A stretch of DNA of 64,000 nt from the NCBI RefSeq assembly GCF_001612885.1, contig NZ_BDBH01000004.1, forward strand, positions 496,001 through 560,000, given 5' to 3'. A program made the translations under genes and the position numbers. This DNA is from Nocardia harenae NBRC 108248 (GTDB lineage Bacteria; Actinomycetota; Actinomycetes; Mycobacteriales; Mycobacteriaceae). How positions within the stretch are numbered: position 1 is the stretch's first letter; each line of letters begins with the position of its first letter. The notes under the pieces were generated by a model. That model was not told where the DNA came from. It did not search any database and saw nothing but the letters and a program-made list of their open reading frames with translations. Positions 1 to 64,000 of this stretch are shown here, one piece after another.

Positions 1-136
1 TGGCTGAACAATCGTTCTCCAGGGGAAGTGGCCGCGCGGTGCAGGCCGGTAGGTCGAGACCATCGGACCCTAATGCGCGCGGCCACTCCGGCGGACCGAA
101 CTGGCCGGTTTCCCTCCGATCCGGTCGGGAGACCGA

Positions 137-169
137 CGGCTTCGGGCGGTGCCGCGCCGCCCGAAGCCG
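137..169 (-). terminator. Hairpin downstream of the flavoprotein gene
   Basis: A perfect 13-bp stem (CGGCTTCGGGCGG at 137-149 with its complement at 157-169) encloses a 7-nt loop, starting 30 bases past the stop of the minus-strand flavoprotein gene. There is no U-tract, as is common for actinobacterial terminators. A smaller inverted repeat, CCGAATC-G-GATTCGG, lies at 176-190. I see no gene in bases 1-136. Confidence 0.55.
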
Positions 170-198
170 CTCTCCCCGAATCGGATTCGGCCGGTGCG

Positions 199-1629
199 CT
201 ACGCCACCGATGCCGCCGCGCTCGCGGTGGCTGCCACCTGCTGCCCGGCGATCCGCCCGAAGGTCAGCGAGCGCAGCACCGAGGTGCCCGCCGGGTAGGT
301 GCCGTGGAAGGTGCCGACGATCTCGCCTGCGGCGTAGAGCCCCTCGATCCGCTCGCCCGCCTCGTCCAGTACCCGGGCCGCGCCGTCGGCCCTGATGCCG
401 CCGAAGGTGAAGCAGATCTGCGGCACGATCGGCCAGGCCTCGAACGGCCCCTGCGCGAGCGGGTAGGCCCAGTTCGACTTCGGCGGCTCCAGCCCGACCG
501 TGCTCTTGCCGTCGAGCCTGCTCAGGTCGATCGGCGTGGTGTCGGTGGCGGCGTTGAACGCCGCGACCGTGCGGGCCAGCCCCTCGGCATCGATCCCGAG
601 CAGCTCGGCGAGCTCGGCGAGCGTGTCGGCCTGGATACCGGGCTCGGTGGTGAAGTTGATCTGCGACAGGTGCGGCAGCGCCTCGCGTGCCGCCGCGTCG
701 GTGATGGCGTAGGCCACCCCGTTCGCCTTGCGGTGCACGGCGTTGGCGATGTAATCGAACTGCATGTCGTAGGTCGTGGACATCTCGTCGACGATGCGGT
801 TGCCGTCGGCGTCGACCACGATGCCGACCATCCAGGTGTTGACCAGCGCCTCGATATTGCCCGAGCGGGGATCGACCGGCTCCAGGTGGGCGCCGGAGTA
901 CTGCCCCGAGCGCGCCGCGCCGATGGCGGCGGCGATCTCGATACCGCCGCCGTTGTTGATCCGGGTGCCCGGCGAGACCGGCTCCAGCTTCTGGCCGCCG
1001 GGGATGTGCTTGCCGAGCAGCTCCTGGTTCCCCTCGAAGCCGCCGGAGGCGAGCACGACCGCGCCGGTGGAGAGCAGGTGCTCCGCGCCCGCGGCGTCGC
1101 GCACCCGGACGCCGGTGATCGGGCCGCCGGGGGTGCGTTCCAGCCCGACCGCCTCGACCTCGTAGAAGAAGGTGGCCCCGCGCTCGCGGGCCAGCTCGGT
1201 GAAGACGTCGACGAACCGGCGCCCGCCGCCCTCGATGCTGTAGCCGTACTTGACCCGGGTGCCGGGCAGCCCGACCGGCGCCTTGGCGAGCGGGACACCG
1301 CGCTGGCGGATCCAGGTGAGGGTGTCGACCGCGTTCTCGTAGAAGGCCTCGATGTAGGCCTCGGTCACGGCGTCGCCGCCGGAGGTCTCGCGGACGATCT
1401 CGCCCCAGTCCGAATCCAGCTGGGTATCGGCGTCGAGCCGGAATCCGGCGGTGGTCCAGGCCGAGGAGCCGCCCCGGTGCTCGTAGTCGGCCCGGTCGAG
1501 GACCGCGACGCGCGGCGCCGTGCCCCGGTAGGTCTCCAGGAAGGACACGGCCGCGCTCAACCCTGCGGCGCCGTGGCCGACGATGACGACGTCCCACTGG
1601 CCGTCGAAACTCACTGTCTCTGTGGTCAT
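199..1629 (-). CDS. FAD-dependent oxidoreductase, fumarate reductase / tricarballylate dehydrogenase (TcuA) type
   Basis: This 476-aa flavoprotein should oxidise or reduce a C-C bond next to a carbonyl or carboxylate. The N-terminal dinucleotide motif GHGAAG is at residues 18-23. The segment HRGGSSAWTTAGFRL follows it, VVLASGGFEGN marks the middle, and the FAD-closing GLYAAGEIVGTFHGTYPAG lies near the C-terminus, as in the fumarate reductase/3-ketosteroid dehydrogenase superfamily. I chose the ATG at 1629 over an in-frame start 72 bases upstream because the protein then begins at the Rossmann strand and the predicted transcription start falls just upstream. It diverges from a TetR gene, and its promoter carries an operator shared with the operons at 33.5 kb, so its substrate probably belongs to that pathway. 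The exact substrate cannot be read from sequence; a KstD-like role is possible. Confidence 0.85.
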   Translation of the reverse strand: MTTETVSFDGQWDVVIVGHGAAGLSAAVSFLETYRGTAPRVAVLDRADYEHRGGSSAWTTAGFRLDADTQLDSDWGEIVRETSGGDAVTEAYIEAFYENAVDTLTWIRQRGVPLAKAPVGLPGTRVKYGYSIEGGGRRFVDVFTELARERGATFFYEVEAVGLERTPGGPITGVRVRDAAGAEHLLSTGAVVLASGGFEGNQELLGKHIPGGQKLEPVSPGTRINNGGGIEIAAAIGAARSGQYSGAHLEPVDPRSGNIEALVNTWMVGIVVDADGNRIVDEMSTTYDMQFDYIANAVHRKANGVAYAITDAAAREALPHLSQINFTTEPGIQADTLAELAELLGIDAEGLARTVAAFNAATDTTPIDLSRLDGKSTVGLEPPKSNWAYPLAQGPFEAWPIVPQICFTFGGIRADGAARVLDEAGERIEGLYAAGEIVGTFHGTYPAGTSVLRSLTFGRIAGQQVAATASAAASVA

Positions 1630-1684
1630 TTCAGGTCTTTCTCGGTAAGCCCACTCACAACGGCGGGAGGCTGTGGCACTCGCC

Positions 1685-1713
1685 ATAGTAAAACTAACCA
1701 ACTAGTTAGGCAA
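1685..1713 (-). promoter_or_regulatory. Promoter with motif A operator in the spacer
   Basis: On the minus strand, -35 TTGCCT (complement of 1708-1713) and -10 TACTAT (complement of 1685-1690) are separated by 17 bp. The spacer holds AACCAACTAGTTAGGC (1696-1711), which agrees at 12 of 16 positions with the near-perfect operator at 33481-33496. The same bases form the inverted repeat CTAAC-N6-GTTAG. A TetR protein bound here would block RNA polymerase at the flavoprotein promoter. The adjacent divergent TetR gene (start 1805) is the likely local regulator. Confidence 0.7.
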
Positions 1714-1804
1714 TAGCCGGGGTGTTGCCGAGTTCGGGCTTTGTTAGAGTGGGCGGAGCCGCGGCGCTCTCCGTGGTTTTCGCGCGAAGGAGGATCGGCG
1801 TCCG

Positions 1805-2419
1805 GTGACCGCCACGGCCGACTCCCGCGATCTCTCGCGCAAGGACCGCATCCTCGCCGTCGCCGTGCGGGAGTTCGCCGCCAAGGGCTTCGCCGCGGTC
1901 CGGGTGGACGAGATCGCCCAGCTCGCCGACTGCAACAAGGCGCTGATCTACTACCACTTCGGGAGCAAGGAGGGGCTCTACAACGCCGTCTTCGAGACGT
2001 TGATCCCCGCGGTCCAGCAGTTCTGGGACCTGGCTTCGCAGACGACGGTCGCGAACTGGTTCGAGATGTCGGCCGAGTGGGCCCGCCGCTCCGACACCGT
2101 CCCGTGGTCGCGGCTGATGGTGATGGAGGGGCTCGACGACCGCGGCCCCGGATCGGTGCCGCTGGAGGAGGAGCGGATCGAGTCGCTGCGGCACCAGACC
2201 GAGCTGGTCGTGCGGGCGCAGCAGCGGGGTGAACTCGATCCGGCGCTCGATCCGGAGATGATGTCGCTGACGTTCACGCTCTGGCCGCTGCTGCCGCGAA
2301 TCTTCCCGCAGTTCGTCCGCATGGTCACCGGGTACGGGCCGGACGATCCCGAGTTCGCCGCGCGGATGCAGCAGTTCATCTCGGATGTGATCACGCGGCT
2401 CCGAGCGCCGGAGAACTGA
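1805..2419 (+). CDS. TetR/AcrR-family transcriptional regulator
   Basis: A 204-aa TetR-type repressor. The helix-turn-helix lies at about residues 15-60 (RILAVAVREFAAKGF, then DEIAQLADCNKALIYYHFG, then SKEGLY); the rest is the helical ligand-binding domain. Start is GTG at 1805 with AAGGAGG at 1787-1793. It diverges from the flavoprotein gene, and the motif A operator lies between them. Its DNA-binding domain is 35 of 54 residues identical to that of the TetR at 39116, and the recognition helices are closely alike, which fits the shared motif A sites. The ligand is probably a CoA thioester or the pathway substrate; that is inference. Confidence 0.9.
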   Translation: MTATADSRDLSRKDRILAVAVREFAAKGFAAVRVDEIAQLADCNKALIYYHFGSKEGLYNAVFETLIPAVQQFWDLASQTTVANWFEMSAEWARRSDTVPWSRLMVMEGLDDRGPGSVPLEEERIESLRHQTELVVRAQQRGELDPALDPEMMSLTFTLWPLLPRIFPQFVRMVTGYGPDDPEFAARMQQFISDVITRLRAPEN

Positions 2420-2451
2420 CGCCCGCGTCGGCTGGACGCCGGAAACGCGCC

Positions 2452-2484
2452 GAGCCGGAGGGCGCGCCGCGCGCCCTCCGGCTC
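2452..2484. terminator. Bidirectional terminator hairpin
   Basis: A perfect 14-bp stem (GAGCCGGAGGGCGC at 2452-2465 with its complement at 2471-2484) and a 5-nt loop sit between the convergent TetR and fadB genes. The symmetry lets it serve both strands. Confidence 0.75.
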
Positions 2485-2505
2485 CTCGTTGTGCTGCCGC
2501 CTCCG

Positions 2506-4674
2506 CTACCAGCGCTCCTGGCCCGCGAGTGCCTTGCCGACCAGGCTCTCGGGCGGCGTGAAGTGGTCGCCGTAACGCTCGGCGAGTTCGCGGGCCCTGG
2601 CCACGAAGCCGCGCAGCCCGCCGGGGTAGCCCTCGATGTACTGCACGACGCCGCCGGTCCAGGCGGGGAATCCGATGCCGAGCAGCGAACCGACGTTGGC
2701 GTCGGCGACCGAGTCGAGCACGCCCTCGTCGAAGCACCGGACGGTCTCGACGGCCTCGGCGAAGAGCATGCGTTCCCGCAGGTCCTCGAGGGGGATATCG
2801 GCCTTGCTCGAGCCGAATGCCGCGCGCAACCCCGGCCAGAGCGCGGTGCGCCTGCCGGACTCGTCGTAGTCGTAGAAGCCGGCCCCGGTCGAGCGGCCCC
2901 TGCGGTCGTGCCGGTCGATCATCGCCGCGAGCACCGGGTCCGCGCCGTGCTCGGCCCAGGTGCCACCGGCGGCCTCGACGGCGGCCCTGGTCTCGGCGCG
3001 CACCTTGCGCGGCAGGGTCAGGGTGAGCTCGTCCAGCAGCTGCAGCGGCGGGGCGGGGTACCCGGCCTGTGCTCCGGCCTGCTCGATGACCGCGGGGTCG
3101 ACGCCCTCGCCGAGCGCGGCCAGGGCCTCGCCGAGGAAGGTCAGGATGACCCGGCTGGTGAAGAAGCCGCGGCTGTCGTTGACCACGATGGGGGTCTTGC
3201 GGATCTGCAGGGTGTAGTCGATGACCCGCGCCAGCGTCTTCGGTGCGGTGTTCTGCCCCGTGATGATCTCGACCAGCGGCATCTTGTCGACGGGGGAGAA
3301 GAAGTGGATGCCGATGAAGTCCTGCTGCCGCTCCACGCCCTCGGCCAGCAGCGTGATCGGTAGCGTCGAGGTGTTCGAGCCGAGCACGGCATCCGGGGCG
3401 ACGATGTGCTGGATTTCTTGGAAGACCCGGTGTTTGAGCTCGACGCTCTCGAAGACCGCCTCCACCACGAAATCGACGCCCGCGAAGTCGGCGGCCTTCT
3501 CGGTCGGGGTGATCCGGGCGAGCAGCGCGGCGGACGCCTCCGGCGTGGTGGCGCCCCTGGCCAGGGCCTTCTGCTCCAGCTTCTCGGCGTAGGCCTTGCC
3601 CCGCTGCGCTGCCTCCAGGGTGACGTCCTTCAGCACCACATCGATCCCGGCCTTCGCCGACACATAGGCGATGGCCGCCCCCATCATGCCTGCGCCGATC
3701 ACGCCGACCTTCGTCACAGTGACGGTCTCGAATCCGGCCGGGCGGCTCGCCCCGGACCTGATGGCCTGCAGGTCGAAGAAGTTCGCCTTGATCATGTTCT
3801 TCGACACCTGACCGGTCACCAGGTGCACGAAGTAGCGGGTCTCGATCAGGGCCGCGGTGTCGACGTCGACCTGGGCGCCCTCGACGGCGGCGGCGAGGAT
3901 GGCCCGCGGCGCCGGTGCCGGGGCGCCGCGGAACTGCTTGCGCAGCACCGTCGGCAGCGCGGGCAGCTGGGCCGCGAGCTCCGGGTCCGACGGGCTCCCG
4001 CCGGGGATGGCGTAGCCGGGGGCGTCCCAGGGCTGGACCGCGCCGGGGTGTGCGGCGATCCAGGCCCGCGCCGCCGGGATCAGCGCGTCGGCGGTCTCGA
4101 CGAGCTCGTCGACGAGCCCGAGCCGGTGCGCCTCCGCCGGGCCGAAGCGCTTGCCGGGCAACAGCACCTCGGTCAGCGCGGTCCGGACACCGAGCAGCCG
4201 CACCGTCCGGACGATCCCGCCGCCGCCGGGCAGCAGCCCCAGCGTCACCTCGGGCAGGCCGAGTACGGTGCCCGCGGTGTCGGCGACGATCCGGTGGTGG
4301 GCGGCGAGCGCGATCTCCAGCCCGCCGCCGAGCGCCGCGCCGCCGATCGCCGCGACCACCGGGCGCCCCAGCGTCTCCAGCCGTCGCAGCTGTGCCTTGA
4401 TCCGGTTGGTGTGCGCGGTCATCGCCGGCGCGTCGGCGGGGGTGCAGGCGACGAGCTCGTGCAGGTCGCCGCCGGCGAAGAAGGTCTTCTTCGCCGAGGT
4501 GATGATCACCCCGGTGACGGTGTCCCGCTCGGCTTCGAGCCGGTCGATGGTGGCCGCCATGGACTCGACGTAGGCGGCGTTCATGGTGTTGGCCGATCGG
4601 GCCGGATCGTCCAGGGTGAGCACGACGATGCCGTCCGCGCCCTGATCCCACCGGATGGTGTTCGATTCGCTCAT
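2506..4674 (-). CDS. fadB: Bifunctional enoyl-CoA hydratase / 3-hydroxyacyl-CoA dehydrogenase (FadB)
   Basis: A 722-aa fatty-acid oxidation complex alpha subunit. Residues 1-190 form the crotonase domain, with GGAALGGGLEIAL and the catalytic-Glu segment GLPEVTLGLLPGGGG. From about residue 320 comes the NAD-binding dehydrogenase domain (VGVIGAGMMGAAIAY), then two C-terminal helical domains. It hydrates trans-2-enoyl-CoA and oxidises the resulting 3-hydroxyacyl-CoA. Length and order match the mycobacterial FadB (Rv0860 type). The start is ATG at 4674, 22 bases after the fadA stop, as the last gene of the operon that begins with the carboxylase beta subunit. FadA and FadB normally form one complex. 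Its presence in a motif B operon suggests service in a dedicated pathway rather than only bulk beta-oxidation. Confidence 0.95.
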   Translation of the reverse strand: MSESNTIRWDQGADGIVVLTLDDPARSANTMNAAYVESMAATIDRLEAERDTVTGVIITSAKKTFFAGGDLHELVACTPADAPAMTAHTNRIKAQLRRLETLGRPVVAAIGGAALGGGLEIALAAHHRIVADTAGTVLGLPEVTLGLLPGGGGIVRTVRLLGVRTALTEVLLPGKRFGPAEAHRLGLVDELVETADALIPAARAWIAAHPGAVQPWDAPGYAIPGGSPSDPELAAQLPALPTVLRKQFRGAPAPAPRAILAAAVEGAQVDVDTAALIETRYFVHLVTGQVSKNMIKANFFDLQAIRSGASRPAGFETVTVTKVGVIGAGMMGAAIAYVSAKAGIDVVLKDVTLEAAQRGKAYAEKLEQKALARGATTPEASAALLARITPTEKAADFAGVDFVVEAVFESVELKHRVFQEIQHIVAPDAVLGSNTSTLPITLLAEGVERQQDFIGIHFFSPVDKMPLVEIITGQNTAPKTLARVIDYTLQIRKTPIVVNDSRGFFTSRVILTFLGEALAALGEGVDPAVIEQAGAQAGYPAPPLQLLDELTLTLPRKVRAETRAAVEAAGGTWAEHGADPVLAAMIDRHDRRGRSTGAGFYDYDESGRRTALWPGLRAAFGSSKADIPLEDLRERMLFAEAVETVRCFDEGVLDSVADANVGSLLGIGFPAWTGGVVQYIEGYPGGLRGFVARARELAERYGDHFTPPESLVGKALAGQERW

Positions 4675-4696
4675 GATGTGAGTACCTGCTCCCGCT

Positions 4697-5911
4697 TCAG
4701 ACCCGTTCGATGATGGTCGCGATGCCCATGCCGCCGCCCACGCAGAGATTGATCAGCGCCCGCCGCTCGCCGCGCCGCTCCAGCTCGTCGACCATGGTGC
4801 CGACGAGCATCGCGCCGGTCGCGCCGAGCGGGTGCCCCATGGCGATGGCGCCGCCGTTGACATTGAGCTTCTCGTCCGGGATGTCGAGATCCTTCTGGAA
4901 CTTGAGCACCACCGAGGCGAAGGCCTCGTTGAGTTCGAAGAGGTCGATGTCGGCGACGGTCAGCCCGCTCAGCGCCAGCACCTTCGCCGCGGCCGGGGTG
5001 GGCCCGGTCAGCATGATGGTCGGGTCGGTGCCGGTGACCGCCGTCGCGACGATCCGGGCGCGCGGCGCCATCCCGAACCGCTCGCCCGCCTGCTCGTTGC
5101 CGATCAGCACGAGCGCGGCGCCGTCCACGATCCCCGACGAGTTCCCGCCGTGGTGCACGTGCTCGACCCGCTCGAGCCACGGGTACCGCTGGGTCGCCAC
5201 CGCGTCGAAGCCCGCCGCCGCCCCGGCCGCCGCGAACGACGGCCGCAGCCCCGCCAGCGACTCCACGGTGGTGCCCGGCCGCCGGTGCTCGTCGTGCTCG
5301 AGAATCGGCACCCCGTTCATATCGACGACCGGCACAACGGATTTCGCGAAGTATCCGCCCGACCACGCGGCCTCGGCGCGCTGCTGCGACCGCACCGCGT
5401 AGGCGTCGACGTCGTGGCGCGAGAAGCCCTCGATCGTGGCGATCAGATCCGCGCCGATGCCCTGCGGCACGATGTTCAGGTCGTAGACGGTCGCCGGGTC
5501 GGTGAACATCGCGCCGCCGTCGGACCCCATCGGGACCCGGGACATCGACTCCACGCCGCCGGCGATCACCAGGTTCTCGAACCCGGAGCGCACCTTCTGC
5601 GCGGCGAGGTTGGTCGCCTCCAGCCCGGAGGCGCAGAACCGGTTCACCTGTACCCCGGCCACCGAGTGCGGCAGCCCCGCCGCCAGCGCGGCGGTGCGGG
5701 CGATCACGGCGCCCTGGTCGCCCACCGGGGCGACGACCCCGAGCACGACGTCGTCGATGTGGCCGGGGTCGAGCTCGGGGAAGCGCGCGCGGAGCTCCCG
5801 GATCAGCCCGACCACCAGGTCCACCGGTTTCACCCCGTGCAGCGCGCCGGTGGCCTTCCCCCGTCCGCGCGGGGTGCGTATCGCCTCGTAGATGTATGCC
5901 TGATCGGACAA
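4697..5911 (-). CDS. fadA: Acetyl-CoA C-acyltransferase (3-ketoacyl-CoA thiolase, FadA)
   Basis: A 404-aa thiolase that cleaves 3-ketoacyl-CoA to acetyl-CoA and shortened acyl-CoA. The acylated nucleophile is in NRFCASGLE (Cys near residue 92). The catalytic His is in [14 protein letters not shown] (near 355) and the second Cys in NLCVGGGMG (near 389). I place the start at a TTG (5911): it gives [18 protein letters not shown], which matches the mycobacterial FadA N-terminus ([16 protein letters not shown]), and AAGGAGAA lies about 8 bases upstream. A GTG 18 bases further up is possible. It lies between the SDR gene and fadB on the same strand and should pair with FadB. Confidence 0.93.
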
Positions 5912-5942
5912 GGTCCTGTTCTCCTTCACCGTGCCGGTGGGG

Positions 5943-6713
5943 TCATTGCAGAGTGACGTAGCCGCCGTCGACCGGCAGCACCACGCCGGTGATCCAGGCC
6001 GCCGCCGCCGAGGCGAGGAAGATCGCGGCGCCCGCCATGTCGTCGGGGCCGCCGGTGCGCCCGAGCGGAGTGCTCGCGGCCGGGCTCGCCGCCGGATCCT
6101 CGAACGCGAACGAGGTCATCCGGGACTTCACGAAGCCGGGGGCGATGGCGTTGACCGTGATGTGCTCGGGCGCGAGCGTGCTCGCGAGGTGCCTGGTCAG
6201 CTGGTGCACCGCCGCCTTCGAGGCGGAGTAGGCGTAGGACTCCCACATCGGCACGTGCATGCCGTCCACCGACCCGATGTTGATCACGCGCGCGGGGGCG
6301 GCCGCGGTGGCCGACCGCTGCAGCAGCTCCAGGCAGGCGACGGTCAGGTGGAAGGGCCCCTTGAGGTTGACCGCGAGCACCTTGTCCCATCCGCTGTCCG
6401 GGTAGGACCGCAGCGGTGCGCCCCAGGTGGTGCCTGCGTTGTTGACGAGTACGTCGAGGTGGCCGACGTGCTCGGCGGCGGCCGCCGCCAGCGCGGCGCA
6501 CCCCGCCGCGGTCGCGACGTCGCCGGGGACGGCGTGCGCGCGCTCGCCCAGTTCGGCGGCGAGCGCGTGGCACTCGTCGGCATTGCGCGCCGAGAGCAGC
6601 ACACGCGCGCCCGCGGCGTGGAAGCCGCGCGCGATCATCTCGCCGATGCCCTTGGTGCCGCCGGTGACCAGGACGGTCCGGTCCGCCACGTCGAACAGGT
6701 GCGCGGCGGTCAC
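5943..6713 (-). CDS. SDR-family NAD(P)-dependent oxidoreductase
   Basis: A 256-aa classical short-chain dehydrogenase. The cofactor motif TGGTKGIG is near residue 16, NNAG near 89 and the YAYSASK catalytic tetrad segment near 157; it ends in [10 protein letters not shown]. The GTG start (6711-6713) overlaps the carboxylase beta stop as GTGA, so translation is coupled. Most SDRs in such operons oxidise a hydroxyl to a ketone, here probably a hydroxyacyl-CoA or an alcohol of the same pathway. In parts it recalls AtuB/AtuG of acyclic terpene degradation, which also sit with a carboxylase, but SDR sequences alone do not fix the substrate. Confidence 0.9.
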
Positions 6714-8254
6714 TTGACCCCGTCCCGATCGCCCCAGCCCAGCTCGAGCCCGGCGAGGACGACCCGCCGGGTGTCGACGGGATCGATGATGTCGTCGAGG
6801 TACACGTGCGCGGCCGCCTCCCACGGGGCCGACTCGTCGAGCCAGTGCCCGGTCAGCTCGTCCTCGAGCGCGCGCCGCGCCGCGATTCCGCCCTCGGCCT
6901 CGGCGTCCTCCAGCCGCCGCCGATTGACGGTCTTGACCCCGATGTCGGGCGCCATGAACCCCAGCTGCGCCGAGGGCCAGGCGACCAGCAGATCCGGCTT
7001 GGTCGGGCGGCCGCCCATCGCGTAGTGCCCGCCCCCGTACGCCTTCCGGACGACGACGGAGACCTGCGGCACGGTCGCCCGCGCGAGCCGCGCGACCAGC
7101 CGCTCGTACCACAGCACGATGCCCTGGCGCTCGGCCTCGACACCGATCATGAGCCCCGGCACGTCCTGCAGGAAGACCAGCGGAAGGTTGAAGGTGTCGC
7201 ACATGTCGGCGAAGCCGTGCAGCTTCTCCAGCGCCCGCGCGTCGAGCGCGCCCGCCCCGAACCGGGGCTGGTTGGCCAGGATGCCGACGGGCTGCCCGGC
7301 GACCCGGGCGAAGGCGGTGATGACGGCCTTGCCCGCCTCCGGCCGCCACGGGAGCACGGTGTCCGCGTCGACGACGGCGTCGATGACCTCCATCATGTCG
7401 TAGGCCTGCTTGGCCGCCGTCGGCACCACCTCGCGCAGCGTTGCCGCGGCGCGCAGGGGCTCCGCCGCGGGCGCCACCGGTGCCGGGCGCGCGGCATTGT
7501 TGGGCAGGTAGGACAGGAACGCCGCGATGGCGGCGAACGCCTCCTTCTCGGTGGGCACCACCAGGTGGGCGGTGCCGACCTCCTGCGCGTACTCCGGCCC
7601 GCCGAGGTCGTGGTCGCTGACCTTCTCGCCGATCGCGCCGGCCACCACCGAAGGCCCGGAGAGCGCGATCGACGACGACTCGGTCATCACGATCACGTGG
7701 GCGGTGCCCGCGTGCAGCGCCGAGTCGCCGTAGCCGGGGCCGAGCACCGCCGCGATCCGCGGGATCTCCGGGTACCCCGCCGGCACCTGCAGGAAGGTGC
7801 TGAAGTCGAAGGGCAGCCCGGAGAAGCGCCACCCCATCACGTCGGGGATGCGGCCGCCGTCGGCATCGCACAGCAGGATCAGCGGCAGGCCCTTGCGCGC
7901 CGCGATCTCCGCGATCCGGTTCTGCTTCTTCATGCTGATCGGGGCGGTGGTGCCTGCGAGCGTCGTCGCGTCGATGGCGATCACGCACACCAGCCTGCCG
8001 TCGATCCGGCCCCAGCCGGTGACCGCGCCATCGGCCGGGATCGGCCGCTCGTGCCGCAGTTCGGGCTCGGCCAGCAGGCCGATCTCGAAGAACGTCCCCG
8101 CGTCGAAGAGGCCGTCGATGCGCTCGCGGACGGTCAGGCGCCCGGAGGCGTGATGGCGCGCCACCTTGGCCGGGCCGCCCATGCCGAACGCGATCTCACG
8201 GCGGCGGTGCAGTTCGTCGAGGTGCTCGGCCATCGTTGCTGGCTGATCGGTCAT
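6710..8254 (-). CDS. Biotin-dependent acyl-CoA carboxylase, carboxyltransferase (beta) subunit
   Basis: A 514-aa carboxyltransferase that moves CO2 from carboxybiotin to an acyl-CoA. The N-terminal crotonase-like half contains RLTVRERIDGLFDAGTFFE, and the C-terminal half contains VVRKAYGGGHYAMGG and AWPSAQLGFMAP. The ATG at 8254 has AGGAAGG just upstream; an in-frame ATG 42 bases earlier is less likely. The family includes propionyl-, 3-methylcrotonyl- and geranyl-CoA carboxylases. No alpha/biotin subunit is adjacent; the only one in the window is at 26223, behind the same motif B operator, so the two probably assemble. It leads an operon with an SDR, fadA and fadB. Confidence 0.9.
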   Translation of the reverse strand: MTDQPATMAEHLDELHRRREIAFGMGGPAKVARHHASGRLTVRERIDGLFDAGTFFEIGLLAEPELRHERPIPADGAVTGWGRIDGRLVCVIAIDATTLAGTTAPISMKKQNRIAEIAARKGLPLILLCDADGGRIPDVMGWRFSGLPFDFSTFLQVPAGYPEIPRIAAVLGPGYGDSALHAGTAHVIVMTESSSIALSGPSVVAGAIGEKVSDHDLGGPEYAQEVGTAHLVVPTEKEAFAAIAAFLSYLPNNAARPAPVAPAAEPLRAAATLREVVPTAAKQAYDMMEVIDAVVDADTVLPWRPEAGKAVITAFARVAGQPVGILANQPRFGAGALDARALEKLHGFADMCDTFNLPLVFLQDVPGLMIGVEAERQGIVLWYERLVARLARATVPQVSVVVRKAYGGGHYAMGGRPTKPDLLVAWPSAQLGFMAPDIGVKTVNRRRLEDAEAEGGIAARRALEDELTGHWLDESAPWEAAAHVYLDDIIDPVDTRRVVLAGLELGWGDRDGVK

Positions 8255-8384
8255 GACCTTCCTGTCCACAAGCGGGTCGGGTGCGGGCGGGCGCACAGTG
8301 GTGGGTTCTGCCGCGCCACGCCCCGCGGGCGGAGGTGTGCAGTCGGCGGGAGCCGGGACCGCGAGTGCGGCCGGGCCAGAATTT

Positions 8385-8418
8385 ACTTAACGATAAGTCA
8401 AATTCCGCGCCCGGTCAA
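8385..8418 (-). promoter_or_regulatory. Promoter with motif B operator over the -10
   Basis: On the minus strand, -35 TTGACC (complement of 8413-8418) and -10 TATCGT (complement of 8390-8395) are 17 bp apart. The palindrome ACTTA-ACGA-TAAGT (8385-8398) covers the -10. The same palindrome occurs at 15397-15410 and 26154-26167. It controls the carboxylase beta-SDR-fadA-fadB operon. Confidence 0.75.
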
Positions 8419-8445
8419 CGCTCCGGCGCGGCCGGGGCGGTCGGC

Positions 8446-9252
8446 TCAGGCGGGCTCGCCTGCCGGGAGCGGGAGGTCGGCGGGCCGCTCCAGCTCGCGC
8501 ACCACGTCGAGGCGGTTGCCGACGAGGTGGCCGCCGCGCACCCGGTCGCCCTCGGTGTGCACCAGCCCGACGACGTGGAATCGGACCTCGCGCGCGCCGC
8601 GCTCCGCGCCGGTCTCGGGCAGGCCGCCGTCGTACGCGCCCACCTGCGTCACCCGGAACGCCACCGCCTCTCCCGCGGAGAACAGCACGTCGATGGTGCT
8701 GTTCGCGTCGCGCAGGCGCGGGCCCGCCGTACCGTCGTCGCGCCGCACCGTGCCGCCCGGCATGCCGTCGGCGATCCAGGCGCGGACCGCCGCCTCGGCG
8801 CGCGGATTCGCCGGGCGGGCCCGCTCGTCCCACGGCGCCGTCGCCGGGGCGGGCACCGGGATCGGGCCGCCCCCGGCCAGCTGCCGCCGCCGGGACAGGT
8901 AGTCCTGCTCGACGAAGTTCTCCAGCAGCCGGGTGCCGTCCCAGCGGTACAGGCCGATGCCGGACCAGGCCGCGCGCCGTCCGCCGTGCCGGATCGACGC
9001 ACCGTGCTCGGAGAAGCGCAGGGCGAGCTCGCTGCCGTTGGTCACGATCTCGTGCACGGTGAGGCCGAGTCCGGGGAACTGCCGGAACTGCGCCGCGGCG
9101 GCGGGGACGTAGTGCTCGTCCCGGCCGCGCAGCACGTGCGCGCCCATGCGCAGGGTGTATCCGGGCGCCATGATCTGCGCGCAGACCGCGGTGTCGTGGC
9201 GGTTGGTGTACTCCACGACGTAGCGGCGCATCAGGGCGACGAAGGGCTCCAT
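8446..9252 (-). CDS. NTF2/SnoaL-like protein with two tandem domains
   Basis: A 268-aa protein with two NTF2-like alpha+beta domains. The first covers residues 1-130 (MRRYVVEYTNRHDTAVCAQI followed by ENFVEQDY); the second, about 150-260, contains RVTQVGAYDGGL and GLVHTEGDRVRGGHLVGNR. SnoaL-like folds act as polyketide cyclases, hydratases, isomerases or ligand binders; I cannot tell which applies. The ATG at 9252 has GGAG six bases upstream. In-frame extension upstream would run through the promoter and the operator. It diverges from the Baeyer-Villiger monooxygenase and probably acts on a related compound. Confidence 0.75.
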   Translation of the reverse strand: MEPFVALMRRYVVEYTNRHDTAVCAQIMAPGYTLRMGAHVLRGRDEHYVPAAAAQFRQFPGLGLTVHEIVTNGSELALRFSEHGASIRHGGRRAAWSGIGLYRWDGTRLLENFVEQDYLSRRRQLAGGGPIPVPAPATAPWDERARPANPRAEAAVRAWIADGMPGGTVRRDDGTAGPRLRDANSTIDVLFSAGEAVAFRVTQVGAYDGGLPETGAERGAREVRFHVVGLVHTEGDRVRGGHLVGNRLDVVRELERPADLPLPAGEPA

Positions 9253-9350
9253 CGAAACTCCGTTCAAGGCGTGATAGCAGACAGCTATTTGCATGTCTGT
9301 GCTGGAAGAACCGCTCCGAAGTCGAAAGGCATTGTGCGGCCTCGGCGTCC

Positions 9351-9392
9351 ATGTTAGTTTACCCACACCCATCTAACAAACGCACGTTAGAT
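9351..9392. promoter_or_regulatory. Divergent promoter with ATCTAAC-N8-GTTAGAT operator
   Basis: A perfect 7-bp inverted repeat, ATCTAAC (9371-9377) and GTTAGAT (9386-9392), lies between the SnoaL-like and monooxygenase genes. A third half-site, TGTTAG, is at 9352-9357. On the minus strand, TTGTTA (complement of 9374-9379) and TAACAT (complement of 9351-9356), 17 bp apart, form a promoter overlapping the repeat. The TetR encoded at 12630 in the monooxygenase operon is the likely ligand. The half-site resembles CTAAC/GTTAG of motif A, but the spacing differs. Confidence 0.65.
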
Positions 9393-9417
9393 AAGTGTTT
9401 CCCAGGAGGTCAGAGCC

Positions 9418-11397
9418 ATGATCAGTAGGCGGGAACTTCTCGACGCCTCGGACGAGACGATCGAGGACGCGGTCGGCTACGCGGATCCCATGGTGCTCCG
9501 GGGGCTGCTCTACCAGCTCACCGGAGACGAGAGCATCCGCGCGACCGGGACGGCGAAGGTCCCCTTCGGATTCCTGTCGCTGAACGCGGTCACGGCGGAG
9601 GAGGACGTCGCGCTGCTGCGCGTGAAGGCCGTCGCCTATCTGAAGGCGTACCGCGACGCCGGCGCGGGTGACGTCCCGATCGGCCCGGCGGAACGGCTGG
9701 TCGACAGCCTCGGCCTCACCGCGGGCGAGGAGATCCAGGCTGCGGACCTGGAGATGTGGCTCGAAGAGCTCGCGATCGACCCGTGGGCGCGGTCGCTGGA
9801 GTGGTCGAGGGAGCCGGACGCCGAGCGGGTGGAGGCGTTCTCGGTTGTCGTGATCGGCGCGGGCTTCGCCGGGCTGAACGCCGCGGTGCAGCTGAAGCGG
9901 GCGGGGCTGCGCTTCACCGTGCTGGAGAAGAATACGAGCGTCGGCGGCACCTGGTTCGCCAACCGGTACCCCGGGGTCCGGGTCGACACGCCCAGCCGCG
10001 GGTACAACCACGTCTTCGGCGCCGGCTACGAGCAGTCGAAGCCGTTCGCCGAGGGCGCGGAGAATCAGGCCTACCTGGACTGGGTGGCCGACGAGTTCGA
10101 AATCCGCGAGCACGTGCGGCTCGGCACCGAGGTCGTCTCGGCGGTCTGGAACGAGAGCGACGAGCACTGGGAGCTGACCGCGGACGGCCCCGAGGGCCGG
10201 ACGGTCTACCGGGCGCGTGCCGTGCTGACCTGCGTCGGCTTCCTCGTCCGCCCGAAGCTGCCCACCATCAGCGGCCTGGAGACCTTCGAGGGTGCGGCGT
10301 TCCACTCCTCGCAGTGGCCCGCCGATCTGGACCTGGCGGGCAAGCGGGTGGCGGTGGTCGGCACCGGCGCCACCGGGTTCCAGCTGTCGGCGGCCGTGGC
10401 GGGCAAGGCCGCGCACACCTACGTCGTGCAGCGCACGCCGGACTGGTGCTACGAGCTGGAGGGCTACACCGCCACCTACCCGCCCCAGGTGCTGTGGCTG
10501 GATCGGAACCTGCCCTACCACAAGAACTTCGCGCGGTTCCAGGCGTCCTGGATCTACGGCCCCGAGGTGATCCTGAAGGTCTACACCCGCGATCTCGCCT
10601 ACACCGGCGATCCCGACGCGCTGAGCGCGGAGAACAAGCTGGTGCTGGAGCAGCGCCGGGAGTTCATGCGGGCGAAGTTCGCCGACCGGCCGGACCTGTT
10701 GCAGGCGATGACGCCCGCGCATCCGCCGCTGTCCAGCCGCCCCATCCTGGTCGACTCGAACTACTCGCTCTACGACGCGCTGCTCCGGGACGACGTCTCG
10801 CTGGTCACCGGGGGCATCAGCGACATCGACGCGCACGGGTTCCGCGGCGGTGACGGGAAGTACCACGAGGTCGATGTCATCGTCTTCGCCACCGGCTTCA
10901 AGGCCAACGAATTCCTGTGGCCGATGGAGGTGCGCGGCCGCGACGGCAAGGCGCTCGCCGAGGTGTGGGAGCGCGACGGCGCGCGCGCCTACATCGGATC
11001 CATGGTCCCCGGGTTCCCCAATTTCTTCATGGTGTACGGCCCCAACACCAGCCCCACCTCGGGGCTGCACACGATCTCGACCATGGAGCTCGCGGGGCGG
11101 TTCGCGCTCGAGTGCATCCGCGGGCTCGTCGAGCAGGGCGCGGGCACGGTGGAGGTCTCCGACGAGGCGTACTGGCGGTACAACGAGGAGGTCGACCGGC
11201 GGGAGGCCGACAAGACCTGGCTCGATCACCGCGCCAACAACTACTACCGGAACGAGCACGGCCGCTCGTCGATCAACAACCCGATCGATGTCCGCGACAT
11301 GTGGAAGTGGCTGCGCAGCCCGGTGGAGCCGAGGGCGGGCGTCGCGGTCTCCGAGGTCGTCAGCCCGTTCTTCGGACAGGATCTGATCGTCAAATGA
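9418..11397 (+). CDS. Flavin-containing Baeyer-Villiger monooxygenase, HAPMO-like
   Basis: A 659-aa FAD- and NADPH-dependent monooxygenase. The FAD motif GAGFAG is near residue 147 and the NADPH motif GTGATG near 315. Between them lies the Baeyer-Villiger fingerprint F-x-G-x3-H-x3-W as FEGAAFHSSQW (near 290). The 140-residue N-terminal extension before the FAD motif is typical of 4-hydroxyacetophenone monooxygenase-type enzymes, which insert oxygen next to a ketone to give an ester. The ATG at 9418 has AGGAGG 13-8 bases upstream. An alpha/beta hydrolase follows 52 bases downstream and would cleave the ester. Substrate is unknown; an aryl or cyclic ketone is plausible. Confidence 0.92.
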   Translation: MISRRELLDASDETIEDAVGYADPMVLRGLLYQLTGDESIRATGTAKVPFGFLSLNAVTAEEDVALLRVKAVAYLKAYRDAGAGDVPIGPAERLVDSLGLTAGEEIQAADLEMWLEELAIDPWARSLEWSREPDAERVEAFSVVVIGAGFAGLNAAVQLKRAGLRFTVLEKNTSVGGTWFANRYPGVRVDTPSRGYNHVFGAGYEQSKPFAEGAENQAYLDWVADEFEIREHVRLGTEVVSAVWNESDEHWELTADGPEGRTVYRARAVLTCVGFLVRPKLPTISGLETFEGAAFHSSQWPADLDLAGKRVAVVGTGATGFQLSAAVAGKAAHTYVVQRTPDWCYELEGYTATYPPQVLWLDRNLPYHKNFARFQASWIYGPEVILKVYTRDLAYTGDPDALSAENKLVLEQRREFMRAKFADRPDLLQAMTPAHPPLSSRPILVDSNYSLYDALLRDDVSLVTGGISDIDAHGFRGGDGKYHEVDVIVFATGFKANEFLWPMEVRGRDGKALAEVWERDGARAYIGSMVPGFPNFFMVYGPNTSPTSGLHTISTMELAGRFALECIRGLVEQGAGTVEVSDEAYWRYNEEVDRREADKTWLDHRANNYYRNEHGRSSINNPIDVRDMWKWLRSPVEPRAGVAVSEVVSPFFGQDLIVK

Positions 11398-11449
11398 GGA
11401 CGCCGGATATCCGGGCTCGCGCCCGTTCCACCGAATCGAGGAGGACACC

Positions 11450-12544
11450 GTGTCGCTAGCAGGCAACAGGCAGCAGGCGCCGGGCAGGATCGGAGCACCC
11501 GAACTCTCGCTGGGGACCGATCCGCGCGCGGACCAGCGCATGGTGGCGGTGCTCGCGCAGCTGGGCATGGCGGCCAATGCCGCGCCCCCCGCGGTGCCCG
11601 CGAACGGTGCCCGCGCGGACCAGCTCGCCATGCTCGCCGGCATGGAGTCGGGCTTCGAGCAGGTCTACGAGGCGCTGTTCGCCGGGCTGGAGCCGATCGA
11701 GGGGCTGCGCTCCGAGCGGGTGACCATCGAGGGCACCGGCGGCAACGCGATCGAGCTGACGATCGACCGGCCCGCCGCCGCCACCGGGCCGCTGCCGTGC
11801 GTGTTCCACATCCACGGCGGCGGCATGGTGATCATGTCCGCCGCCGAGCCGAGCTACATCCGGCTCCGGCAGGAGATCGCGGTCCGCGGCGCCGTCGCCA
11901 TCGGCGTGGAGTTCCGCAACGGCGCGGGGAAGCTCGGCGCGCACCCGTATCCGGCCGGGTTCGAGGACTGCAAAGCCGGGGTGCGCTGGGCGATCTCGAA
12001 CCTGAGCGCGCTGGGCGGCTCCGGCCTCGTCGTGGCGGGCGACTCCGGCGGGGGCAACCTCGCGCTCGCGGTCGCCCTCGCCGCGAACCGGGAGGGCTGG
12101 GCCGGTGAGATCGCCGGCGTGCACGTGCAGTGCCCGTTCATCCACGGCCGCACCGGCACTCCGCCGCCGGAGCTGACGTCGCTGCGCGCCAACGACGGCT
12201 ACTTCCTGAGCTTCGACCTGCTCCAGGTGATGGCCGAGGCGTACGACCCGGGCGGCAGCCATGCCGAGGAGGCGACCTGCTGGCCGTACCACGCGAGCGA
12301 GGACGACATGGCCGGGCTCCCGCCGCACGTCATCTCGGTCAACGAGCTGGATCCGGTGGCCGACGAGGGAATCGCCTACTACCGGCGGCTCGTTCGCGCC
12401 GGGGTCGCGGCCAGGGCTCAGCTCAATCTCGGGCTGTGCCACACCGGCGACATCATGTTCCCGGCGGCGCTGCCCGACGTCTACGCCGCGGCCATCGATG
12501 CGGTGGTGGGATTCGCGCGGTCCGTGGTGCCCGCCGCGCCCTGA
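11450..12544 (+). CDS. Alpha/beta hydrolase, hormone-sensitive-lipase family esterase
   Basis: A 364-aa esterase. The oxyanion-hole motif HGGG (FHIHGGGMVIM) is near residue 122, the nucleophile elbow GDSGGGN near 198, the acid in NELDPVADEG near 300 and the His in LCHTGD near 330. The GTG at 11450 is preceded by GAGGAGGACACC. It follows the Baeyer-Villiger monooxygenase. Monooxygenase plus esterase is a known pairing in which a ketone becomes an ester and is then cut to an alcohol and an acid. Confidence 0.9.
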   Translation: MSLAGNRQQAPGRIGAPELSLGTDPRADQRMVAVLAQLGMAANAAPPAVPANGARADQLAMLAGMESGFEQVYEALFAGLEPIEGLRSERVTIEGTGGNAIELTIDRPAAATGPLPCVFHIHGGGMVIMSAAEPSYIRLRQEIAVRGAVAIGVEFRNGAGKLGAHPYPAGFEDCKAGVRWAISNLSALGGSGLVVAGDSGGGNLALAVALAANREGWAGEIAGVHVQCPFIHGRTGTPPPELTSLRANDGYFLSFDLLQVMAEAYDPGGSHAEEATCWPYHASEDDMAGLPPHVISVNELDPVADEGIAYYRRLVRAGVAARAQLNLGLCHTGDIMFPAALPDVYAAAIDAVVGFARSVVPAAP

Positions 12545-12629
12545 GCCGGACGGCATCGCCGATGCGCCCCCGTAGACTTCGATATCCGTCGTCGTGACGA
12601 CGCCGCGCGAGCCACAGACCAGGAGTGAG

Positions 12630-13298
12630 ATGGCACAGCCGACCGGGCGGGCTTCCCGTCGCTCCCAGCGTGAGCGGAAGCCTCGGGAGGAGCGGTGGAC
12701 CGAGCTGCTCGAGGTGGCCACGCGGGTCTTCTACGAGAAGGGGTACGAAGCCGCCTCGCTGCGCGACATCGCCGATCGCATGGGCATGCTCAAGGGCAGC
12801 CTCTACTACTACATCGAATCCAAGGACGACCTGCTCTTCGAGGTGATCACCGCGGTGCATCAGCGGGGCCTGGACGTGATCCGGCCGCTGGCCTCGGGGA
12901 CCGGCTCACCGCTGGTGCGGCTGGAGCGGGTCGTCCGCGGGCACGTGGAGCACACCTGCCACAACCTCATCTCCACGACGGTCTTCCTGCACGAGCTGGG
13001 GGTGCTGTCGAAGGAGCGCCAGCGCATCGTTCTCGGCGAGCACTCCTACCAGGATGTCTTCCGGGGGCTGATCGCCGAGGCGCTCGACGCGGGCGAGGTG
13101 CGTTCCGAGGTCGACCCGCGCCTGGCGGCGCTGTCGATCCTCGGCTCGGCCAACTGGGTCTATCGCTGGTTCCGGCCGGACGGCCGCGATTCGGCGCACA
13201 CGGTGGGGGCGAAATTCGCCGATATGGCGGTCCGGGGCATCGCGAGCGACGCGGGCTCGAGGGCGCTGACCGGCGCGGCCGGGCAGCTCGAGCCCTGA
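12630..13298 (+). CDS. TetR/AcrR-family transcriptional regulator
   Basis: A 222-aa TetR-type protein. The basic N-terminus precedes a helix-turn-helix at about residues 22-68 (EVATRVFYEKGYEAASLRDIADRMGMLKGSLYYYIESKDDLL, here read as two overlapping motifs). The C-terminal domain resembles that of regulators of fatty-acid and sterol catabolism. I use the ATG at 12630 with AGGAG close upstream; an in-frame GTG at 12594 lacks a ribosome site. It sits inside the monooxygenase operon, so it probably controls the ATCTAAC-N8-GTTAGAT operator at 9371. Binding to motif B cannot be excluded. Confidence 0.88.
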   Translation: MAQPTGRASRRSQRERKPREERWTELLEVATRVFYEKGYEAASLRDIADRMGMLKGSLYYYIESKDDLLFEVITAVHQRGLDVIRPLASGTGSPLVRLERVVRGHVEHTCHNLISTTVFLHELGVLSKERQRIVLGEHSYQDVFRGLIAEALDAGEVRSEVDPRLAALSILGSANWVYRWFRPDGRDSAHTVGAKFADMAVRGIASDAGSRALTGAAGQLEP

Positions 13299-13345
13299 CG
13301 ATCCGCCGCGCGAAGCGCCCGGACATCGATCGACAAGGAGTTCTG

Positions 13346-14119
13346 GTGCAAGCACGCTACGGGATGCTCGACGTGTCGGTGGCGGACGGAGTCTCCGTCG
13401 TCACGTTGAACCGACCCGAGAAATACAACAGTCTGACCTCCGCCTTCTGGTCGGAGCTGCGGGTTCTGCTGGCCGATGCCGAGGCGGACGATTCGGTCCG
13501 GGTACTCGTCGTGCACGGCAGCGGTCCGTGCTTCTCCTCCGGTGGCGACATCGCGGGTTTCGGCGCGCTGGACGACGTGCCGGCGCGCCGCGCCTACCAG
13601 GAGGACGCCTTCGCGGCGTTCAAGGCCTGGGAGCGCTTCGCGAAGCCGACCATCGCCGCGGTGCACGGCTACGCCCTCGGCGGCGGCTGTGAGCTGACCA
13701 TGGTCACCGACATCGTGGTCGCGGACACCACGGCCCGGTTCGGGGTCCCGGAGGCGAGCGTCGGGCTGATGCCGGGGCTCGGCGTGGTGCGGGGCCGGGC
13801 CAACACCTCGCTGCACTGGATGAAGTACCTGATCTTCACCGGTGAGCGGATCGGCGCCGAGGACGCCAGGCTGGCCGGGCTGGTGAACATCGTGACCCCG
13901 GAGGGCGAGCACCTGCGCGCGGCGCTGCGGATCGCGGAGCAGGTGGCGACCAAGCCCGCCACGGCGCTGCGGGTCGCCAAGCGCATCCTGAACCGCGGCA
14001 GCGAGGAGGGCTACGACTACGCGCTGGAGGCGACGGCGCTGCTGCACGGCACCGCCGACCAGAGCGAGGGCGTCGCGGCCTTCCGGGAGAAGCGGGCTCC
14101 CCGCTTCGAGGATCGGTGA
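13346..14119 (+). CDS. Enoyl-CoA hydratase/isomerase family protein
   Basis: A 257-aa crotonase. The first oxyanion region is [11 protein letters not shown], the second is [16 protein letters not shown], and the catalytic segment is [13 protein letters not shown]. The usual GGTQRL is replaced by [13 protein letters not shown], so the chemistry may be isomerisation, hydrolysis or ring cleavage rather than simple hydration. The GTG at 13346 has AAGGAG five bases upstream. It lies between the TetR gene and a CoA-transferase gene on the same strand. Confidence 0.88.
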
Positions 14120-14123
14120 GGTG

Positions 14124-15326
14124 ATGGCGACGACGGCACCCCGCGCGGAGCACGCGCGCGACGAGACGACGACCGCGGCACGGAACGAACCGGCCCGCGG
14201 CGGCCCGCTGGCCGGGCTGCGGGTAGTCGAGCTGGCGGGGATCGGGCCCGGCCCGCACACCGCGCAGATCCTGGCCGACCTCGGCGCCGACGTGGTGCGG
14301 GTGGACGGCCCGCCCGGCCGGTCGCTGCGCATCGGCGACCGGAGCCGCCCCGACCACGGGCTGCGGAACCGGCGCTCGATCGTCGCCGACCTGAAGACCG
14401 CGGACGGCCTCGAGGCGGTGCTGCGGCTGGTCGAGCGGGCGGACGTCCTGCTGGAGGGGATGCGGCCCGGGGTCGCCGAGCGGCTCGGGATCGGCCCGGA
14501 GCGCGTGACGGAAGCCAACCCGGGGCTGGTCTACGCCCGGGTGACGGGATGGGGCCAGGACGGCCCCTTCGCGACCACCGCGGGCCACGATCTCAACTAC
14601 ATCAGCGTCACCGGCGCGCTGCACGCCATGGGGCGCGCGGGTGAGCCGCCCGCGCCGCCGCTGAACCTGGTCGGCGACTACGGCGGCGGCTCGATGCTGG
14701 CGCTGGCCGGCATTCTGGCCGCGCTGTACGAGCGCGCGAGCTCGGGGCGGGGGCAGGTGATCGACGCGGCCATGGTGGACGGCGTCGCCCTGCTGAACCA
14801 GCCGCTGTTCGCGCTGCGCGCCACCGGCGGCTGGACCGACGAACGCGCGGCCAACGTCCTGGACGGCGGCGCTCCCTTCTACGACACCTACCGCTGCTCC
14901 GACGACCGCTTCGTGGCGGTGGGCGCGCTCGAACCGCAGTTCTTCGCCGTCCTGCTGGCCACGCTGGGAATCGAACCCGGCGCGATCGAGCAGTACGACC
15001 GGGCAGGCTGGCCCGCTCTGCGGGCGCGGTTCCGCACGATCTTCGGATCGCGCACCAGGGACGAGTGGGCGGCCACCTTCGCGGGCACCGACGCCTGCGT
15101 CACGCCGGTGCTCTCCTACGGCGAGGCGGCGGGCCATCCGCACCTGGCCGCCCGTGGGACCGTCGCCGAGATCGGCGGGGTGACCCAGGCGGCCCCGGCC
15201 CCGCGGTTCTCCCGCACCCCCGCGCCCGCCCCGCGGCCACCGGTCCCGACCGGCTCGGCCACCGCCGCCGATGTTCTGCGAGACTGGCGGAACAGGGCTG
15301 TGGCAACCCCGGAGCAGCGGCGCTGA
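14124..15326 (+). CDS. CaiB/BaiF family III CoA-transferase
   Basis: About 400 aa, transferring CoA between acyl-CoA and a free acid. The N-terminal motif [20 protein letters not shown] is followed by [12 protein letters not shown]. The catalytic Asp is present at about residue 219 in [17 protein letters not shown]. This makes it the only CaiB of the window with the canonical nucleophile. ATG at 14124 follows a GTG at 14121; either may be used. It ends the monooxygenase operon; no hairpin follows, but the motif B promoter of the next operon begins about 50 bases later. Confidence 0.9.
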
Positions 15327-15376
15327 CCTCGTTCTCGAGCCGCTGACGGAGCGCCGGGCGTATCCGGTGCGAATCC

Positions 15377-15410
15377 TTGACCGGCTCCAGAATTCGACTT
15401 ACCATTAAGT
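15377..15410 (+). promoter_or_regulatory. Promoter with motif B operator over the -10
   Basis: -35 TTGACC (15377-15382) and -10 TACCAT (15400-15405) are 17 bp apart. The palindrome ACTTA-CCAT-TAAGT (15397-15410) covers the -10, with the same geometry as at 8385. It drives the nine-gene operon from 15434 to 24928. A transcript would start near 15412, leaving a leader of about 20 bases before the first ribosome site. Confidence 0.78.
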
Positions 15411-15433
15411 AAAATCAGGAGAGGAGGTGGGTG

Positions 15434-15481
15434 GTGCCCGCACCGCACGGAGCACGCCGCCGGCCTCGGGTCCGGCGATGA
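15434..15481 (+). CDS. Possible 15-aa Arg-rich leader peptide
   Basis: A GTG at 15434, six bases after the strong ribosome site AGGAGAGGAGG (15417-15427), opens a 15-codon frame reading MPAPHGARRRPRVRR. Its TGA (15479-15481) overlaps the ATG of the LLM gene as ATGA. Six of the 15 residues are Arg. The LLM gene itself has no ribosome site before its best start, so its translation may depend on this peptide. The alternative is that the LLM protein starts at the in-frame GTG at 15427, which sits on top of the ribosome site and is therefore unlikely. Confidence 0.4.
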   Translation: MPAPHGARRRPRVRR

Positions 15482-16440
15482 GGGCCGGGCTCTACCTCGA
15501 TCTCCGCAATCCCGGCGGCACGGGCTGGCCCGCCCTCTACGAGCGCGCGCTGCGCACCATCGAGGAGGGCGAGCGGCACGGCGCCCGTTCGGTCTGGCTG
15601 ACCGAGCACCACGGGTTCGCGGACGGGTACCTGCCGCAGCCCCTCACCTTCGCCGCGGCGGTGGCGGCCCGGACGAGCTCGATCCGGATCGGCACCGCCG
15701 CGACGCTGGTCACCCTGCGCGATGCCGTCCACCTCGCGGAGGAGGCCACGGTCGTGGACCTGCTCAGCGGGGGGCGGCTGGACCTGGGGCTCGGCGCCGG
15801 GTACCTGCCGGACGAGCGCGAGCTGCTCGGCAGGCCGGAGGCGCCGACGGTGCGCACGTTCTTCGAGGCCATCACCGCCGTCACGGCCGCGCTCGGCTCG
15901 GCGGCGATCACGCCGCAACCCGTGCAGTCGCCGCTGCCGATCTGGGTCGCCTGCGGCGGCCCGCTCGGCGTGCGGGCCACCGGGCGCCGCGGGCTGCGGC
16001 TGCTCTCGGCCGATCGCGACCGGGAAGCGGCCTACCTGCGGGCCTTCCGCGCGGCCGGGCACGACGCCGCGGCGGCGGAGATGGCGGGGCCGGTCAACAT
16101 CTTCCTGAGCGAGGAGCCCGGCCGGGTCGCGCCGATCGTGGAGCGCTCCTACGAATACCTGTGGCAGACCTACCGGGACCGGGCGCGGCGCGCGGGCGCG
16201 CGGGCGCCCGTCCCCGTCGGCGCGCCGGAGGCGCGGGCGGGCGGACTCGGGCGCGGCATGAGCGGGCTGGTCATCGCCACACCGGACGAGGCGGCGCGGC
16301 TGGTGCGCGAGCACTACGCCGGTGGGCTGGTGACCGAGATCTTCACCTGGTCCCTGCTGCCCTTCGTGCCGCCGGACCTCATGGCGGCCCACGTCGAGCT
16401 CTGGTGCTCGGCGTTCGGCCGCCTGATCGCAGACATCTGA
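15478..16440 (+). CDS. LLM-class (luciferase-like) flavin-dependent oxidoreductase
   Basis: A 320-aa TIM-barrel protein of the bacterial luciferase/alkanal monooxygenase superfamily. It has MRAGLYLDLRNP at the N-terminus, WLTEHHGFADGYLPQP near residue 40, RIGTAATLVTLRDAVHLAEE and DLGLGAGYLPDERE. Such enzymes use FMNH2 or F420 to oxygenate or reduce their substrate. No flavin reductase is adjacent. Start is ATG at 15478, which aligns with the family N-terminus. As first full gene of the motif B operon it probably performs an early oxidation before CoA activation. Confidence 0.87.
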   Translation: MRAGLYLDLRNPGGTGWPALYERALRTIEEGERHGARSVWLTEHHGFADGYLPQPLTFAAAVAARTSSIRIGTAATLVTLRDAVHLAEEATVVDLLSGGRLDLGLGAGYLPDERELLGRPEAPTVRTFFEAITAVTAALGSAAITPQPVQSPLPIWVACGGPLGVRATGRRGLRLLSADRDREAAYLRAFRAAGHDAAAAEMAGPVNIFLSEEPGRVAPIVERSYEYLWQTYRDRARRAGARAPVPVGAPEARAGGLGRGMSGLVIATPDEAARLVREHYAGGLVTEIFTWSLLPFVPPDLMAAHVELWCSAFGRLIADI

Positions 16441-16460
16441 CAACCAAGGAGGTGTGCCCG

Positions 16461-17609
16461 ATGGATCGCCAACGGCACTCGGGTTTCGTCCAGCTGACCC
16501 AGGAACAGCAGGCGCTCGCCGAGCTCGGCTACGAGCTCGGCAAACGTTTCGAGGACCGTCGCTTCGACGACCTGGCGGCCACGGCCGAGCAGTGGGAACT
16601 CGTGCGCAAGGCCGGGATCACCGGGCTCGCCATCCCGCCGCGGTACGGCGGCGACGGCGACTTGTTCGACCTGTGCCTGGCCATCGAGCGCATCGCGGCG
16701 GGCGGCCTGCCCTGCGGGCGGCTGGTCATCTCGCAGGGCGTGGCGGCGAGCATCCTCGCCGGGCACGGCAGCGACGCCCAGCGCGCGGAGTGGCTGCCCC
16801 GGATCGCCGACGGCTCGGCGCGCTTCTGTTTCGCGATGACCGAGGCCGGGGCCGGATCGAACCTGAACCGGATGAAGACCAGGGCCCGCCGCACCGCTGA
16901 GGGCTGGAGCATCAGCGGGGAGAAGACCTACATCTCCGCCATCGACGACTCGGAGGCGGTGGTCCTCGCCGCCAAGGACGAGGAGACCGGCGGCATCACC
17001 CTGTTCCTGCTGCCGCTCCCGCACCCGGGGATCGCGCTGACGCCGGTCGAGCTGGAGCTGGCCACCTTCGAGCGGCAGTGGACCGTCCACCTGGACAACG
17101 TCTCGGTCGGGGCCGACGCCGTGGTCGGCACGGTCGGCGCCGGGAACAAGGCGCTGTTCGACGGGTTGAATCCGGAGCGGCTCGCGGTGGCCGGGCAGGC
17201 CATCGGCATGGGCCGCTGGTCGCTGGCCAAGGGGATCGAACACGCGAAGAGCCGGGTGGTCTTCGACGTCCCGATCGGGCAGCACCAGGGTGTCCAGCAT
17301 CCGCTCGCCGAGGCCTGGGTGCGGCTGGAGGCCGCCTGGATGCTGACCCAGCGGGCGGCCGAGGCCGCCGCGGCGGGCATCGCAGGCGCGGGCACGATGT
17401 GCAACGCGGCCAAGGTCGCCGCCTGCGACGCCGGGCTCGCCGCCGCCGACGCGGCGCTGCAGGCCTTCGGCGGCAGCGGCTTCACCAGCGAGTCGATGGT
17501 CTACCAGCGCTATGCGCACCTGCGGCTCAACCAGACCGTCCCGGTGGCGCGGGAACTCGCGCTCAACCACATCGCGTCGTCGGCACTCGGCCTGCCGCGC
17601 TCGTACTAG
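16461..17609 (+). CDS. Acyl-CoA dehydrogenase
   Basis: A 382-aa FAD enzyme that makes enoyl-CoA. The FAD segment CFAMTEAGAGSNLNRM is near residue 135, ISGEKTYISAIDDSE near 155, and QAFGGSGFTSESMVYQRYAHLR near 335-355. The C-terminal glutamate segment of medium-chain enzymes (EGT) is absent, so the catalytic base must lie elsewhere or differ. ATG at 16461 follows AAGGAGG by eight bases. It is the second gene of the operon, 20 bases after the LLM gene. Confidence 0.9.
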   Translation: MDRQRHSGFVQLTQEQQALAELGYELGKRFEDRRFDDLAATAEQWELVRKAGITGLAIPPRYGGDGDLFDLCLAIERIAAGGLPCGRLVISQGVAASILAGHGSDAQRAEWLPRIADGSARFCFAMTEAGAGSNLNRMKTRARRTAEGWSISGEKTYISAIDDSEAVVLAAKDEETGGITLFLLPLPHPGIALTPVELELATFERQWTVHLDNVSVGADAVVGTVGAGNKALFDGLNPERLAVAGQAIGMGRWSLAKGIEHAKSRVVFDVPIGQHQGVQHPLAEAWVRLEAAWMLTQRAAEAAAAGIAGAGTMCNAAKVAACDAGLAAADAALQAFGGSGFTSESMVYQRYAHLRLNQTVPVARELALNHIASSALGLPRSY

Positions 17610-17620
17610 GAGGAGCTCCG

Positions 17621-18844
17621 ATGGACTACAGCGACGTCGTTGTACTCGGCGGCCGCCGCACCCCGTTCGGCAAGTTCGGCGGCGCGCTGCGCGCCGTTCC
17701 GAGCGTGCAGCTGGCAGCCTTCGCGCTGGACCGGGCCCTCGCGGCGACCGGCGTGCGACCGGACCAGGTCGACAGCACCTATCTGGGCGTGACCACGCCG
17801 TCCGAGGTCGCGCTGGACGGGACCATCCCGGCCCGGGTCGCCGCGGTGCGCGCGGGCATCCCGGTCGATCGGGTCTCGCTGACCATCGACCGGGCCTGCT
17901 GCTCGTCGATGACCGCGGTCGCGATGGCGGCGAAGGACATCGCCTCCGGCGAGGCGCGGGTGGTGGTGGCGGGCGGCACCGACAACATGGGCCGGGCGCC
18001 GCTGCTGGTGCCGTCGGACGTGCGCTGGGGGCTGCGCCGCGGCGCCCCGGTGCTCAAGGACCCGATGTCCGACCCGGGGGCCGATATCGGCGGCAACCCC
18101 GTGGCCTACGACGCCGGCGCGGTCGCCGAGGAGTTCGGGATCGACAGGGACCGCACCGACGAGTGGGCCCTGCGCTCGCACCAGCGCTACTTCGCAGCGC
18201 TGGACCGGGGCTTCTTCGACGAGGAGATCATCGCCTACGCCGACGATTCCGCGACGCTGGACCGCGACGAACTGCCCCGGCGCGATAGCTCCCTGGCGAA
18301 ACTCGGCGCGCTGGCCTCGGTGCTCGGCACCCGCCTCGTGACCGCGGGAACCGCGCCCGGCCAGGACACCGGTGCCGCCTTCGTGGTACTCGCCAGCCGG
18401 GCCTTCGCCGAGGAGCACGGGCTGCGGCCGCTGGCCACGATCGCGGCGACCGCGAGCATCGCGCGGCCGACCCGCGAGGTGGCGATCGCGCCCGCGGAGG
18501 CGATCGAGACCGTGCTCAGCCGTGCCGGGTGGGGGCTGGACGAGGTCGACGCGATCGAGATCAACGAGGCGTTCGCCTGCGTCCCGCTGGCCTCCGCGGC
18601 CGTCCTGGAGAAGAACACCGGCGTGCCCGCGTCGGAGATCCTGGCGCGGACCAACGTCAATGGCGGCGCGGTGGCGATCGGGCATCCGGCGGGCGCCAGC
18701 GGCGCCCGGCTGGTGCTGACCCTCGCCAGGCAGCTGGCGGCGCGGGGCGGTGGCCGCGGGGCCGCGGCGATCTGCGGCGGCCTGGCGCAGGGCGACGCCG
18801 TCGCCCTGCGCGCGGAGCACGGCACCGGCGGGAAGGACCTCTGA
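17621..18844 (+). CDS. Thiolase (acetyl-CoA acyltransferase family)
   Basis: A 407-aa thiolase. The nucleophile is in DRACCSSMTAV (near residue 92), EINEAFA is near 315, and the His is in NGGAVAIGHPAGASG. The final Cys region is AAICGGLAQGDA. It should cleave a 3-ketoacyl-CoA made by the neighbouring dehydrogenases. ATG at 17621 follows AGGAGGAG. It lies between the acyl-CoA dehydrogenase and the ligase. Confidence 0.92.
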   Translation: MDYSDVVVLGGRRTPFGKFGGALRAVPSVQLAAFALDRALAATGVRPDQVDSTYLGVTTPSEVALDGTIPARVAAVRAGIPVDRVSLTIDRACCSSMTAVAMAAKDIASGEARVVVAGGTDNMGRAPLLVPSDVRWGLRRGAPVLKDPMSDPGADIGGNPVAYDAGAVAEEFGIDRDRTDEWALRSHQRYFAALDRGFFDEEIIAYADDSATLDRDELPRRDSSLAKLGALASVLGTRLVTAGTAPGQDTGAAFVVLASRAFAEEHGLRPLATIAATASIARPTREVAIAPAEAIETVLSRAGWGLDEVDAIEINEAFACVPLASAAVLEKNTGVPASEILARTNVNGGAVAIGHPAGASGARLVLTLARQLAARGGGRGAAAICGGLAQGDAVALRAEHGTGGKDL

Positions 18845-18846
18845 CC

Positions 18847-20364
18847 ATGGGCGGCATCAGCGACTGGCCGGAATTCAACGCCCGCTACGCTCCGGCGAGC
18901 CCGGCGATCGTGTTCGGCGGCCGCACGGAGACCTGGGCCGAATTCGAGCACGCGGTGGCCCACATCGCAGGCGGACTGCGCCGCAACGGCGTGCGGCACG
19001 GTGACCGGGTGGGCATCCTCGCCCAGAACCACCCGCACTACCTGCACGTGGTGCTCGGCGCGGCGCGGATCGGCGCGGTGATCGTCCCGCTGAACATCCG
19101 GCTCTCGGTCACCGAACTGCGGTATCAGATCACGCACAGCGGCCTGGTCTGGCTCTTCCGGGACGCGTCGTTCGCGCGGACGGCGGCCGGGTTCGAGGAT
19201 CTGATCCCGGCCGCGCGCAGCACGGAGATCGACGGGCCGTCCATGGCCGAGCTGCTCGGCGGCGACGGGGTTCGCGCGGCGGCCGACGTCACCCCGGACG
19301 ACCCCGTCGCCATCCTGTACACCAGCGGAACCACCGGGCTGCCCAAGGCCGCGGTGCTCACGCACCGCAACGTGGCGGCGGTGGCGGAGGCCTCCGGCCG
19401 CTGCGACAGCGTCGGCAGCGACGACCGCGTCCTGATCGCCGTCCCGCTCGCCTTCACCGGGCCGCTGCTGCCGACGGCCATGCCGTTCGTGGCGGCGGGG
19501 GCAAGCATCCTGCTGGCCAAGGAGGCGCACATCGACGACATCTTCGACGCCATCGAGCGGCAGCGCGTGACGGTGCTGTCCCAGGTTCCGCTGGTCTACC
19601 AGAAGATGGAGCAGCACCCGCGGTTCCGGAGCGCGGAGCTGTCCGGGTTGCGCAGCGCGCGCAGCGGCGGCTCGCCGATCCCCGAGTCGCTGATCGCGCG
19701 CTGGCAGGAGCGCGGGGTGGCGCTGGTCGGCTCGTACGGGCTCACCGAGGCCTCCGGGCTGGCGCTGCAGCTGCCTGCCGCCGAGGCGAGCCGCAAGATC
19801 GGCTCCGCGGGCGTTCCGATCCTGCACCACCAGATCCGGGTGCTCGACGCGGACGGCCGCGAGTGCGCGCCGGGCCGGGTCGGCGAGCTCCAGGTGCGCG
19901 GCCCCGCGGTGATGTCGCACTACCTGAACGACGAGCAGGCCACCGCGGCCGCCTTCGACGGTGAGTGGCTGCGCACCGGCGATCTGGTGGAGCTGGACGA
20001 CGAGAACTTCGTCAAGATCGTGGACCGGAAGAAGGACATGCTCATCTCCGGCGGGCTGAATGTGTACCCCGCCGAGATCGAGCGGGTGCTCGCCGGCCAT
20101 CCGCATGTCCTGGAAGTCGCGGTCGTCGCGACGCGGGACGAGAAATTCGGCGAGCGGCCGGTGGCGGTCGTCGTCTCGGACAAACCGGAGCTGACGCTCT
20201 CCGACCTGGAGCCGGTACTGGCCGAGCTCGCGGACTACAAACGTCCGGTCCGGCTCGAAGTGGTCGACGAACTCCCGCGCACCATGAGCGGAAAGGTCAT
20301 CCGGCGCGCGCTGGCCGAGCGGTATCACGAGCCTGCGCAGCGCGGTAGTTCACAGCACGCATGA
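18847..20364 (+). CDS. AMP-forming acyl-CoA synthetase
   Basis: A 505-aa member of the ANL superfamily that activates an acid to its CoA thioester using ATP. The P-loop-like motif YTSGTTGLPKAAV is near residue 157, YGLTEASG near 298, the hinge region GDLVELDDENFVKIVDRKKD near 378, and the catalytic Lys in TMSGKVIRR near 482. The ATG starts two bases after the thiolase stop. It is the only ligase in the window and so the likely entry enzyme for the motif B pathway. Confidence 0.93.
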   Translation: MGGISDWPEFNARYAPASPAIVFGGRTETWAEFEHAVAHIAGGLRRNGVRHGDRVGILAQNHPHYLHVVLGAARIGAVIVPLNIRLSVTELRYQITHSGLVWLFRDASFARTAAGFEDLIPAARSTEIDGPSMAELLGGDGVRAAADVTPDDPVAILYTSGTTGLPKAAVLTHRNVAAVAEASGRCDSVGSDDRVLIAVPLAFTGPLLPTAMPFVAAGASILLAKEAHIDDIFDAIERQRVTVLSQVPLVYQKMEQHPRFRSAELSGLRSARSGGSPIPESLIARWQERGVALVGSYGLTEASGLALQLPAAEASRKIGSAGVPILHHQIRVLDADGRECAPGRVGELQVRGPAVMSHYLNDEQATAAAFDGEWLRTGDLVELDDENFVKIVDRKKDMLISGGLNVYPAEIERVLAGHPHVLEVAVVATRDEKFGERPVAVVVSDKPELTLSDLEPVLAELADYKRPVRLEVVDELPRTMSGKVIRRALAERYHEPAQRGSSQHA

Positions 20365-20397
20365 CGACGCATCGAAGAATCGAAGGTGAGTAGGGAC

Positions 20398-21264
20398 ATG
20401 GTGAAGACAACGCTCGTGGTCGGCGCGGGCACGATGGGCAACGGCATCGCGCAGGTTCTCGCGCAGGCGGAGAAGGAGGTGCGGCTCGTCGACGTGACCG
20501 ACGAGGCGCTGCGGCGCGGCCTGGATGCCATCGAGTCCAGCCTGGGCAGGCTGGTGAAGAAGGGCAGGATCACGGCCGACGAATCGGCGGCGGCCCGCGA
20601 CCGGATCGTGCCGTCGACCGACCTGGAGGCCGCGGCCGGGGGAGTGGACTACGTGATCGAGTCCGTGCCGGAGGAGCTGGAGCTGAAGCGGGAGGTCATG
20701 GCCCGGCTGGACGCCGTCGCGCCGGAGCACGCCGTCTTCGCGACCAACACCTCGCAGTTCGGGATCAGCGCGATCGCCTCGGCGACCGCGCGGCCGGACC
20801 GGGTCATCGGCACCCACTGGTTCAATCCGCCGCCGATCATGAAGCTCATCGAGATCGTCCGCGGCATCGGCACCTCCGCCGAGACGCTGGCCACCACCAG
20901 GGAACTCGCCGCGGCCTGCGGCAAGGAGACGATCGTCTGCCAGAAGGAGAACCAGGGCTTCGTCACCTCGCGGCTGATCCTGCTGTTCAACCTCGAGGCC
21001 ATGCGGATCGTCGAGGAGGGGATCGCCTCGGTCGAGGACGTCAACAAGGCCTGCGTGCTCGGCTTCAACCACGCGATGGGCCCGCTGGACACCCTCGACC
21101 TCGGCGGGCTGGACACCACGCTCTTCGCCGCCGAGGCCATGACCCACCACTACGGCGACCGCTTCCGCGCGCCGCAGCTGCTGCGCTCGCTGGTGAACGC
21201 GGGCCGCCTCGGCCGCAAGTCCGGGCACGGGCTCAGCGACTACCGGGAAGGGCAGTCGTCGTGA
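20398..21264 (+). CDS. 3-hydroxyacyl-CoA dehydrogenase (3-hydroxybutyryl-CoA dehydrogenase type)
   Basis: A 288-aa stand-alone dehydrogenase. The NAD motif VVGAGTMGNGIAQ covers residues 6-18, the ESVPEELELK loop follows, the catalytic His is in GTHWFNPPP, and the C-terminal domain ends in GRKSGHGLSDY. The ATG at 20398 is preferred to a GTG at 20386. It oxidises 3-hydroxyacyl-CoA and is coupled by a GTGA overlap to the next gene, a hydratase; the two together replicate the FadB activities. Confidence 0.92.
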   Translation: MVKTTLVVGAGTMGNGIAQVLAQAEKEVRLVDVTDEALRRGLDAIESSLGRLVKKGRITADESAAARDRIVPSTDLEAAAGGVDYVIESVPEELELKREVMARLDAVAPEHAVFATNTSQFGISAIASATARPDRVIGTHWFNPPPIMKLIEIVRGIGTSAETLATTRELAAACGKETIVCQKENQGFVTSRLILLFNLEAMRIVEEGIASVEDVNKACVLGFNHAMGPLDTLDLGGLDTTLFAAEAMTHHYGDRFRAPQLLRSLVNAGRLGRKSGHGLSDYREGQSS

Positions 21265-22061
21265 GCGATCCGCTGGTGCTGCTCGAGGTCGCCGACGGCG
21301 TGGCGACGGTCCGGTTCGACCACCCGCCGGTCAACGCGCTCAGCGGCGAGGTGCTGACCGCGCTGACGGCGGTGGTCGATCGGCTGGAGGCCGACGAGGC
21401 GATCCGCGCGGCGGTGCTCACCGGCACCGGGACCAAGGCGTTCGTCGCAGGCGCCGACATCAGCGAGTTCGCGGAGATGATCGAGCGGGGCACGATGCCC
21501 GCCCGCGCCGCCTCCAGCCGCCTGCTCTTCGATCGCATCGAGGCGCTGCCGATCCCGGTGCTCGCCGCGGTGCAGGCGAGCGCCGTCGGCGGCGGCCTCG
21601 AGCTCGCCCTGCTCTGCGATGTCGTGATCGCCTCCGAGCGGGCCAAGTTCGGGCTCACCGAGACGAAGCTGGGGCTGATCCCCGGCGGCGGCGGCACCCA
21701 GCGGCTGAGCCGCAAGATCGGCATCGGCGCCGCGAAGTACCTGCTGCTCTCCGGCCGGGTGATCCCGGCGGCGGAGGCGCTGCGGCTCGGGCTGATCGAG
21801 CAGACGGCGCCGCCGGAGCAGGTGCTGGAGACCGCGCTCGCGCTCGCGCGCGAGCTCGCCGCGCTGCCCGCGGTGGCCGTGCAGGCCGCCAAGGCCGCGA
21901 TCGACCTCGGCACCCGCCTCCCGCTCGCCGACGGCCTCGACCTGGAGCGCGAGGTCTTCCTGGAGACCTTCGACTCCGACGATTTCCGGCTCGGCTTCGC
22001 CGCCTTCCTGAACAAGCAGCCCGCGACGTTCAACTCCGTCGCCTACCGGCGCCCGCGGTGA
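21261..22061 (+). CDS. Enoyl-CoA hydratase
   Basis: A 266-aa crotonase with the complete hydratase signature: FVAGADISEF, QASAVGGGLELALLCD, then FGLTETKLGLIPGGGGTQRL. Both expected catalytic glutamates (in GGLELA and LTETK) are present. The GTG start overlaps the upstream TGA as GTGA, and its own end overlaps the kinase-like gene in the same way. Confidence 0.92.
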   Translation: MSDPLVLLEVADGVATVRFDHPPVNALSGEVLTALTAVVDRLEADEAIRAAVLTGTGTKAFVAGADISEFAEMIERGTMPARAASSRLLFDRIEALPIPVLAAVQASAVGGGLELALLCDVVIASERAKFGLTETKLGLIPGGGGTQRLSRKIGIGAAKYLLLSGRVIPAAEALRLGLIEQTAPPEQVLETALALARELAALPAVAVQAAKAAIDLGTRLPLADGLDLEREVFLETFDSDDFRLGFAAFLNKQPATFNSVAYRRPR

Positions 22062-23314
22062 GCGGTCCGGCGCTCGCGGGGCAGTGGGGTGCGTTGCAGC
22101 CGTGGGTGGCGGCGGCGCTCGGCGGCGACGTCGTCGACGTGGTGCGGCTCTCCGCGGGCAACTCGCGGACGTCGTGGAAGGTCGGTGCGCGCGGCGCCGA
22201 CGGCATCGTGCGCCGGTACGTCGTGCGCCACGAGCCCGGCTCCGGGCCGCTGAGCGGAACGCCGCTGAACCTCGGGCGCGAGCAGGTGGTCTACGCGGCG
22301 CTCGCGGACCGGGGCGTCGCGGTGCCGCGGCTGCGCGCGGTGCGCCCCGGCGGGGACGCGCTGATCACCGATTTCGCCGCGGGCGACGACCGCTGGGAGC
22401 CGCGGCTGCTGGAGCCGTACCTGCGCGAGCTCGGCGCGCTGCACGCGGTCCCGGTGGACGACCTCGCGCTGCCCGGCTTCGCCCGCTCCTCCCGCGCCGA
22501 TCTCGAGCTCTGGTGGGAGGTGCACGACCGGAAGGCGGCGACCGTGTCGCCGCTGGTCGAGATCGCGCACCGGGTGCTGCTCGACTGCCACCCCGGCGAG
22601 ATCGAGCCGGTGCTCTGCCACGGCGACGCCGGGCCGGCGAACTTCCTGCACGACGGGGAGCGCGTCACCGCCCTGCTGGACTGGGAGTTCTCCCACCTCG
22701 GCGACCCGCACGACGACCTGGCGTGGATCAGCGTGCGCGCGTGGATGTTCGGCGTCGATCTTCCCGACTTCGCGGAGCGGGTGCGCGGCGGCTACCGGCC
22801 GCCCGCGGGCACCGCGCTCGACTCCGCGCGCTTCGCCTACTGGCAGGCGGTGGTGCTGCTGCGCAACCTGATCGTGGTGCTCTCCGCGATCGAGAACGGC
22901 GAGCCGGGCCGCACCCGCTTCGTGCACCTGTCGCTGCGGCCGACGCTGGAGTGGGTGCTGGCGGCGAAGGTCGCCGAGGTGGCAGGCTTCGCCCCGCCCG
23001 CACCACCCCCCGCCCCGGCGGACGGCCCGGCGCGGCCGGGCGGCCACCTGCTGGACGAGATCACCGCCGGGCTGGCCGAGCTGCTGCCCGCGGTCGCCGC
23101 GGATCCGGACGCCACGCGCCGGGTGCGGCTGATGCGGCGGCTCGCCGGCCAGCTCGCCGCCACCTGGAATGTGCGGGTGCCGCCGCCGCCCGGCGAGTAC
23201 GCGGACGCCACCGCCGAGCAGCGGCTGCGCGAACTCGCCGCCGTCGCCGCCGCCGAGCTGAGCGTGCTCCCGCGCTCGGCCCGGATGGCCGCGACCGCGC
23301 TGCCGACACTGTGA
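22058..23314 (+). CDS. Aminoglycoside-phosphotransferase-like kinase, ACAD10/11-N type
   Basis: A 418-aa protein of the APH fold. The catalytic loop CHGDAGPANFL is near residue 187 and the metal-binding LLDWEFSHLGDPHDDLAW near 208. The N-terminus has the Gly-rich-loop-like RLSAGNSRTSWKV. A C-terminal segment of about 110 residues after a Pro/Ala linker (near 308-325) is an extra helical domain. Related kinases occur in acyl-CoA operons and as the N-terminal half of ACAD10/ACAD11, which phosphorylate 4-hydroxyacyl-CoAs so that the hydroxyl can be eliminated. That role would suit a hydroxylated substrate here, but it is inference. Coupled on both sides in the operon. Confidence 0.85.
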   Translation: MSGPALAGQWGALQPWVAAALGGDVVDVVRLSAGNSRTSWKVGARGADGIVRRYVVRHEPGSGPLSGTPLNLGREQVVYAALADRGVAVPRLRAVRPGGDALITDFAAGDDRWEPRLLEPYLRELGALHAVPVDDLALPGFARSSRADLELWWEVHDRKAATVSPLVEIAHRVLLDCHPGEIEPVLCHGDAGPANFLHDGERVTALLDWEFSHLGDPHDDLAWISVRAWMFGVDLPDFAERVRGGYRPPAGTALDSARFAYWQAVVLLRNLIVVLSAIENGEPGRTRFVHLSLRPTLEWVLAAKVAEVAGFAPPAPPPAPADGPARPGGHLLDEITAGLAELLPAVAADPDATRRVRLMRRLAGQLAATWNVRVPPPPGEYADATAEQRLRELAAVAAAELSVLPRSARMAATALPTL

Positions 23315-23345
23315 CCGACACGAATCGCGAAGAGGGACCGAGACA

Positions 23346-24275
23346 ATGGCGATGACACCGAGCGACGACGGCTTCCACCCCGTCGTCCGCGAGCCCGAGC
23401 ACTGGGCCGAGACGGCCTGGTTCGCGGCCGACGTTCCCGACGAGGACCTGGTCATCTGGTTCTACCCGCTCTTCCGTCCCGAGCTGGGGGTGATGTCCTG
23501 TGGCATCTACGTCTTCGGGCCGGGAACGGCCGAGCCGTGGGAGATGCAGTACTACCGGCAGGTGTGGCAGCAGGCGATCCCGCCCGAGGCGAAGGGCCCG
23601 TGCGAGCTGCGCCTGCCCAACAGCCTGAGCTACGAGGTGCTCGAGCCGCTGCGCCGCTACCGGCTGCGCTACGACGACGCCGGGGAATTCAGCGCCGACC
23701 TGACCTTCACCGCGCTGCACGACCCGCACGAGCTCGGGGTCGGCGGCGGCATCGGGCACATCGACCAGTTCGGCCGGCTGCGGGGCACGGTCGAGCTCCG
23801 CGGTCGCACGATCGCGGTCGACAGCATCGAGATGCGCGACCGCACCTGGGGGCCGCGGCGGGAGCTGAAGCAGAAGACCCGGCTCGGCTACAGCTACGGC
23901 GCCGACCGGGACGGCCGCGGTTTCCACTGCTCGGTGCGGTTCGACGCCGAGGACACCTCCCGGTTCATGACCGGGTTCTTCCTCGCCGACGGCGCGACGA
24001 CCGAGCTGCTCGACGCCGAGCGCACCGTCGAACGCGATGCCGCGGGCCGCCCGGTCGCGGTGACCCTGCGGGTGCGCGACGCCGCGGGCGAGCACGAGAT
24101 CACCGGCGTGGTACGCGGCCAGATGACGCTCTACACCAGCCCCTACGTCGTCTTCGTCTCGTCGGTGCGCTGGACCCTGCCGGACGGCGGCACCGCCTAC
24201 GGCGAGGACCAGGACACCTGGTCGCCGGGGCGGCTGCGCGCCTACCGCCGTGCGGAGGGCTTCACCGCGCCCTAG
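23346..24275 (+). CDS. CrtC/AttH-like beta-barrel protein of unknown function
   Basis: A 309-aa protein without signal peptide. It contains WFYPLFRPELGVMSCGIY near residue 38, a GGGIGHIDQFGRLRGTVEL segment near 137, and the hallmark MRDRTWGPRREL near 163, which resembles carotenoid 1,2-hydratase/AttH-like lipocalin-type proteins. Those bind or hydrate isoprenoid double bonds, but catalysis here is unproven. It is common next to acyl-CoA genes in actinobacteria. ATG at 23346 follows GAGGGACCGAGACA. It precedes the TetR gene of the same operon. Confidence 0.75.
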   Translation: MAMTPSDDGFHPVVREPEHWAETAWFAADVPDEDLVIWFYPLFRPELGVMSCGIYVFGPGTAEPWEMQYYRQVWQQAIPPEAKGPCELRLPNSLSYEVLEPLRRYRLRYDDAGEFSADLTFTALHDPHELGVGGGIGHIDQFGRLRGTVELRGRTIAVDSIEMRDRTWGPRRELKQKTRLGYSYGADRDGRGFHCSVRFDAEDTSRFMTGFFLADGATTELLDAERTVERDAAGRPVAVTLRVRDAAGEHEITGVVRGQMTLYTSPYVVFVSSVRWTLPDGGTAYGEDQDTWSPGRLRAYRRAEGFTAP

Positions 24276-24295
24276 GTGATAATGACCGCGACGAG

Positions 24296-24928
24296 GTGAC
24301 AGAAACGAAGGGGAGAGCCGGTGACCGTTCAGTGGCTACGCGGATAACGAATTCCGCGAACGAATCGCGACGCAAACAGCAGATCGTGGCGACGGCGATC
24401 GATCTCTTCCACAGCAAGGGGTACCGGGAGACCTCCCTGGGTGATATCGCGGAGGTCATCGGCTTCACCAAGCCCGCGATCTACTACTACTTCAAGGGCA
24501 AGGAAGACATTCTCTTCGAGATCGTCGACTCGAATGTCGACGCCGCGCTCTCCAGAATTCGTGCCATTTCCGGGCGCGGCGGCTCGCCCGCCGAGCGGCT
24601 CTACGATCTGCTGGTCGCCAATACCGTGGCCGTGCTCGGGAATCTCAAACCCAACACGATCTTCTACAGCTCGCGCGGGATGCTCTCGCCCGAGCGGGAG
24701 CACGACATCCGCCAACGCGAGCGCGAATACACGCGCGTGGTCCGCGATCTGTACGCCGAGGGCGTCGCGGCCGGCGAGCTGCTCGACGTGGATCCGGCCG
24801 TCGCCACGTCGACGCTGCTCGGCGCCTCGATCTGGTCCTACACGTGGTTCGACCCGGAGGGGCGGCTGCCCCGGGACCGGGTCGCCGAGGAGATCGCGCG
24901 GCTGCTGATGTCCGGGTTCCGGCGCTGA
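24296..24928 (+). CDS. TetR/AcrR-family transcriptional regulator
   Basis: About 210 aa. The HTH covers about residues 22-65 (ATAIDLFHSKGYRETSLGD, then IGFTKPAIYYYFKGKEDIL). The C-terminal domain is of the same broad type as that of the TetR at 12630. The start is uncertain: GTG at 24296 or GTG at 24332. It is the last gene of the nine-gene motif B operon. A repressor at the end of the operon it controls is the simplest reading, so it is my first candidate for binding ACTTA-N4-TAAGT at all three sites. Confidence 0.87.
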   Translation: MTETKGRAGDRSVATRITNSANESRRKQQIVATAIDLFHSKGYRETSLGDIAEVIGFTKPAIYYYFKGKEDILFEIVDSNVDAALSRIRAISGRGGSPAERLYDLLVANTVAVLGNLKPNTIFYSSRGMLSPEREHDIRQREREYTRVVRDLYAEGVAAGELLDVDPAVATSTLLGASIWSYTWFDPEGRLPRDRVAEEIARLLMSGFRR

Positions 24929-24938
24929 TCCCCGGCGC

Positions 24939-24970
24939 GGCGGGCCTGCGCCGCGCGGCGCAGGCCCGCC
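24939..24970. terminator. Bidirectional terminator, 32-nt perfect palindrome
   Basis: Bases 24939-24970 are a perfect inverted repeat with no mismatch (left arm GGCGGGCCTGCGCCGC). It lies 10 bases past the TetR stop and 16 bases before the stop of the convergent acyl-CoA dehydrogenase, so it can end both transcripts. Confidence 0.8.
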
Positions 24971-24986
24971 CGATGCGCGGCGCCGG

Positions 24987-26135
24987 TCACAGCCCCAGTG
25001 AGCGCCCGATGATGTCCTTCATGACCTCGGTGGTGCCTGCGTAGATGGTCTGGATGCGGCTGTCGATCCAGGCCCGCGCGATCGGGTACTCCGCCATGTA
25101 CCCGTAGCCGCCGTGCAGCTGGACGCCGCGGTCGACGATCCGCTGGCACAGCTCGGTGGTCCACCACTTGCCCTGCGCGGCCTCGGTCGCGGTGAGCTCG
25201 CCCGCCACGAAGGCCAGGATCATCCGGTCGACGTAGGCCTGGGCGATCTCGGTCTCGGTCTTCATCTCCGCGAGCACGAAGCGGTTGTGCTGGAAGCTGC
25301 CGACCGGCTGTCCGAAGGCCCGGCGCTCGGTGGCGTAGGCGAGCGTCAGCTCGTAGGCCCGGCGAGCCTGGGCGGCGGCCTGGACGGTGACCGCGAGCCG
25401 CTCCTGCACCAGGTGGCTCATCATGACGTAGAAGCCGCGGTTCTCCGCGCCGAGCAGGTTCCCGGCGGGCACCCGCACCCCGTCGAAGAAGAGCTCGGCG
25501 GTGTCCGCCGCGTGCTGGCCCACCTTCACCAGCTTGGCGCCGCGGGAGAAGCCGGGGCGGTCGGCCTCGACGACCAGCAGCGAGATCCCCCTGCGCCCCG
25601 CGGCGGGGTCGGTCTTGACCGCCACCACCACCAGGTCGGCGTTCAGACCGTTGGTGATGAAGGTCTTCGACCCCGTGATCACGTACTCGTCGCCGGTCCT
25701 GATCGCGGTGGTGGCGATCCCCGCGACATCCGAGCCCGCGCCCGGCTCGGTCATCGCCAGCGCCAGGATCGTCTCCCCGGTGACCACGCCGGGGAGCCAG
25801 CGCTTCGCCTGCTCGGGGGTGCAGTTGTGCAGCAGGTAGGGCAGCGCGATATCGGCCTGCAGCGACAGCCCGAGCCCGGCCGTCAGCACATCGGCGGCGG
25901 CCAGCTCCTCGGCGAGGATCGCGTTGTACCGGAAGTCCTCGATGCCGCCGCCCCCGTACTCCTCGGGCGCGGCCACGCCGAGCAGCCCGAGCTCGCCCGC
26001 GGCCAGGAAGAGGTCCCGATCGACGGCGCCCTGCCGCTCCCACCGCTCGCGGTGCGGGACGACGTGCTTGGCGACGAAGCGCCGCACGCTCTCCCGGTAC
26101 TCCTGGTGCTCGGCCTCGAACAGTTGCCGTTCCAT
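24987..26135 (-). CDS. Acyl-CoA dehydrogenase, long-chain/isovaleryl type
   Basis: A 382-aa dehydrogenase. The FAD segment LALAMTEPGAGSDVAGI is near residue 125, ITGSKTFITNG near 155, and QLHGGYGYMAEYPIARAW near 340. The C-terminal segment reads IYAGTTEVMKDIIGR. Where medium-chain enzymes have the catalytic Glu in EGT, this protein has Ala, as in isovaleryl- and long-chain dehydrogenases whose base lies on an earlier helix. That would suit branched substrates. ATG at 26135 follows AGGAG. It diverges from the carboxylase alpha gene across a motif B operator. Confidence 0.92.
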   Translation of the reverse strand: MERQLFEAEHQEYRESVRRFVAKHVVPHRERWERQGAVDRDLFLAAGELGLLGVAAPEEYGGGGIEDFRYNAILAEELAAADVLTAGLGLSLQADIALPYLLHNCTPEQAKRWLPGVVTGETILALAMTEPGAGSDVAGIATTAIRTGDEYVITGSKTFITNGLNADLVVVAVKTDPAAGRRGISLLVVEADRPGFSRGAKLVKVGQHAADTAELFFDGVRVPAGNLLGAENRGFYVMMSHLVQERLAVTVQAAAQARRAYELTLAYATERRAFGQPVGSFQHNRFVLAEMKTETEIAQAYVDRMILAFVAGELTATEAAQGKWWTTELCQRIVDRGVQLHGGYGYMAEYPIARAWIDSRIQTIYAGTTEVMKDIIGRSLGL

Positions 26136-26153
26136 CGGTCTCCTCGAATATTT

Positions 26154-26167
26154 ACTTACCGTTAAGT
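26154..26167. promoter_or_regulatory. Motif B operator between divergent genes
   Basis: ACTTA-CCGT-TAAGT lies between the acyl-CoA dehydrogenase (minus) and the carboxylase alpha gene (plus). The flanks also match the other two sites (TTT before, CGAAT after, in one orientation). A -10-like TACCGT (26157-26162) sits in it for the plus strand, but its -35 (ATCGGT) is weak, which would suit a regulated or activated promoter. Confidence 0.75.
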
Positions 26168-26222
26168 CGAATGGTAGCATCGGTGGCAATTCAGCGGCCA
26201 CCGTGGCGGATAGGGGTTCTTG

Positions 26223-27998
26223 GTGTTCGAATCAGTGCTGATCGCCAATCGAGGCGAGATCGCGTGCCGGCTGATCCGGGCGTGCCGGGAACTCGGGGTG
26301 CGCACGGTGGCCGTCTACTCCGAGGCCGACCGGGATGCTCCGCACGTCCGCCTCGCCGACGAGGCGCACCTGCTCGGCCCCGCGGTCGCGAGCGAGAGTT
26401 ACCTCGATGTCGCGCGGATTCTCCGGGTGGCGCGGGAGGCGGGCGCCGAGGCGATCCACCCCGGCTACGGATTCCTCTCGGAGAACGCCGAATTCGCCCG
26501 TGCCGTGGCAGACGCCGGGCTGGCGTTCGTCGGGCCCCCGGCCGCGGCCATCGAGTCGATGGGGGACAAGCTGTCCGCCCGCGAGGTCGCGGGCAAGGCG
26601 GGCGTCCCCGTCGTTCCCGGCACCACCAGCCCGGTCACCGACGCCGCGGAGGCCATCGCCTTCGGCGCCGAGCACGGGTATCCGGTGGCGGTGAAGGCCA
26701 TGTTCGGCGGGGGCGGCCGCGGCATGAAGATCGTCACCGATGCCGCCGCGATGGCGGAGGCCCTGGAGAGCGCGCAGCGTGAGGCGGCGGCGTCGTTCGG
26801 GCGCGGCGAGTGCTACCTCGAGCGCTATCTGGAGCGGCCCCGCCACATCGAGGTGCAGATCCTGGCCGATACCGACGGCACCGTCATCCACCTGGGCGAC
26901 CGGGACTGCTCGCTGCAACGCCGTCATCAGAAGCTCATCGAGGAGGCACCCGCGCCGGGCCTGGCCCCGGCGGTGCGCGCCGCCATCGCGCGGGCCGCGG
27001 TGGAGGTGTCGCGGGCCATGGGCTACGTCAACGCGGGCACCTGCGAATTCCTGCTCGACGCCGACGGCGAGACGTTCTACTTCCTGGAGATGAACACCCG
27101 GCTGCAGGTCGAGCACCCGGTGACCGAACTGATCACCGGCGTCGACCTGGTGCACGCTCAGCTGCGGATCGCCGCGGGCGCGGGAATGGGGCTGACCCAG
27201 GACGACATCCGCCCCCGCGGCCACGCCATCGAGGCGCGGATCAACGCCGAGGACCCGCACCGGGGTTTCGTCCCGACCCCGGGGACCATCGTCGATCTCG
27301 CCCCGCCGCTGGGGCCCGGCGTCCGCTTCGACGTCGCCGCACGGGCCGGGTACGAGGTGCCGCCGTACTACGACTCGCTGATCGGCAAGCTGGTGGTGTG
27401 GGCGGCGGACCGCGACACCGCCATCGCCCGCCTGCGGCTCGCCCTCGACGAACTCGTCATCACCGGCATCCCGACCACGACGCCGTTTCACCGGCTCGCC
27501 GTGCGCCACCCGCAGTTCGCCGCGGTCGAGCACTCCACCGTCTCCGTCGAGCGGGAATGGGAGCTGAGCGGGCTGCCCGCGCACGACACCGGCGATCGAG
27601 AAAGTGAGCAGTCCATGGTTTCCAGCAGCCCGCAGCGGCGGTCCGTCCGCGACGTCGAACTGACGATCGGCGGCCGCGCCACCTACGTGACGGTGTACGG
27701 CGCCGCGGCGGCGCCGCCCGAGCCCGCGGCGCAGACCCGGCGGCAGCGGGAGCGGGCCGACCGGGCCGCCGATCCGGTGCACGCCGGCCCCGAACTCACC
27801 GCCCCGATGCAGGGCACGGTGGTCAAGGTGGCGGTCGCCGACCGCGATCCGGTGACCGCGGGCGACCTGATCTGCATCCTGGAGGCGATGAAGATGGAGA
27901 ACCACATCGTCGCCCATCGGGACGGGGTGGTCACCGTGCACCGGCACCCCGGCGATGCGGTGGAGAAGGACACGGTGCTCGCGGTCATCCAGGACTGA
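26223..27998 (+). CDS. Biotin-dependent acyl-CoA carboxylase alpha subunit (biotin carboxylase + biotin carrier)
   Basis: A 591-aa protein. Residues 1-450 are biotin carboxylase: VLIANRGEIACRLIRACREL at the N-terminus, the HPGYGFLSENAEFA region, the ATP-grasp loop MFGGGGRGMKI, and EMNTRLQVEHPVTE. After a variable linker rich in Arg and Ala, the biotin-carrier domain ends the protein, with the biotinyl Lys at about 557 in LEAMKMENH. It carboxylates biotin with ATP and bicarbonate. GTG at 26223 is used. No beta subunit is adjacent; the one at 6710 shares the motif B operator. Confidence 0.93.
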   Translation: MFESVLIANRGEIACRLIRACRELGVRTVAVYSEADRDAPHVRLADEAHLLGPAVASESYLDVARILRVAREAGAEAIHPGYGFLSENAEFARAVADAGLAFVGPPAAAIESMGDKLSAREVAGKAGVPVVPGTTSPVTDAAEAIAFGAEHGYPVAVKAMFGGGGRGMKIVTDAAAMAEALESAQREAAASFGRGECYLERYLERPRHIEVQILADTDGTVIHLGDRDCSLQRRHQKLIEEAPAPGLAPAVRAAIARAAVEVSRAMGYVNAGTCEFLLDADGETFYFLEMNTRLQVEHPVTELITGVDLVHAQLRIAAGAGMGLTQDDIRPRGHAIEARINAEDPHRGFVPTPGTIVDLAPPLGPGVRFDVAARAGYEVPPYYDSLIGKLVVWAADRDTAIARLRLALDELVITGIPTTTPFHRLAVRHPQFAAVEHSTVSVEREWELSGLPAHDTGDRESEQSMVSSSPQRRSVRDVELTIGGRATYVTVYGAAAAPPEPAAQTRRQRERADRAADPVHAGPELTAPMQGTVVKVAVADRDPVTAGDLICILEAMKMENHIVAHRDGVVTVHRHPGDAVEKDTVLAVIQD

Positions 27999-28001
27999 CG
28001 A

Positions 28002-28042
28002 CACGACGGTGCCTGCCGGGAATCCCGGCAGGCACCGTCGTG
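28002..28042. terminator. Strong bidirectional terminator hairpin
   Basis: A perfect 19-bp stem (CACGACGGTGCCTGCCGGG at 28002-28020, complement at 28024-28042) with a 3-nt AAT loop lies between the convergent carboxylase alpha and Ltp2-like genes. Confidence 0.82.
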
Positions 28043-28050
28043 CCGGGATA

Positions 28051-29262
28051 TCACACCGGCGATCTGCTCAGCACGGCGCCGGAGCCGATGTTCATCAGCC
28101 CGCTGACCACGACGACATTGTCCGCCTTCGCGATCTGGCGCGGCCCGGCGCGCCCCTGGACCTGCAGGGTGGCCTCGACCCAGTGCCCCATGCCGTGCAG
28201 CCTGCCCTCGCTCAGGTTGCCGCCGTGGGTGTTGATCGGGAACTCGCCCTCGATGTCGATCCGGCCGCCCTGGATGAACTCGTACGCCTCGCCCTCGCCG
28301 CAGAAGCCGAGTCCCTCCAGCCAGAAGTAGACGTCGGGCGCCCAGCCGTCGTAGAGCATGGCGGCGTCGATGTCGGCGGGGCGCAACCCCGATGTGCTCC
28401 ACAGCCCCCGGCCGATCGTCTCCGCGGTGTGGGTCATCTGTTCGAACATGCGCGGGCCGATCCCGCTCACGAGTCCGCTGATCGAGCGCGGCTCCAGCCC
28501 CTTCTTGATGCCGGACTGCCCGAGCCCGGTGATGTAGGCGGGCGGGTTCGGCAGCTCCCCGGCGAGGTCTGCTCTGGTCATGACGATGGCGGCGACGCCG
28601 TCGACCGGGATGTCGCAGTCGAACAGGCACATCGGATCGGCGATCATCCGCGCGTTCATGTACTCCTCGACCGTCAGCGGGGTGTCGCGGAAGAACGCGT
28701 TGGGGTTGAGATTGGCGCCCCTGCGCTGGGCGACCGCGAGCGTCGCCAGGTGCTCGCGTTTCGCGCCGTAGCGCTTCATGTAGCGCATGTAGGCGGGGGC
28801 GAACTCGGCGATCGCGCTCGATTTGCCGTACGGCAGGGTGTAGGCCAGATTCCCCGGCGCCTCGACGTCGCTCTCGATCGGCTGGTAGCTGCCGCCCGCC
28901 ACGAACGACATGGCCCGCCAGACCACGGCGTAGTCGCAGCGGTTGTGCGCGAGCGCGTGCGCGGCCTGCTCGATCGCCGTGCTCACATTGCCGTTCTGGG
29001 TCTCGGCCCACCACCGGATATTGCGGAAGCCGAGGTTGTGCACGAGCCAGCCGACGCTGACGAACTGGGTGCCGTCGGTGGGGCCCTCCGGGAACTGCGG
29101 GAAGGTCGCGGCGCCGTCGACGTCGTCGAGCTCGATGCCCGCGTCCCGGACGGCGGCGAGCACGGCGTCCTTGGCGAGCAGGCCGAGCGGCCGGGTGAGC
29201 CTGCGGCCCACCTCGGAGTAGCCGACGCCGACGATCGCGACCGGGTTGTCAGGGCTGAACAT
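28051..29262 (-). CDS. Thiolase-fold protein without catalytic Cys, Ltp2 aldolase-like
   Basis: A 403-aa thiolase-superfamily protein. Where thiolases have the nucleophile, this one reads WWAETQNGNVSTAIEQAAHAL, with no Cys. Its C-terminus has INTHGGNLSEGRLHGMGHWVEA instead of the GHPxGATG motif. The same replacements mark the lipid-transfer-protein-like aldolases such as Ltp2, which cleave a tertiary 3-hydroxyacyl-CoA in sterol side-chain degradation together with a DUF35 partner. The gene overlaps the DUF35 gene (29249) by 14 bases, so the two are probably one complex. It is the last gene of its operon. A retro-aldol step is my inference. Confidence 0.85.
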   Translation of the reverse strand: MFSPDNPVAIVGVGYSEVGRRLTRPLGLLAKDAVLAAVRDAGIELDDVDGAATFPQFPEGPTDGTQFVSVGWLVHNLGFRNIRWWAETQNGNVSTAIEQAAHALAHNRCDYAVVWRAMSFVAGGSYQPIESDVEAPGNLAYTLPYGKSSAIAEFAPAYMRYMKRYGAKREHLATLAVAQRRGANLNPNAFFRDTPLTVEEYMNARMIADPMCLFDCDIPVDGVAAIVMTRADLAGELPNPPAYITGLGQSGIKKGLEPRSISGLVSGIGPRMFEQMTHTAETIGRGLWSTSGLRPADIDAAMLYDGWAPDVYFWLEGLGFCGEGEAYEFIQGGRIDIEGEFPINTHGGNLSEGRLHGMGHWVEATLQVQGRAGPRQIAKADNVVVVSGLMNIGSGAVLSRSPV

Positions 29263-29683
29263 CGTCGTCTCCTCGCAAGCGGAACTGCAGCAGCACCTGG
29301 TCGCCGCGCGGCTCGAAGTCCGCGACGACCGGGAGGTCGATGTCGAGGGCGTCGAAGTCGTACTCGCCGACCAGGTTGGTCACCAGCACCAGCGAGGGCT
29401 GCTCCTCGAGGGCGACGGAGACGAGCACGTACGGCACGTCGCCGGCGAACGCGGCCACCCAGGTCTGGTGCACCGCGGTGAAGGCGTAGATCGTGCCCCG
29501 GCCGGAGACCTGGGTCCAGGCGAACTCCTCGCCGAGGCACTCCGGGCAGAGCATCCGCCGCCGCTGGCTGTACCAGCCGCAGGAGGTGCAGCGCGAGAGC
29601 ACCACCCGGTGCTCGCGCAGGGCGTCCCAGTAGGGCCGGTCGGCCTCGGTGGGGATCGGGATCGGTTTTTCCAGGCTTGTCAT
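29249..29683 (-). CDS. Zn-ribbon/OB-fold (DUF35) acyl-CoA-binding partner
   Basis: A 144-aa protein. The N-terminal rubredoxin-like zinc ribbon has Cys32, Cys35, Cys46 and Cys49 (SRCTSCGWY and MLCPECLG). An OB-fold follows, with GRGTIYAFTAVHQ and PYVLVSVALEE. DUF35 proteins partner thiolase-fold enzymes and help bind the CoA substrate. It overlaps the Ltp2-like gene, so the pair is translationally linked. It is a distant paralogue of the DUF35 protein at 32161. Confidence 0.9.
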   Translation of the reverse strand: MTSLEKPIPIPTEADRPYWDALREHRVVLSRCTSCGWYSQRRRMLCPECLGEEFAWTQVSGRGTIYAFTAVHQTWVAAFAGDVPYVLVSVALEEQPSLVLVTNLVGEYDFDALDIDLPVVADFEPRGDQVLLQFRLRGDDDVQP

Positions 29684-29711
29684 GTACTGCCTACTCGATG
29701 TCGTCGGCCGG

Positions 29712-30464
29712 TCAGGACGGCCGCGTGTACAGGCTCTTGCCGCCGCAGACGTAGAGCAGCTGCCCGGTGGTCGAGCCGCCCGCGGGCCCCGCGAAGTAGG
29801 ACACCGCCCAGGCGACGTCCTCGGGCTTGCCGATGACGCCGGTGGGCTGGGCGGCGAGCAGCCGCTCCATGACCTCGGGGGTCTCGTTGCGGATCAGGGG
29901 GGTGTCGATCAGCCCGGGTGCGATCGCGTTGACGGTGATCCCGTAGCGGGCCAGCTCGATGGCGGTGGAGCGGGTGAAGGAGACCACCCCGCCCTTGGAC
30001 GCCGCGTACGCGGACTGCCCGAACCAGCCGAGCCAGGCCCTGGAGGCGATATTGACGATGCGGCCGGAGCGCCTGCCGATCATGCCGCGGGCCGCGGCGC
30101 GCGAGCAGTTCATCACCCCGGTCAGGTTGACCGCGATGGTGCGGTTCCAGTCCTCGTCGGTCAGCTTGCGGAGCGCCCCGTTGATGCTGATGCCCGCGTT
30201 GTTGACCAGGATGTCGAGCGGGCCGTAGCGCTCCTCGGCGGCCGCCACCATCGCGTCGGCGTCGGTGGCCGAGGTGATGTCGGCGGCGGCCGCGGCGGCG
30301 GTGTGCCCCGCCGCGGTGAGCGCGGCCGCGGCGCGCTCGGCGCCGTCGGCGGAGCGGTCCGCGATGGTGACGGCGGCGCCCTGCGCGGCGAGTTCGGTGG
30401 CGATGGCGAGCCCGATGCCCTGGGCCGCGCCGGTGACGACGGCGGTCTTTCCCCGGAGATTCAC
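29712..30464 (-). CDS. SDR-family dehydrogenase, probable active subunit of an SDR pair
   Basis: A 250-aa classical SDR with all key residues: TGAAQGIG (11-18), NNAG near 90, Ser in NIASRAWLG, and YAASK near 151. The C-terminus GQLLYVCGGKSLYTRPS is unusual and resembles that of the neighbouring degenerate SDR (GQVLFCCGGSSLLSSLSV). It therefore probably forms a hetero-oligomer in which only this subunit binds NAD. By analogy to BbsD it would oxidise a 3-hydroxyacyl-CoA. It lies 13 bases after the degenerate SDR gene. Confidence 0.9.
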   Translation of the reverse strand: MNLRGKTAVVTGAAQGIGLAIATELAAQGAAVTIADRSADGAERAAAALTAAGHTAAAAAADITSATDADAMVAAAEERYGPLDILVNNAGISINGALRKLTDEDWNRTIAVNLTGVMNCSRAAARGMIGRRSGRIVNIASRAWLGWFGQSAYAASKGGVVSFTRSTAIELARYGITVNAIAPGLIDTPLIRNETPEVMERLLAAQPTGVIGKPEDVAWAVSYFAGPAGGSTTGQLLYVCGGKSLYTRPS

Positions 30465-30477
30465 GATGCTGGTCCTC

Positions 30478-31017
30478 TCACACGCTCAGGCTGGACAGCA
30501 GGCTGGATCCGCCGCAGCAGAACAGGACCTGCCCGGTGATGTAGCTGCTGCGGGGGTCGGCGAGGAAGGCCGCCGTCGCCGCGACGTCCTCGGTGGCGAC
30601 GGGTTCGGGCAGCAGGCCGCGCACGTCGTCGGCCGCGGGGTCGCCGGGCGCGATCAGGTTCACCCGTACCTGCCGTGGCGCCAGCTCGAGGGCGAGGCTG
30701 CGCACCGCCGAGGCGAGCGCCCCGGCGATCGCGGCCGCCTCCGCCCGCTGCGCGCTGCCGAGCTGGTCGCGGCTGCCGATCACGACGATCGCGCCACCGC
30801 CGCCTGCGGCGTCCCGGAAGCGCCAGCGCCGCGCGCCGTCGAGCAACCGCCCCACGACCCCGCTGTCGGCCCGGCCGCCGGCGAGCCCGGCGTCCACGAC
30901 GACGGCGTCGACCGCGCTGTCGCGGTCCGCGGTGACCTCCCACCCCGACTCGAGCAGCTGTGCCGACACGATCTCGGTGAGCGGTGTCGGTTCGGATTCG
31001 ATGCGTACGACGGGCAT
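30478..31017 (-). CDS. Degenerate SDR, probable inactive partner subunit
   Basis: A 179-aa SDR-like protein that lacks the catalytic machinery. The N-terminus (MPVVRIESEPTPLTEIVSAQ) has no TGxxxGxG, and the protein is about 70 residues shorter than a normal SDR. At the active site the usual Tyr and Lys are replaced: GSAQRAEAAAIAG places Gln90 and Ala94 there. The downstream strand RVNLIAPGDP and the C-terminus GQVLFCCGGSSL remain. Frame and codon use are intact, so it is a maintained gene rather than debris. Its position between a thiolase and an active SDR matches BbsC, an inactive subunit of the BbsCD dehydrogenase. Confidence 0.85.
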   Translation of the reverse strand: MPVVRIESEPTPLTEIVSAQLLESGWEVTADRDSAVDAVVVDAGLAGGRADSGVVGRLLDGARRWRFRDAAGGGGAIVVIGSRDQLGSAQRAEAAAIAGALASAVRSLALELAPRQVRVNLIAPGDPAADDVRGLLPEPVATEDVAATAAFLADPRSSYITGQVLFCCGGSSLLSSLSV

Positions 31018-31018
31018 G

Positions 31019-32164
31019 TCAGGCCTCCGCGGTGAGGATGTGGACGGAGCAGGCGCCGTTGTCGACGCCGAAGATGCCGCCGCCGGTGGTGTGGGTCAGC
31101 GCGACCTGCGCACCGGGCACCTGGAGGTCGCCGGCGGCGCCGATGAGCTGCCAGTAGGACTCGGCGAGCTGGCTGACGCCGGTGGCGCCGACCGGGTGGC
31201 CGCGGGAGAGCAGGCCGCCGCTCGGGCTGACCGCCACCCGGCCGTCGACGGCGAACTCGCCGTTCGCCACCGCCCGGTACGCCTTGCCGCGCTCGGCCAG
31301 CCCGAGCGCCTCGGTGTGCAGGAACTCGGCGATGGCGAAGGCGTCGTGCAGCTCGACCAGGTCGAGATCGGCCGGGGTGATCCCGGACATGGCGTAGGCC
31401 GCCTCCGCGGCGCGAGCGGTGATGTCGGGCCAGGTCATGTCGCGGAAGGAGGTGTGGAACTGTCCCGATCGGACCACGCTGGCGGCGACCCTGGCCGTCG
31501 GCCTGCCCAGTTCCCTGGCGAAGTCCTCGCTGCACAGCAGCACCGCCGCCGCGCCGTCGCTGTTCGGGCAGCAGTGGAACAGGTGCAGCGGATCGGCGAT
31601 CGGGCGCGACTGCTCGACCTGCTCCGCGGTGACCGCGGCGCGCAGGTGCGCGCGCGAGTTGCGGGCGCCGTTGCCGCGGTTCTTGACCGCCACATTGGTC
31701 AGGTCGGCGACGGTGGCGCCGGTTTCGGAGAGGTAGCGCTGGGCGCGCATGGCGTAGGTCGCGGGCATCACGACGCCCTGGTCGATCTCGATATCGGCGG
31801 TGGTGAGCGGCAGCGTCCCGCCGCCGAAGGCGGAGAGGTTCTCCACGCCGACCACGAGCACGCAGTCGTAGACGCCTGCGGCGACGCCCTGCCACGCCAG
31901 GTGCACGGCGGATCCGCCGCTGGCGCAGGCGTTCTCGACGGTGAACACCGGCTGGCCGGAGACCCCGACGCGCTGCAGGATGCGCTGCGCGACGAGCGAG
32001 CCGCCGTAGACCGAGCCGACGAATCCGGCCTGCACCGCCTCCGGCGCGACGCCGGTGTCGGCGAGCAGCGCCGCCGCCGCCGAGATGCCGAGGTCGGCTG
32101 CGGACATGTCCCGGTGCTTGCCGAAGGGGTGCACGGCGGCGCCGGCGATATAGACGTTCTTCAC
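31019..32164 (-). CDS. Thiolase-superfamily protein with catalytic Cys, BbsB-like
   Basis: A 381-aa thiolase-fold protein. The nucleophile is kept at Cys80 in VENACASGG, ELHDAFAIAE is near residue 270, and the His is in GGLLSRGHPVGATG. It therefore should perform true thiolysis, unlike the paralogue at 28051. The GTG start overlaps the upstream DUF35 stop as GTGA. A thiolase with a small zinc-finger/OB partner is the BbsAB arrangement, which cleaves benzoylsuccinyl-CoA. The substrate here is unknown. Confidence 0.9.
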   Translation of the reverse strand: MKNVYIAGAAVHPFGKHRDMSAADLGISAAAALLADTGVAPEAVQAGFVGSVYGGSLVAQRILQRVGVSGQPVFTVENACASGGSAVHLAWQGVAAGVYDCVLVVGVENLSAFGGGTLPLTTADIEIDQGVVMPATYAMRAQRYLSETGATVADLTNVAVKNRGNGARNSRAHLRAAVTAEQVEQSRPIADPLHLFHCCPNSDGAAAVLLCSEDFARELGRPTARVAASVVRSGQFHTSFRDMTWPDITARAAEAAYAMSGITPADLDLVELHDAFAIAEFLHTEALGLAERGKAYRAVANGEFAVDGRVAVSPSGGLLSRGHPVGATGVSQLAESYWQLIGAAGDLQVPGAQVALTHTTGGGIFGVDNGACSVHILTAEA

Positions 32165-32607
32165 TGCTGGCCACCTTCGGTCGGGGCGTTGATGTCGTGG
32201 GGAAGCGGGCGGGCCACGTAGGAGAGGAGCGTGGTGCCGTTCCGGTCGCCGATCTCGCCGAGCTCGAGCCGCACGGTCGTGTCCGGGGTGAGCGCCGCGT
32301 CGGCGGCGGTGTGCGCGAGCAGCCGGACCCCGTCGATATCGACGTAGCTCAGCACATAGGGCGCGGGGAATCCCGGCGGGCCGACCCGGACGACGGTGGA
32401 GGCGTAGGCCACCCCGGTCGGACCGCTCTCGATGTCGGCGACGTCGGTTCCGGCGCAGTGCGAGCAGATCGACACCGGCGGGAACCAGCGGCTGTGGCAG
32501 GTGTGGCACTCGGTGATCCGCAGCCGCACGCCGCCGTCGTCGTGGGTGAAGTAGGCACCGGCCACGACTTCGGTGGCGGGAGTGGAAGATTCGGTCTCGG
32601 TGGACAT
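32161..32607 (-). CDS. Zn-ribbon/OB-fold (DUF35) protein, BbsA-like
   Basis: A 148-aa protein with zinc-ribbon cysteines 34, 37, 48 and 51 (TECHTCHSRW and SICSHCAG), then an OB-fold (GVAYASTVVRVG, PYVLSYVDIDG). I start it at ATG 32607, the base that also begins the complement of the hydratase stop, so the genes abut; an in-frame ATG 87 bases upstream lies inside the hydratase. It should be a subunit of the thiolase encoded next. Confidence 0.9.
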   Translation of the reverse strand: MSTETESSTPATEVVAGAYFTHDDGGVRLRITECHTCHSRWFPPVSICSHCAGTDVADIESGPTGVAYASTVVRVGPPGFPAPYVLSYVDIDGVRLLAHTAADAALTPDTTVRLELGEIGDRNGTTLLSYVARPLPHDINAPTEGGQQ

Positions 32608-33437
32608 CAGTGACCTCCGTAGGCAGGGTCGCGTCGTTCGGTGAAGGCCAGGCGCCCCTCGGCCCGGTCCGCGGTATCGCGCAGCAGCCCCCACATCGCC
32701 TGCTCCATCGCGATGGCGTGGCTGAGCGGGAGGTCGTAGCTGCGCTGGGCGAGGCTGCTGATCGCGCGGACCGAGAGCGGGCCGTTGGCCGCGATCCGGC
32801 GGGCCAGCCCGAGCGCCGCCTCCAGCAGGTCGTCCGGCTCGTACACGTCGCTGACCAGCCCGACGCGCAGCGCCTCGGCGGCGTCGATCCGGTCGCCGGT
32901 GAGCAGCATCTTCATCGCCACCGCGGGCGGGACGGCGCGCAGCAGGCGGGACAGCCCGCCGACCGCGGGCAGGCTCGCCCAGCGGGCCTCCGGCAGCGAG
33001 AAGGTCGCGTTGCTGGACGCGATCCGCAGATCGCAGTCGAGCGCGATCTCCAGCCCGCCGCCCGCGGCGTGGCCGTTGATCGCGGCGATCAGCGGTTTGC
33101 CGACGGCGATCTGGCTGAGCGTGATCGCCCGGACGTATCCGCCGTCGGCCACTCCCTGCTCCCAGGGGGCGAGCAGCGCCGCCGCGAAGGGCGCGCCCTC
33201 CGGGGGTGTGCGGCGCAGGTCGGAGCCGGCGCAGAACGCGCGCCGCCCCGCCCCCGTGAGGACGGCGACCGCGAGCGAGCTGTCGTCGCGGAACTCCTCG
33301 AGGGCGTGGCGCAGCAGCACCATCGAATCCGGGTCGAGGGCGTTGTGCACCTCCTCCCGATCGAGCCGGACGACCAGGATCGCGCCGTCTCGTTCCGTGG
33401 TGACGCCCGGGCGTGGTGACTCGCCGGTATCGGACAT
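32607..33437 (-). CDS. Enoyl-CoA hydratase/isomerase, first gene of the operon
   Basis: A 276-aa crotonase with FCAGSDLRRTP, INGHAAGGGLEIALDCD and FSLPEARWASLPAVGG; both glutamate positions are kept. ATG at 33437 follows AGGAG by seven bases; an in-frame ATG 114 bases upstream would overlap the promoter. It heads the minus-strand operon controlled by motif A and corresponds in role to BbsH. Confidence 0.92.
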   Translation of the reverse strand: MSDTGESPRPGVTTERDGAILVVRLDREEVHNALDPDSMVLLRHALEEFRDDSSLAVAVLTGAGRRAFCAGSDLRRTPPEGAPFAAALLAPWEQGVADGGYVRAITLSQIAVGKPLIAAINGHAAGGGLEIALDCDLRIASSNATFSLPEARWASLPAVGGLSRLLRAVPPAVAMKMLLTGDRIDAAEALRVGLVSDVYEPDDLLEAALGLARRIAANGPLSVRAISSLAQRSYDLPLSHAIAMEQAMWGLLRDTADRAEGRLAFTERRDPAYGGH

Positions 33438-33475
33438 CGGAATTCTCCTATCGGGTGCTCTCGGATGGTTCTGCG

Positions 33476-33505
33476 ACGTTAACCAACGAGTTGGTTGAAA
33501 GTCAA
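33476..33505 (-). promoter_or_regulatory. Promoter of the minus-strand operon with motif A operator in the spacer
   Basis: -35 TTGACT (complement of 33500-33505) and -10 TAACGT (complement of 33476-33481) are 18 bp apart. The spacer and -10 edge hold the best motif A site, AACCAACGAGTTGGTT (33481-33496), with 7-bp perfect arms. Confidence 0.8.
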
Positions 33506-33534
33506 CGAGCCTGGTAGAGCGTGAATGCGCCGCC

Positions 33535-33574
33535 AACCAAACGGTTGACACTCAATTAACTAGTTGGTTAGTCT
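33535..33574 (+). promoter_or_regulatory. Promoter of the plus-strand CaiB operon with motif A operator in the spacer
   Basis: -35 TTGACA (33545-33550) and -10 TAGTCT (33569-33574) are 18 bp apart. The spacer holds AATTAACTAGTTGGTT (33554-33569), 13 of 16 identical to the site at 33481. A weaker repeat, AACC-AAAC-GGTT (33535-33546), overlaps the -35. Both divergent promoters thus carry the operator in the same place. Transcription would start near 33581. Confidence 0.8.
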
Positions 33575-33677
33575 ATGCGGCACCCGCTCGACGAGGAGAA
33601 CCGGCCGGTGCTCCAGGCCCCGGTTCGTCGCCCGATCGCGGCCCTCAGCCCTGTGCAGCGAGCACGAAAGGAACGAC

Positions 33678-33743
33678 ATGCCGCACGACCATTCCGCTCC
33701 ACCGACCGCGGCGGCGCCGCCCGTCCCGCGAGCCGCGCCGTGA
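33678..33743 (+). CDS. Possible 21-aa Pro/Ala-rich leader peptide
   Basis: An ATG at 33678 follows the ribosome site AAAGGAAC and opens 21 codons beginning MPHDHSAPPTAAAPPVPRAA. Its TGA (33741-33743) overlaps the GTG of the CaiB gene as GTGA. The CaiB start has no ribosome site of its own, so its translation may be coupled to this frame. The alternative, that the CaiB frame starts at the ATG at 33575, is excluded if transcription starts near 33581. Confidence 0.4.
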   Translation: MPHDHSAPPTAAAPPVPRAAP

Positions 33744-34753
33744 GCGGGCTGCGGCCGCTGGCCGGGCTGCGCGTGGCCGAGCTGGACCATTCGCCTGCGC
33801 TCGCCGTGTGCGGCATGTACCTCGCCGGGCTCGGCGCGGAGCTCACCGATTTCGCCGCCGCGGAGCGCGGGGCCGACTCCGCCCTCGCCGATTACCTCGG
33901 TGCGGACAAGCGCGCCGCGGCCGAGCCGTTCGACCCGCGCGAGGCGGGCGCCTACGACATCCTGCTGTGCACCCGCCCGCCTGCCGAGCTGCCCGCGCAC
34001 GTGATCGCCGTCGTGGTGTCGCCCTTCGGCCGCACCGGGCCGCGGGCCGGGTGGCAGGGCGGCGACTTCCTGGCCCAGGCCGCCTCCGGGCTGATGAGCC
34101 TGATCGGCGACGCGGACGACGCGCCGCTCGCCATGGGCGGACACCAGATCGAATACACCGCGGGAGTCGCCGCGTTCACCGCGACCATGGTGGCGCTGCG
34201 CGCCCGCGACCGCGACGGGCTCGGACAGATCGTGGAGACCTCGCTGTTCGAGACCGCCGCCTACATCGAGTGGAAGGGGCGGATGTACCAGCAGGCGGGG
34301 AACGAACTGCGGCGCGGAGACCGCTCCGGCCCGATCGTCACGCGGTGCGCGGACGGGTACTTCGGCTTCTACTACCGGGAGATCGATTGGCCTGCGATCC
34401 TGCGGGTCTTCGGCTCCGCGCGGCTGTCCGATCCCCGCTTCGCCACCCACGCCGACCGGAGCGCCAACCAGGACGAGCTGATCGCGGTGCTCGACGAGCT
34501 CTCCCGCGACCTCCGCCGCGACGAGCTGTACCGCAGGCTGCAGGCCGAGCGGGTGCCGGTCGGGCCGGTCTTCGACGCCGCCGACCTGCTCGGCTCGCCG
34601 CAGTACGCGGAGCGCGCCTTCTTCACGCCGCTCGGCGGCGACGGGGTCCGGCCGGAGTTGCCGGTGACCTTCAACGGCGCGCGCAGCGCCGGGCCGCCCG
34701 CCCTTCCCCCGCACCGACCGAACGACTCCGTCCGAGGGGAGACCTCCGAATGA
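33740..34753 (+). CDS. CaiB/BaiF-like CoA-transferase subunit, shortened and atypical
   Basis: A 337-aa family III CoA-transferase-like protein. The N-terminal LAGLRVAELDHSPALAVCGM is kept, but the usual DLGADVIKVE strand is AGLGAELTDF, so CoA contacts may differ. At the catalytic position, DGLGQIVETSLFETAAY has Glu171 where the family has Asp. It is 60-90 residues shorter than most members. GTG at 33740 is used. ATGA overlap couples it to the next CaiB gene; adjacent unequal CaiB genes suggest a heteromer like BbsEF. Confidence 0.82.
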   Translation: MSGLRPLAGLRVAELDHSPALAVCGMYLAGLGAELTDFAAAERGADSALADYLGADKRAAAEPFDPREAGAYDILLCTRPPAELPAHVIAVVVSPFGRTGPRAGWQGGDFLAQAASGLMSLIGDADDAPLAMGGHQIEYTAGVAAFTATMVALRARDRDGLGQIVETSLFETAAYIEWKGRMYQQAGNELRRGDRSGPIVTRCADGYFGFYYREIDWPAILRVFGSARLSDPRFATHADRSANQDELIAVLDELSRDLRRDELYRRLQAERVPVGPVFDAADLLGSPQYAERAFFTPLGGDGVRPELPVTFNGARSAGPPALPPHRPNDSVRGETSE

Positions 34754-36042
34754 CGCTTCCGCTGGCCGGCGTCCGCGTCCTCGACCTGGGGATCATCACC
34801 GCGGGCGCCGCCTCGTCGCAGGTGCTCGCCGACTTCGGCGCCGATGTGATCAAGGTCGAGTCCACCACCTATACCGACCCGTTCCGCAACTGGACCCAGG
34901 TGACCGGCGGCGGATCGAGGGACCTCAACGCCAGCCCGGCCTTCCACGCGGTGAACCGGGGCAAGCGCGGCATCGCCGTCGACCTGAAGACCGGCGCGGG
35001 CCGCGAGCTCTTCCTCGCGCTGGTCGAGGAGGCCGACATCGTGGTGGAGAACTTCCGCCGCGGCGTCCTCGAACGGCTCGGTATCGGGTTCGACCGGCTG
35101 CGCGCGGTCAACTCGCGGATCGTGCTGCTCTCGCTGAGCAGCCAGGGTTCGACCGGCCCGGAGCGCGACTACATCTCCTTCGGCTCGACGCTGGAGGGCA
35201 TCGGCGGGCTGATGTCGCTCACCGGCTATGCCGAGGACCGGCCGGTCTGGACCGGCAACAACATCAACTACCCGGACCAGCTGGTCTCGGTGATCGCCCC
35301 CGGGCTGGCGCTGGCCGGGCTCCGGCTGCGGGACTCGACCGGGATCGCGGTGCACGTCGACCATGCCCAGCGCGAAGCGGTGACCAGCGCGATGGGGGAG
35401 GAGATCGTGCGCGCGAGCCGGGGACTGCCCCGCCCGCCGCGCGGATCGAACTCCAACCCCGCCTGCGCGCCCTGGGGTGTCTACCCGGCGGCGGGCGACG
35501 ACCGGTGGATCGCCGTCGCCGTGGCCACGGACCGGCAGTGGCGCGCGCTGTGCGCGGTGCTCGGCCTGCCGCACCTGGCCGACGACGCCCGGTACGCGAC
35601 CACGGCGGATCGGATCGCCGCGCGCGCCGAGCTCGATCGGTTGCTCGCCGCTGCCTGCCGGAACCGGGACAAGGTCGCCCTCGCCGAGGAGCTGCAGGCG
35701 GCGGGGGTGCCCGCGGCGCCGGTGCTCACCCCCGGTGAGGTGCTCGCCGACGCGCAGCTGGCGGCGCTGGGGTTCCCGCAGCGCACCCCGGGCGGCACCC
35801 TGCTGCACCGCGGCTTCGCGGCCCGGCTCTCCCGGACCCCCGCCGCCGTGCGCCGCCGGGCCCCACGGCTCGGCGAACACACCGCCGAGGTGCTGCGGGA
35901 GGTGCTCGTCCTGGACGAGGATCGAATCGAGCACCTGCGCGCGGCGGACGCGATCTTCTGCGATCCCGGCGCCGCGGCCGTGCCCGCCGAAGCGTCCCCC
36001 GATACCGAAGACCTTCCCGCACGAGAGGCCGCTCAACGATGA
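34750..36042 (+). CDS. CaiB/BaiF family CoA-transferase with Glu at the nucleophile position
   Basis: A 430-aa protein with full N-terminal motifs: LAGVRVLDLGIITAGAASSQ and DFGADVIKVES, then VVENFRRGVLERLG. Alignment of STGIAVHVDHAQREAVTS with the family pattern TGxGQxVDVSLLDA puts Glu209 at the catalytic Asp. The C-terminal domain has APWGVYPAAGDDRWIAVAV and PRLGEHTAEVLREV. It starts by ATGA overlap with the previous CaiB gene and ends by ATGA overlap with the aldehyde dehydrogenase gene. Probably the larger subunit of a heteromeric CoA-transferase. Confidence 0.88.
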   Translation: MTLPLAGVRVLDLGIITAGAASSQVLADFGADVIKVESTTYTDPFRNWTQVTGGGSRDLNASPAFHAVNRGKRGIAVDLKTGAGRELFLALVEEADIVVENFRRGVLERLGIGFDRLRAVNSRIVLLSLSSQGSTGPERDYISFGSTLEGIGGLMSLTGYAEDRPVWTGNNINYPDQLVSVIAPGLALAGLRLRDSTGIAVHVDHAQREAVTSAMGEEIVRASRGLPRPPRGSNSNPACAPWGVYPAAGDDRWIAVAVATDRQWRALCAVLGLPHLADDARYATTADRIAARAELDRLLAAACRNRDKVALAEELQAAGVPAAPVLTPGEVLADAQLAALGFPQRTPGGTLLHRGFAARLSRTPAAVRRRAPRLGEHTAEVLREVLVLDEDRIEHLRAADAIFCDPGAAAVPAEASPDTEDLPAREAAQR

Positions 36043-37541
36043 CCGCCACCGTCTCGAATCCCGTCGGCACCGTCGGCAACAGGTTCCCGGAGTTCCGGCC
36101 CGAGGAGCAGTACCGGATGCTCATCGGCGACGACTGGGTGGCCGCGGCCGACGGCGCGACCTTCCGCTGCTTCGACCCCTTCGACGACCGGGAGTGGGGC
36201 CACGTGCCGCTGGCCGGGGAGTACGACGTCGCGCGCGCCGTCGCCGCGGCCCGCGCCGCCTTCGAGGGCTGGGCGACGACGCCTGCGCTGCAGCGCGCGC
36301 TGATCCTGCAGCGGTGGGCGCAGCTGATCCGGGACAACGTGGAGGCGCTCGCGCGGTTGCAGGTGCACGAGAACGGCAAGACGATCACCGAGATGCGCGG
36401 CGCGAGCGAGTTCCTCGCGATGACCGCCGACTACTTCGCGCAACTCGCGCTCGGGCCGGTCGGGCTCACGATCGAGCCCGAGGTGCCCGGGCACGAGGCG
36501 TGGACGCTGCGGCAGCCGATCGGGGTGGTCGCCGCGATCGCCCCGTGGAACAACCCGCTCGGCCTGCTGTCCTGGAAACTGTTCCCCGCGCTGGCCGCGG
36601 GCAACACCGTCGTCGTGAAGCCCTCCGAGGTCACTCCGGCCTCGACGCTGCTGCTCGCCCGGCTCGGCCGGGAGGCGGGGCTGCCGCCGGGGACGGTCAA
36701 CGTCGTCACCGGTGCCGGGGCCACCGGTGCCGCGCTCGTCGAATCGCCCGGGATCGACAAGATCGCCTTCACCGGGTCGAGCGCGACCGGCGCGCGGATC
36801 GCCCGCAGCGCCGCGGCGCGGTTCGTGCGCACCACGCTCGAGCTCGGCGGCAAGGGCGCGCAGCTGGTCTTCGCCGACGCCGATCTCGACGCGGCGACCT
36901 CGTCGCTGGTCAACGGGATCGTCGCCGGAACGGGGCAGGCGTGCAACGCCGGTTCCCGGGTGCTGGTGCACGACGACGTCCACGACGAGGTGGTCGAGGC
37001 GCTGTGCCGGAAGCTCGGCGAGGTCAGGATCGGCGACCCGCTCGATCCCGAGTCGGTGATCGGTCCGCTGGCCTCGCGTCCGCAGTACGAGAAGGTGACC
37101 GGGTATCTCGACATCGCCGCGGCGGAGGGTTCCGAGCTGCTCTTCGGTGGACGGCGCGGGAGCGAGATCGACGGCATCGAGTCGGGGCGGTTCGTGGAGC
37201 CGACCCTGTACGCGACGCCGGAACCGTCGTCGCGCATCCGCCGGGAGGAGATCTTCGGCCCGGTCGGCGGGGTGATCCGGTTCCGCGACGACGACGAGGC
37301 GATGCGCATCGCCAACGAGACGCGGTTCGGCCTCGTCGCCGGGCTGTGGACCACCGATGTGTCCCGCGCGCACCGGCTCGCGCGGCGCCTGGAGTCCGGC
37401 GTGGTCTGGATCAACACCTGGCGCGCGTTCAGCAACAACGTGCCCTTCGGCGGGGTGAAGAGCAGCGGCGTCGGCCGCGAGATCGGCCCGGACGCGCTGC
37501 GCGAGTACACCGAGACCAAGTCGATCTGGCTCGGGCTGTGA
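36039..37541 (+). CDS. Aldehyde dehydrogenase (NAD(P)-dependent)
   Basis: A 500-aa aldehyde dehydrogenase. It has IAPWNNPLGLL near residue 165, the Glu in LELGGKGAQLVF near 268, and the catalytic Cys302 in GTGQACNAGSR. The C-terminus reads PFGGVKSSGVGREIG. It oxidises an aldehyde to an acid, or to an acyl-CoA if it uses CoA. Coupled on both sides by overlaps, it must be part of the CaiB operon; it has no counterpart in the bbs operon and may supply the acid that receives CoA. Confidence 0.93.
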   Translation: MTATVSNPVGTVGNRFPEFRPEEQYRMLIGDDWVAAADGATFRCFDPFDDREWGHVPLAGEYDVARAVAAARAAFEGWATTPALQRALILQRWAQLIRDNVEALARLQVHENGKTITEMRGASEFLAMTADYFAQLALGPVGLTIEPEVPGHEAWTLRQPIGVVAAIAPWNNPLGLLSWKLFPALAAGNTVVVKPSEVTPASTLLLARLGREAGLPPGTVNVVTGAGATGAALVESPGIDKIAFTGSSATGARIARSAAARFVRTTLELGGKGAQLVFADADLDAATSSLVNGIVAGTGQACNAGSRVLVHDDVHDEVVEALCRKLGEVRIGDPLDPESVIGPLASRPQYEKVTGYLDIAAAEGSELLFGGRRGSEIDGIESGRFVEPTLYATPEPSSRIRREEIFGPVGGVIRFRDDDEAMRIANETRFGLVAGLWTTDVSRAHRLARRLESGVVWINTWRAFSNNVPFGGVKSSGVGREIGPDALREYTETKSIWLGL

Positions 37542-39040
37542 CCGCGCGGGCCGAAGGCGCGGCGGCGCTCGCCGAGGCGGGCGGGCCCGCGCTGACGCGC
37601 TGGTTCACCGATCGGCTCTGGTCGGAGATCGGCGGGGGCGCACCCCTGCCGGGTGCCGTCACCGTCACCGGGGACGGCGACCTCGGCACCCCGTTCCCGC
37701 TGCTCGACCTCGCGGCGGCGAGCTTCGCCGTCACCGGTGCGGCCGTCGCGGAGCTGCTCCGCGCGGCGGGGCACGACGCGCCCGCGGTGGCGGTGGATCG
37801 GCTCTCCGCTGGCACCTGGTTCGACGTTCCGCTGGCGCCGACCCGCTACGCCGACGCCCCGGAGCCGCACGGGGTGCACTCGGGGTGGATGGCGGAGTTC
37901 CGCACCGCGGACGCGCGCTGGATTCGCGTGCAGGCCTCCTTCCCGACGCTGCGCCGCAGGCTCTGCGCGGCGCTCGGCGTGCGCGAGGATCCGGACGAGA
38001 TCGGCCGCGCGCTGGGCGAGCTGGCGGCCGAGGACGCCGAGCGGCGGATCACCGCGGCGGGAGCCGCGGCGGCGGTCGGCCGCTCCCTGGCGGAGTGGCG
38101 GCACAGCCCGCAGGGCAGCGCGGTCGCGTGGGAGCCCTTCGCCGCCGGGCGGACCACGCTGACCCGCACCGCGCGGTGGACGCCGCATCCGGAGCGGCCC
38201 CTGCTCGGCGTCCGGGTACTCGACATGACCCGGATCGTGGCCGGTCCGATGGCCACCCGGATGCTGGCGGCGCTCGGGGCCGAGGTACTGCGGATCGACC
38301 CGCCCGACGGCGACGAGGTCGCCATGATGGGCCCCACCGACATCTGCCTCGGCAAGCGGTGGGCACTGCTCGATGCCAGAACCCCGGAGGGGCGGCAGCG
38401 CTACCGCGAACTGCTCGCCTCGGCCGATGTGCTCGTGCACGGCTACCGGCCTGGCGCGGTGGACGGCCTCGGCTTCGACGAGCAGGCGCGCGCCGAGATC
38501 AGCCCCGGGCTGGTCGAGGTGACGCTGGACGCCTTCGGCTGGACCGGCCCGCTGCGCGGGCGGCGCGGCTTCGACACCATCGTGCAGTTCGCCTCCGGGC
38601 TGGCCGACGAATTCGCCCGGTGGGGGAGCGCCGATCCCGGACGGCTGCCGCTGAATTCGCTCGGGCACCGGGTGGACGGATCCCGGCCCCGGATTCTGCC
38701 GATCGAGATCCTCGACTTCGCGACGGGCTACGCGATGGCGGCGGCGGCGATCGCCGGGCTGCGCAGGCAACTGACGGAAGGAACGGGATCGATCACGAAA
38801 CTCTCGCTCGCGCGCACCGCGGGGCTGCTCACCGAGCCGCGATTCACCCCGGCGGCCGGGTTCGTGGAGCTGCCCTTCGCGGCGGCCGAGCGGCCGCGGG
38901 TCCGGGAGATGAACCGGCGGCCGTCGCGCCGTCTCGAATTCCCGGTGCGGCTCGAGGGAGTCGAGCTGTTCTGGGACCGGCCCGCCGAGAATCCGGGTTC
39001 GTCGGCCGCGCGCTGGGCCACCACCCGCCCGGACCGCTGA
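37538..39040 (+). CDS. Unusual CaiB/BaiF-like protein with rearranged halves
   Basis: A 500-aa protein. Residues 1-220 resemble the C-terminal part of a CaiB protein (GWMAEFRTADARWIRVQASF near 115, then CAALGVREDPDEIG). Residues 225-440 resemble the N-terminal part (LLGVRVLDMTRIVAGPMATR, ALGAEVLRIDPP, VLVHGYRPGAVDGLGF). The order is thus the reverse of the usual one, as in a circular permutation or a fused half-duplication. At the nucleophile position, GSITKLSLARTAGLL has Arg426 instead of Asp, so it is probably not a transferase by itself. GTG at 37538 overlaps the aldehyde dehydrogenase stop. Confidence 0.75.
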   Translation: MTARAEGAAALAEAGGPALTRWFTDRLWSEIGGGAPLPGAVTVTGDGDLGTPFPLLDLAAASFAVTGAAVAELLRAAGHDAPAVAVDRLSAGTWFDVPLAPTRYADAPEPHGVHSGWMAEFRTADARWIRVQASFPTLRRRLCAALGVREDPDEIGRALGELAAEDAERRITAAGAAAAVGRSLAEWRHSPQGSAVAWEPFAAGRTTLTRTARWTPHPERPLLGVRVLDMTRIVAGPMATRMLAALGAEVLRIDPPDGDEVAMMGPTDICLGKRWALLDARTPEGRQRYRELLASADVLVHGYRPGAVDGLGFDEQARAEISPGLVEVTLDAFGWTGPLRGRRGFDTIVQFASGLADEFARWGSADPGRLPLNSLGHRVDGSRPRILPIEILDFATGYAMAAAAIAGLRRQLTEGTGSITKLSLARTAGLLTEPRFTPAAGFVELPFAAAERPRVREMNRRPSRRLEFPVRLEGVELFWDRPAENPGSSAARWATTRPDR

Positions 39041-39115
39041 AGCCGGGCACGCACAATGGTTCCGAGACGTTCGGCCGCCGCGGCAGGCACCCCGCCGCCG
39101 GGTAACCTCGGCGCG

Positions 39116-39754
39116 GTGAGCGCTCCGAAGTCACCGGCGAACGACGATCAGGCCAGTCGCAAGGATCGAATCCTGCGCGCCGCGGCCGAGGAGTTCGCCG
39201 ACAAGGGCGAGGCCGCGGTGCGCATCGATGAGATCGCGCGCCGCAGCGGAGTCAACAAGCAACTCATCTACTACTACTTCGGCTCCAAGGCGGAGCTCTA
39301 CGCCGCGGTCCTGCAGATGATGGTGGAGAACAACGTCGCCATGTGGGAGGAGACGGCGAAGTCGAACCTGATGGCGGGCGTCCGGCGGCTGCTGGCCGCC
39401 AAGGACGACGACGACATCGCGTGGTCCCGCCTGCTCGCCTGGGAGGGCATCGAGTACGGGGGGTCGCGCGGTGACGAGAAGATCGTGCTGCAGAGCCGCC
39501 GCACCAAGGCCTACTCCGGGGTGACCGAGCTGTTCCGGCGCGCGCAGTCGGCGGGCGAGCTGGCCCCGCAGCTCGATGCCGAGATGCTGACCGTCGTCTG
39601 GTCGCTGCTGAACATGAGCCAGACCCTGCTGCCGCAGGTGGTCGAGATGGTCACCGGGCTGGATCCGGCCGGCGCGGAGTACGCCGAGCGGGTGCGCGCC
39701 TTCTGCCTGACGCTCGTCGAGCACCTCGGCCCTGGTGGTACCGCACCCGAGTGA
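39116..39754 (+). CDS. TetR/AcrR-family regulator, candidate motif A repressor
   Basis: A 212-aa TetR protein; HTH at about residues 16-60 (RILRAAAEEFADKGEAAVR, DEIARRSGVNKQLIYYYFG). It is the closest relative in the window of the TetR at 1805 (35 of 54 residues identical over the HTH). GTG at 39116 lacks a ribosome site; -10 TAACCT at 39103-39108 lies seven bases before it, so the mRNA is probably leaderless. It ends the CaiB operon and is the likely repressor of motif A at 33.5 kb. Confidence 0.88.
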   Translation: MSAPKSPANDDQASRKDRILRAAAEEFADKGEAAVRIDEIARRSGVNKQLIYYYFGSKAELYAAVLQMMVENNVAMWEETAKSNLMAGVRRLLAAKDDDDIAWSRLLAWEGIEYGGSRGDEKIVLQSRRTKAYSGVTELFRRAQSAGELAPQLDAEMLTVVWSLLNMSQTLLPQVVEMVTGLDPAGAEYAERVRAFCLTLVEHLGPGGTAPE

Positions 39755-39774
39755 CCCGGCTCGCACCGCGCCCG

Positions 39775-40332
39775 CTACGGCCGCAGTCCGTCCAGGATGA
39801 TGGCGACGACCCGGTGCGCGACGTCGGGGGTGTGGTTGCGCACCGCTTGGCAGGCCACGATGATCGCCTTGGCCTCCCGCAGGGTGAGGTCCGCGCGCAC
39901 CGTTCCGGCCTGCTGCGCCGCGGCGAGCAGTTCGGCGAGCAACTCCATGAACTGCGCTTCGGCCTGCGGCACGACATCGCTGTCGGCGCCCGCACCCGCG
40001 ATGGCCTGAGCCAGCCCCTGGTCGGCGGCGCCCCACTCCAGCGCCATCGCGCGGATGAAGCCGGCCAGCGCGGCACCGGGCGAGCCGGTCTCCAGCAGGG
40101 CTCGACCGGCGGCGACGATCTGACCGAGACGATGGGCGATGACAGCCGCGAAGAGCGCGTCCTTGGTGGGAAAGTGCCGGTAGACGGTGCCCGCGCCGAC
40201 CCCGGCGCGCCGAGCGATCTCATCGATCGGCACCGCCGACCCGATCTCGGCGAAAGCCTGGTATGCGTTCTCCAGCACCGCCTCCCGATTCCGGACGGCG
40301 TCGGCACGCAGGGGTCGGGCACTGTCCGCCAC
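39775..40332 (-). CDS. TetR/AcrR-family regulator divergent from an SDR gene
   Basis: A 185-aa TetR protein. HTH at about residues 15-60 (LENAYQAFAEIGSAVPIDEIARRAGVGAGT region, then VYRHFPTKDALFAAVIAHR). GTG at 40332 follows AGGAGGTGAAATCCCC. It converges on the previous TetR gene and diverges from the SDR at 40448. The operator CGGAGC-N4-GCTCCG lies between, so it probably represses both itself and the SDR. Confidence 0.9.
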   Translation of the reverse strand: MADSARPLRADAVRNREAVLENAYQAFAEIGSAVPIDEIARRAGVGAGTVYRHFPTKDALFAAVIAHRLGQIVAAGRALLETGSPGAALAGFIRAMALEWGAADQGLAQAIAGAGADSDVVPQAEAQFMELLAELLAAAQQAGTVRADLTLREAKAIIVACQAVRNHTPDVAHRVVAIILDGLRP

Positions 40333-40362
40333 GGGGATTTCACCTCCTGTGCGCGACCCCAC

Positions 40363-40432
40363 CTGAAAACGGGGCGCGCGTTCCGTATAGTGGTCGGTAG
40401 AAGCGGAGCAAGCGCTCCGAATACCGATTCTA
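40363..40432. promoter_or_regulatory. Divergent promoters with CGGAGC-N4-GCTCCG operator
   Basis: Plus strand: -35 CTGAAA (40363-40368), 17-bp spacer, -10 TATAGT (40386-40391). Minus strand: -10 TAGAAT (complement of 40427-40432). The perfect 6-bp inverted repeat CGGAGC (40404-40409) and GCTCCG (40414-40419) lies downstream of both -10 elements, where a bound TetR would block both promoters. Confidence 0.7.
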
Positions 40433-40447
40433 CGGAGGAGAGCCTTC

Positions 40448-41356
40448 ATGGCGAAGTGGACCACCACCGATATTCCCGACCAGACCGGGCGCACCGCCAT
40501 CGTCACCGGTGCGAACTCCGGGCTCGGCTTCGAGACCGCCACCGCGCTCGCCGCCAAGGGCGCTCGCGTGGTGCTGGCAGTGCGGGACCTCGACAAGGGT
40601 AAGGCCGCCGCGGAACGCATCATCGCCGACACGCCCGCCGCGCGGGTCGAGCTGCAGCGGCTGGATCTCGGCTCGCTGGCCCAGGTCAGGGCCGCCGCCG
40701 AGGAGCTGAAGGCCGCCCATCCCCGCATCGACCTGCTGGTGAACAACGCCGGGGTGATGTACCCGCCCAAGCAGTACACCGCGGACGGCTTCGAGCTGCA
40801 GTTCGGCACCAACCACCTCGGCCACTTCGCGCTGACCGGGTTGCTGCTCGAGCACCTGCTGCCGGTGCACGGCTCGCGCGTGGTGACCGTCAGCAGCGTC
40901 GGGCACCGGATCCGCGCGTCGATCCACTTCGACGACCTGAACCTGGACAAGAAGTACAGCAAGCTCGAGGGGTACGGGCAGTCGAAGCTCGCGAACCTGC
41001 TGTTCACCTACGAGTTGCAGCGCCGCCTGGCCGCCGCGGGCCAGGACACGGCCGCGCTCGCCGCCCACCCGGGCGGCTCCAACACCGATCTGGGCAGGCA
41101 CCTGCCTGCGGTGATCCGGGTACCGGCGATGCAGCTGTTCTCCCAGTCCGCCGCGATGGGTGCGCTGCCGACCCTGCGCGCCGGCACCGACCCGGCGGCC
41201 CGCGGTGGGCAGTACTACGGCCCCGGCGGCGTCGGCGGGCTGAGCGGCCACCCGGTGCTCGCCGAATCGAGCAAGCAGTCGCACGACACCGAGATCGCGC
41301 GCCGGCTGTGGGAGGTCTCCGAGGATCTCACCGGCGTCTCCTACAGCCTGAACTGA
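40448..41356 (+). CDS. SDR-family oxidoreductase, retinol dehydrogenase-like
   Basis: A 302-aa SDR of the long protochlorophyllide-reductase/retinol-dehydrogenase type. TGANSGLG is near residue 20, NNAGVMYPPK near 98, the Ser in VTVSSVGHR and the catalytic YGQSKLANLL near 178. The C-terminal part (GGQYYGPGGVGGLSGHP) is typical of this group. ATG at 40448 follows GGAGGAGAG. Substrate unknown. The TetR next door is the likely regulator. Confidence 0.9.
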   Translation: MAKWTTTDIPDQTGRTAIVTGANSGLGFETATALAAKGARVVLAVRDLDKGKAAAERIIADTPAARVELQRLDLGSLAQVRAAAEELKAAHPRIDLLVNNAGVMYPPKQYTADGFELQFGTNHLGHFALTGLLLEHLLPVHGSRVVTVSSVGHRIRASIHFDDLNLDKKYSKLEGYGQSKLANLLFTYELQRRLAAAGQDTAALAAHPGGSNTDLGRHLPAVIRVPAMQLFSQSAAMGALPTLRAGTDPAARGGQYYGPGGVGGLSGHPVLAESSKQSHDTEIARRLWEVSEDLTGVSYSLN

Positions 41357-41378
41357 CCGAGCCTACGAGAACAGGACT

Positions 41379-42053
41379 ATGATGCGCATCGTCATCTTCG
41401 GCGCCACCGGCATGGTGGGCCAGGGCGTCCTGGAGGCCTGCCTGCGGGCGGACGCGGTCACCGAGGTCCTGGTGATCGGCCGCTCGCCGACCGGACGCAG
41501 CCACACCAAGCTGCGGGAGATCCGGCACGAGGACTTCACCGACTTCGGCCCCATCGCCGATCAGCTGACCGGGTGGGACGCCTGCCTGTTCTGCCTCGGC
41601 GTCTCGGCGCTCGGCATGAGCGAGGCCGACTACCGGGCGATCACCGTCGACTACACCCTCGCCGCGGCGCGCGCGCTGCTCGCCGCCAACCCCGAGCTCA
41701 CCTTCTGCTACGTCTCCGGCGCGGGCACCGACGGCACCGGCAAGACCCGGATGATGTGGGCGCGGGTCAAGGGCGAACTCGAGAACACCCTGATGGAGAT
41801 GTCGCCGAACGCCTACATGTTCCGGCCGGCGTTCATCGTGCCGCTGCAGGGAACCAAGGCCAAGACCAAGGCCTATGTGGCGCTCTACCGGGTCGTCACC
41901 CCGCTCTATCCGCTGCTGCGCCGGCTCGCACCCCGCCACGTCACGACGAGCCTGCGGCTGGGCGAGGCGATGATCCAGATCATCCGCGACGGCGCGCCCG
42001 AGCGGGTCCTGGAAACGGCCGACATCAACGCGGCCGCCGCGCGCGGGGATTGA
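41379..42053 (+). CDS. NAD(P)-binding epimerase/NmrA-like protein
   Basis: A 224-aa Rossmann protein with RIVIFGATGMVGQGVLEACL at the N-terminus, FCLGVSALGMSEADYRAIT near residue 70 and CYVSGAGTDGTGKTRMMWAR near 110, as in the HTATIP2/YwnB-like group. The SDR Tyr-x3-Lys is not obvious. It follows the SDR gene by 22 bases in the same operon; a hairpin follows at 42121. Two ATG codons in tandem (41379, 41382) may start it. Confidence 0.85.
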   Translation: MMRIVIFGATGMVGQGVLEACLRADAVTEVLVIGRSPTGRSHTKLREIRHEDFTDFGPIADQLTGWDACLFCLGVSALGMSEADYRAITVDYTLAAARALLAANPELTFCYVSGAGTDGTGKTRMMWARVKGELENTLMEMSPNAYMFRPAFIVPLQGTKAKTKAYVALYRVVTPLYPLLRRLAPRHVTTSLRLGEAMIQIIRDGAPERVLETADINAAAARGD

Positions 42054-42120
42054 TCGCGCGCGGCGGCCCGCGCCTTCGGCCGCTCCTCGGGGAGGGGCGG
42101 ACCGTGATGCCGACGACGGT

Positions 42121-42171
42121 GCCGACGCCGACGCTGGTCACTGAGATGTGCTGACCACCGTCGGCGTCGGC
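42121..42171 (+). terminator. Terminator hairpin after the SDR/epimerase operon
   Basis: GCCGACGCCGACGCTGGTCA (42121-42140) pairs with 42152-42171 over 20 bp with one mismatch; the loop is 11 nt. It lies 68 bases past the stop of the epimerase-like gene. Confidence 0.7.
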
Positions 42172-42395
42172 ATGCGATTCGGGGCTATCGGGTGCACCGA
42201 GACAGCTCATTCACAACGTCGCCGTCGGCCGGCGAATCCGAGTGGCGGGAATCGAGCGGAGCTGCGGCGGAAAACCGGTGCTCGACGGGGGTCATGGCTA
42301 AATGAGTGGCACCATTGTGGTCGCCCGGCCATCGTCGAAAGTCATAAACGCGGACGCGGCAGGACGGGCACTACCTAGTTAACCTAGATAGCTTA
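42172..42395. other. Gene-free stretch before the lipoprotein promoter
   Basis: No convincing gene. A 76-codon frame at 42148-42378 has no family resemblance, no ribosome site and begins in the terminator, so I do not call it. The stretch is less GC-rich than its surroundings towards 42300-42395 and ends in CTAGTTAACCTAG (42377-42389), a partial palindrome just before the promoter. Confidence 0.5.
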
Positions 42396-42424
42396 TTGAC
42401 AGAGGAATTCTCTCGATCTAGATT
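42396..42424 (+). promoter_or_regulatory. Strong housekeeping-type promoter of the lipoprotein gene
   Basis: TTGACA (42396-42401), a 17-bp spacer and TAGATT (42419-42424) form a near-consensus promoter. The spacer contains the partial palindrome AGAGGAATTCTCT (42401-42413). The longer repeat CTAGAT/ATCTAG (42384-42389 and 42416-42421) brackets it. A repressor site is likely. Confidence 0.72.
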
Positions 42425-42499
42425 GTCCTGGCCCCCGGTTCTGTGATCTCCGTCACGGGATTGCCGGGGCTTCGGCTCCGTCGAGAGAGAGAATCCCCG

Positions 42500-43741
42500 A
42501 TGATCTTCCAACGCCGTGGACAGGGTTCGAGCGGCACCCGCGCCGGCCGGCTGGCCCTCGCCGCCCTGCTGCCGACCCTGGTCGTGATCGCCGCCTGCGG
42601 GGCCGAGGACTCCTCCTCCAGTCCGGGCGACGAGCCACCGACCGCCGCATTTCCGGATCTTCCCGCCACCGGAACACCGATCAAGATCGGCATCATCAAT
42701 CCGGAGGGCGGCCCGACGGTGTCGCTGCCCGGAGCCAGGCAAGCCGCAGAAGCCGCGGTGCAGTACGCCAACGCGCATCTCGGCGGCATTGCCGGACATC
42801 GCATCGAAGCGGTGAATTGCGCGATGAAAGAGGATCCGGCGTCCACTCGCGATTGCGCCAACCGCATGGTCGAGCAGAAGGTCGCCGCCGTCGTCGTCAC
42901 CGCATCGGCATTCGGCGACACGATGGTTCCGATCATCACCGGCGCCGGAATTCCCTACGTCGTGGCGAACGCGGCCAGCGCCGCGGAGATGACCACACCG
43001 GGGGCCTATTCGCTCACCGGCGGGTACCCCGGCACCCTGCAGTCGATGGCGGCTTACGCGGGGAACCGCGGTCACAAGAAGGTATCGCTCGTGGTGTTCG
43101 ATTCCCCCGCCTCGGTCGCCACCGCGAACAGCCTGGGCAGAGCGGCCTTCGAGGCGCGGGGGATCGAGCTGCGGGTGATTCCCATCCCGCCCGGCACCCC
43201 CGACGCGACTCCGCAGGTCAGCTCGGCGATCGGGGATGACGCCGACGCGGTCGCCGTCGCGACCGACCCGACGGTGTGCACCTCGGTGCTGAAGGCGCTC
43301 GACACACTCGGCGCCACCCAGGAGAAGCTGCTGATCTCGCCGTGCAGCGATGCCTCCACCGTCGAGGCCGTCGGCGACGCGATCGAGGGTGCCAGCGTGT
43401 TCTCCAGTGCCGATGTCTCCTCCGACGACCCCGAGGCGGTGCTCTACCGCGACGTGCTCGACAGGTACGCCGGCGGCGCCGAGATCGGCGGCGCCTCCTA
43501 CGCGGGTTACCAGGGCATGCTCGGCGTGGTCCGGGCATCGCAGGCCCTCGCCGGGGAGCCGAGCGCCGCGGCGGTCGGCGCCGCCATCGCGGCGGCACGG
43601 AACGTGCCGCTGCCGCTCGGGCACGGCATCTCCTTCTCCTGCGACGGATCGGTCCCCGGCCTTCCCACGATCTGCAGCCTCTCCCAGGTGCGGGTCACGA
43701 TGCGGGACGGGAAGCCGGCCGACCCGGAGGTCACCGAGTAG
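42500..43741 (+). CDS. ABC-transporter substrate-binding lipoprotein, branched-chain amino acid/LivK fold
   Basis: A 413-aa exported lipoprotein. The signal sequence has Arg-rich n-region, hydrophobic LALAALLPTLVVIAAC and lipobox with Cys33. The mature part is a type I periplasmic-binding protein: IKIGIINPEGGPTVSLPGAR near residue 60, VVTASAFGDTMVPII near 130 and HKKVSLVVFDS near 190. It would capture an amino-acid-like, aromatic or acid substrate outside the membrane. No permease or ATPase gene is nearby, so it must work with a transporter encoded elsewhere or act as a sensor. ATG at 42500 is chosen because it gives a normal signal peptide. Confidence 0.9.
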   Translation: MIFQRRGQGSSGTRAGRLALAALLPTLVVIAACGAEDSSSSPGDEPPTAAFPDLPATGTPIKIGIINPEGGPTVSLPGARQAAEAAVQYANAHLGGIAGHRIEAVNCAMKEDPASTRDCANRMVEQKVAAVVVTASAFGDTMVPIITGAGIPYVVANAASAAEMTTPGAYSLTGGYPGTLQSMAAYAGNRGHKKVSLVVFDSPASVATANSLGRAAFEARGIELRVIPIPPGTPDATPQVSSAIGDDADAVAVATDPTVCTSVLKALDTLGATQEKLLISPCSDASTVEAVGDAIEGASVFSSADVSSDDPEAVLYRDVLDRYAGGAEIGGASYAGYQGMLGVVRASQALAGEPSAAAVGAAIAAARNVPLPLGHGISFSCDGSVPGLPTICSLSQVRVTMRDGKPADPEVTE

Positions 43742-43858
43742 CGCCGGCGCCGCCCGGCGTCACCATCCCGGCCAACGGGTCCGGTCGCGGTGGCTCCGTG
43801 TCACCACCCGCGTCCCCGTTGGCGGGCTCCGATCTCCGGAGTCATCGAGGTTCTTGTC

Positions 43859-45186
43859 GTGCTGCACGCACTGAATTCCCCGCGCAGCAGGCGAACCGCT
43901 GCGCTGTGGCAGGCGGTGGCATTCCCTGCCGTCGCCGTCCTGGCGCCGGCGGTGGCCGCCGCCCCGGCCAGGGCCGACGAGGTCGCGCCCGGCGGCGACG
44001 CTCAGCACATCTATGTGGCGGGGGCGCTGTCCGACGCGGTCGTCGGTCTGAACGTTCGCCCCGACGGCCCCCGGTGATCGCCGGTCGCGCCGCTCCCACC
44101 GGGTACGGTTCGCTCAGTGTGGTCGCCGCTCCGAGCGGCGACCACGTGTACGTCGGGCTCACGGTCGGAGCCGGTATCGCCGCGTTCGCCGTGAACCCGG
44201 AGGGCACACTGGCCGACCTCCCCGGCTCGCCGGTCGCGACCGCGGGCCCGACCGCGACCCTCGCGGTGGCGCCCGACGGCAAGCACCTGTACGGCACCAC
44301 CACCGACGGGCTGCGCGGTGGAGTCAGCACCTACGAGATCGGGCCCGGCGGCCTGCCCGGTCCGGCCGTCGCCTTCGCCGAACTCGACTCCACCAGCCAC
44401 TTCGGCATGTTGACGATCGCGCCGGACGGCCGCAATCTCTACCTCGCGGACGGAGCGGGCAACCAGATCGTGCAGCTGCCGGTGGATGGGAACGGTATCG
44501 CGCGACCGGGCGGGCAGCGCATCCCCGCCGGTGGTATGCCGGTCAGCCCCGGGGTCACCCCGGACGGCAGATTTCTCTTCTCGCCCAACGAGAGCGGAAC
44601 GGTCTCCGTCTACCGGATCGCCGCGGACGGCGTGCTGACCGAAGTCCCCGGTTCGCCGTTCCGGACCGGCATCATCCCGCACGGGGTGACGTTCAGCCCG
44701 GATTCCACCCGCGCCTACGTGCCGCACGCCATCCTGAACACGATCGCGGGCTACGCCATCGGCCCCGACGGCGGGCTCACGCCGCTGCCCGGCTCACCCT
44801 ATGGCGGCATCCCGATCGATTCCTCCGGGCGCGCCCTGACCAGCCGGGACGGACGCAGGGTCTACATCATCGAGGTCGCCTCGTTCTCCGACCGCGGCTC
44901 CGCGCACGTGCGGACCTACGACGTGCTTCCGGACGGCGCCCTGCGCGAGTCGGAACGCGCGGTGGACACCGGGCTCATCTTCCCGGACGGGCCCTGCGCG
45001 GTGATCACGGGCCGACGATCCGCCGACGCGCGCGCCGGGCCGTTCGCCCTTCGGGGCAGGCCCGGCGCTGACCCGTGCCGGGCCGGGAGCGTGGCCCGCG
45101 GCCGGTCTCGGCAGCCGGGTGTTGCGCGTCCGGACGTGCGCCGTGGCGGAATGCGCAATGGCGTTCGCGCCCGCAGCCGACTGTAA
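43859..45186 (+). pseudogene. Secreted YVTN-type beta-propeller gene, frameshifted
   Basis: The N-terminal part (GTG at 43859) encodes a signal peptide (QAVAFPAVAVLAPAVAAAPA then RADE) and the first propeller strand QHIYVAGALSDAVVGLNVRPDG. It then stops. The rest of the propeller continues in the next frame from IAGRAAPTGYGSLSVVAAP, with repeats such as TLAVAPDGKHLY and FSPDSTRAYVPHA. The switch falls in a run of five C at 44068-44072; one more C would restore one frame. The intact paralogue at 48315 shows the continuous arrangement. The 3' end also runs about 60 Arg-rich codons past the point where the paralogue stops. It may be a real pseudogene, a phase-variable tract or a sequencing error. 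Confidence 0.75.
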
Positions 45187-45201
45187 TGAGGTGACTGAAT
45201 T

Positions 45202-45411
45202 ATGTGTCGCCGCTCACAGTGGAACTGGGTCGTCGCAGCGTTCTGGCACTTCGACGATTTCCGCCTCGAGTTACCGCGGTCCGCTCCCATCATCGGACAG
45301 CAGACCCGAGAGATTCTCGCCGAACTCGGCTACTCCGCCGAGCGGATCAAGGCTCTCTACGAGAGCGGAACGGTCGCCGGACCGAAGATCCCGGCGGGAT
45401 GGCAACACTGA
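45202..45411 (+). pseudogene. C-terminal remnant of a CaiB/BaiF CoA-transferase
   Basis: The 69-codon frame ends in RSAPIIGQQTREILAELGYS and ERIKALYESGTVAGPK, the classic C-terminus of family III CoA-transferases (GxHTREVLAELGYS). The preceding WHFDDFRLELP also fits. The other 330 or more residues are missing; upstream lies the propeller pseudogene. It has no ribosome site at its first ATG. It looks like what a deletion left behind. Confidence 0.7.
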
Positions 45412-45456
45412 CCGACAGGTCGCCACGCTTCGAAACACCGACAGGAGAACTCGATC

Positions 45457-46269
45457 ATGGGAACACTCGACGGCAAGGTCGCCTTCGTCACCGGCGCCGC
45501 GCGTGGGCAGGGGCGGGCGCACGCGGCCAGGCTGGCCCGTGAGGGCGCCGACATCCTGGCGCTCGACGTGTGCGGTCCGCTTCCCGACGTGTCCTACGAC
45601 CACGCCACCCCGGAGGACCTGAAGGAGACGGCCCGGCTCGTCGAGGCCGAGGGCCGCCGCGTGCTGACCGCCGAATGCGATGTCAGGGATTTCGGCACGA
45701 TGCGCGAGTTCGTCGCCGGCGGGGTGACCGAGCTCGGCCGGCTCGATGTGGTCGTGGCGAACGCGGGCATCTGCACGCCGCTGCCCTGGGATGAGGTCAC
45801 GCCCGCGGTGTTCGCGAACACCCTCGACATCAACGTCACCGGGGTGTGGAACACGGTGATGGCATCGGCCCACCACCTGGCCGGGGCGGGGGGCGGCTCG
45901 ATCATCCTCATCAGCTCGGCGGCGGGGCTCAAGGTCCAGCCCTTCATGGTTCACTACACGACGAGCAAATTCGCCGTCACCGGCATGGCGAAGGCATTCG
46001 CCGTCGAATTGGCGAAGGATCACATCCGGGTGAACAGCGTCCATCCCACGGCGGTGAACACCCCCATGGGGACCGGCACCATCCAGGATGTCCTCGGCCG
46101 CGCGATCGAGGCCAACCCGCGGCCGGGGGCAATGTTCACCAATATCCTGCCGGTCGAGGCGATCGAATCGGAGGACGTCGCCGACACCGTCGCCTTCCTC
46201 GCCTCCGACGCCAGCAAATTCATCACCGCGCACGCGCTCGCAGTCGATGCCGGTTCGACCCAGTACTGA
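45457..46269 (+). CDS. Mycofactocin-type SDR-family oxidoreductase
   Basis: A 270-aa SDR. GKVAFVTGAARGQGRAHA at residues 6-23 is the signature of the mycofactocin-coupled subgroup, whose NAD stays bound and is recycled by the peptide-derived cofactor mycofactocin. The insert after strand 2 (PLPDVSYDHATPEDLKETAR) is also typical. The catalytic YTTSK is near residue 168. ATG at 45457 follows AGGAG. It is intact although broken genes lie on both sides. No mycofactocin biosynthesis genes are in the window. Confidence 0.9.
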   Translation: MGTLDGKVAFVTGAARGQGRAHAARLAREGADILALDVCGPLPDVSYDHATPEDLKETARLVEAEGRRVLTAECDVRDFGTMREFVAGGVTELGRLDVVVANAGICTPLPWDEVTPAVFANTLDINVTGVWNTVMASAHHLAGAGGGSIILISSAAGLKVQPFMVHYTTSKFAVTGMAKAFAVELAKDHIRVNSVHPTAVNTPMGTGTIQDVLGRAIEANPRPGAMFTNILPVEAIESEDVADTVAFLASDASKFITAHALAVDAGSTQY

Positions 46270-46293
46270 CCGCAGAACAGAAGGACAGCCATC

Positions 46294-47293
46294 ATGACCG
46301 AGACGACGCCGCGGTCGGAGCAAGAACGCGCCGCGCCGCCGCTGGATCCCTAGCTGGCTCCGCTGGTGGACGCTCAGCTCGCCCAGTTCCCCTGGCTCAG
46401 CGGCGGCGATGTGCCGATCGCGGAGCTGCGGGCAGCGGCCAATTCCGAGATCGCGATCGCCATGCGGCCCGACCTGACGGGCAACGGCGCCGTGCGGGTG
46501 GAGGAGTTGACGATCCTGAGGCCGGAGGAGGGGCTCGAACTCGTCCTCACGGTGCTGAAACCGGCGACCGACGGGGTGCGGCCGCTGATCTTTCACATCG
46601 ACGGCGGCGGAATGATCTCGGGGGACCGCTTCCTCGGGCTCGGCGACCTGCAGCCCTACGCCGCCGACGGGAGCGCGGTGATGGCGTCGATCGAGTATCG
46701 GCTGGCCCCCGAGCACCCCGACCCGGCGCCGATCACCGACTGCTACACCGGGCTCCGGTGGTGCGCGGACAACGCCGAGTCGCTCGGCATCGATCCCCAC
46801 CCGCATCATCATCACCGGCATCAGCGCGGGCGGCGGGCTCGCGGCCGGGACAGCCCTGCTCGCCAGGGACCGCGGCTATCCGACGATCACGCACCAGGTG
46901 CTGCGCTGCCCCATGCTCGACGATCGCTGCGAGTCCTACAGCGCGCGCATGCTCGACGGCGGCGCGATCTGGGACCGCGCGACCAATCTGTTCGGCTGGA
47001 CCGCGCTGCTCGGTGAGCGGCGCGGCACCGACGACGTCTCGCCCTACACGGCGCCTGCCCGCGCGAAGGAGCTCTCCGGCCTGCCGCGCACCTATCTCGA
47101 CGTCGGCACGGTGGAGACCTTCCGCGACGAGGTCATCGAGTTCGCCCAGCGGCTCTGCGAAGCCGGGGTCGGGGTGGACCTGCATCTGTGGGGCGGCGCG
47201 TTCCACGGCTTCGACCTGATTCCGGCCGCCGCCGTCTCCCGGGCGGCGCGGGCCACCCGGGACGAGTTCTTCCGCCGCGCGCTCGCGGGCTGA
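46294..47293 (+). pseudogene. Alpha/beta hydrolase (HSL family), nonsense codon and frameshift
   Basis: ATG 46294 has an AAGGA ribosome site 24 bases after the SDR. The frame hits TAG at 46351-46353 where LDPxLAPLVDAQ expects GAG. It continues through FHIDGGGMISGD and EYRLAPEHPDPAP. At a run of four C (46795-46798) it loses frame: ITGISAGGGLAAG (nucleophile region) and LRCPMLDDRCES lie in the next frame, which runs to 47293 through YLDVGTVETFRDE and GAFHGFD. Two independent lesions mean a true pseudogene. Reinitiation at GTG 46366 could not rescue the frameshift. Confidence 0.85.
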
Positions 47294-47306
47294 ACTCGGC
47301 CGTCGG

Positions 47307-47336
47307 CCCTCGCCGCCGGGCAACCGGCGGCGAGGG
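47307..47336. terminator. Terminator hairpin with GCAA tetraloop
   Basis: A perfect 13-bp stem (CCCTCGCCGCCGG at 47307-47319, complement at 47324-47336) closed by GCAA separates the hydrolase pseudogene from the convergent metallo-hydrolase gene. Confidence 0.8.
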
Positions 47337-48143
47337 TCAGACCGCGACGGGAACCCAGCGGCGATCGCCGCCGGCGTCGCGGGTGATCCGCCCGCCCCCG
47401 GTGCCGGGGAAGTGGGCCCCGATCGCGACGGCGCCGGTGCGCTCCATCTCGTCGGCGAGCCGGGCGCGGGAGCGGGCCGCCCCGGCGTGGTCGGCGTCGA
47501 ACAGATCGCCCCAGCCGTCTTCGACCAGCGCGGCCGGGTGGTGGGCGGTGTCGCCGATCAGCAGCAGTGGGCCGTCCGGGGTATCGATCTCCACGATGCT
47601 GTTGCCCGGGGTGTGGCCGGCGAAGAGGCGCATCGTCACCGAATCGGCGATCTCGGTGCGGTCGCCCTCGGCGGGGACGAGCAGATCGGATACGCGATGG
47701 ACGATGTCGCGGACCCCGGCCATCTCGGGGCCGGTGCCGGAGTGGTCCAGGATCCAGTCGATGTCGGCACGGTGGCAGACGTGCCGCGCGTTCGGGAAGA
47801 CCGGATCCCCCGTCGGGGCGAGCCATCCGAGATGGTCCAGGTGCAGGTGGGTGACCACGATGTCGGTGATCTGCTCCGGCGGGACCCCGAGCGCGTCCAG
47901 GGATTTCATGAATTCCCCGCTGCGCTCGAAGATGTCGGTCGCCGGTCCGAAACCCGCGTCCACCAGGATCGTGCGGTCCGCCGAGCGCAGCAGGAATCCG
48001 CCCATCGGCATCAGCCAACCGTCCTCGAACCACGGCGCCGCCGTCTCCCAGTCCGGAGCCGCGGTGGCCGGCGGCTCGAGCAGGTGGCCCGGCGGGGCCG
48101 GATGTTCGACATCGAGGACGTGATCGATGCGGTAGACGGACAC
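47337..48143 (-). CDS. MBL-fold metallo-hydrolase
   Basis: A 268-aa metallo-beta-lactamase-fold hydrolase. The dizinc motif HLHLDH covers residues 99-104; GHTPGNSIVEI (near 175) and GDTAHHPA (near 197) supply further ligands. The layout resembles lactonases and esterases of the quorum-quenching type rather than antibiotic-resistance enzymes. GTG at 48143 has GGAGG six bases upstream. It diverges from the intact propeller gene. Ring-opening of a lactone from a Baeyer-Villiger step is conceivable but only an inference. Confidence 0.9.
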   Translation of the reverse strand: MSVYRIDHVLDVEHPAPPGHLLEPPATAAPDWETAAPWFEDGWLMPMGGFLLRSADRTILVDAGFGPATDIFERSGEFMKSLDALGVPPEQITDIVVTHLHLDHLGWLAPTGDPVFPNARHVCHRADIDWILDHSGTGPEMAGVRDIVHRVSDLLVPAEGDRTEIADSVTMRLFAGHTPGNSIVEIDTPDGPLLLIGDTAHHPAALVEDGWGDLFDADHAGAARSRARLADEMERTGAVAIGAHFPGTGGGRITRDAGGDRRWVPVAV

Positions 48144-48163
48144 GGGCCCTCCTGCGGCGGATT

Positions 48164-48203
48164 ACATTTCTAACCAAGTAAGCGATGTTAACGATCGAAA
48201 TGT
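48164..48203. promoter_or_regulatory. Long inverted repeat between divergent genes
   Basis: ACATTTC (48164-48170) and GAAATGT (48197-48203) are perfect 7-bp arms 26 bp apart. Between them TAACCAAGTAAGC recalls half of motif A. The right arm overlaps TTGACA on the minus strand, a possible -35 of the metallo-hydrolase gene. The protein that binds is unknown. Confidence 0.45.
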
Positions 48204-48314
48204 CAAGGGCCCGATCGTCGGTGTTGGACGAAGTAACACTGGCGGCCCGGAGTCTTTATCGGGTACTGATCTCTAGGAAAGAGTGATCGTTCGGCGGCAG
48301 CATAAGAGGGTGGC

Positions 48315-49415
48315 GTGGCTATGAGGATACTGTTATTGCTACCCGTGGTAGCGACGCTCGCTGTCGTTATGGGTGCGGCGCCGGCCCGGGCGGAGCCCGG
48401 CGCGCAGTACATCTACGTCGGCGGTGCGTTCAACGAGGGCGTGGCCGGCTTCGAGGTGCGCCCCGACGCGGATCCGAAACCGGTCGGCGCGACGGTCCCG
48501 GCCCCCTCCGGGTCCTACAGCGTGGAGGTGACTCCGGACGGGAAATACGTCTACGTCGCCTCCTCGAGCGAGAACCGGATCGCCGCGTTCGCCATCGCGC
48601 CCGGCGGCACGCTGACCGAGCTGCCGGGATCGCCGCTGCTGACCGCGGATCGGATCGTGGCGGTGGCCGCCGCGCCGGACGGGCGGCACCTGTACGCGAC
48701 CACGACCGACGGGGTGCGCGGAGCCGTGATCACCTACTCGATCGCCGGGGGGCTGCCCGTGCGCGTCGCCACGACGCCGCTGGACATCACGACGCACTTC
48801 GCCTTCCTCGCCGTCGCTCCCGACGGGCGCACCCTCTATGTGGACGATTACGTCGGCGGCCAGATCCTGCGGTTGCCCCTCGACTCCGACGGAATCGCGT
48901 TGGAACCCCGGCAGCGGATCGCCGCGGGCGCCACTCCGATCAATCCGGCGGTGAGCCCGGACGGGAAACTGCTGTACGTGTCGAACGAGGTGACCGGCAC
49001 GCTCACCGGATTCGGCATCGCCGCGGACGGAACGCTGACTCCGCTGCCCGGCTCGCCGTTCCCGACGCTGCCCGGCAACCGCGGGATCACGTTCAGCGCG
49101 GATTCGTCCCGCGCCTACGTGGCGCACGCGCTCAACAGCGTCTCCGGATATCGCCTCGGGGCCGACGGCGGCCTCACGCCGCTGCCGGGGTCGCCCTACA
49201 GCGCCGGGGCAATACCCAGCGCGCCCGGACTGTCCTTCTTCGATCGCGACGGCGAGCGCCTCTACGTCGTCACACTCGGCTCGCTCAGCAGCGCCGGGCC
49301 GTCGACCCTGCAGGGCTTCGACGTGCTCCCGGACGGAGCGCTGCGCCCCTTCGGCCCTCCTATCGACACCGGCAGGCTGTTCACCGACGGACTGGCCGCT
49401 GATATCACGCCGTGA
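48315..49415 (+). CDS. Secreted YVTN-type beta-propeller protein, lactonase-like
   Basis: A 366-aa exported protein. The signal peptide ends in MGAAPARA before EP. Six to seven repeated blades each carry a V-x-P-DG-x-x-L/V-Y core: VTPDGKYVYVAS, AAPDGRHLYATT, VAPDGRTLYVDD, VSPDGKLLYVSN, FSADSSRAYVAH. This is the 7-bladed lactonase/surface-antigen propeller fold. Function may be lactone hydrolysis or wall-associated binding. Start is GTG 48315 or ATG 48321; AGAGGG at 48305-48310 serves either. It is the intact paralogue of the frameshifted gene at 43859. Confidence 0.88.
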   Translation: MAMRILLLLPVVATLAVVMGAAPARAEPGAQYIYVGGAFNEGVAGFEVRPDADPKPVGATVPAPSGSYSVEVTPDGKYVYVASSSENRIAAFAIAPGGTLTELPGSPLLTADRIVAVAAAPDGRHLYATTTDGVRGAVITYSIAGGLPVRVATTPLDITTHFAFLAVAPDGRTLYVDDYVGGQILRLPLDSDGIALEPRQRIAAGATPINPAVSPDGKLLYVSNEVTGTLTGFGIAADGTLTPLPGSPFPTLPGNRGITFSADSSRAYVAHALNSVSGYRLGADGGLTPLPGSPYSAGAIPSAPGLSFFDRDGERLYVVTLGSLSSAGPSTLQGFDVLPDGALRPFGPPIDTGRLFTDGLAADITP

Positions 49416-49515
49416 GCCCCGCGCAAAAGGAACACTCAAAGCGTCTGCTCCCGATACTTGACGCAGCCAGGAACACGCCGAAAGGCGAAAAGAGGATGCT
49501 GAAATATTGACTGTT

Positions 49516-49586
49516 GCTGCCTCGGCAGGCAGCATGGTGGAAGAGGATGGTCCCTCTCGGATCGACGGAGGGGCCTCGGAGCCCCT
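49516..49586 (+). promoter_or_regulatory. Two short hairpins upstream of the amidohydrolase gene
   Basis: GCTGCC-N6-GGCAGC (49516-49533) and AGGGGC-N6-GCCCCT (49569-49586) lie in the 215-bp gap before the amidohydrolase; the second is followed by ATTT. A weak promoter, TTGACT (49507-49512) and CAGCAT 17 bp later, would place both in or near the leader. An attenuator role is possible. Confidence 0.35.
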
Positions 49587-49630
49587 ATTTGCGAGCTCCG
49601 AATGACGGACGATCGTGAGGAGCTTCATTC

Positions 49631-51334
49631 ATGGCCGAGTACGATCTGGTGATCCGTGGCGGTTCGGTGGTCGACGGCAACGGCGGGCCCCCGCGCACCG
49701 CGGACGTCGCCGTCGTGGGGGATCGCATCGCCGAGGTCGGCCGCGTCGACGGCACCGGGAAACGGGAGATCCAGGCCGACGGCGCGGTCGTGGCACCGGG
49801 CTTCGTCGACATCCACACCCACTACGACGGGCAGGCGACCTGGGATTCGCGGCTGCAGCCCTCGTCGTGGCACGGCGTGACGACGGTCGTCGCGGGGAAC
49901 TGCGGGGTCGGGTTCGCCCCGGCCAAGCCCGAGCACCACGACCGCCTGATCGATCTCATGGAGGGCGTGGAGGACATCCCCGGCATCGCTCTGCACGAGG
50001 GCCTCTCGTGGGATTGGCTGACCTTCCCCGAGTACATGGACCTGCTGGAGAAGCGGTCGTTCGATATCGACCTGGCGGTCCAGGTGCCGCACGCTGCGCT
50101 GCGCGTGCACGCGATGGGGGACCGGGCGGCCGCGCGCGAGGAGGCCACGCCCGAGGAGATCGCGCTGATGGCCAAGATCGCCGCCGAGGCGGTACAGGCC
50201 GGAGCGCTCGGCTTCTCCACGTCGCGGACCCTGAACCACAAGAGCGTCGACGGTCAGCTGACGCCCTCCTACGGCTCCGGGGCCGACGAACTCGTGGCGA
50301 TCGCCCGGGCCGTCGGGCAGACCGGCACCGGGGTGTTGCAGTTCGTGAGCGACTTCCCCGAGCCGGAGCAGGAATTCCAGCTCATCCGCGAGATGGTGAC
50401 GGCGTCGGGCCGCCCGCTCTCCTACTCGCTGCTGCAGTTCCCGTTCGACACCGACAAGCACAAGACGCTGCTGGCCCTGACCGACGAGGCGCAGCGCGCG
50501 GGGATGCCGATCCAGGCCCAGGTCGCGGTGCGCGGCGTCGGGCTGCTGATCGGGCTGGAGAACACGCTCAACCCGTTCATGCTGAACTCGGTGTGGCAGC
50601 AGCTGGCCGACCTGCGCCCGGCCGAGCAGGCCGCGCGCATGCGCGATCCCGAACTGCGCAGTGCGATCCTGTCCGCCCAGACCCTGGAGAAGGAGCGGGG
50701 TCGCCTCGGCGGCGCACTGATCCACAAGTACGAGCTGATGTACGAACTCGGCGATCCGCCGAACTACGAGCCGTCGCCCGAGGATTCGATCGCCGCCCGC
50801 GCCGCGCGGGAAGGCCGCGAACCGGTCGAGCTGGCCTACGACATCATCGCCCGCGGCGACATGCTGAACGTGATGAGCGCCAACTACAGGTTCGGCAACC
50901 TCGACGATGTCTACGACATGCTGCGGCACCCCTACGCGCTGCCGGGGCTGTCCGACGGCGGTGCGCACGTCGGCACGATCTGCGACGGCAGCTTCCCGAC
51001 CACGCTGCTGACCCACTGGGTGCGGGATCGCGACGGCGCCCGGCTGGAGCTGCCGTACGTCATCCAGCGGCAGGCCAGGGATACCGCGCGGGCGGTCGGG
51101 CTCACCGACCGGGGCGTGCTCGCCCCCGGCCTCCGGGCCGACCTGAACGTGATCGACATCGAGAATCTGCGCCTGCACCGCCCCGAGGTGCGCTTCGACC
51201 TGCCCGCGGGCGGCAAGCGGCTGCTGCAGCGGGTCGACGGCTACCTGCACACCGTGGTCGCGGGCCAGGAGACCTACACCGACGGCGCCGAGACCGACGC
51301 GCTGCCGGGCAAGCTGGTCCGCGGCGCGCGGTAG
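49631..51334 (+). CDS. Amidohydrolase, N-acyl-D-amino-acid deacylase type
   Basis: A 567-aa metal-dependent hydrolase. The metal motif H62-x-H64 is in APGFVDIHTHYDGQ. The substrate-side GNCGVGFAP is near residue 98, the metal Asp lies in LSDGGAHVGTICDG near 445, and the C-terminal beta domain has PGLRADLNVID. D-aminoacylases open N-acyl amino acids, but many actinobacterial relatives have unknown amide or cyclic substrates. ATG at 49631 follows GTGAGGAGCTTC. It stands alone between two terminators or hairpins. Confidence 0.9.
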   Translation: MAEYDLVIRGGSVVDGNGGPPRTADVAVVGDRIAEVGRVDGTGKREIQADGAVVAPGFVDIHTHYDGQATWDSRLQPSSWHGVTTVVAGNCGVGFAPAKPEHHDRLIDLMEGVEDIPGIALHEGLSWDWLTFPEYMDLLEKRSFDIDLAVQVPHAALRVHAMGDRAAAREEATPEEIALMAKIAAEAVQAGALGFSTSRTLNHKSVDGQLTPSYGSGADELVAIARAVGQTGTGVLQFVSDFPEPEQEFQLIREMVTASGRPLSYSLLQFPFDTDKHKTLLALTDEAQRAGMPIQAQVAVRGVGLLIGLENTLNPFMLNSVWQQLADLRPAEQAARMRDPELRSAILSAQTLEKERGRLGGALIHKYELMYELGDPPNYEPSPEDSIAARAAREGREPVELAYDIIARGDMLNVMSANYRFGNLDDVYDMLRHPYALPGLSDGGAHVGTICDGSFPTTLLTHWVRDRDGARLELPYVIQRQARDTARAVGLTDRGVLAPGLRADLNVIDIENLRLHRPEVRFDLPAGGKRLLQRVDGYLHTVVAGQETYTDGAETDALPGKLVRGAR

Positions 51335-51342
51335 CGCCCGCC

Positions 51343-51386
51343 GAAACCCCGGTGCGCACCGGCTACCCGGTGCGCACCGGGGTTTC
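51343..51386. terminator. Very strong terminator hairpin
   Basis: A perfect 20-bp stem (GAAACCCCGGTGCGCACCGG at 51343-51362, complement at 51367-51386) with loop CTAC lies nine bases past the amidohydrolase stop. Confidence 0.85.
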
Positions 51387-51410
51387 GCGGTTTGCCCCGG
51401 AGCCGGGAGG

Positions 51411-51605
51411 TCAGCGCGGACCGGCCCCACCGGACGCGTGCGGCCCGCGTGGCTCGTCCTGCCACCCGCACGGCAGGGCGCAGCCGACGCGCACCTCCAC
51501 GTCGGTCCGCCCATCGGGCAGATCGCGTTCGACGGCGACGGCCTGGGCGGCGTATCCGCACGCCGGGCAGCTCTCGAAGAAGTCGAGGATCTCGCGCACG
51601 CGCAT
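51411..51605 (-). CDS. Small zinc-ribbon-like hypothetical protein
   Basis: A 64-aa protein from ATG 51605. Cys13, Cys16 (ESCPACGY) and Cys42, Cys46 (GCALPCGW) bracket a beta-rich stretch (AVAVERDLPDGRTDVEVRV), as in a single zinc ribbon. No clear ribosome site is seen and the reading frame extends further upstream with Arg-rich sequence, so start and even reality are uncertain. I do not recognise the family. It lies between the terminator and the aldehyde dehydrogenase gene. Confidence 0.45.
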   Translation of the reverse strand: MRVREILDFFESCPACGYAAQAVAVERDLPDGRTDVEVRVGCALPCGWQDEPRGPHASGGAGPR

Positions 51606-51821
51606 CGCGACAACGGTGGCGGTGAAGGCCGTGATCCGAGCAGGCCGGACCGGCCGGCTGCGCGGTGCGCCGCGCCGGGGGGCATCGGCCGGATCGCCCC
51701 CGCGGCGGCTCTGGTCGAGACCGGGCACAGGTCGCAGGCGCCGGCTCGGGTTCATCTCGCTGATCCGCTCGGTTCGGGGCCGCGCAGGGGCCGTGCGCCG
51801 GCCCCTGCGTTCATCGGAGGG

Positions 51822-53276
51822 TCACACCGCTCGCACGGCGCACGTCTTGGTTCGCGTGTAGAAGTGCAAGGCTTCGAGCCCCTGTTCCTTGAACGACGAT
51901 CCCGAGAGCTTGAAGCCGCCGAACGGATGATGCACGTCCCAGCCGGAGGTCGGGAGATTGACCGCGGCCTGGCCGGTCTCGATGTCCCGGAGGAAGCTGT
52001 GGGTTGCCGCCAGGCTGGTGGTGAACAGGGCAGCCGAGAGGCCGTACTCCGAGGCGTTCGCCAGGTCGATCGCCTCGTCCAGGCTGTCGACCCGCAGCAC
52101 GGCGATCACCGGCCCGAACACCTCGTCGCGCCAGATCTTCATGTCGGCGGTGACATCGTCCACGACCGTGGGCAGGACATAGCAGCCCTTGGCGAGCACG
52201 TCGCCGTCGCCCTGGGTACCGCCGACCCGGATGGCGGCGCCCTCGTCCCGCGCGCGGTCGATATGCGCCAGGACCTCGGACTGATGTCCCTTGCTGACCA
52301 GCGGCCCCAGCGCCACGCCGGGTTCGAGGCTCGGCCCGGCGGTGATCGCACCGGCCAATTCCACCAAGCGCGCGACGAACTGGTCCGCGACCCGCGATTC
52401 GACCAGGACGCGGCTGGTGGCGGTGCACCGCTGCCCACCCTGCCCGAACCCGGCCGCGGCGATCGTCTGCGCGGCCAGCTCCAGATCGGCGTCCGCCAGC
52501 ACGATGGCGGCGTTCTTCCCGCCCATTTCGCACTGGATGCGCTGATTGCGGCCCGCGACACTGCGCTGCAGATCCAGCCCCACCTCTGTCGATCCCGTGA
52601 AGGTGATGGCGTCGATCTCCGGCGCGTCCACCAGCAACGCGGCGATATCGCGGGCCCGGCCGGTGACGGTCGTGATGACCTCCGGCGGGAGCCCGGCGTC
52701 GAGCAGCGCGCGGGTCAGCTCGAGGGCGATCACCGGGGTGTCGCTGGCGGGTTTCAAGACCACAGCGTTGCCGGCCGCCAGCGCGGGCGCCAGCTTGCGG
52801 GCGGGAGTGAGCAGCGGATCGTTCCACGGCGTGATGGCGAGCACGACACCGACCGGAACGTGCTGGACCGTCGTGATCGTGGCGGGGCGCGCGTCGTGAA
52901 TCAGGTCGCCGTAGGGCAGCCGTGCCATGCCGCCGTAGAACTCGAAGAACTCGGCGGCCTTGCCCACCTCGCCGGTGGCCTCCGCCAGTGTCTTGCCGTT
53001 CTCCCGCGCCAGCAGCTCGGCGAGCGCCGGCTGCCGCTCTCGCAGAATGGCCGCGGCGCGGTACAGCACCTGGCCGCGGGCGAGCGCGTTGGTCGCCCCC
53101 CAGATCTTGGCGCCCCGCCGTGCCGTCGTCATGCCCGCGCGGATGGTCTCCGGGGCCAGCGCGGGCACGCGGGCGATGATGTCGGACCAGTCCGACGGAT
53201 TGCGGACATCGACGTGGTCGGCCGCGTCCTGCCACCGGCCGTCGATATGCGATTGATGGACAACCGGTTCACTCAT
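51822..53276 (-). CDS. Aldehyde dehydrogenase, possibly ketoglutarate-semialdehyde type
   Basis: A 484-aa aldehyde dehydrogenase. ITPWNDPLLTPARKL is near residue 148, the Glu in CEMGGKNAAIVLADADLE near 248, and the Cys near 283 in GQGGQRCTATSR. The GQ(K/R)CTATSR form is common in alpha-ketoglutarate-semialdehyde dehydrogenases. It starts by ATGA overlap with the upstream iron-type alcohol dehydrogenase, so alcohol to aldehyde to acid conversion by the pair is likely. The bases 51606-51821 upstream of its end hold no gene I can support. Confidence 0.9.
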   Translation of the reverse strand: MSEPVVHQSHIDGRWQDAADHVDVRNPSDWSDIIARVPALAPETIRAGMTTARRGAKIWGATNALARGQVLYRAAAILRERQPALAELLARENGKTLAEATGEVGKAAEFFEFYGGMARLPYGDLIHDARPATITTVQHVPVGVVLAITPWNDPLLTPARKLAPALAAGNAVVLKPASDTPVIALELTRALLDAGLPPEVITTVTGRARDIAALLVDAPEIDAITFTGSTEVGLDLQRSVAGRNQRIQCEMGGKNAAIVLADADLELAAQTIAAAGFGQGGQRCTATSRVLVESRVADQFVARLVELAGAITAGPSLEPGVALGPLVSKGHQSEVLAHIDRARDEGAAIRVGGTQGDGDVLAKGCYVLPTVVDDVTADMKIWRDEVFGPVIAVLRVDSLDEAIDLANASEYGLSAALFTTSLAATHSFLRDIETGQAAVNLPTSGWDVHHPFGGFKLSGSSFKEQGLEALHFYTRTKTCAVRAV

Positions 53277-54451
53277 GCGGGAACTCCCATCGCGGTCCAG
53301 GCGCCGGCCAGATCGCCGGTCCGGAGATGACTGAAGAGAAGGGCGAGGCGCTCGGGCTCGAGCGCCACCGGGTTGGTGGGGCGAGGATAGTCACGGGCCA
53401 CCGCGGGCCCGAGCGTGCTCGACTCGTCCTCGGCCCCGAACCCGGTCAGGTCGGTCGGGATACCGACCGCGGCGGTCAGCCGCTGAACGTCCTCGGCCAG
53501 TTCACGCAGTGTGGCATCGGGCCGATCGAGGACCAGCCGGGCGATGTCATCGGCCTCCTCGGCAGGCATCAACTGGTTGTAGGCCAGGGCGAAGGGCAGC
53601 GCGAGGGCGCATCCGACCCCGTGCGCGAGGTGGTGCCGCGCGGCCAGGATGTAGCTCATCGAGTGCCCGAGGGTGACGCCCGCGTTCAGCGAGACGCCGG
53701 CCAGGAACGAGGCGTAGAGCAGGTCCGAACGCGCCTCCCGGTCGCCGTCGAAGGCGCGGGGGAGCTGCGCGAAGATCCGGCGCGCCGCTTCGCCGGAGAA
53801 GTGCCACGTCAACTCGTTCGAGGTGGTCGACATCATCGACTCGATCGCATGGGACAGCGCGTCCAGGGCGGTCGCGGCGAGCACGGCAGGCGGCAGATCG
53901 GCCACCAGATCGGCGTCGAGCACCGCGATGTCCGGGACGAACTGCGCCGAGAGGACGGCGCGTTTGGCACCGTCGACGGCGAACATCGCGACCTTCGTCG
54001 CCTCCGCGCCGGTGCCGGTCGTGGTCGGAATCATGACCAGCGCGGGCAGGTTCGCCAGGAACGGGACGGGCCCCTTCAGCTCCCGCAGCGAAGCGCCGGA
54101 GACGGTCTGGTAGCTGACCAATTTGGCCGTATCGAGCGCGCTGCCCCCGCCCATGCCGATCACGGCTACCGCCTGCACGGCCGCGGCCGAAGCGGCCGCC
54201 TCCTGGACCATGTCCAGGTTGGGTTCGCCGACGATGCCGGAGAACACCCGGGTCTCGAACCCGGCCTCGTGCAGGCCCGCGATCAACGCGCTGGTCATGC
54301 CCGATTCGTGCACGAAGCGGTCGGCCACGATGAAGACCGAGCCGGAGCGCACGCCCTGGGCGGACAGCAGGGCTCCGACCTCGGCGCTCGCCCCCGCCCG
54401 GCGCACCACCTTGCGGGGAAAGAGAAACTCGGCAATGTCGGCGGAAGCCAC
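53273..54451 (-). CDS. Iron-containing (group III) alcohol dehydrogenase
   Basis: A 392-aa dehydroquinate-synthase-like dehydrogenase. GMGGGSALDTAK near residue 98 binds the cofactor. PTTTGTGAEATKVAMF is near 142, and the metal ligands are in DALSHAIES (near 200), TLGHSMSY (near 262) and HHLAHGVGCA (near 275). Relatives oxidise 4-hydroxybutyrate, 1,3-propanediol or act as maleylacetate reductases or hydroxyacid-oxoacid transhydrogenases. It faces a LacI-type operator at 54493 and is coupled to the aldehyde dehydrogenase. Confidence 0.9.
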   Translation of the reverse strand: MASADIAEFLFPRKVVRRAGASAEVGALLSAQGVRSGSVFIVADRFVHESGMTSALIAGLHEAGFETRVFSGIVGEPNLDMVQEAAASAAAVQAVAVIGMGGGSALDTAKLVSYQTVSGASLRELKGPVPFLANLPALVMIPTTTGTGAEATKVAMFAVDGAKRAVLSAQFVPDIAVLDADLVADLPPAVLAATALDALSHAIESMMSTTSNELTWHFSGEAARRIFAQLPRAFDGDREARSDLLYASFLAGVSLNAGVTLGHSMSYILAARHHLAHGVGCALALPFALAYNQLMPAEEADDIARLVLDRPDATLRELAEDVQRLTAAVGIPTDLTGFGAEDESSTLGPAVARDYPRPTNPVALEPERLALLFSHLRTGDLAGAWTAMGVPA

Positions 54452-54492
54452 AGCCGATCGCCTCCTCGTCTATCATTCACGACTGCGTACGG

Positions 54493-54508
54493 ATGACTAC
54501 GTAACCAT
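54493..54508. promoter_or_regulatory. LacI-type operator (motif C), site 1
   Basis: ATGACTACGTAACCAT is a 16-bp palindrome of the form ATG-N2-TACGTA-N2-CAT with the central CG typical of LacI-family operators. It lies between the divergent alcohol dehydrogenase and SDR genes. Fifteen of its bases recur exactly at 55771-55785. Confidence 0.75.
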
Positions 54509-54561
54509 ATACAGGTGACAGACATCACGGCAACGGCCCCTTCGAAACGAGGTACCAGTCC

Positions 54562-55302
54562 ATGGCAACCCGGACCGCACTGATCACCGGCGCCTCCCGA
54601 GGCATCGGCCTCGCCATCGCCGAGCGGCTCCTGGCCGACGGTTTCGACATCACGATCTCGGCCCGCGACCCGGAGAAGCTCGCGGCGGTGGCCGAGCGCC
54701 TGCGCGAGCGCAGCGGACGCCGGGTCGTCGCGCTGGCAGGCGAACTCGGCGATCCGAGCGCTGTCGAAGCCGTCACGCAGGCCCATCACGAGGCCTACGG
54801 GGCGATGTCGGCGCTCGTCCTGAACGCGGGCGTCGGCACCCTCGGCAGCATCGGCGAGATCCCCATGAACCGCTTCCAGAAGGTCGTCGACCTCAATCTC
54901 CGAGCGCCGCTGCACTACCTCCAGCAATCGCTCCCCCTGCTGCGGAAGGGTGCCGAGGCCGACGAGGTGCACGGCGCCAAGGTCGTCGCGCTCGCCTCCA
55001 TCACCGGCGTGTTCGCCGAGCCGCAGCTCGGAATCTACGGCGCCACCAAGGCCGCGCTGAGCCTGCTGATCGACACCTTGAACATCGAGCAATCGGCCTC
55101 CGGCATCACCGGGACCTCCATCGCGCCCGCCTACGTCGACACCGACATGGCGGCCTGGAAACACGGCGAGCTCGCGCCCGAGTCGATGATCCCCACCAGC
55201 GACGTCGCCGAGCTCGTCGGCGCCCTCGTCGCCATGAACCGGCGCACGCTGATCGGGCAGGTGGTGATGGCCCGGTCGGGCAGCGACGGCCGCCGGGCAT
55301 GA
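54562..55302 (+). CDS. SDR-family oxidoreductase
   Basis: A 246-aa SDR with TGASRGIG at residues 9-16, LNAGVGTLG near 90, Ser in ALASITGVF, YGATK near 160 and the C-terminal GQVVMARSG. ATG at 54562 is preceded by GAGGTACCAGTCC. Its stop overlaps an ATG (55299) as ATGA; I start the next gene later. Probably controlled by motif C together with the divergent dehydrogenases. Confidence 0.9.
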   Translation: MATRTALITGASRGIGLAIAERLLADGFDITISARDPEKLAAVAERLRERSGRRVVALAGELGDPSAVEAVTQAHHEAYGAMSALVLNAGVGTLGSIGEIPMNRFQKVVDLNLRAPLHYLQQSLPLLRKGAEADEVHGAKVVALASITGVFAEPQLGIYGATKAALSLLIDTLNIEQSASGITGTSIAPAYVDTDMAAWKHGELAPESMIPTSDVAELVGALVAMNRRTLIGQVVMARSGSDGRRA

Positions 55303-55361
55303 CGATCCCGCGATCTGTCGCAGACGTTTCCCCCCAATCTCGGCGCATTCAGGAGCAGACG

Positions 55362-55754
55362 ATGACCGTGCAGGTGCCGATCCGCACGCACTACTACCAA
55401 TTCGATCAGCAGGGCGTGGCCTTCAACATGTGGTACATGGCCTTCATCGAGGAAGCCCGCAATGGATTCCTCGCGGCGCAGGGCTATTCGTTGGAGACGT
55501 TGCTCGGCGCCGGATTCGACATCCAGGTCGTGCACACCAGGATCGATTGGACGTCCGCGCTGCGCTACGGTGACCCGCTCGTGGTCGAGGTCATGCCGGG
55601 GAACGTGGGGACGACGAGCCTCGGTCTCGACTACCGGTTCCTGGTCGCGGGGGAGGTGCGCGCCACGGCGGCGGGCGTGTACGTCATCGTCGACGCGGCG
55701 CTCCAGGGCAAGGCGGCACTACCGGACGGGCTCAGGGCCGCCCTCACCGCCTGA
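55362..55754 (+). CDS. Hot-dog-fold acyl-CoA thioesterase (4HBT family)
   Basis: A 130-aa thioesterase. FDQQGVAFNMWYMAFIEEAR near residues 14-33 is the 4-hydroxybenzoyl-CoA thioesterase signature, with the catalytic Asp at DQQG. RIDWTSALRYGDPLVVEV follows. It frees an acid from its CoA ester. ATG at 55362 has AGGAG seven bases upstream; an in-frame ATG at 55299 would overlap the SDR stop. Confidence 0.9.
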   Translation: MTVQVPIRTHYYQFDQQGVAFNMWYMAFIEEARNGFLAAQGYSLETLLGAGFDIQVVHTRIDWTSALRYGDPLVVEVMPGNVGTTSLGLDYRFLVAGEVRATAAGVYVIVDAALQGKAALPDGLRAALTA

Positions 55755-55770
55755 CGGCGCTGCCCTACAG

Positions 55771-55785
55771 TGGTTACGTAGTCAT
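55771..55785. promoter_or_regulatory. LacI-type operator (motif C), site 2
   Basis: TGGTTACGTAGTCAT is the reverse complement of 15 of the 16 bases of site 1. It lies 17 bases after the thioesterase stop and about 50 bases before the LhgO-like gene, so it probably controls that gene and lacI downstream. Confidence 0.75.
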
Positions 55786-55833
55786 AGCGCCTGGTACCAC
55801 TGTGGTTCCGGCTCGGAGCAAGGAGGGTTTCGG

Positions 55834-57030
55834 TTGACCAAGTTCGATGTCGTGGTCGTCGGTGCCGGGATCGTCGGGTTGGCCGTCGCACGCGAGGTGC
55901 TGATCCGGCGCCCGGCAGCGACCATCGCCGTCGTGGAGAAGGAGCCGAGAGTCGCGGTCCACCAGACCGGTCACAACTCGGGCGTGGTGCACGGCGGCAT
56001 CTACTACGAGCCGGGTTCGCTGAAGGCGCGGTTGTGCGTCGAGGGCGCCGCCCTCATGTACGAGTTCGCCGAGCAGCACGCCATCCCCTTCGAGCGGTGC
56101 GGCAAGCTCATCGTCGCCGTGGACGCCGCGGAGCTCCCGCGCCTGGATGCGCTGGAGCAGCGAGGTCAGGCGAACCGGGTGCCGGGGCTGCGCCGGGTCG
56201 GCGCCGCCGAGATCCGCGACATCGAGCCGAACGCGACCGGCATCGCCGCGCTGCACGCGCCGAACACCGGCATCATCGACTACCCGGCGGTCGCGCGCGC
56301 GATCGAGGGCGAACTGCGAGCCGAGGGCGTGGAGTTCTTCTTCGACACGACGGTCACCGGCATCTCGGACGGCGTCTCGTGCACTGTCGGCACGGATGCC
56401 GGGCCCATCGTCGGTCAGCAGGTGATCGTGTGCGCCGGTCTCTGGTCCGACCGGCTGGCCAGGAGGTCGGGCGCCGACGCCAGCCCGCGCATCGTGCCGT
56501 TCCGCGGTGTCTACCTCGAACTCGCGGCGACGGCGGAGCCGGTGGTGCGCGGCATGGTCTACCCGGTACCGGACCCGACCCTGCCGTTCCTCGGGGTGCA
56601 CGTCACCAAGCACATCGACGGGCACGTAATGCTCGGCCCGACCGCGATGCTGGTTCCCTCCCGGGACGGCTACTTGTTCCGCACCATGCGCGGTCGCGAC
56701 ATCTGGGACACCGCGACGTGGCCGGGCACCTGGAAGATCGCGCGCAAATTCTGGCGCACCGGCATCGAGGAGATCCGGCTGGCCACGAGCAAGCGCGCCT
56801 ACGTCGCCGCTGCCGCGCGGTACGTGCCGTCGCTGACGATGGACAGCCTCGCGCGCGGATTCCACTCCGGTGTCCGCGCGCAGGCCGTGGATCGGGCAGG
56901 CACGCTCCTCGACGATTTCGCGATCTCCCGGTCCGGCGCCGTGGCCCACGTCAGGAACGCACCGTCGCCGGCGGCGACGTCGGCATTCAGCCTCGCCCGG
57001 GAATTGGTGGATCGCATCGAAGCGAACTGA
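55834..57030 (+). CDS. lhgO: FAD-dependent L-2-hydroxyglutarate oxidase/dehydrogenase-like protein
   Basis: A 398-aa DAO-superfamily flavoprotein. VVVGAGIVGLAVAREV (residues 7-22) binds FAD. HQTGHNSGVVHGGIYYEPGS near 48-66 is the LhgO hallmark, CGKLIVA is near 90, and VHVTKHIDGHVMLGP near 255. It would oxidise L-2-hydroxyglutarate or a related 2-hydroxy acid to the keto acid and pass electrons to the membrane quinones. TTG at 55834 has AAGGAGGG six bases upstream. It precedes lacI by 52 bases. Confidence 0.88.
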   Translation: MTKFDVVVVGAGIVGLAVAREVLIRRPAATIAVVEKEPRVAVHQTGHNSGVVHGGIYYEPGSLKARLCVEGAALMYEFAEQHAIPFERCGKLIVAVDAAELPRLDALEQRGQANRVPGLRRVGAAEIRDIEPNATGIAALHAPNTGIIDYPAVARAIEGELRAEGVEFFFDTTVTGISDGVSCTVGTDAGPIVGQQVIVCAGLWSDRLARRSGADASPRIVPFRGVYLELAATAEPVVRGMVYPVPDPTLPFLGVHVTKHIDGHVMLGPTAMLVPSRDGYLFRTMRGRDIWDTATWPGTWKIARKFWRTGIEEIRLATSKRAYVAAAARYVPSLTMDSLARGFHSGVRAQAVDRAGTLLDDFAISRSGAVAHVRNAPSPAATSAFSLARELVDRIEAN

Positions 57031-57081
57031 TCGGCACCGATACCGGGGAGGAGTCGCCGAAGCGTCGATCGTGAGGATGAG

Positions 57082-58095
57082 TTGAACCGTCACGAGGCAG
57101 ATCGAGTGCCAACGAGTAAAGACATCGCGCGCCTGGCAGGCGTGTCGCAGACGACGGTGTCGCGGGTCCTCCTGGGTAAACCGAACGTCAGGGAGGAGAC
57201 CCGGCAGAAGGTGCTCTCGGTTCTGGACGGCACCGGCTATGTGGCGAACGAGCAGGCCAGGGCGATGCGGACGCGGCGCACCGGCACGATCGGGGTGGTC
57301 ACCGGGCGGATCACCAACCCCTTCTACCCCGAGTTGATCGATGCGCTCGGCACCGCGATCACCGGGCGCGGGCTCCGCATGACGCTCTGGGCCTCCGACG
57401 CGGACTCCGGCGAGCGAGCGGCGATGGAGGCGATGCGCGGCCGTCTGGTCGACGGTGTCGTCTTCACCGCGGCGACGAAGGGGTCGCCGCCGCTGGCCGC
57501 GGCCCTGCGGGCGAATCTGCCCGCGGTCCTCATCATCCGAAGTCTGGACGGCGCGCGCTGCGATCAGATCACCAGCGACAATCTGACGGGTGGCGCGCTG
57601 GCCGCCGAGCACTTCCTGGCGCGGGGACGTCGCGATGTCGCGGTCATCGGCGGCGATGACGGTGTCAGTACCAGCCGGGAGCGGCGCGCGGGATTTCTCG
57701 ATCGGCTGCGCGAGGAGGGGGTCGAGGTACCGCCGGAGTACGTCATCGATACCGACTTCTCCCACGATTCCGCGAAATCCGCGGCGCGCGCCCTGTTCTC
57801 CGAAGCAGGCGGGCCACGCGCGCTCTTCTGCGTCAACGATGTCGTCGCCTTCGGTGTTCTCGACGCCGCCCGGGAACGCGGTGTCGCGATTCCCCGCGAT
57901 GCGGTGGTGATCGGCTACGACGACGTGAAGATGGCGTCGTGGGATCTGTTCGACCTCACCACCCTGTCGCAGCCGGTGGAGCAGATAGCCGAACTCGGCG
58001 TCGCGAAGCTGCTGAGCCGGCTCGACGATCCGACGCGGCCGTTCGAGCACCACCGATTCCAGCCCGAGTTGCGAATACGGGGATCCGCCCCCTGA
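57082..58095 (+). CDS. LacI-family transcriptional regulator
   Basis: A 337-aa LacI-type repressor. The HTH and hinge are TSKDIARLAGVSQTTVSRVL (residues 11-30), followed by the sugar-binding-fold effector domain (GTIGVVTGRITNPFYPEL, LFCVNDVVAFGVLDAARERG, VIGYDDVKMASW). Start TTG 57082 (GAGGATGAG upstream) or GTG 57106. It is co-oriented with lhgO and is the obvious binder of motif C. Confidence 0.9.
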   Translation: MNRHEADRVPTSKDIARLAGVSQTTVSRVLLGKPNVREETRQKVLSVLDGTGYVANEQARAMRTRRTGTIGVVTGRITNPFYPELIDALGTAITGRGLRMTLWASDADSGERAAMEAMRGRLVDGVVFTAATKGSPPLAAALRANLPAVLIIRSLDGARCDQITSDNLTGGALAAEHFLARGRRDVAVIGGDDGVSTSRERRAGFLDRLREEGVEVPPEYVIDTDFSHDSAKSAARALFSEAGGPRALFCVNDVVAFGVLDAARERGVAIPRDAVVIGYDDVKMASWDLFDLTTLSQPVEQIAELGVAKLLSRLDDPTRPFEHHRFQPELRIRGSAP

Positions 58096-58132
58096 TCCCG
58101 GTGACCGCCGAGCAGCGCGACGGCGGACGGAA

Positions 58133-59026
58133 CTAGGGCGATTGCGTCCCCGGCGCGTCGGCCAGGAGCGCGGAGAGCGAATCGGCGTCGATGCTGTCCG
58201 GCCGCCAGATCAGGTCGGTGGGCAGGGACAATTCGTGCCCCCGCACCGGAAGGATCACCACGGGCTCGCCGAGGAATGCCTTGCGGGTCGCTCCGGTTTC
58301 CAGCCCGACCAGCGCGAAGGCAGTGCCCTCCAGCACCAGGTGCAGCAGGTCGGCGACATTCGTGCCGTCGACCACCGCGCGCGCCAGCACGCCGTACCGT
58401 GCCAGGAGTGCGTCGGTGCGGCCGTAGACCGACGGGGCGGCCAGGTGGTTGATGGTGGCCCAGGCCAGCGACCGCAGGTCCTCGAGCGCCACGCTGTCCC
58501 GGCCGGCGAGCGGATGCTCGGCGCTGAGCGCGACACCGACGGGCTGCGAAGCGAGCCTGCGCGTGCGCAGCGCCGCCGCTCGCCGCACCCCGTGCACCAG
58601 GGCCAGATCCAGCGCGCCCGCACGAACCGCGGCGGTCAGCTCGGCGGTGTTGCCCGGCACGAACCGCACGCCGGGCGCGATCCGGGAATCCCGGACGGCC
58701 GCTGACACCCGTTGCCGGACGGCCGTGCCCACATCCGGGGCCACGCCCACCCGGAGCCTGGCCGTCGAATGCGACCGCGCGAAATTCCGCTGCAGGGCGT
58801 CGAACCGTTCGACCACATCGCGGGCCTGTGGCAGCAGTGCCTGACCGGCCGCGGTGAGCCGCACATACTGCGGTGTGCGGGAGAAGAGCGTCGTGCCGAC
58901 CGCGTTCTCGAGGTCTTTGATCCGCTGGCTGAGCGGGGAGGGCGAGATGTTGAGCCGGGCGGCGGCACGGGAGAAGTTCAACTCGTCGGCGACGGTGACG
59001 AAATATCGCAGATGGAAGATCTCCAC
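58133..59026 (-). CDS. LysR-family transcriptional regulator
   Basis: A 297-aa LysR-type regulator. The winged HTH is at about residues 16-40 (DELNFSRAAARLNISPSPLS, then QRIKDLE), the effector domain starts near 90 (LRVGVAPDVGTAVRQRV). I use GTG 59026, which gives the family N-terminus EIFHLRYFVTVAD; the ATG at 59059 would put the start inside the operator palindrome. It converges on lacI and diverges from the AtuA-like gene it probably controls. Confidence 0.88.
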   Translation of the reverse strand: MEIFHLRYFVTVADELNFSRAAARLNISPSPLSQRIKDLENAVGTTLFSRTPQYVRLTAAGQALLPQARDVVERFDALQRNFARSHSTARLRVGVAPDVGTAVRQRVSAAVRDSRIAPGVRFVPGNTAELTAAVRAGALDLALVHGVRRAAALRTRRLASQPVGVALSAEHPLAGRDSVALEDLRSLAWATINHLAAPSVYGRTDALLARYGVLARAVVDGTNVADLLHLVLEGTAFALVGLETGATRKAFLGEPVVILPVRGHELSLPTDLIWRPDSIDADSLSALLADAPGTQSP

Positions 59027-59043
59027 CGCCCGACCGTAGCATG

Positions 59044-59058
59044 TGACCGCAGCGGTCA
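59044..59058. promoter_or_regulatory. LysR-type operator palindrome
   Basis: TGACCGC-A-GCGGTCA is a perfect 15-bp palindrome between the divergent lysR and AtuA-like genes, flanked by a direct repeat of CATGTGACC (part at 59040-59048 and again at 59057-59065 as CATGTGACC). Confidence 0.65.
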
Positions 59059-59115
59059 TGTGACCTTCCGGAATCGGTCGTTCCCCTCCCCGCTGTGCGG
59101 CTCTACGGTGGCACC

Positions 59116-60888
59116 ATGACTCGACGCGCGATCAGGATCGCCAACTTCTCCGGCTACATCCGTGACCGGAACACCGCCATCGCCGAGGCGGTCAACGGCG
59201 ATCCGGTCGACGTCCTGATCGGTGACTACCTGGCCGAGGTCACGCTCGCGGCGCTCTCCGGTGAGCTCGCGGAGAATCCCGGACCCCGCTATGTCGCCAA
59301 GTTCCTGCGTCAGCTCGCCCCCGAGCTCGGTGCCATCGCCGAGCGTGGGCTCAAGGTGGTGACCAACGCGGGCGGTTTCGACCCGGCCGGGCTCGCCCAG
59401 GCCGTCCGCGATCTCGTCGCCGAGCAGGGACTCACCCTGCAGGTGGCGCATATCGAGGGCGACAACCTGCTCCCCGATCTCGACCGGTTGCAGGAAGAGG
59501 GCCACGAGTTCACCCACCTCGACTCCGGGAAGCCGCTGCGGACGTGGCAGACCGAACCGTACGCCGCCAACGCCTACCTGGGCGGCTGGGGGATCACCGA
59601 GGCGCTCCGTCGTGGCGTGGATATCGTGATCACGGGCCGCGTCACCGATGCCTCCCTGACCAGCGGTCCGGCCGCCTGGTGGCACGACTGGCCGCAGGAT
59701 GCCTGGGACGCGCTGGCCGGCGCGATCACCGCCGGACACGTCATCGAGTGCGGTGCCCACGCCACCGGTGGCAACTTCTCCGGATTCGACGAGCTGTCCG
59801 CGCTGACCCGGCCGGGCTTCCCGATCGCCGAGATCGCGGCCGACGGCAGCAGTGTGATCACCAAGCATCGGGGCGACGACGGCGCCGTCACCGTCGACAC
59901 CGTCACCGCGCAGCTGGTCTACGAGATCCAGGGCCCGCGCTATCTCAATCCGGACGTGACCGTGCACCTCGAGTCCGTGCGGCTCACCCAGCTGGAGGCC
60001 GATCGGGTCGCGATCGCACCCGTTGTCGGGTCCCCGCCCACGCCGACCGCGAAGGTCGCGCTGTTCGCGCCGATCGGCTACCAGGTGTGCCACTACGCGT
60101 ACCTGACCTCGCCGCGCGCCGAGGCCAAGCTGGCGCTGCTGCGCGAGCAGCTGACCGCGCAGCTCGGCGACGTCGTCGAGACCCTCGACATCACCGCGCT
60201 CGGCCGCCCGGCGGACGACCCCGCCTCGCAGTGGGAGGCCACGGTCGCGGTGCGCGTCATGGCCACCGCCCGGGACGCCAAGGCGCTGCGGATCGTCGGC
60301 CCCGCCCTGGCCGGGCTCTACCTCTCCAGCTACCCGGGCTTCCACCAGGACGGCGCCACGCCGGTTGCCTACCCGCCCATGCTGCGCACCGACTACTGGC
60401 CGGCGCTGCTCGACACGACCGTGGTCGAGCACCGGTTGTGCACCGCCGACGGCGAGACCGTCGCCATCGGCGGGGCGCCGCAGACCCAGCCGGTGACGCC
60501 GGTGCCGAGCGAGCCCGGACAGCCGCGATCCGCCGAGGGTTCCGCGCGGCCGCTCGCGACCGTGGCGTACGCCCGCAGCGGTGACAAGGGTGGCAACGCC
60601 AATGTCGGCGTCTGGGTTCCCGATCCGGCCGCGTGGGAGTGGCTGGCGGGAACACTGACCGCCGAACGCTTCGCCCAGTGGTTCCCCGAACTGGCCGTCG
60701 GCGGCGTGGTCCGCCACGAATTCCCGCACCTGCGGGCCGTGCACTTCGTGGCGCTCGGCGTGCTCGGCACCGGCGGCTCGTCGAACCTGCGCGTCGATCA
60801 GCTGGGTAAATCCATGGGTGAGTACGTGCTGAGCAGGCACGTTCCCATCCCGGACGAACTGCTGCGCGGTCGCGACGTGGTCGTCTGA
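59116..60888 (+). CDS. AtuA-like (DUF1446) acyclic terpene utilisation family protein
   Basis: A 590-aa protein. Residues 1-450 are the DUF1446/AtuA domain (IRIANFSGYIRDRNTAIAEA, DVLIGDYLAEVTLAALSGE, VVTNAGGFDPAGL, IVITGRVTDASL, HATGGNFSGF). The C-terminal 105 residues are an AtuA-like domain (LATVAYARSGDKGGNANVGV). AtuA is needed for growth on citronellol-type acyclic terpenes, but its reaction is not established. ATG at 59116 lies seven bases after TACGGT, so the mRNA may be leaderless. It is monocistronic between the LysR operator and a terminator. Confidence 0.9.
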   Translation: MTRRAIRIANFSGYIRDRNTAIAEAVNGDPVDVLIGDYLAEVTLAALSGELAENPGPRYVAKFLRQLAPELGAIAERGLKVVTNAGGFDPAGLAQAVRDLVAEQGLTLQVAHIEGDNLLPDLDRLQEEGHEFTHLDSGKPLRTWQTEPYAANAYLGGWGITEALRRGVDIVITGRVTDASLTSGPAAWWHDWPQDAWDALAGAITAGHVIECGAHATGGNFSGFDELSALTRPGFPIAEIAADGSSVITKHRGDDGAVTVDTVTAQLVYEIQGPRYLNPDVTVHLESVRLTQLEADRVAIAPVVGSPPTPTAKVALFAPIGYQVCHYAYLTSPRAEAKLALLREQLTAQLGDVVETLDITALGRPADDPASQWEATVAVRVMATARDAKALRIVGPALAGLYLSSYPGFHQDGATPVAYPPMLRTDYWPALLDTTVVEHRLCTADGETVAIGGAPQTQPVTPVPSEPGQPRSAEGSARPLATVAYARSGDKGGNANVGVWVPDPAAWEWLAGTLTAERFAQWFPELAVGGVVRHEFPHLRAVHFVALGVLGTGGSSNLRVDQLGKSMGEYVLSRHVPIPDELLRGRDVVV

Positions 60889-60995
60889 CCGGGCCGGGGC
60901 ACCGACACGGGTCTTGTAGATCACCGACACCGACGGCAGCCCCCATCACCGGCTCCCGCTGATCCCGGCAGCGCCGGCCGACCGACCCCGGAAAG

Positions 60996-61029
60996 CACGG
61001 AAACCCGCGCCGAAGCGCGGGTTTCCGTG
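60996..61029. terminator. Bidirectional terminator with CGAA tetraloop
   Basis: A perfect 15-bp stem (CACGGAAACCCGCGC at 60996-61010, complement at 61015-61029) closed by CGAA lies between the convergent AtuA-like and cold-shock genes. Confidence 0.85.
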
Positions 61030-61042
61030 GTTCTGGCTGCTC

Positions 61043-61246
61043 TCAGATGGCGCGGACGCTCTGAGCCTGCGGACCCTTCTGGCCCTGCTCGATCTCGAAC
61101 TCGACACGCTGCCCCTCGTCGAGGGACTTGAACCCGGAGCCGGAAATCGCGGAGTAGTGGACGAACACGTCAGGGCCGCCACCGTCTTGCGCGATGAACC
61201 CGAAGCCCTTTTCGCCGTTGAACCACTTCACACTGCCTTGCGTCAT
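61043..61246 (-). CDS. cspA: Cold-shock protein, CspA family
   Basis: A 67-aa single cold-shock domain. RNP1 is KGFGFI (residues 13-18) and RNP2 is VFVHY (27-31), which stack on single-stranded RNA or DNA. It acts as an RNA chaperone. The ATG at 61246 has no clear Shine-Dalgarno site; the upstream AAGCAACACTAAGTAA is A-rich, as often before cold-shock genes. It is unrelated to the catabolic genes around it. Confidence 0.95.
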
Positions 61247-61554
61247 TTACTTAGTGTTGCTTTCTGTTGAGAGCCGGGAGATCGCTGCGACAACCCGTGC
61301 TCACCGGACAGCCTGCCATATCTACTCCTCCAGCGCACCCTCGGGGAGGTAAACGTGACGATCGCTACGGGATCGCAACCGACCGGTCCCGGAGTGAAAC
61401 GTCGGTGAACAGCGGCCGGGGGTCCGCTGACCGCGTGGAATCCGACCGGTGATCCGGTCAGGGACATACGGCTGCCGCGGGAGCAGTCCCAGCCGTTCGG
61501 CGCTCCGAATGTTGTGGGACCTCGGCTCGACACCGCCCGACCGAAGGAGTGACG
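61247..61554. other. Intergenic region, cold-shock leader and diiron-oxygenase promoter
   Basis: About 308 bases without a gene between divergent cspA and the diiron oxygenase gene. On the minus strand a TAGATAT segment about 90-100 bases before cspA may be its -10, which would leave a long leader as usual for cold-shock mRNAs. I see no strong inverted repeat and no confident promoter for the plus strand; the only clear signal there is GAAGGAG (61543-61549). Confidence 0.45.
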
Positions 61555-62442
61555 ATGACGTCTGCGGACAGCGATGCCCTGTTCGAAGATCTGCTGTCCT
61601 CGGCAGCGCGGCTGTCCTTCGACGCCCGCGACCCGGCGATCTTCGCCGACGCCAAGCACGACGACCGCTCGCACGGCATGTCGCCGCGCTGGTCGCCGCT
61701 GTACGACACCGCGGCCTGGCGCGCGCTCCCGCCCGACCGGCAGGTTCTGGTGACCAGGGCCGAGGTGGCCCAGTTCCTCGGTGTCGCGATCTGGCTGGAG
61801 CTGCTGCTGCAGTCGGCGCTGCTGCGCAGGCACGTGAACGCCGACCCGGCGCGCCCGGACACCCGCTTCCTGCTGCACGAGTGCGCGGACGAGAACATGC
61901 ACTCGCTGATGTTCGTGAACGCGGTGGCCGGGATCGGGGCGCGCTTCCACCGCAGGGACTTCTCCTTCACCGTCTTCGGCTGGCTGTTCCGCTACGTGGC
62001 CTGGCGCGAGGCGGTCTACGGGCTGGTGCTGGCGGGTGAGGAGATCTTCGACGTCATGCAGCGCGACTGGATGGCCGATGCCGAGGTGGCCGCCGCGGTG
62101 CGCCAGACCTCCTACATCCACGTGGTGGAGGAGTCGCGGCACATGCAGTTCGCGCGGCGCAATATCCGCGACCAGCTGGCCGGGCGCTCGCGGCTGCGGC
62201 GCCGGGTCTGCGCGCTGATCATCGCGATCGGCACCCACGTGATCGGGAAGAGCCTGATCAACCGGCGGGTCTACGAGGACCTCGGCCTGGATTGGGGGAC
62301 CGTGAAGCGGGCGATCGACGGCAACGAGCACCACCGAATGATGTTCCGCCGGGCCGCCGAGCCGCTGATGGATTTCCTGAGCCGGGAGGAGCTGCTCGAC
62401 CGCGGCTCCCGCTGGATCTACCGCAAGTCGAACCTGCTGTGA
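61555..62442 (+). CDS. AurF-type non-haem diiron oxygenase
   Basis: A 295-aa all-helical protein. Diiron ligands are recognisable as two E-x-x-H-type motifs, HECADENMHSLMF near residue 108 and HVVEESRHMQFAR near 193, with a further Glu in LAGEEIFDVM near 162. This is the p-aminobenzoate N-oxygenase (AurF) family, which activates O2 to oxygenate amines or other groups. ATG at 61555 follows GAAGGAG. The ferredoxin-NADP reductase gene 10 bases downstream would supply electrons. Confidence 0.88.
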   Translation: MTSADSDALFEDLLSSAARLSFDARDPAIFADAKHDDRSHGMSPRWSPLYDTAAWRALPPDRQVLVTRAEVAQFLGVAIWLELLLQSALLRRHVNADPARPDTRFLLHECADENMHSLMFVNAVAGIGARFHRRDFSFTVFGWLFRYVAWREAVYGLVLAGEEIFDVMQRDWMADAEVAAAVRQTSYIHVVEESRHMQFARRNIRDQLAGRSRLRRRVCALIIAIGTHVIGKSLINRRVYEDLGLDWGTVKRAIDGNEHHRMMFRRAAEPLMDFLSREELLDRGSRWIYRKSNLL

Positions 62443-62452
62443 GGGAACCCGC

Positions 62453-63844
62453 GTGACCCATGTGATCCTCGGCCACTGCTGCAAGGACGCCTCGTGCGTC
62501 ACGGTGTGCCCGCAGAACTGTATCCACCCCGCGCCGGGGGAGCCGGGTTTCGCGACCGCCTCGACCCTGCACATCGATCCGCGCACCTGCATCGACTGCA
62601 CCGCCTGCGTGGAGGCCTGCCCGGCCTCGGCGATCAAGTCCGAGTTCGACCTGACCAGCACCGAGCTGCCCTTCGCGCGGATCAACGAGGAGTTCTTCCG
62701 GGGTAGGCCGCGCTCGCCGCGGGTGCCCGCGCCGCGCGGCACCGGCCACCGCGCGCTGCCCGCGCCGCTGCGGATCGCCGTGGTCGGCGCCGGTCCGGCC
62801 GCGCTCTACACCGTGCGGGAGCTGCTGCAGCGCTCCGGCTCGGCGCGGATCACGGTGTTCGAGAAGCACGAGGAGGTCGGCGGGTTGCTGCGCCGCGGCG
62901 TCTCGCACGCCGACAGCCGGGTGCGGGACATGATCGGGCTGTTCGGCAAGCCCTTCGGCGACGACCGGGTGACCGTGCTGCTCGGCACCGAGATCGGCGT
63001 CGACATCGCCGTGGACGAGCTGCGCCGGGAGTTCGACGCCACCGTGCTGGCCTGCGGCGCGACCCGCCCGCGCACCCTCGGCCACGACAACCACCGCCGG
63101 ATCCCCGGCTTCCACCACGCCATCGACATCATCGCCGCCGACAATGCCGGGCTGCCCGCGCCCGCCGGGGCCGGTGACCTGGGGCCGGTGTGCCTGGTGG
63201 TGGGCGGCGGAAATGTCGCCATGGACCTGGTCCGGCACATCGTCACCAGGGACGCGGTGAACCCGGGCGGGCGTCCGGTCGAGCAGATCCTGGTGCTCTC
63301 CCGCACCGATCGGGTCGCCTTCACGCCCTCGGTCTTCCACAAGCTCACGCAGCTGCGCGATGTCGACCTCGCCAGGGACGGGGCCGGGCTGGCGCCGGGC
63401 GCGGTGGCGACCCCGTTCGTCCGCGATATCGGCGAGCTGCCCGCGGTCGACATCGCCGAGCCGCCCGCCCGCGGCCGCACCCGGGTGGTCTTCTCCTTCG
63501 GCAGCGAGGCGACCGGGCTGGAGATCGCCGACGGGCGCACACTGCGGGTCTCGACCAGCGCCGGGCGCACCTTCGGCGCGAACTCCGTGGTCAGCGCCGC
63601 CGGGTTCCAGGTGACGCCGATCCGCGGCGTCCCGCTGAGCGAGCGCGGCACGGTGGCGAACCGGGCGGGCCGGGTGGTGGATCCGGCGACCGGCGACGTG
63701 GTCCCCGGGCTCTACGTCACCGGGTGGGCCAAGCGCGGGCCGGTCGGCGGGGTGGGCGACAACCGGGTGTGCGCGGCGGAGACCGTCGCCGCGCTCGCCG
63801 ACGATCACGCGGGGGCGCGCTCGGGGGAGCTGCTGCGGGTGTGA
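62453..63844 (+). CDS. fprB: Ferredoxin/ferredoxin-NADP reductase fusion, FprB-like
   Basis: A 463-aa fusion. The N-terminal ferredoxin has Cys9, 10, 15, 19, 23 and Cys46, 49, 52, 56, the pattern for a 7Fe ferredoxin (CIDCTACVEACP). From about residue 105 comes the FAD domain (RIAVVGAGPAALYTV), then the NADP site (VVGGGNVAMDLVRH) and the C-terminal VTGWAKRGPVGGVGDN. It moves electrons from NADPH via FAD and Fe-S to an acceptor, most simply the diiron oxygenase. GTG at 62453 is used. Confidence 0.93.
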   Translation: MTHVILGHCCKDASCVTVCPQNCIHPAPGEPGFATASTLHIDPRTCIDCTACVEACPASAIKSEFDLTSTELPFARINEEFFRGRPRSPRVPAPRGTGHRALPAPLRIAVVGAGPAALYTVRELLQRSGSARITVFEKHEEVGGLLRRGVSHADSRVRDMIGLFGKPFGDDRVTVLLGTEIGVDIAVDELRREFDATVLACGATRPRTLGHDNHRRIPGFHHAIDIIAADNAGLPAPAGAGDLGPVCLVVGGGNVAMDLVRHIVTRDAVNPGGRPVEQILVLSRTDRVAFTPSVFHKLTQLRDVDLARDGAGLAPGAVATPFVRDIGELPAVDIAEPPARGRTRVVFSFGSEATGLEIADGRTLRVSTSAGRTFGANSVVSAAGFQVTPIRGVPLSERGTVANRAGRVVDPATGDVVPGLYVTGWAKRGPVGGVGDNRVCAAETVAALADDHAGARSGELLRV

Positions 63845-64000
63845 GCGCGCGCGGTCCAGGCGTCGCGGGCGGGGTGGTACTCGGCCAGCCCCGCCTCGGC
63901 GAAGGCCCGGAGCCAGCCGGTCATCGGCCAGCGGCCCCAGCGGCGGTGGAAGCGGGCGGCATTGGCGAGAATGTCGGCGAGGTGCTCCACCGGCGGGTCG
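63805..64000 (-). CDS. Unrecognised protein, cut by the window edge
   Basis: The C-terminal part of a minus-strand gene that enters from the right. The visible part reads through LADILANAARFHRRWGRWPM and AFAEAGLAEYHPARDAWT. It overlaps the 3' end of the reductase gene by 40 bases, convergent. The last 15 codons lie in that overlap and may not be conserved. I cannot name the family; an ATG at 63990 could also be the true start of a 61-aa protein. Confidence 0.4.
   Translation of the reverse strand, partial: DPPVEHLADILANAARFHRRWGRWPMTGWLRAFAEAGLAEYHPARDAWTARAHTRSSSPERAPA

Follow-up and report, generated by a model that had tools for sequence, protein, structure and literature searches.

A probable homologue of the Bbs beta-oxidation module, for substituted-succinate-type acids, in an actinomycete genome

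Benzylsuccinate is the first product of anaerobic toluene breakdown, and the synthase that forms it is oxygen-sensitive. The Bbs enzymes are regarded as diagnostic of anaerobic hydrocarbon degradation. In anaerobic toluene degraders their genes are arranged in the order bbsABCDEF(J)GH, and their use as a marker in the monitoring of anaerobic hydrocarbon degradation, by degenerate primers in bbsAB, has been put forward (PMC5874301). The locus described here raises the question of why a similar set of genes should be found in an actinomycete which, judging from its group, lives aerobically. In this study, we report the analysis of a window of 64,000 nucleotides (positions 496,001-560,000 of the contig) from the GC-rich 6.14-Mb genome of a soil-type actinomycete, and propose that it probably carries a nearly complete homologue of the bbs gene set, serving Bbs-type beta-oxidation of a dicarboxylic acid of the substituted-succinate type under aerobic conditions.

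All genes of the initial annotation were confirmed as present by codon-position GC signal and Pfam matches (Table 1). The hydratase, DUF35, Cys-containing thiolase, degenerate SDR and intact SDR genes listed there do lie on one strand, which is transcribed in the order H, A, B, C, D, DUF35b, Ltp2-like, and the two adjacent CaiB genes diverge from it as described, opening a plus-strand run of CaiB1, CaiB2, ALDH, CaiB3 and TetR. The H/A and A/B genes overlap by a few bases, and the spacing is 1 bp between B and C and 13 bp between C and D.

Table 1. Features of the module and of the linked FAD gene (window positions)
Feature	Position	Strand	Evidence
BbsH-like enoyl-CoA hydratase (H)	32607..33437	-	Pfam ECH_1; hydratase tree; 47-50% identical to canonical BbsH
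BbsA-like (weak assignment) DUF35 zinc ribbon/OB subunit (A)	32161..32607	-	PF01796; NCBIfam BbsA; position; 4 zinc-ribbon Cys intact
BbsB-like thiolase (B)	31019..32164	-	Best PDB match BbsB; best NCBIfam model BbsB; trees; Cys/HDAF/GHP
BbsC-like truncated SDR (C), 179 aa, predicted catalytically dead	30478..31017	-	Profile vs PDB; motif loss
BbsD-like SDR (D), predicted active	29712..30464	-	Best PDB match BbsD; tree; SRAWLG, YxxxK and vCGG motifs
Second DUF35 protein (DUF35b)	29249..29683	-	Pfam zf-ChsH2 and OB_ChsH2_C; PDB best 9myr_B and ChsH2
Ltp2-like thiolase-fold protein	28051..29262	-	PDB best Ltp2 6ok1_A, 191 bits; alignment
CaiB1, BbsE-like CoA-transferase subunit	ORF 33575..34753, probable start ~33740	+	CaiB trees; BbsEF PDB chains
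CaiB2, BbsF-like CoA-transferase subunit	34750..36042	+	CaiB trees; BbsEF PDB chains
Aldehyde dehydrogenase (ALDH)	36039..37541	+	Pfam Aldedh, 534 bits
CaiB3, third CaiB-like protein	37538..39040	+	Pfam CoA_transf_3, half match
TetR regulator, closes plus-strand run	39056..39754	+	PF00440
Divergent promoter with putative operators	33479..33571		AACCAACGAGTTGGTT and CTAACCAACTAGTTA sites
TcuA-like (tricarballylate-dehydrogenase-like) FAD protein	199..1629	-	Best NCBIfam model TcuA

Searched against all PDB sequences, the thiolase matched BbsB (7pxp) first with 279 bits (runner-up 215); BbsB was also its top NCBIfam model, at 311 bits and below the equivalog cut-off of 750. The alignment showed that it keeps the nucleophilic Cys (NACAS), HDAF and GHP, the same as BbsB. 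In a tree with seven other DUF35-linked thiolases from the same scan, the canonical bbs, window-type and proteobacterial thiolases and a fourth group formed one clade (99/94) against these seven, and a single clade of bbs and window thiolases was not rejected (p-AU 0.27). The DUF35 protein A scored 42.8 bits with NCBIfam BbsA (cut-off 250), and in the PDB ChsH2 (35 bits) was slightly ahead of BbsA (26 bits), so that its assignment as a BbsA-like subunit is weak and leans on gene position. As in bbs operons, a gene for a BbsB-type thiolase is adjacent to a DUF35 gene, although the BbsA and BbsB cut-offs were both missed and the window proteins are therefore relatives of BbsAB, not BbsAB proper.

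SDR D had BbsD as its first match among all PDB sequences (226 bits; runner-up 201) and joined it in the tree (87/85). The profile of SDR C matched BbsD first (91 bits) and BbsC second (82 bits); the protein is without TGxxxGxG, the catalytic Tyr and the catalytic Lys, and carries SRD.LG and a CCGG...SSLSV tail. The bbs arrangement of a D-like SDR adjoining an inactive C-like SDR is found here with the C subunit shortened, and this shortened form (179-220 aa) is kept across other actinobacterial loci. The SDR trees did not discriminate between a common origin of truncated C and BbsC (p-AU 0.19) and an origin of C by local duplication (p-AU 0.18). The comparison of A to D with their Bbs counterparts, which the initial annotation had put forward as a check, held for the thiolase and D, which group with BbsB and BbsD, and for C, which matches BbsD and BbsC, and was weak for A.

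The motif SRAWLG, in which Arg adjoins the catalytic Ser, was present in 54 of the 77 SDRs directly downstream of such thiolases and in 3/81 other SDRs; one of these three exceptions is the SDR gene of the module in G093, which is split between two loci. This Arg may bind the second carboxylate. An SxSV C-terminal tail was dropped as a marker of C subunits because proteobacterial single SDRs end alike, and the tail may therefore be ancestral. An AlphaFold2 model of the truncated SDR, built from a four-row alignment, was discarded (pLDDT 41), and a truncated-SDR profile was rejected as a measure of prevalence, since over 396 genomes of the phylum it matched mostly ordinary SDRs.

In two CaiB trees, CaiB1 was placed in the BbsE clade (97/93 and 87) and CaiB2 in the BbsF clade (100/98 and 98), and the E and F clades stood together against other CaiBs (95). 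Against the BbsEF structure, CaiB1 scored 65 bits with chain A and 26 with chain B, and CaiB2 scored 193 bits with chain B and 109 with chain A; the best PDB match of both was another CaiB, not BbsEF. The pair corresponds to the two-subunit BbsEF-type CoA-transferase of bbs operons, with the catalytic Asp on the opposite subunit. An Asp is the catalytic residue of the CaiB family. In canonical bbs it is found in BbsE, with Ser or Ala there in BbsF. The modules of the window, G093 and G056 instead have the Asp in the F-like subunit (CaiB2 in the window), and Glu or Arg at that position of the E-like subunit (Glu in CaiB1); the predicted catalytic residue has switched subunits, from E-like to F-like. 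CaiB3 is without the catalytic Asp, and its N-terminal part matches the C-terminal domain of an ordinary CaiB; the protein is apparently circularly permuted. Both ALDH and CaiB3 are kept in the G093 and G056 modules. As for the hydratase, H clustered with BbsH and with the hydratases of proteobacterial and actinobacterial modules, and represents a hydratase of the BbsH type.

The Ltp2-like protein is without the nucleophilic Cys, and retains the Tyr base position in the alignment. It is homologous, as is DUF35b, to the Ltp2/ChsH2 and Sal/Shy steroid side-chain aldolases, which have YDHF or YDCY where the window protein has YDGW. With the motif interpreted after PMC12329534, it is a probable retro-aldolase, and DUF35b is its likely partner.

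Relatives for comparison were collected by genome searches and from plasmids and GTDB contigs. At least nine further actinobacterial loci, among them a plasmid-borne copy in R. opacus, have the genes in the order H-A-B-C-D, and A-B-C-D is also the order in genuine bbs operons, which bears out the expected conservation of gene order in related genomes; the outcome named beforehand as a refutation, namely membership in unrelated families and an order that is not kept, did not occur. G093 and G056 hold the closest full sets: the G093 thiolase is 89% identical and every module gene is present in a rearranged order, and the G056 set lacks the Ltp2 pair and places H after D. Both modules adjoin genes for a P450, an SDR and a ferredoxin reductase. 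The best matches of these P450s were the CYP125 ancestor, CYP126 and CYP124, and no close relative of them was found in the window genome (best match only 34%). A second type of locus, with an IclR regulator, CaiB-E, CaiB-F, H, A, B, C and D, was found in R. opacus pLP414, Arthrobacter, Kribbella, Prauserella, G050, G316 and a MAG; E and F adjoin each other in Arthrobacter, Kribbella and one MAG, and a MatC-like dicarboxylate permease is present in seven loci of this type. The same scan recovered canonical bbs (DUF35-thiolase-SDR-SDR-CaiB-CaiB-ACAD-ECH) in Aromatoleum (L122/L124), Desulforhabdus (L111) and two MAGs, and a Bacillota MAG contig (L058) with A-B-C-D, a regulator-like ORF and then E-F-H, in which C keeps its SDR motifs. 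A thiolase of at least 70% identity occurs in 4/299 genomes of the order, the source genome included, and this patchy occurrence suggests horizontal transfer of the module.

A BbsG-type acyl-CoA dehydrogenase was found neither in the window module nor in any sister actinobacterial module; the nearest ACAD, at 24987-26201, shares about 29% identity with BbsG and belongs to another transcription unit. The glycyl-radical domain PF01228 was absent from the whole genome (3/14 control genomes were positive), in agreement with the initial annotation, which had seen no trace of benzylsuccinate synthase in the window. A candidate for the missing dehydrogenation is the FAD protein at 199-1629, whose top NCBIfam model was TcuA with 304 bits, under the curated cut-off of 369. 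The substrate of TcuA is a substituted succinate, which it oxidises in free-acid form, so this TcuA-like flavoprotein could replace BbsG. In R. opacus and in Prauserella, relatives of it lie next to the module, and in Bradyrhizobium next to the one-SDR form.

The gene is also linked to the module by a putative operator. The divergent promoter contains a perfect palindrome, AACCAACGAGTTGGTT, at 33481-33496 and a second site at 33557-33571, which reads CTAACCAACTAGTTA on the minus strand. This 15-mer is found again at 1694-1708, some 65 bp upstream of the FAD gene. In the 6.1-Mb genome, a search tolerating up to two mismatches found it in exactly these two places, both exact; in the window its expectation is 0.02 when up to three mismatches are allowed. 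The reversed control pattern had one forward match and two reverse matches at up to two mismatches, so that the weight of the result lies in both sites being exact. The TetR regulator of the module is 40% identical to a second TetR of the window (1805-2419).

On the basis of the Bbs reactions (PMC10818641), the following pathway is proposed. The TcuA-like flavoprotein would possibly desaturate the free acid, or the acid would already be an alkylidene or hydroxy compound. The BbsEF-like CoA-transferase would activate it, presumably with succinyl-CoA, and the BbsH-like hydratase would hydrate it; the BbsD-like SDR would then oxidise the beta-hydroxyl, with its truncated BbsC-like partner as a scaffold, and the BbsAB-like thiolase/DUF35 pair would carry out thiolysis to an acyl-CoA and succinyl-CoA. 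ALDH, CaiB3 and the Ltp2/DUF35 aldolase pair may serve steps before or after this core. Homology, order and residues support the H, CD and AB steps, and orthology, the dicarboxylate permease and the TcuA link support EF activation and a succinate-type substrate. As benzylsuccinate synthase is missing, the host probably uses another succinate-like acid under air. A tentative extension of this reading is a short Bbs pathway operating under air: TcuA-like desaturation of the free diacid would take the place of BbsG acting on the CoA ester, and the pathway would serve natural substituted succinates (e.g. plant benzylmalate- or benzyltartrate-type acids, alkylidene succinates); the anaerobic toluene bbs may have been recruited from its lineage. 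Nothing relevant was found in the literature on aerobic bbs homologues or on bacterial degradation of eucomic or piscidic acid.

Against the preferred reading stand the lack of BbsG in the module, the missed BbsB, BbsA and TcuA cut-offs, the P450 genes that adjoin the modules of G093 and G056, and the weak BbsA assignment. These P450s, which resemble CYP125 and CYP124 and lie with the SDR and ferredoxin reductase like a set that oxidises a methyl group on a lipid or terpenoid, would fit a route that beta-oxidises an acid with an alpha-methyl branch, from a terpenoid, a branched lipid or the side chain of a steroid. In such a route P450 and ALDH would make the acid, the CaiBs would activate or isomerise it, the thiolase would free propionyl-CoA and the Ltp2-like protein would then perform retro-aldol cleavage; the kinship to Bbs would reflect shared alpha-branched 3-oxoacyl-CoA chemistry and not a succinate substrate. 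The Ltp2/DUF35 pair, with its YDGW site lacking the thiolase Cys, and the acyl-CoA carboxylase parts at 26220-27998 and 6710-8296 agree with such a route, yet we consider it rather doubtful, as it is at odds with the position of the E and F subunits in the BbsE and BbsF clades, the SRAWLG Arg conserved with BbsD, the dicarboxylate permease of the sister modules and the putative operator shared by the TcuA-like gene.

The direction of the pathway can also be questioned, since the five Bbs beta-oxidation enzymes are principally reversible and were run backwards in a synthetic E. coli pathway (PMC10818641). A module that joins succinyl-CoA and an acyl-CoA into a substituted succinate is nevertheless very unlikely here, because the TetR/IclR-type regulators, the permeases of the sister modules and the many degradation genes of the window fit catabolism. 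Least credible of all is an accidental or convergent assembly of generic SDR, thiolase, DUF35 and CaiB genes in bbs order: the families are all large and the curated Bbs cut-offs were missed, but the same order and subfamilies turn up across many genomes as well as in canonical bbs operons, and the CaiB, SDR and thiolase clades and the motif counts contradict it. The initial annotation had left the module as homologous or convergent; trees, order and motifs favour homology and disfavour convergence.

Since Rhodococcus, Arthrobacter, Kribbella, Prauserella and other aerobes also carry homologous modules, bbs genes are less dependable as an anaerobic marker. The modules suggest that substituted succinates are broken down by a catabolic route yet to be characterised, and bear on the origin of the toluene operon. 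They also offer natural experiments on pseudoenzyme subunits, with C intact in the Bacillota MAG, inactive and full-length in bbs and truncated in the window, and a further one in the swapped active CoA-transferase subunit. New relative to the initial annotation are the BbsE and BbsF clades of the CaiB pair, the group-wide absence of BbsG from the module and the operator-linked TcuA-like gene.

Among known systems, TcuA tricarballylate dehydrogenase is the best model for the FAD protein despite the sub-threshold score, and differs in that the TcuA-like gene has a putative operator in common with a Bbs-like module. The DUF35-thiolase-SDR-hydratase-CaiB clusters of Cupriavidus, Variovorax, Pseudomonas and Azospirillum encode a thiolase, an SDR (with SRAWLG and vCGG) and a hydratase mostly 45-53% identical to those of the window, but have a single SDR, and their one CaiB belongs to a different CaiB clade. 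Compared with the bbs operon, the window module is without BbsG, and its genome without benzylsuccinate synthase; H precedes A, E-F diverge, the BbsC-like protein is about 70 aa shorter, the predicted catalytic Asp is in the F-like and not the E-like subunit, and ALDH, CaiB3 and Ltp2/DUF35 are added in an actinomycete host. With the bbs operon it shares homologues of A, B, C, D, E, F and H, a contiguous A-B-C-D, an inactive SDR beside an active one, and a two-subunit CaiB CoA-transferase.

The third CaiB-like protein of the Bbs-like module (CaiB3) looks, from its sequence, to be circularly permuted relative to ordinary CaiB proteins. Part of residues 1-210 matched their C-terminal domain, the usual N-terminal CaiB domain started at residue 224, and no catalytic Asp was found in CaiB3 by sequence comparison with CaiB proteins. 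CaiB3 was kept in G093 and G056, the relatives' genomes with the closest full module sets.

The flavin monooxygenase and alpha/beta hydrolase of the window form a pair, which suggests ketone-to-ester cleavage, and the biotin carboxylase/carrier protein and the carboxyltransferase, encoded 18 kb apart, possibly make up one acyl-CoA carboxylase. A second beta-oxidation run was also observed besides the module.

Locations of CaiB3, other catabolic genes of the window and related loci
Location	Strand	Feature
window 37538-39040	+	CaiB3
window 9418-12544		659-aa FMO/BVMO-like flavin monooxygenase, then alpha/beta hydrolase
window 26220-27998		biotin carboxylase/carrier protein
window 6710-8296		separate carboxyltransferase
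window 14121-24275	+	second run: CaiB, luciferase-like monooxygenase, acyl-CoA dehydrogenase, thiolase, CoA ligase, hydroxyacyl-CoA dehydrogenase, hydratase, APH-like kinase, Rv3169-like
L033:2130-5968		P450, SDR, ferredoxin reductase (G093)
L036:3544-7608		P450, SDR, ferredoxin reductase (G056)
L058:139-11661		A-B-C-D / E-F-H set (Bacillota MAG contig)
L149:9623-12327; L150:3748-10288		hydratase, SRAWLG-type SDR and CaiB clusters

The F gene of the Bacillota set was broken into two frames; thioesterase, MmgE/PrpD-like and ETF-like ORFs, all three assigned by eye, were also seen in that interval. The L149 and L150 clusters, from distant genomes of the window's own phylum, carried the motif of the BbsD-like active SDR, with SDR identity of ~50%.

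P450, SDR and ferredoxin reductase genes of the type adjoining the module in G093 and G056 were absent from the 64-kb window; for the P450 beside those two modules, the nearest matches were CYP125 ancestor/CYP126/CYP124.
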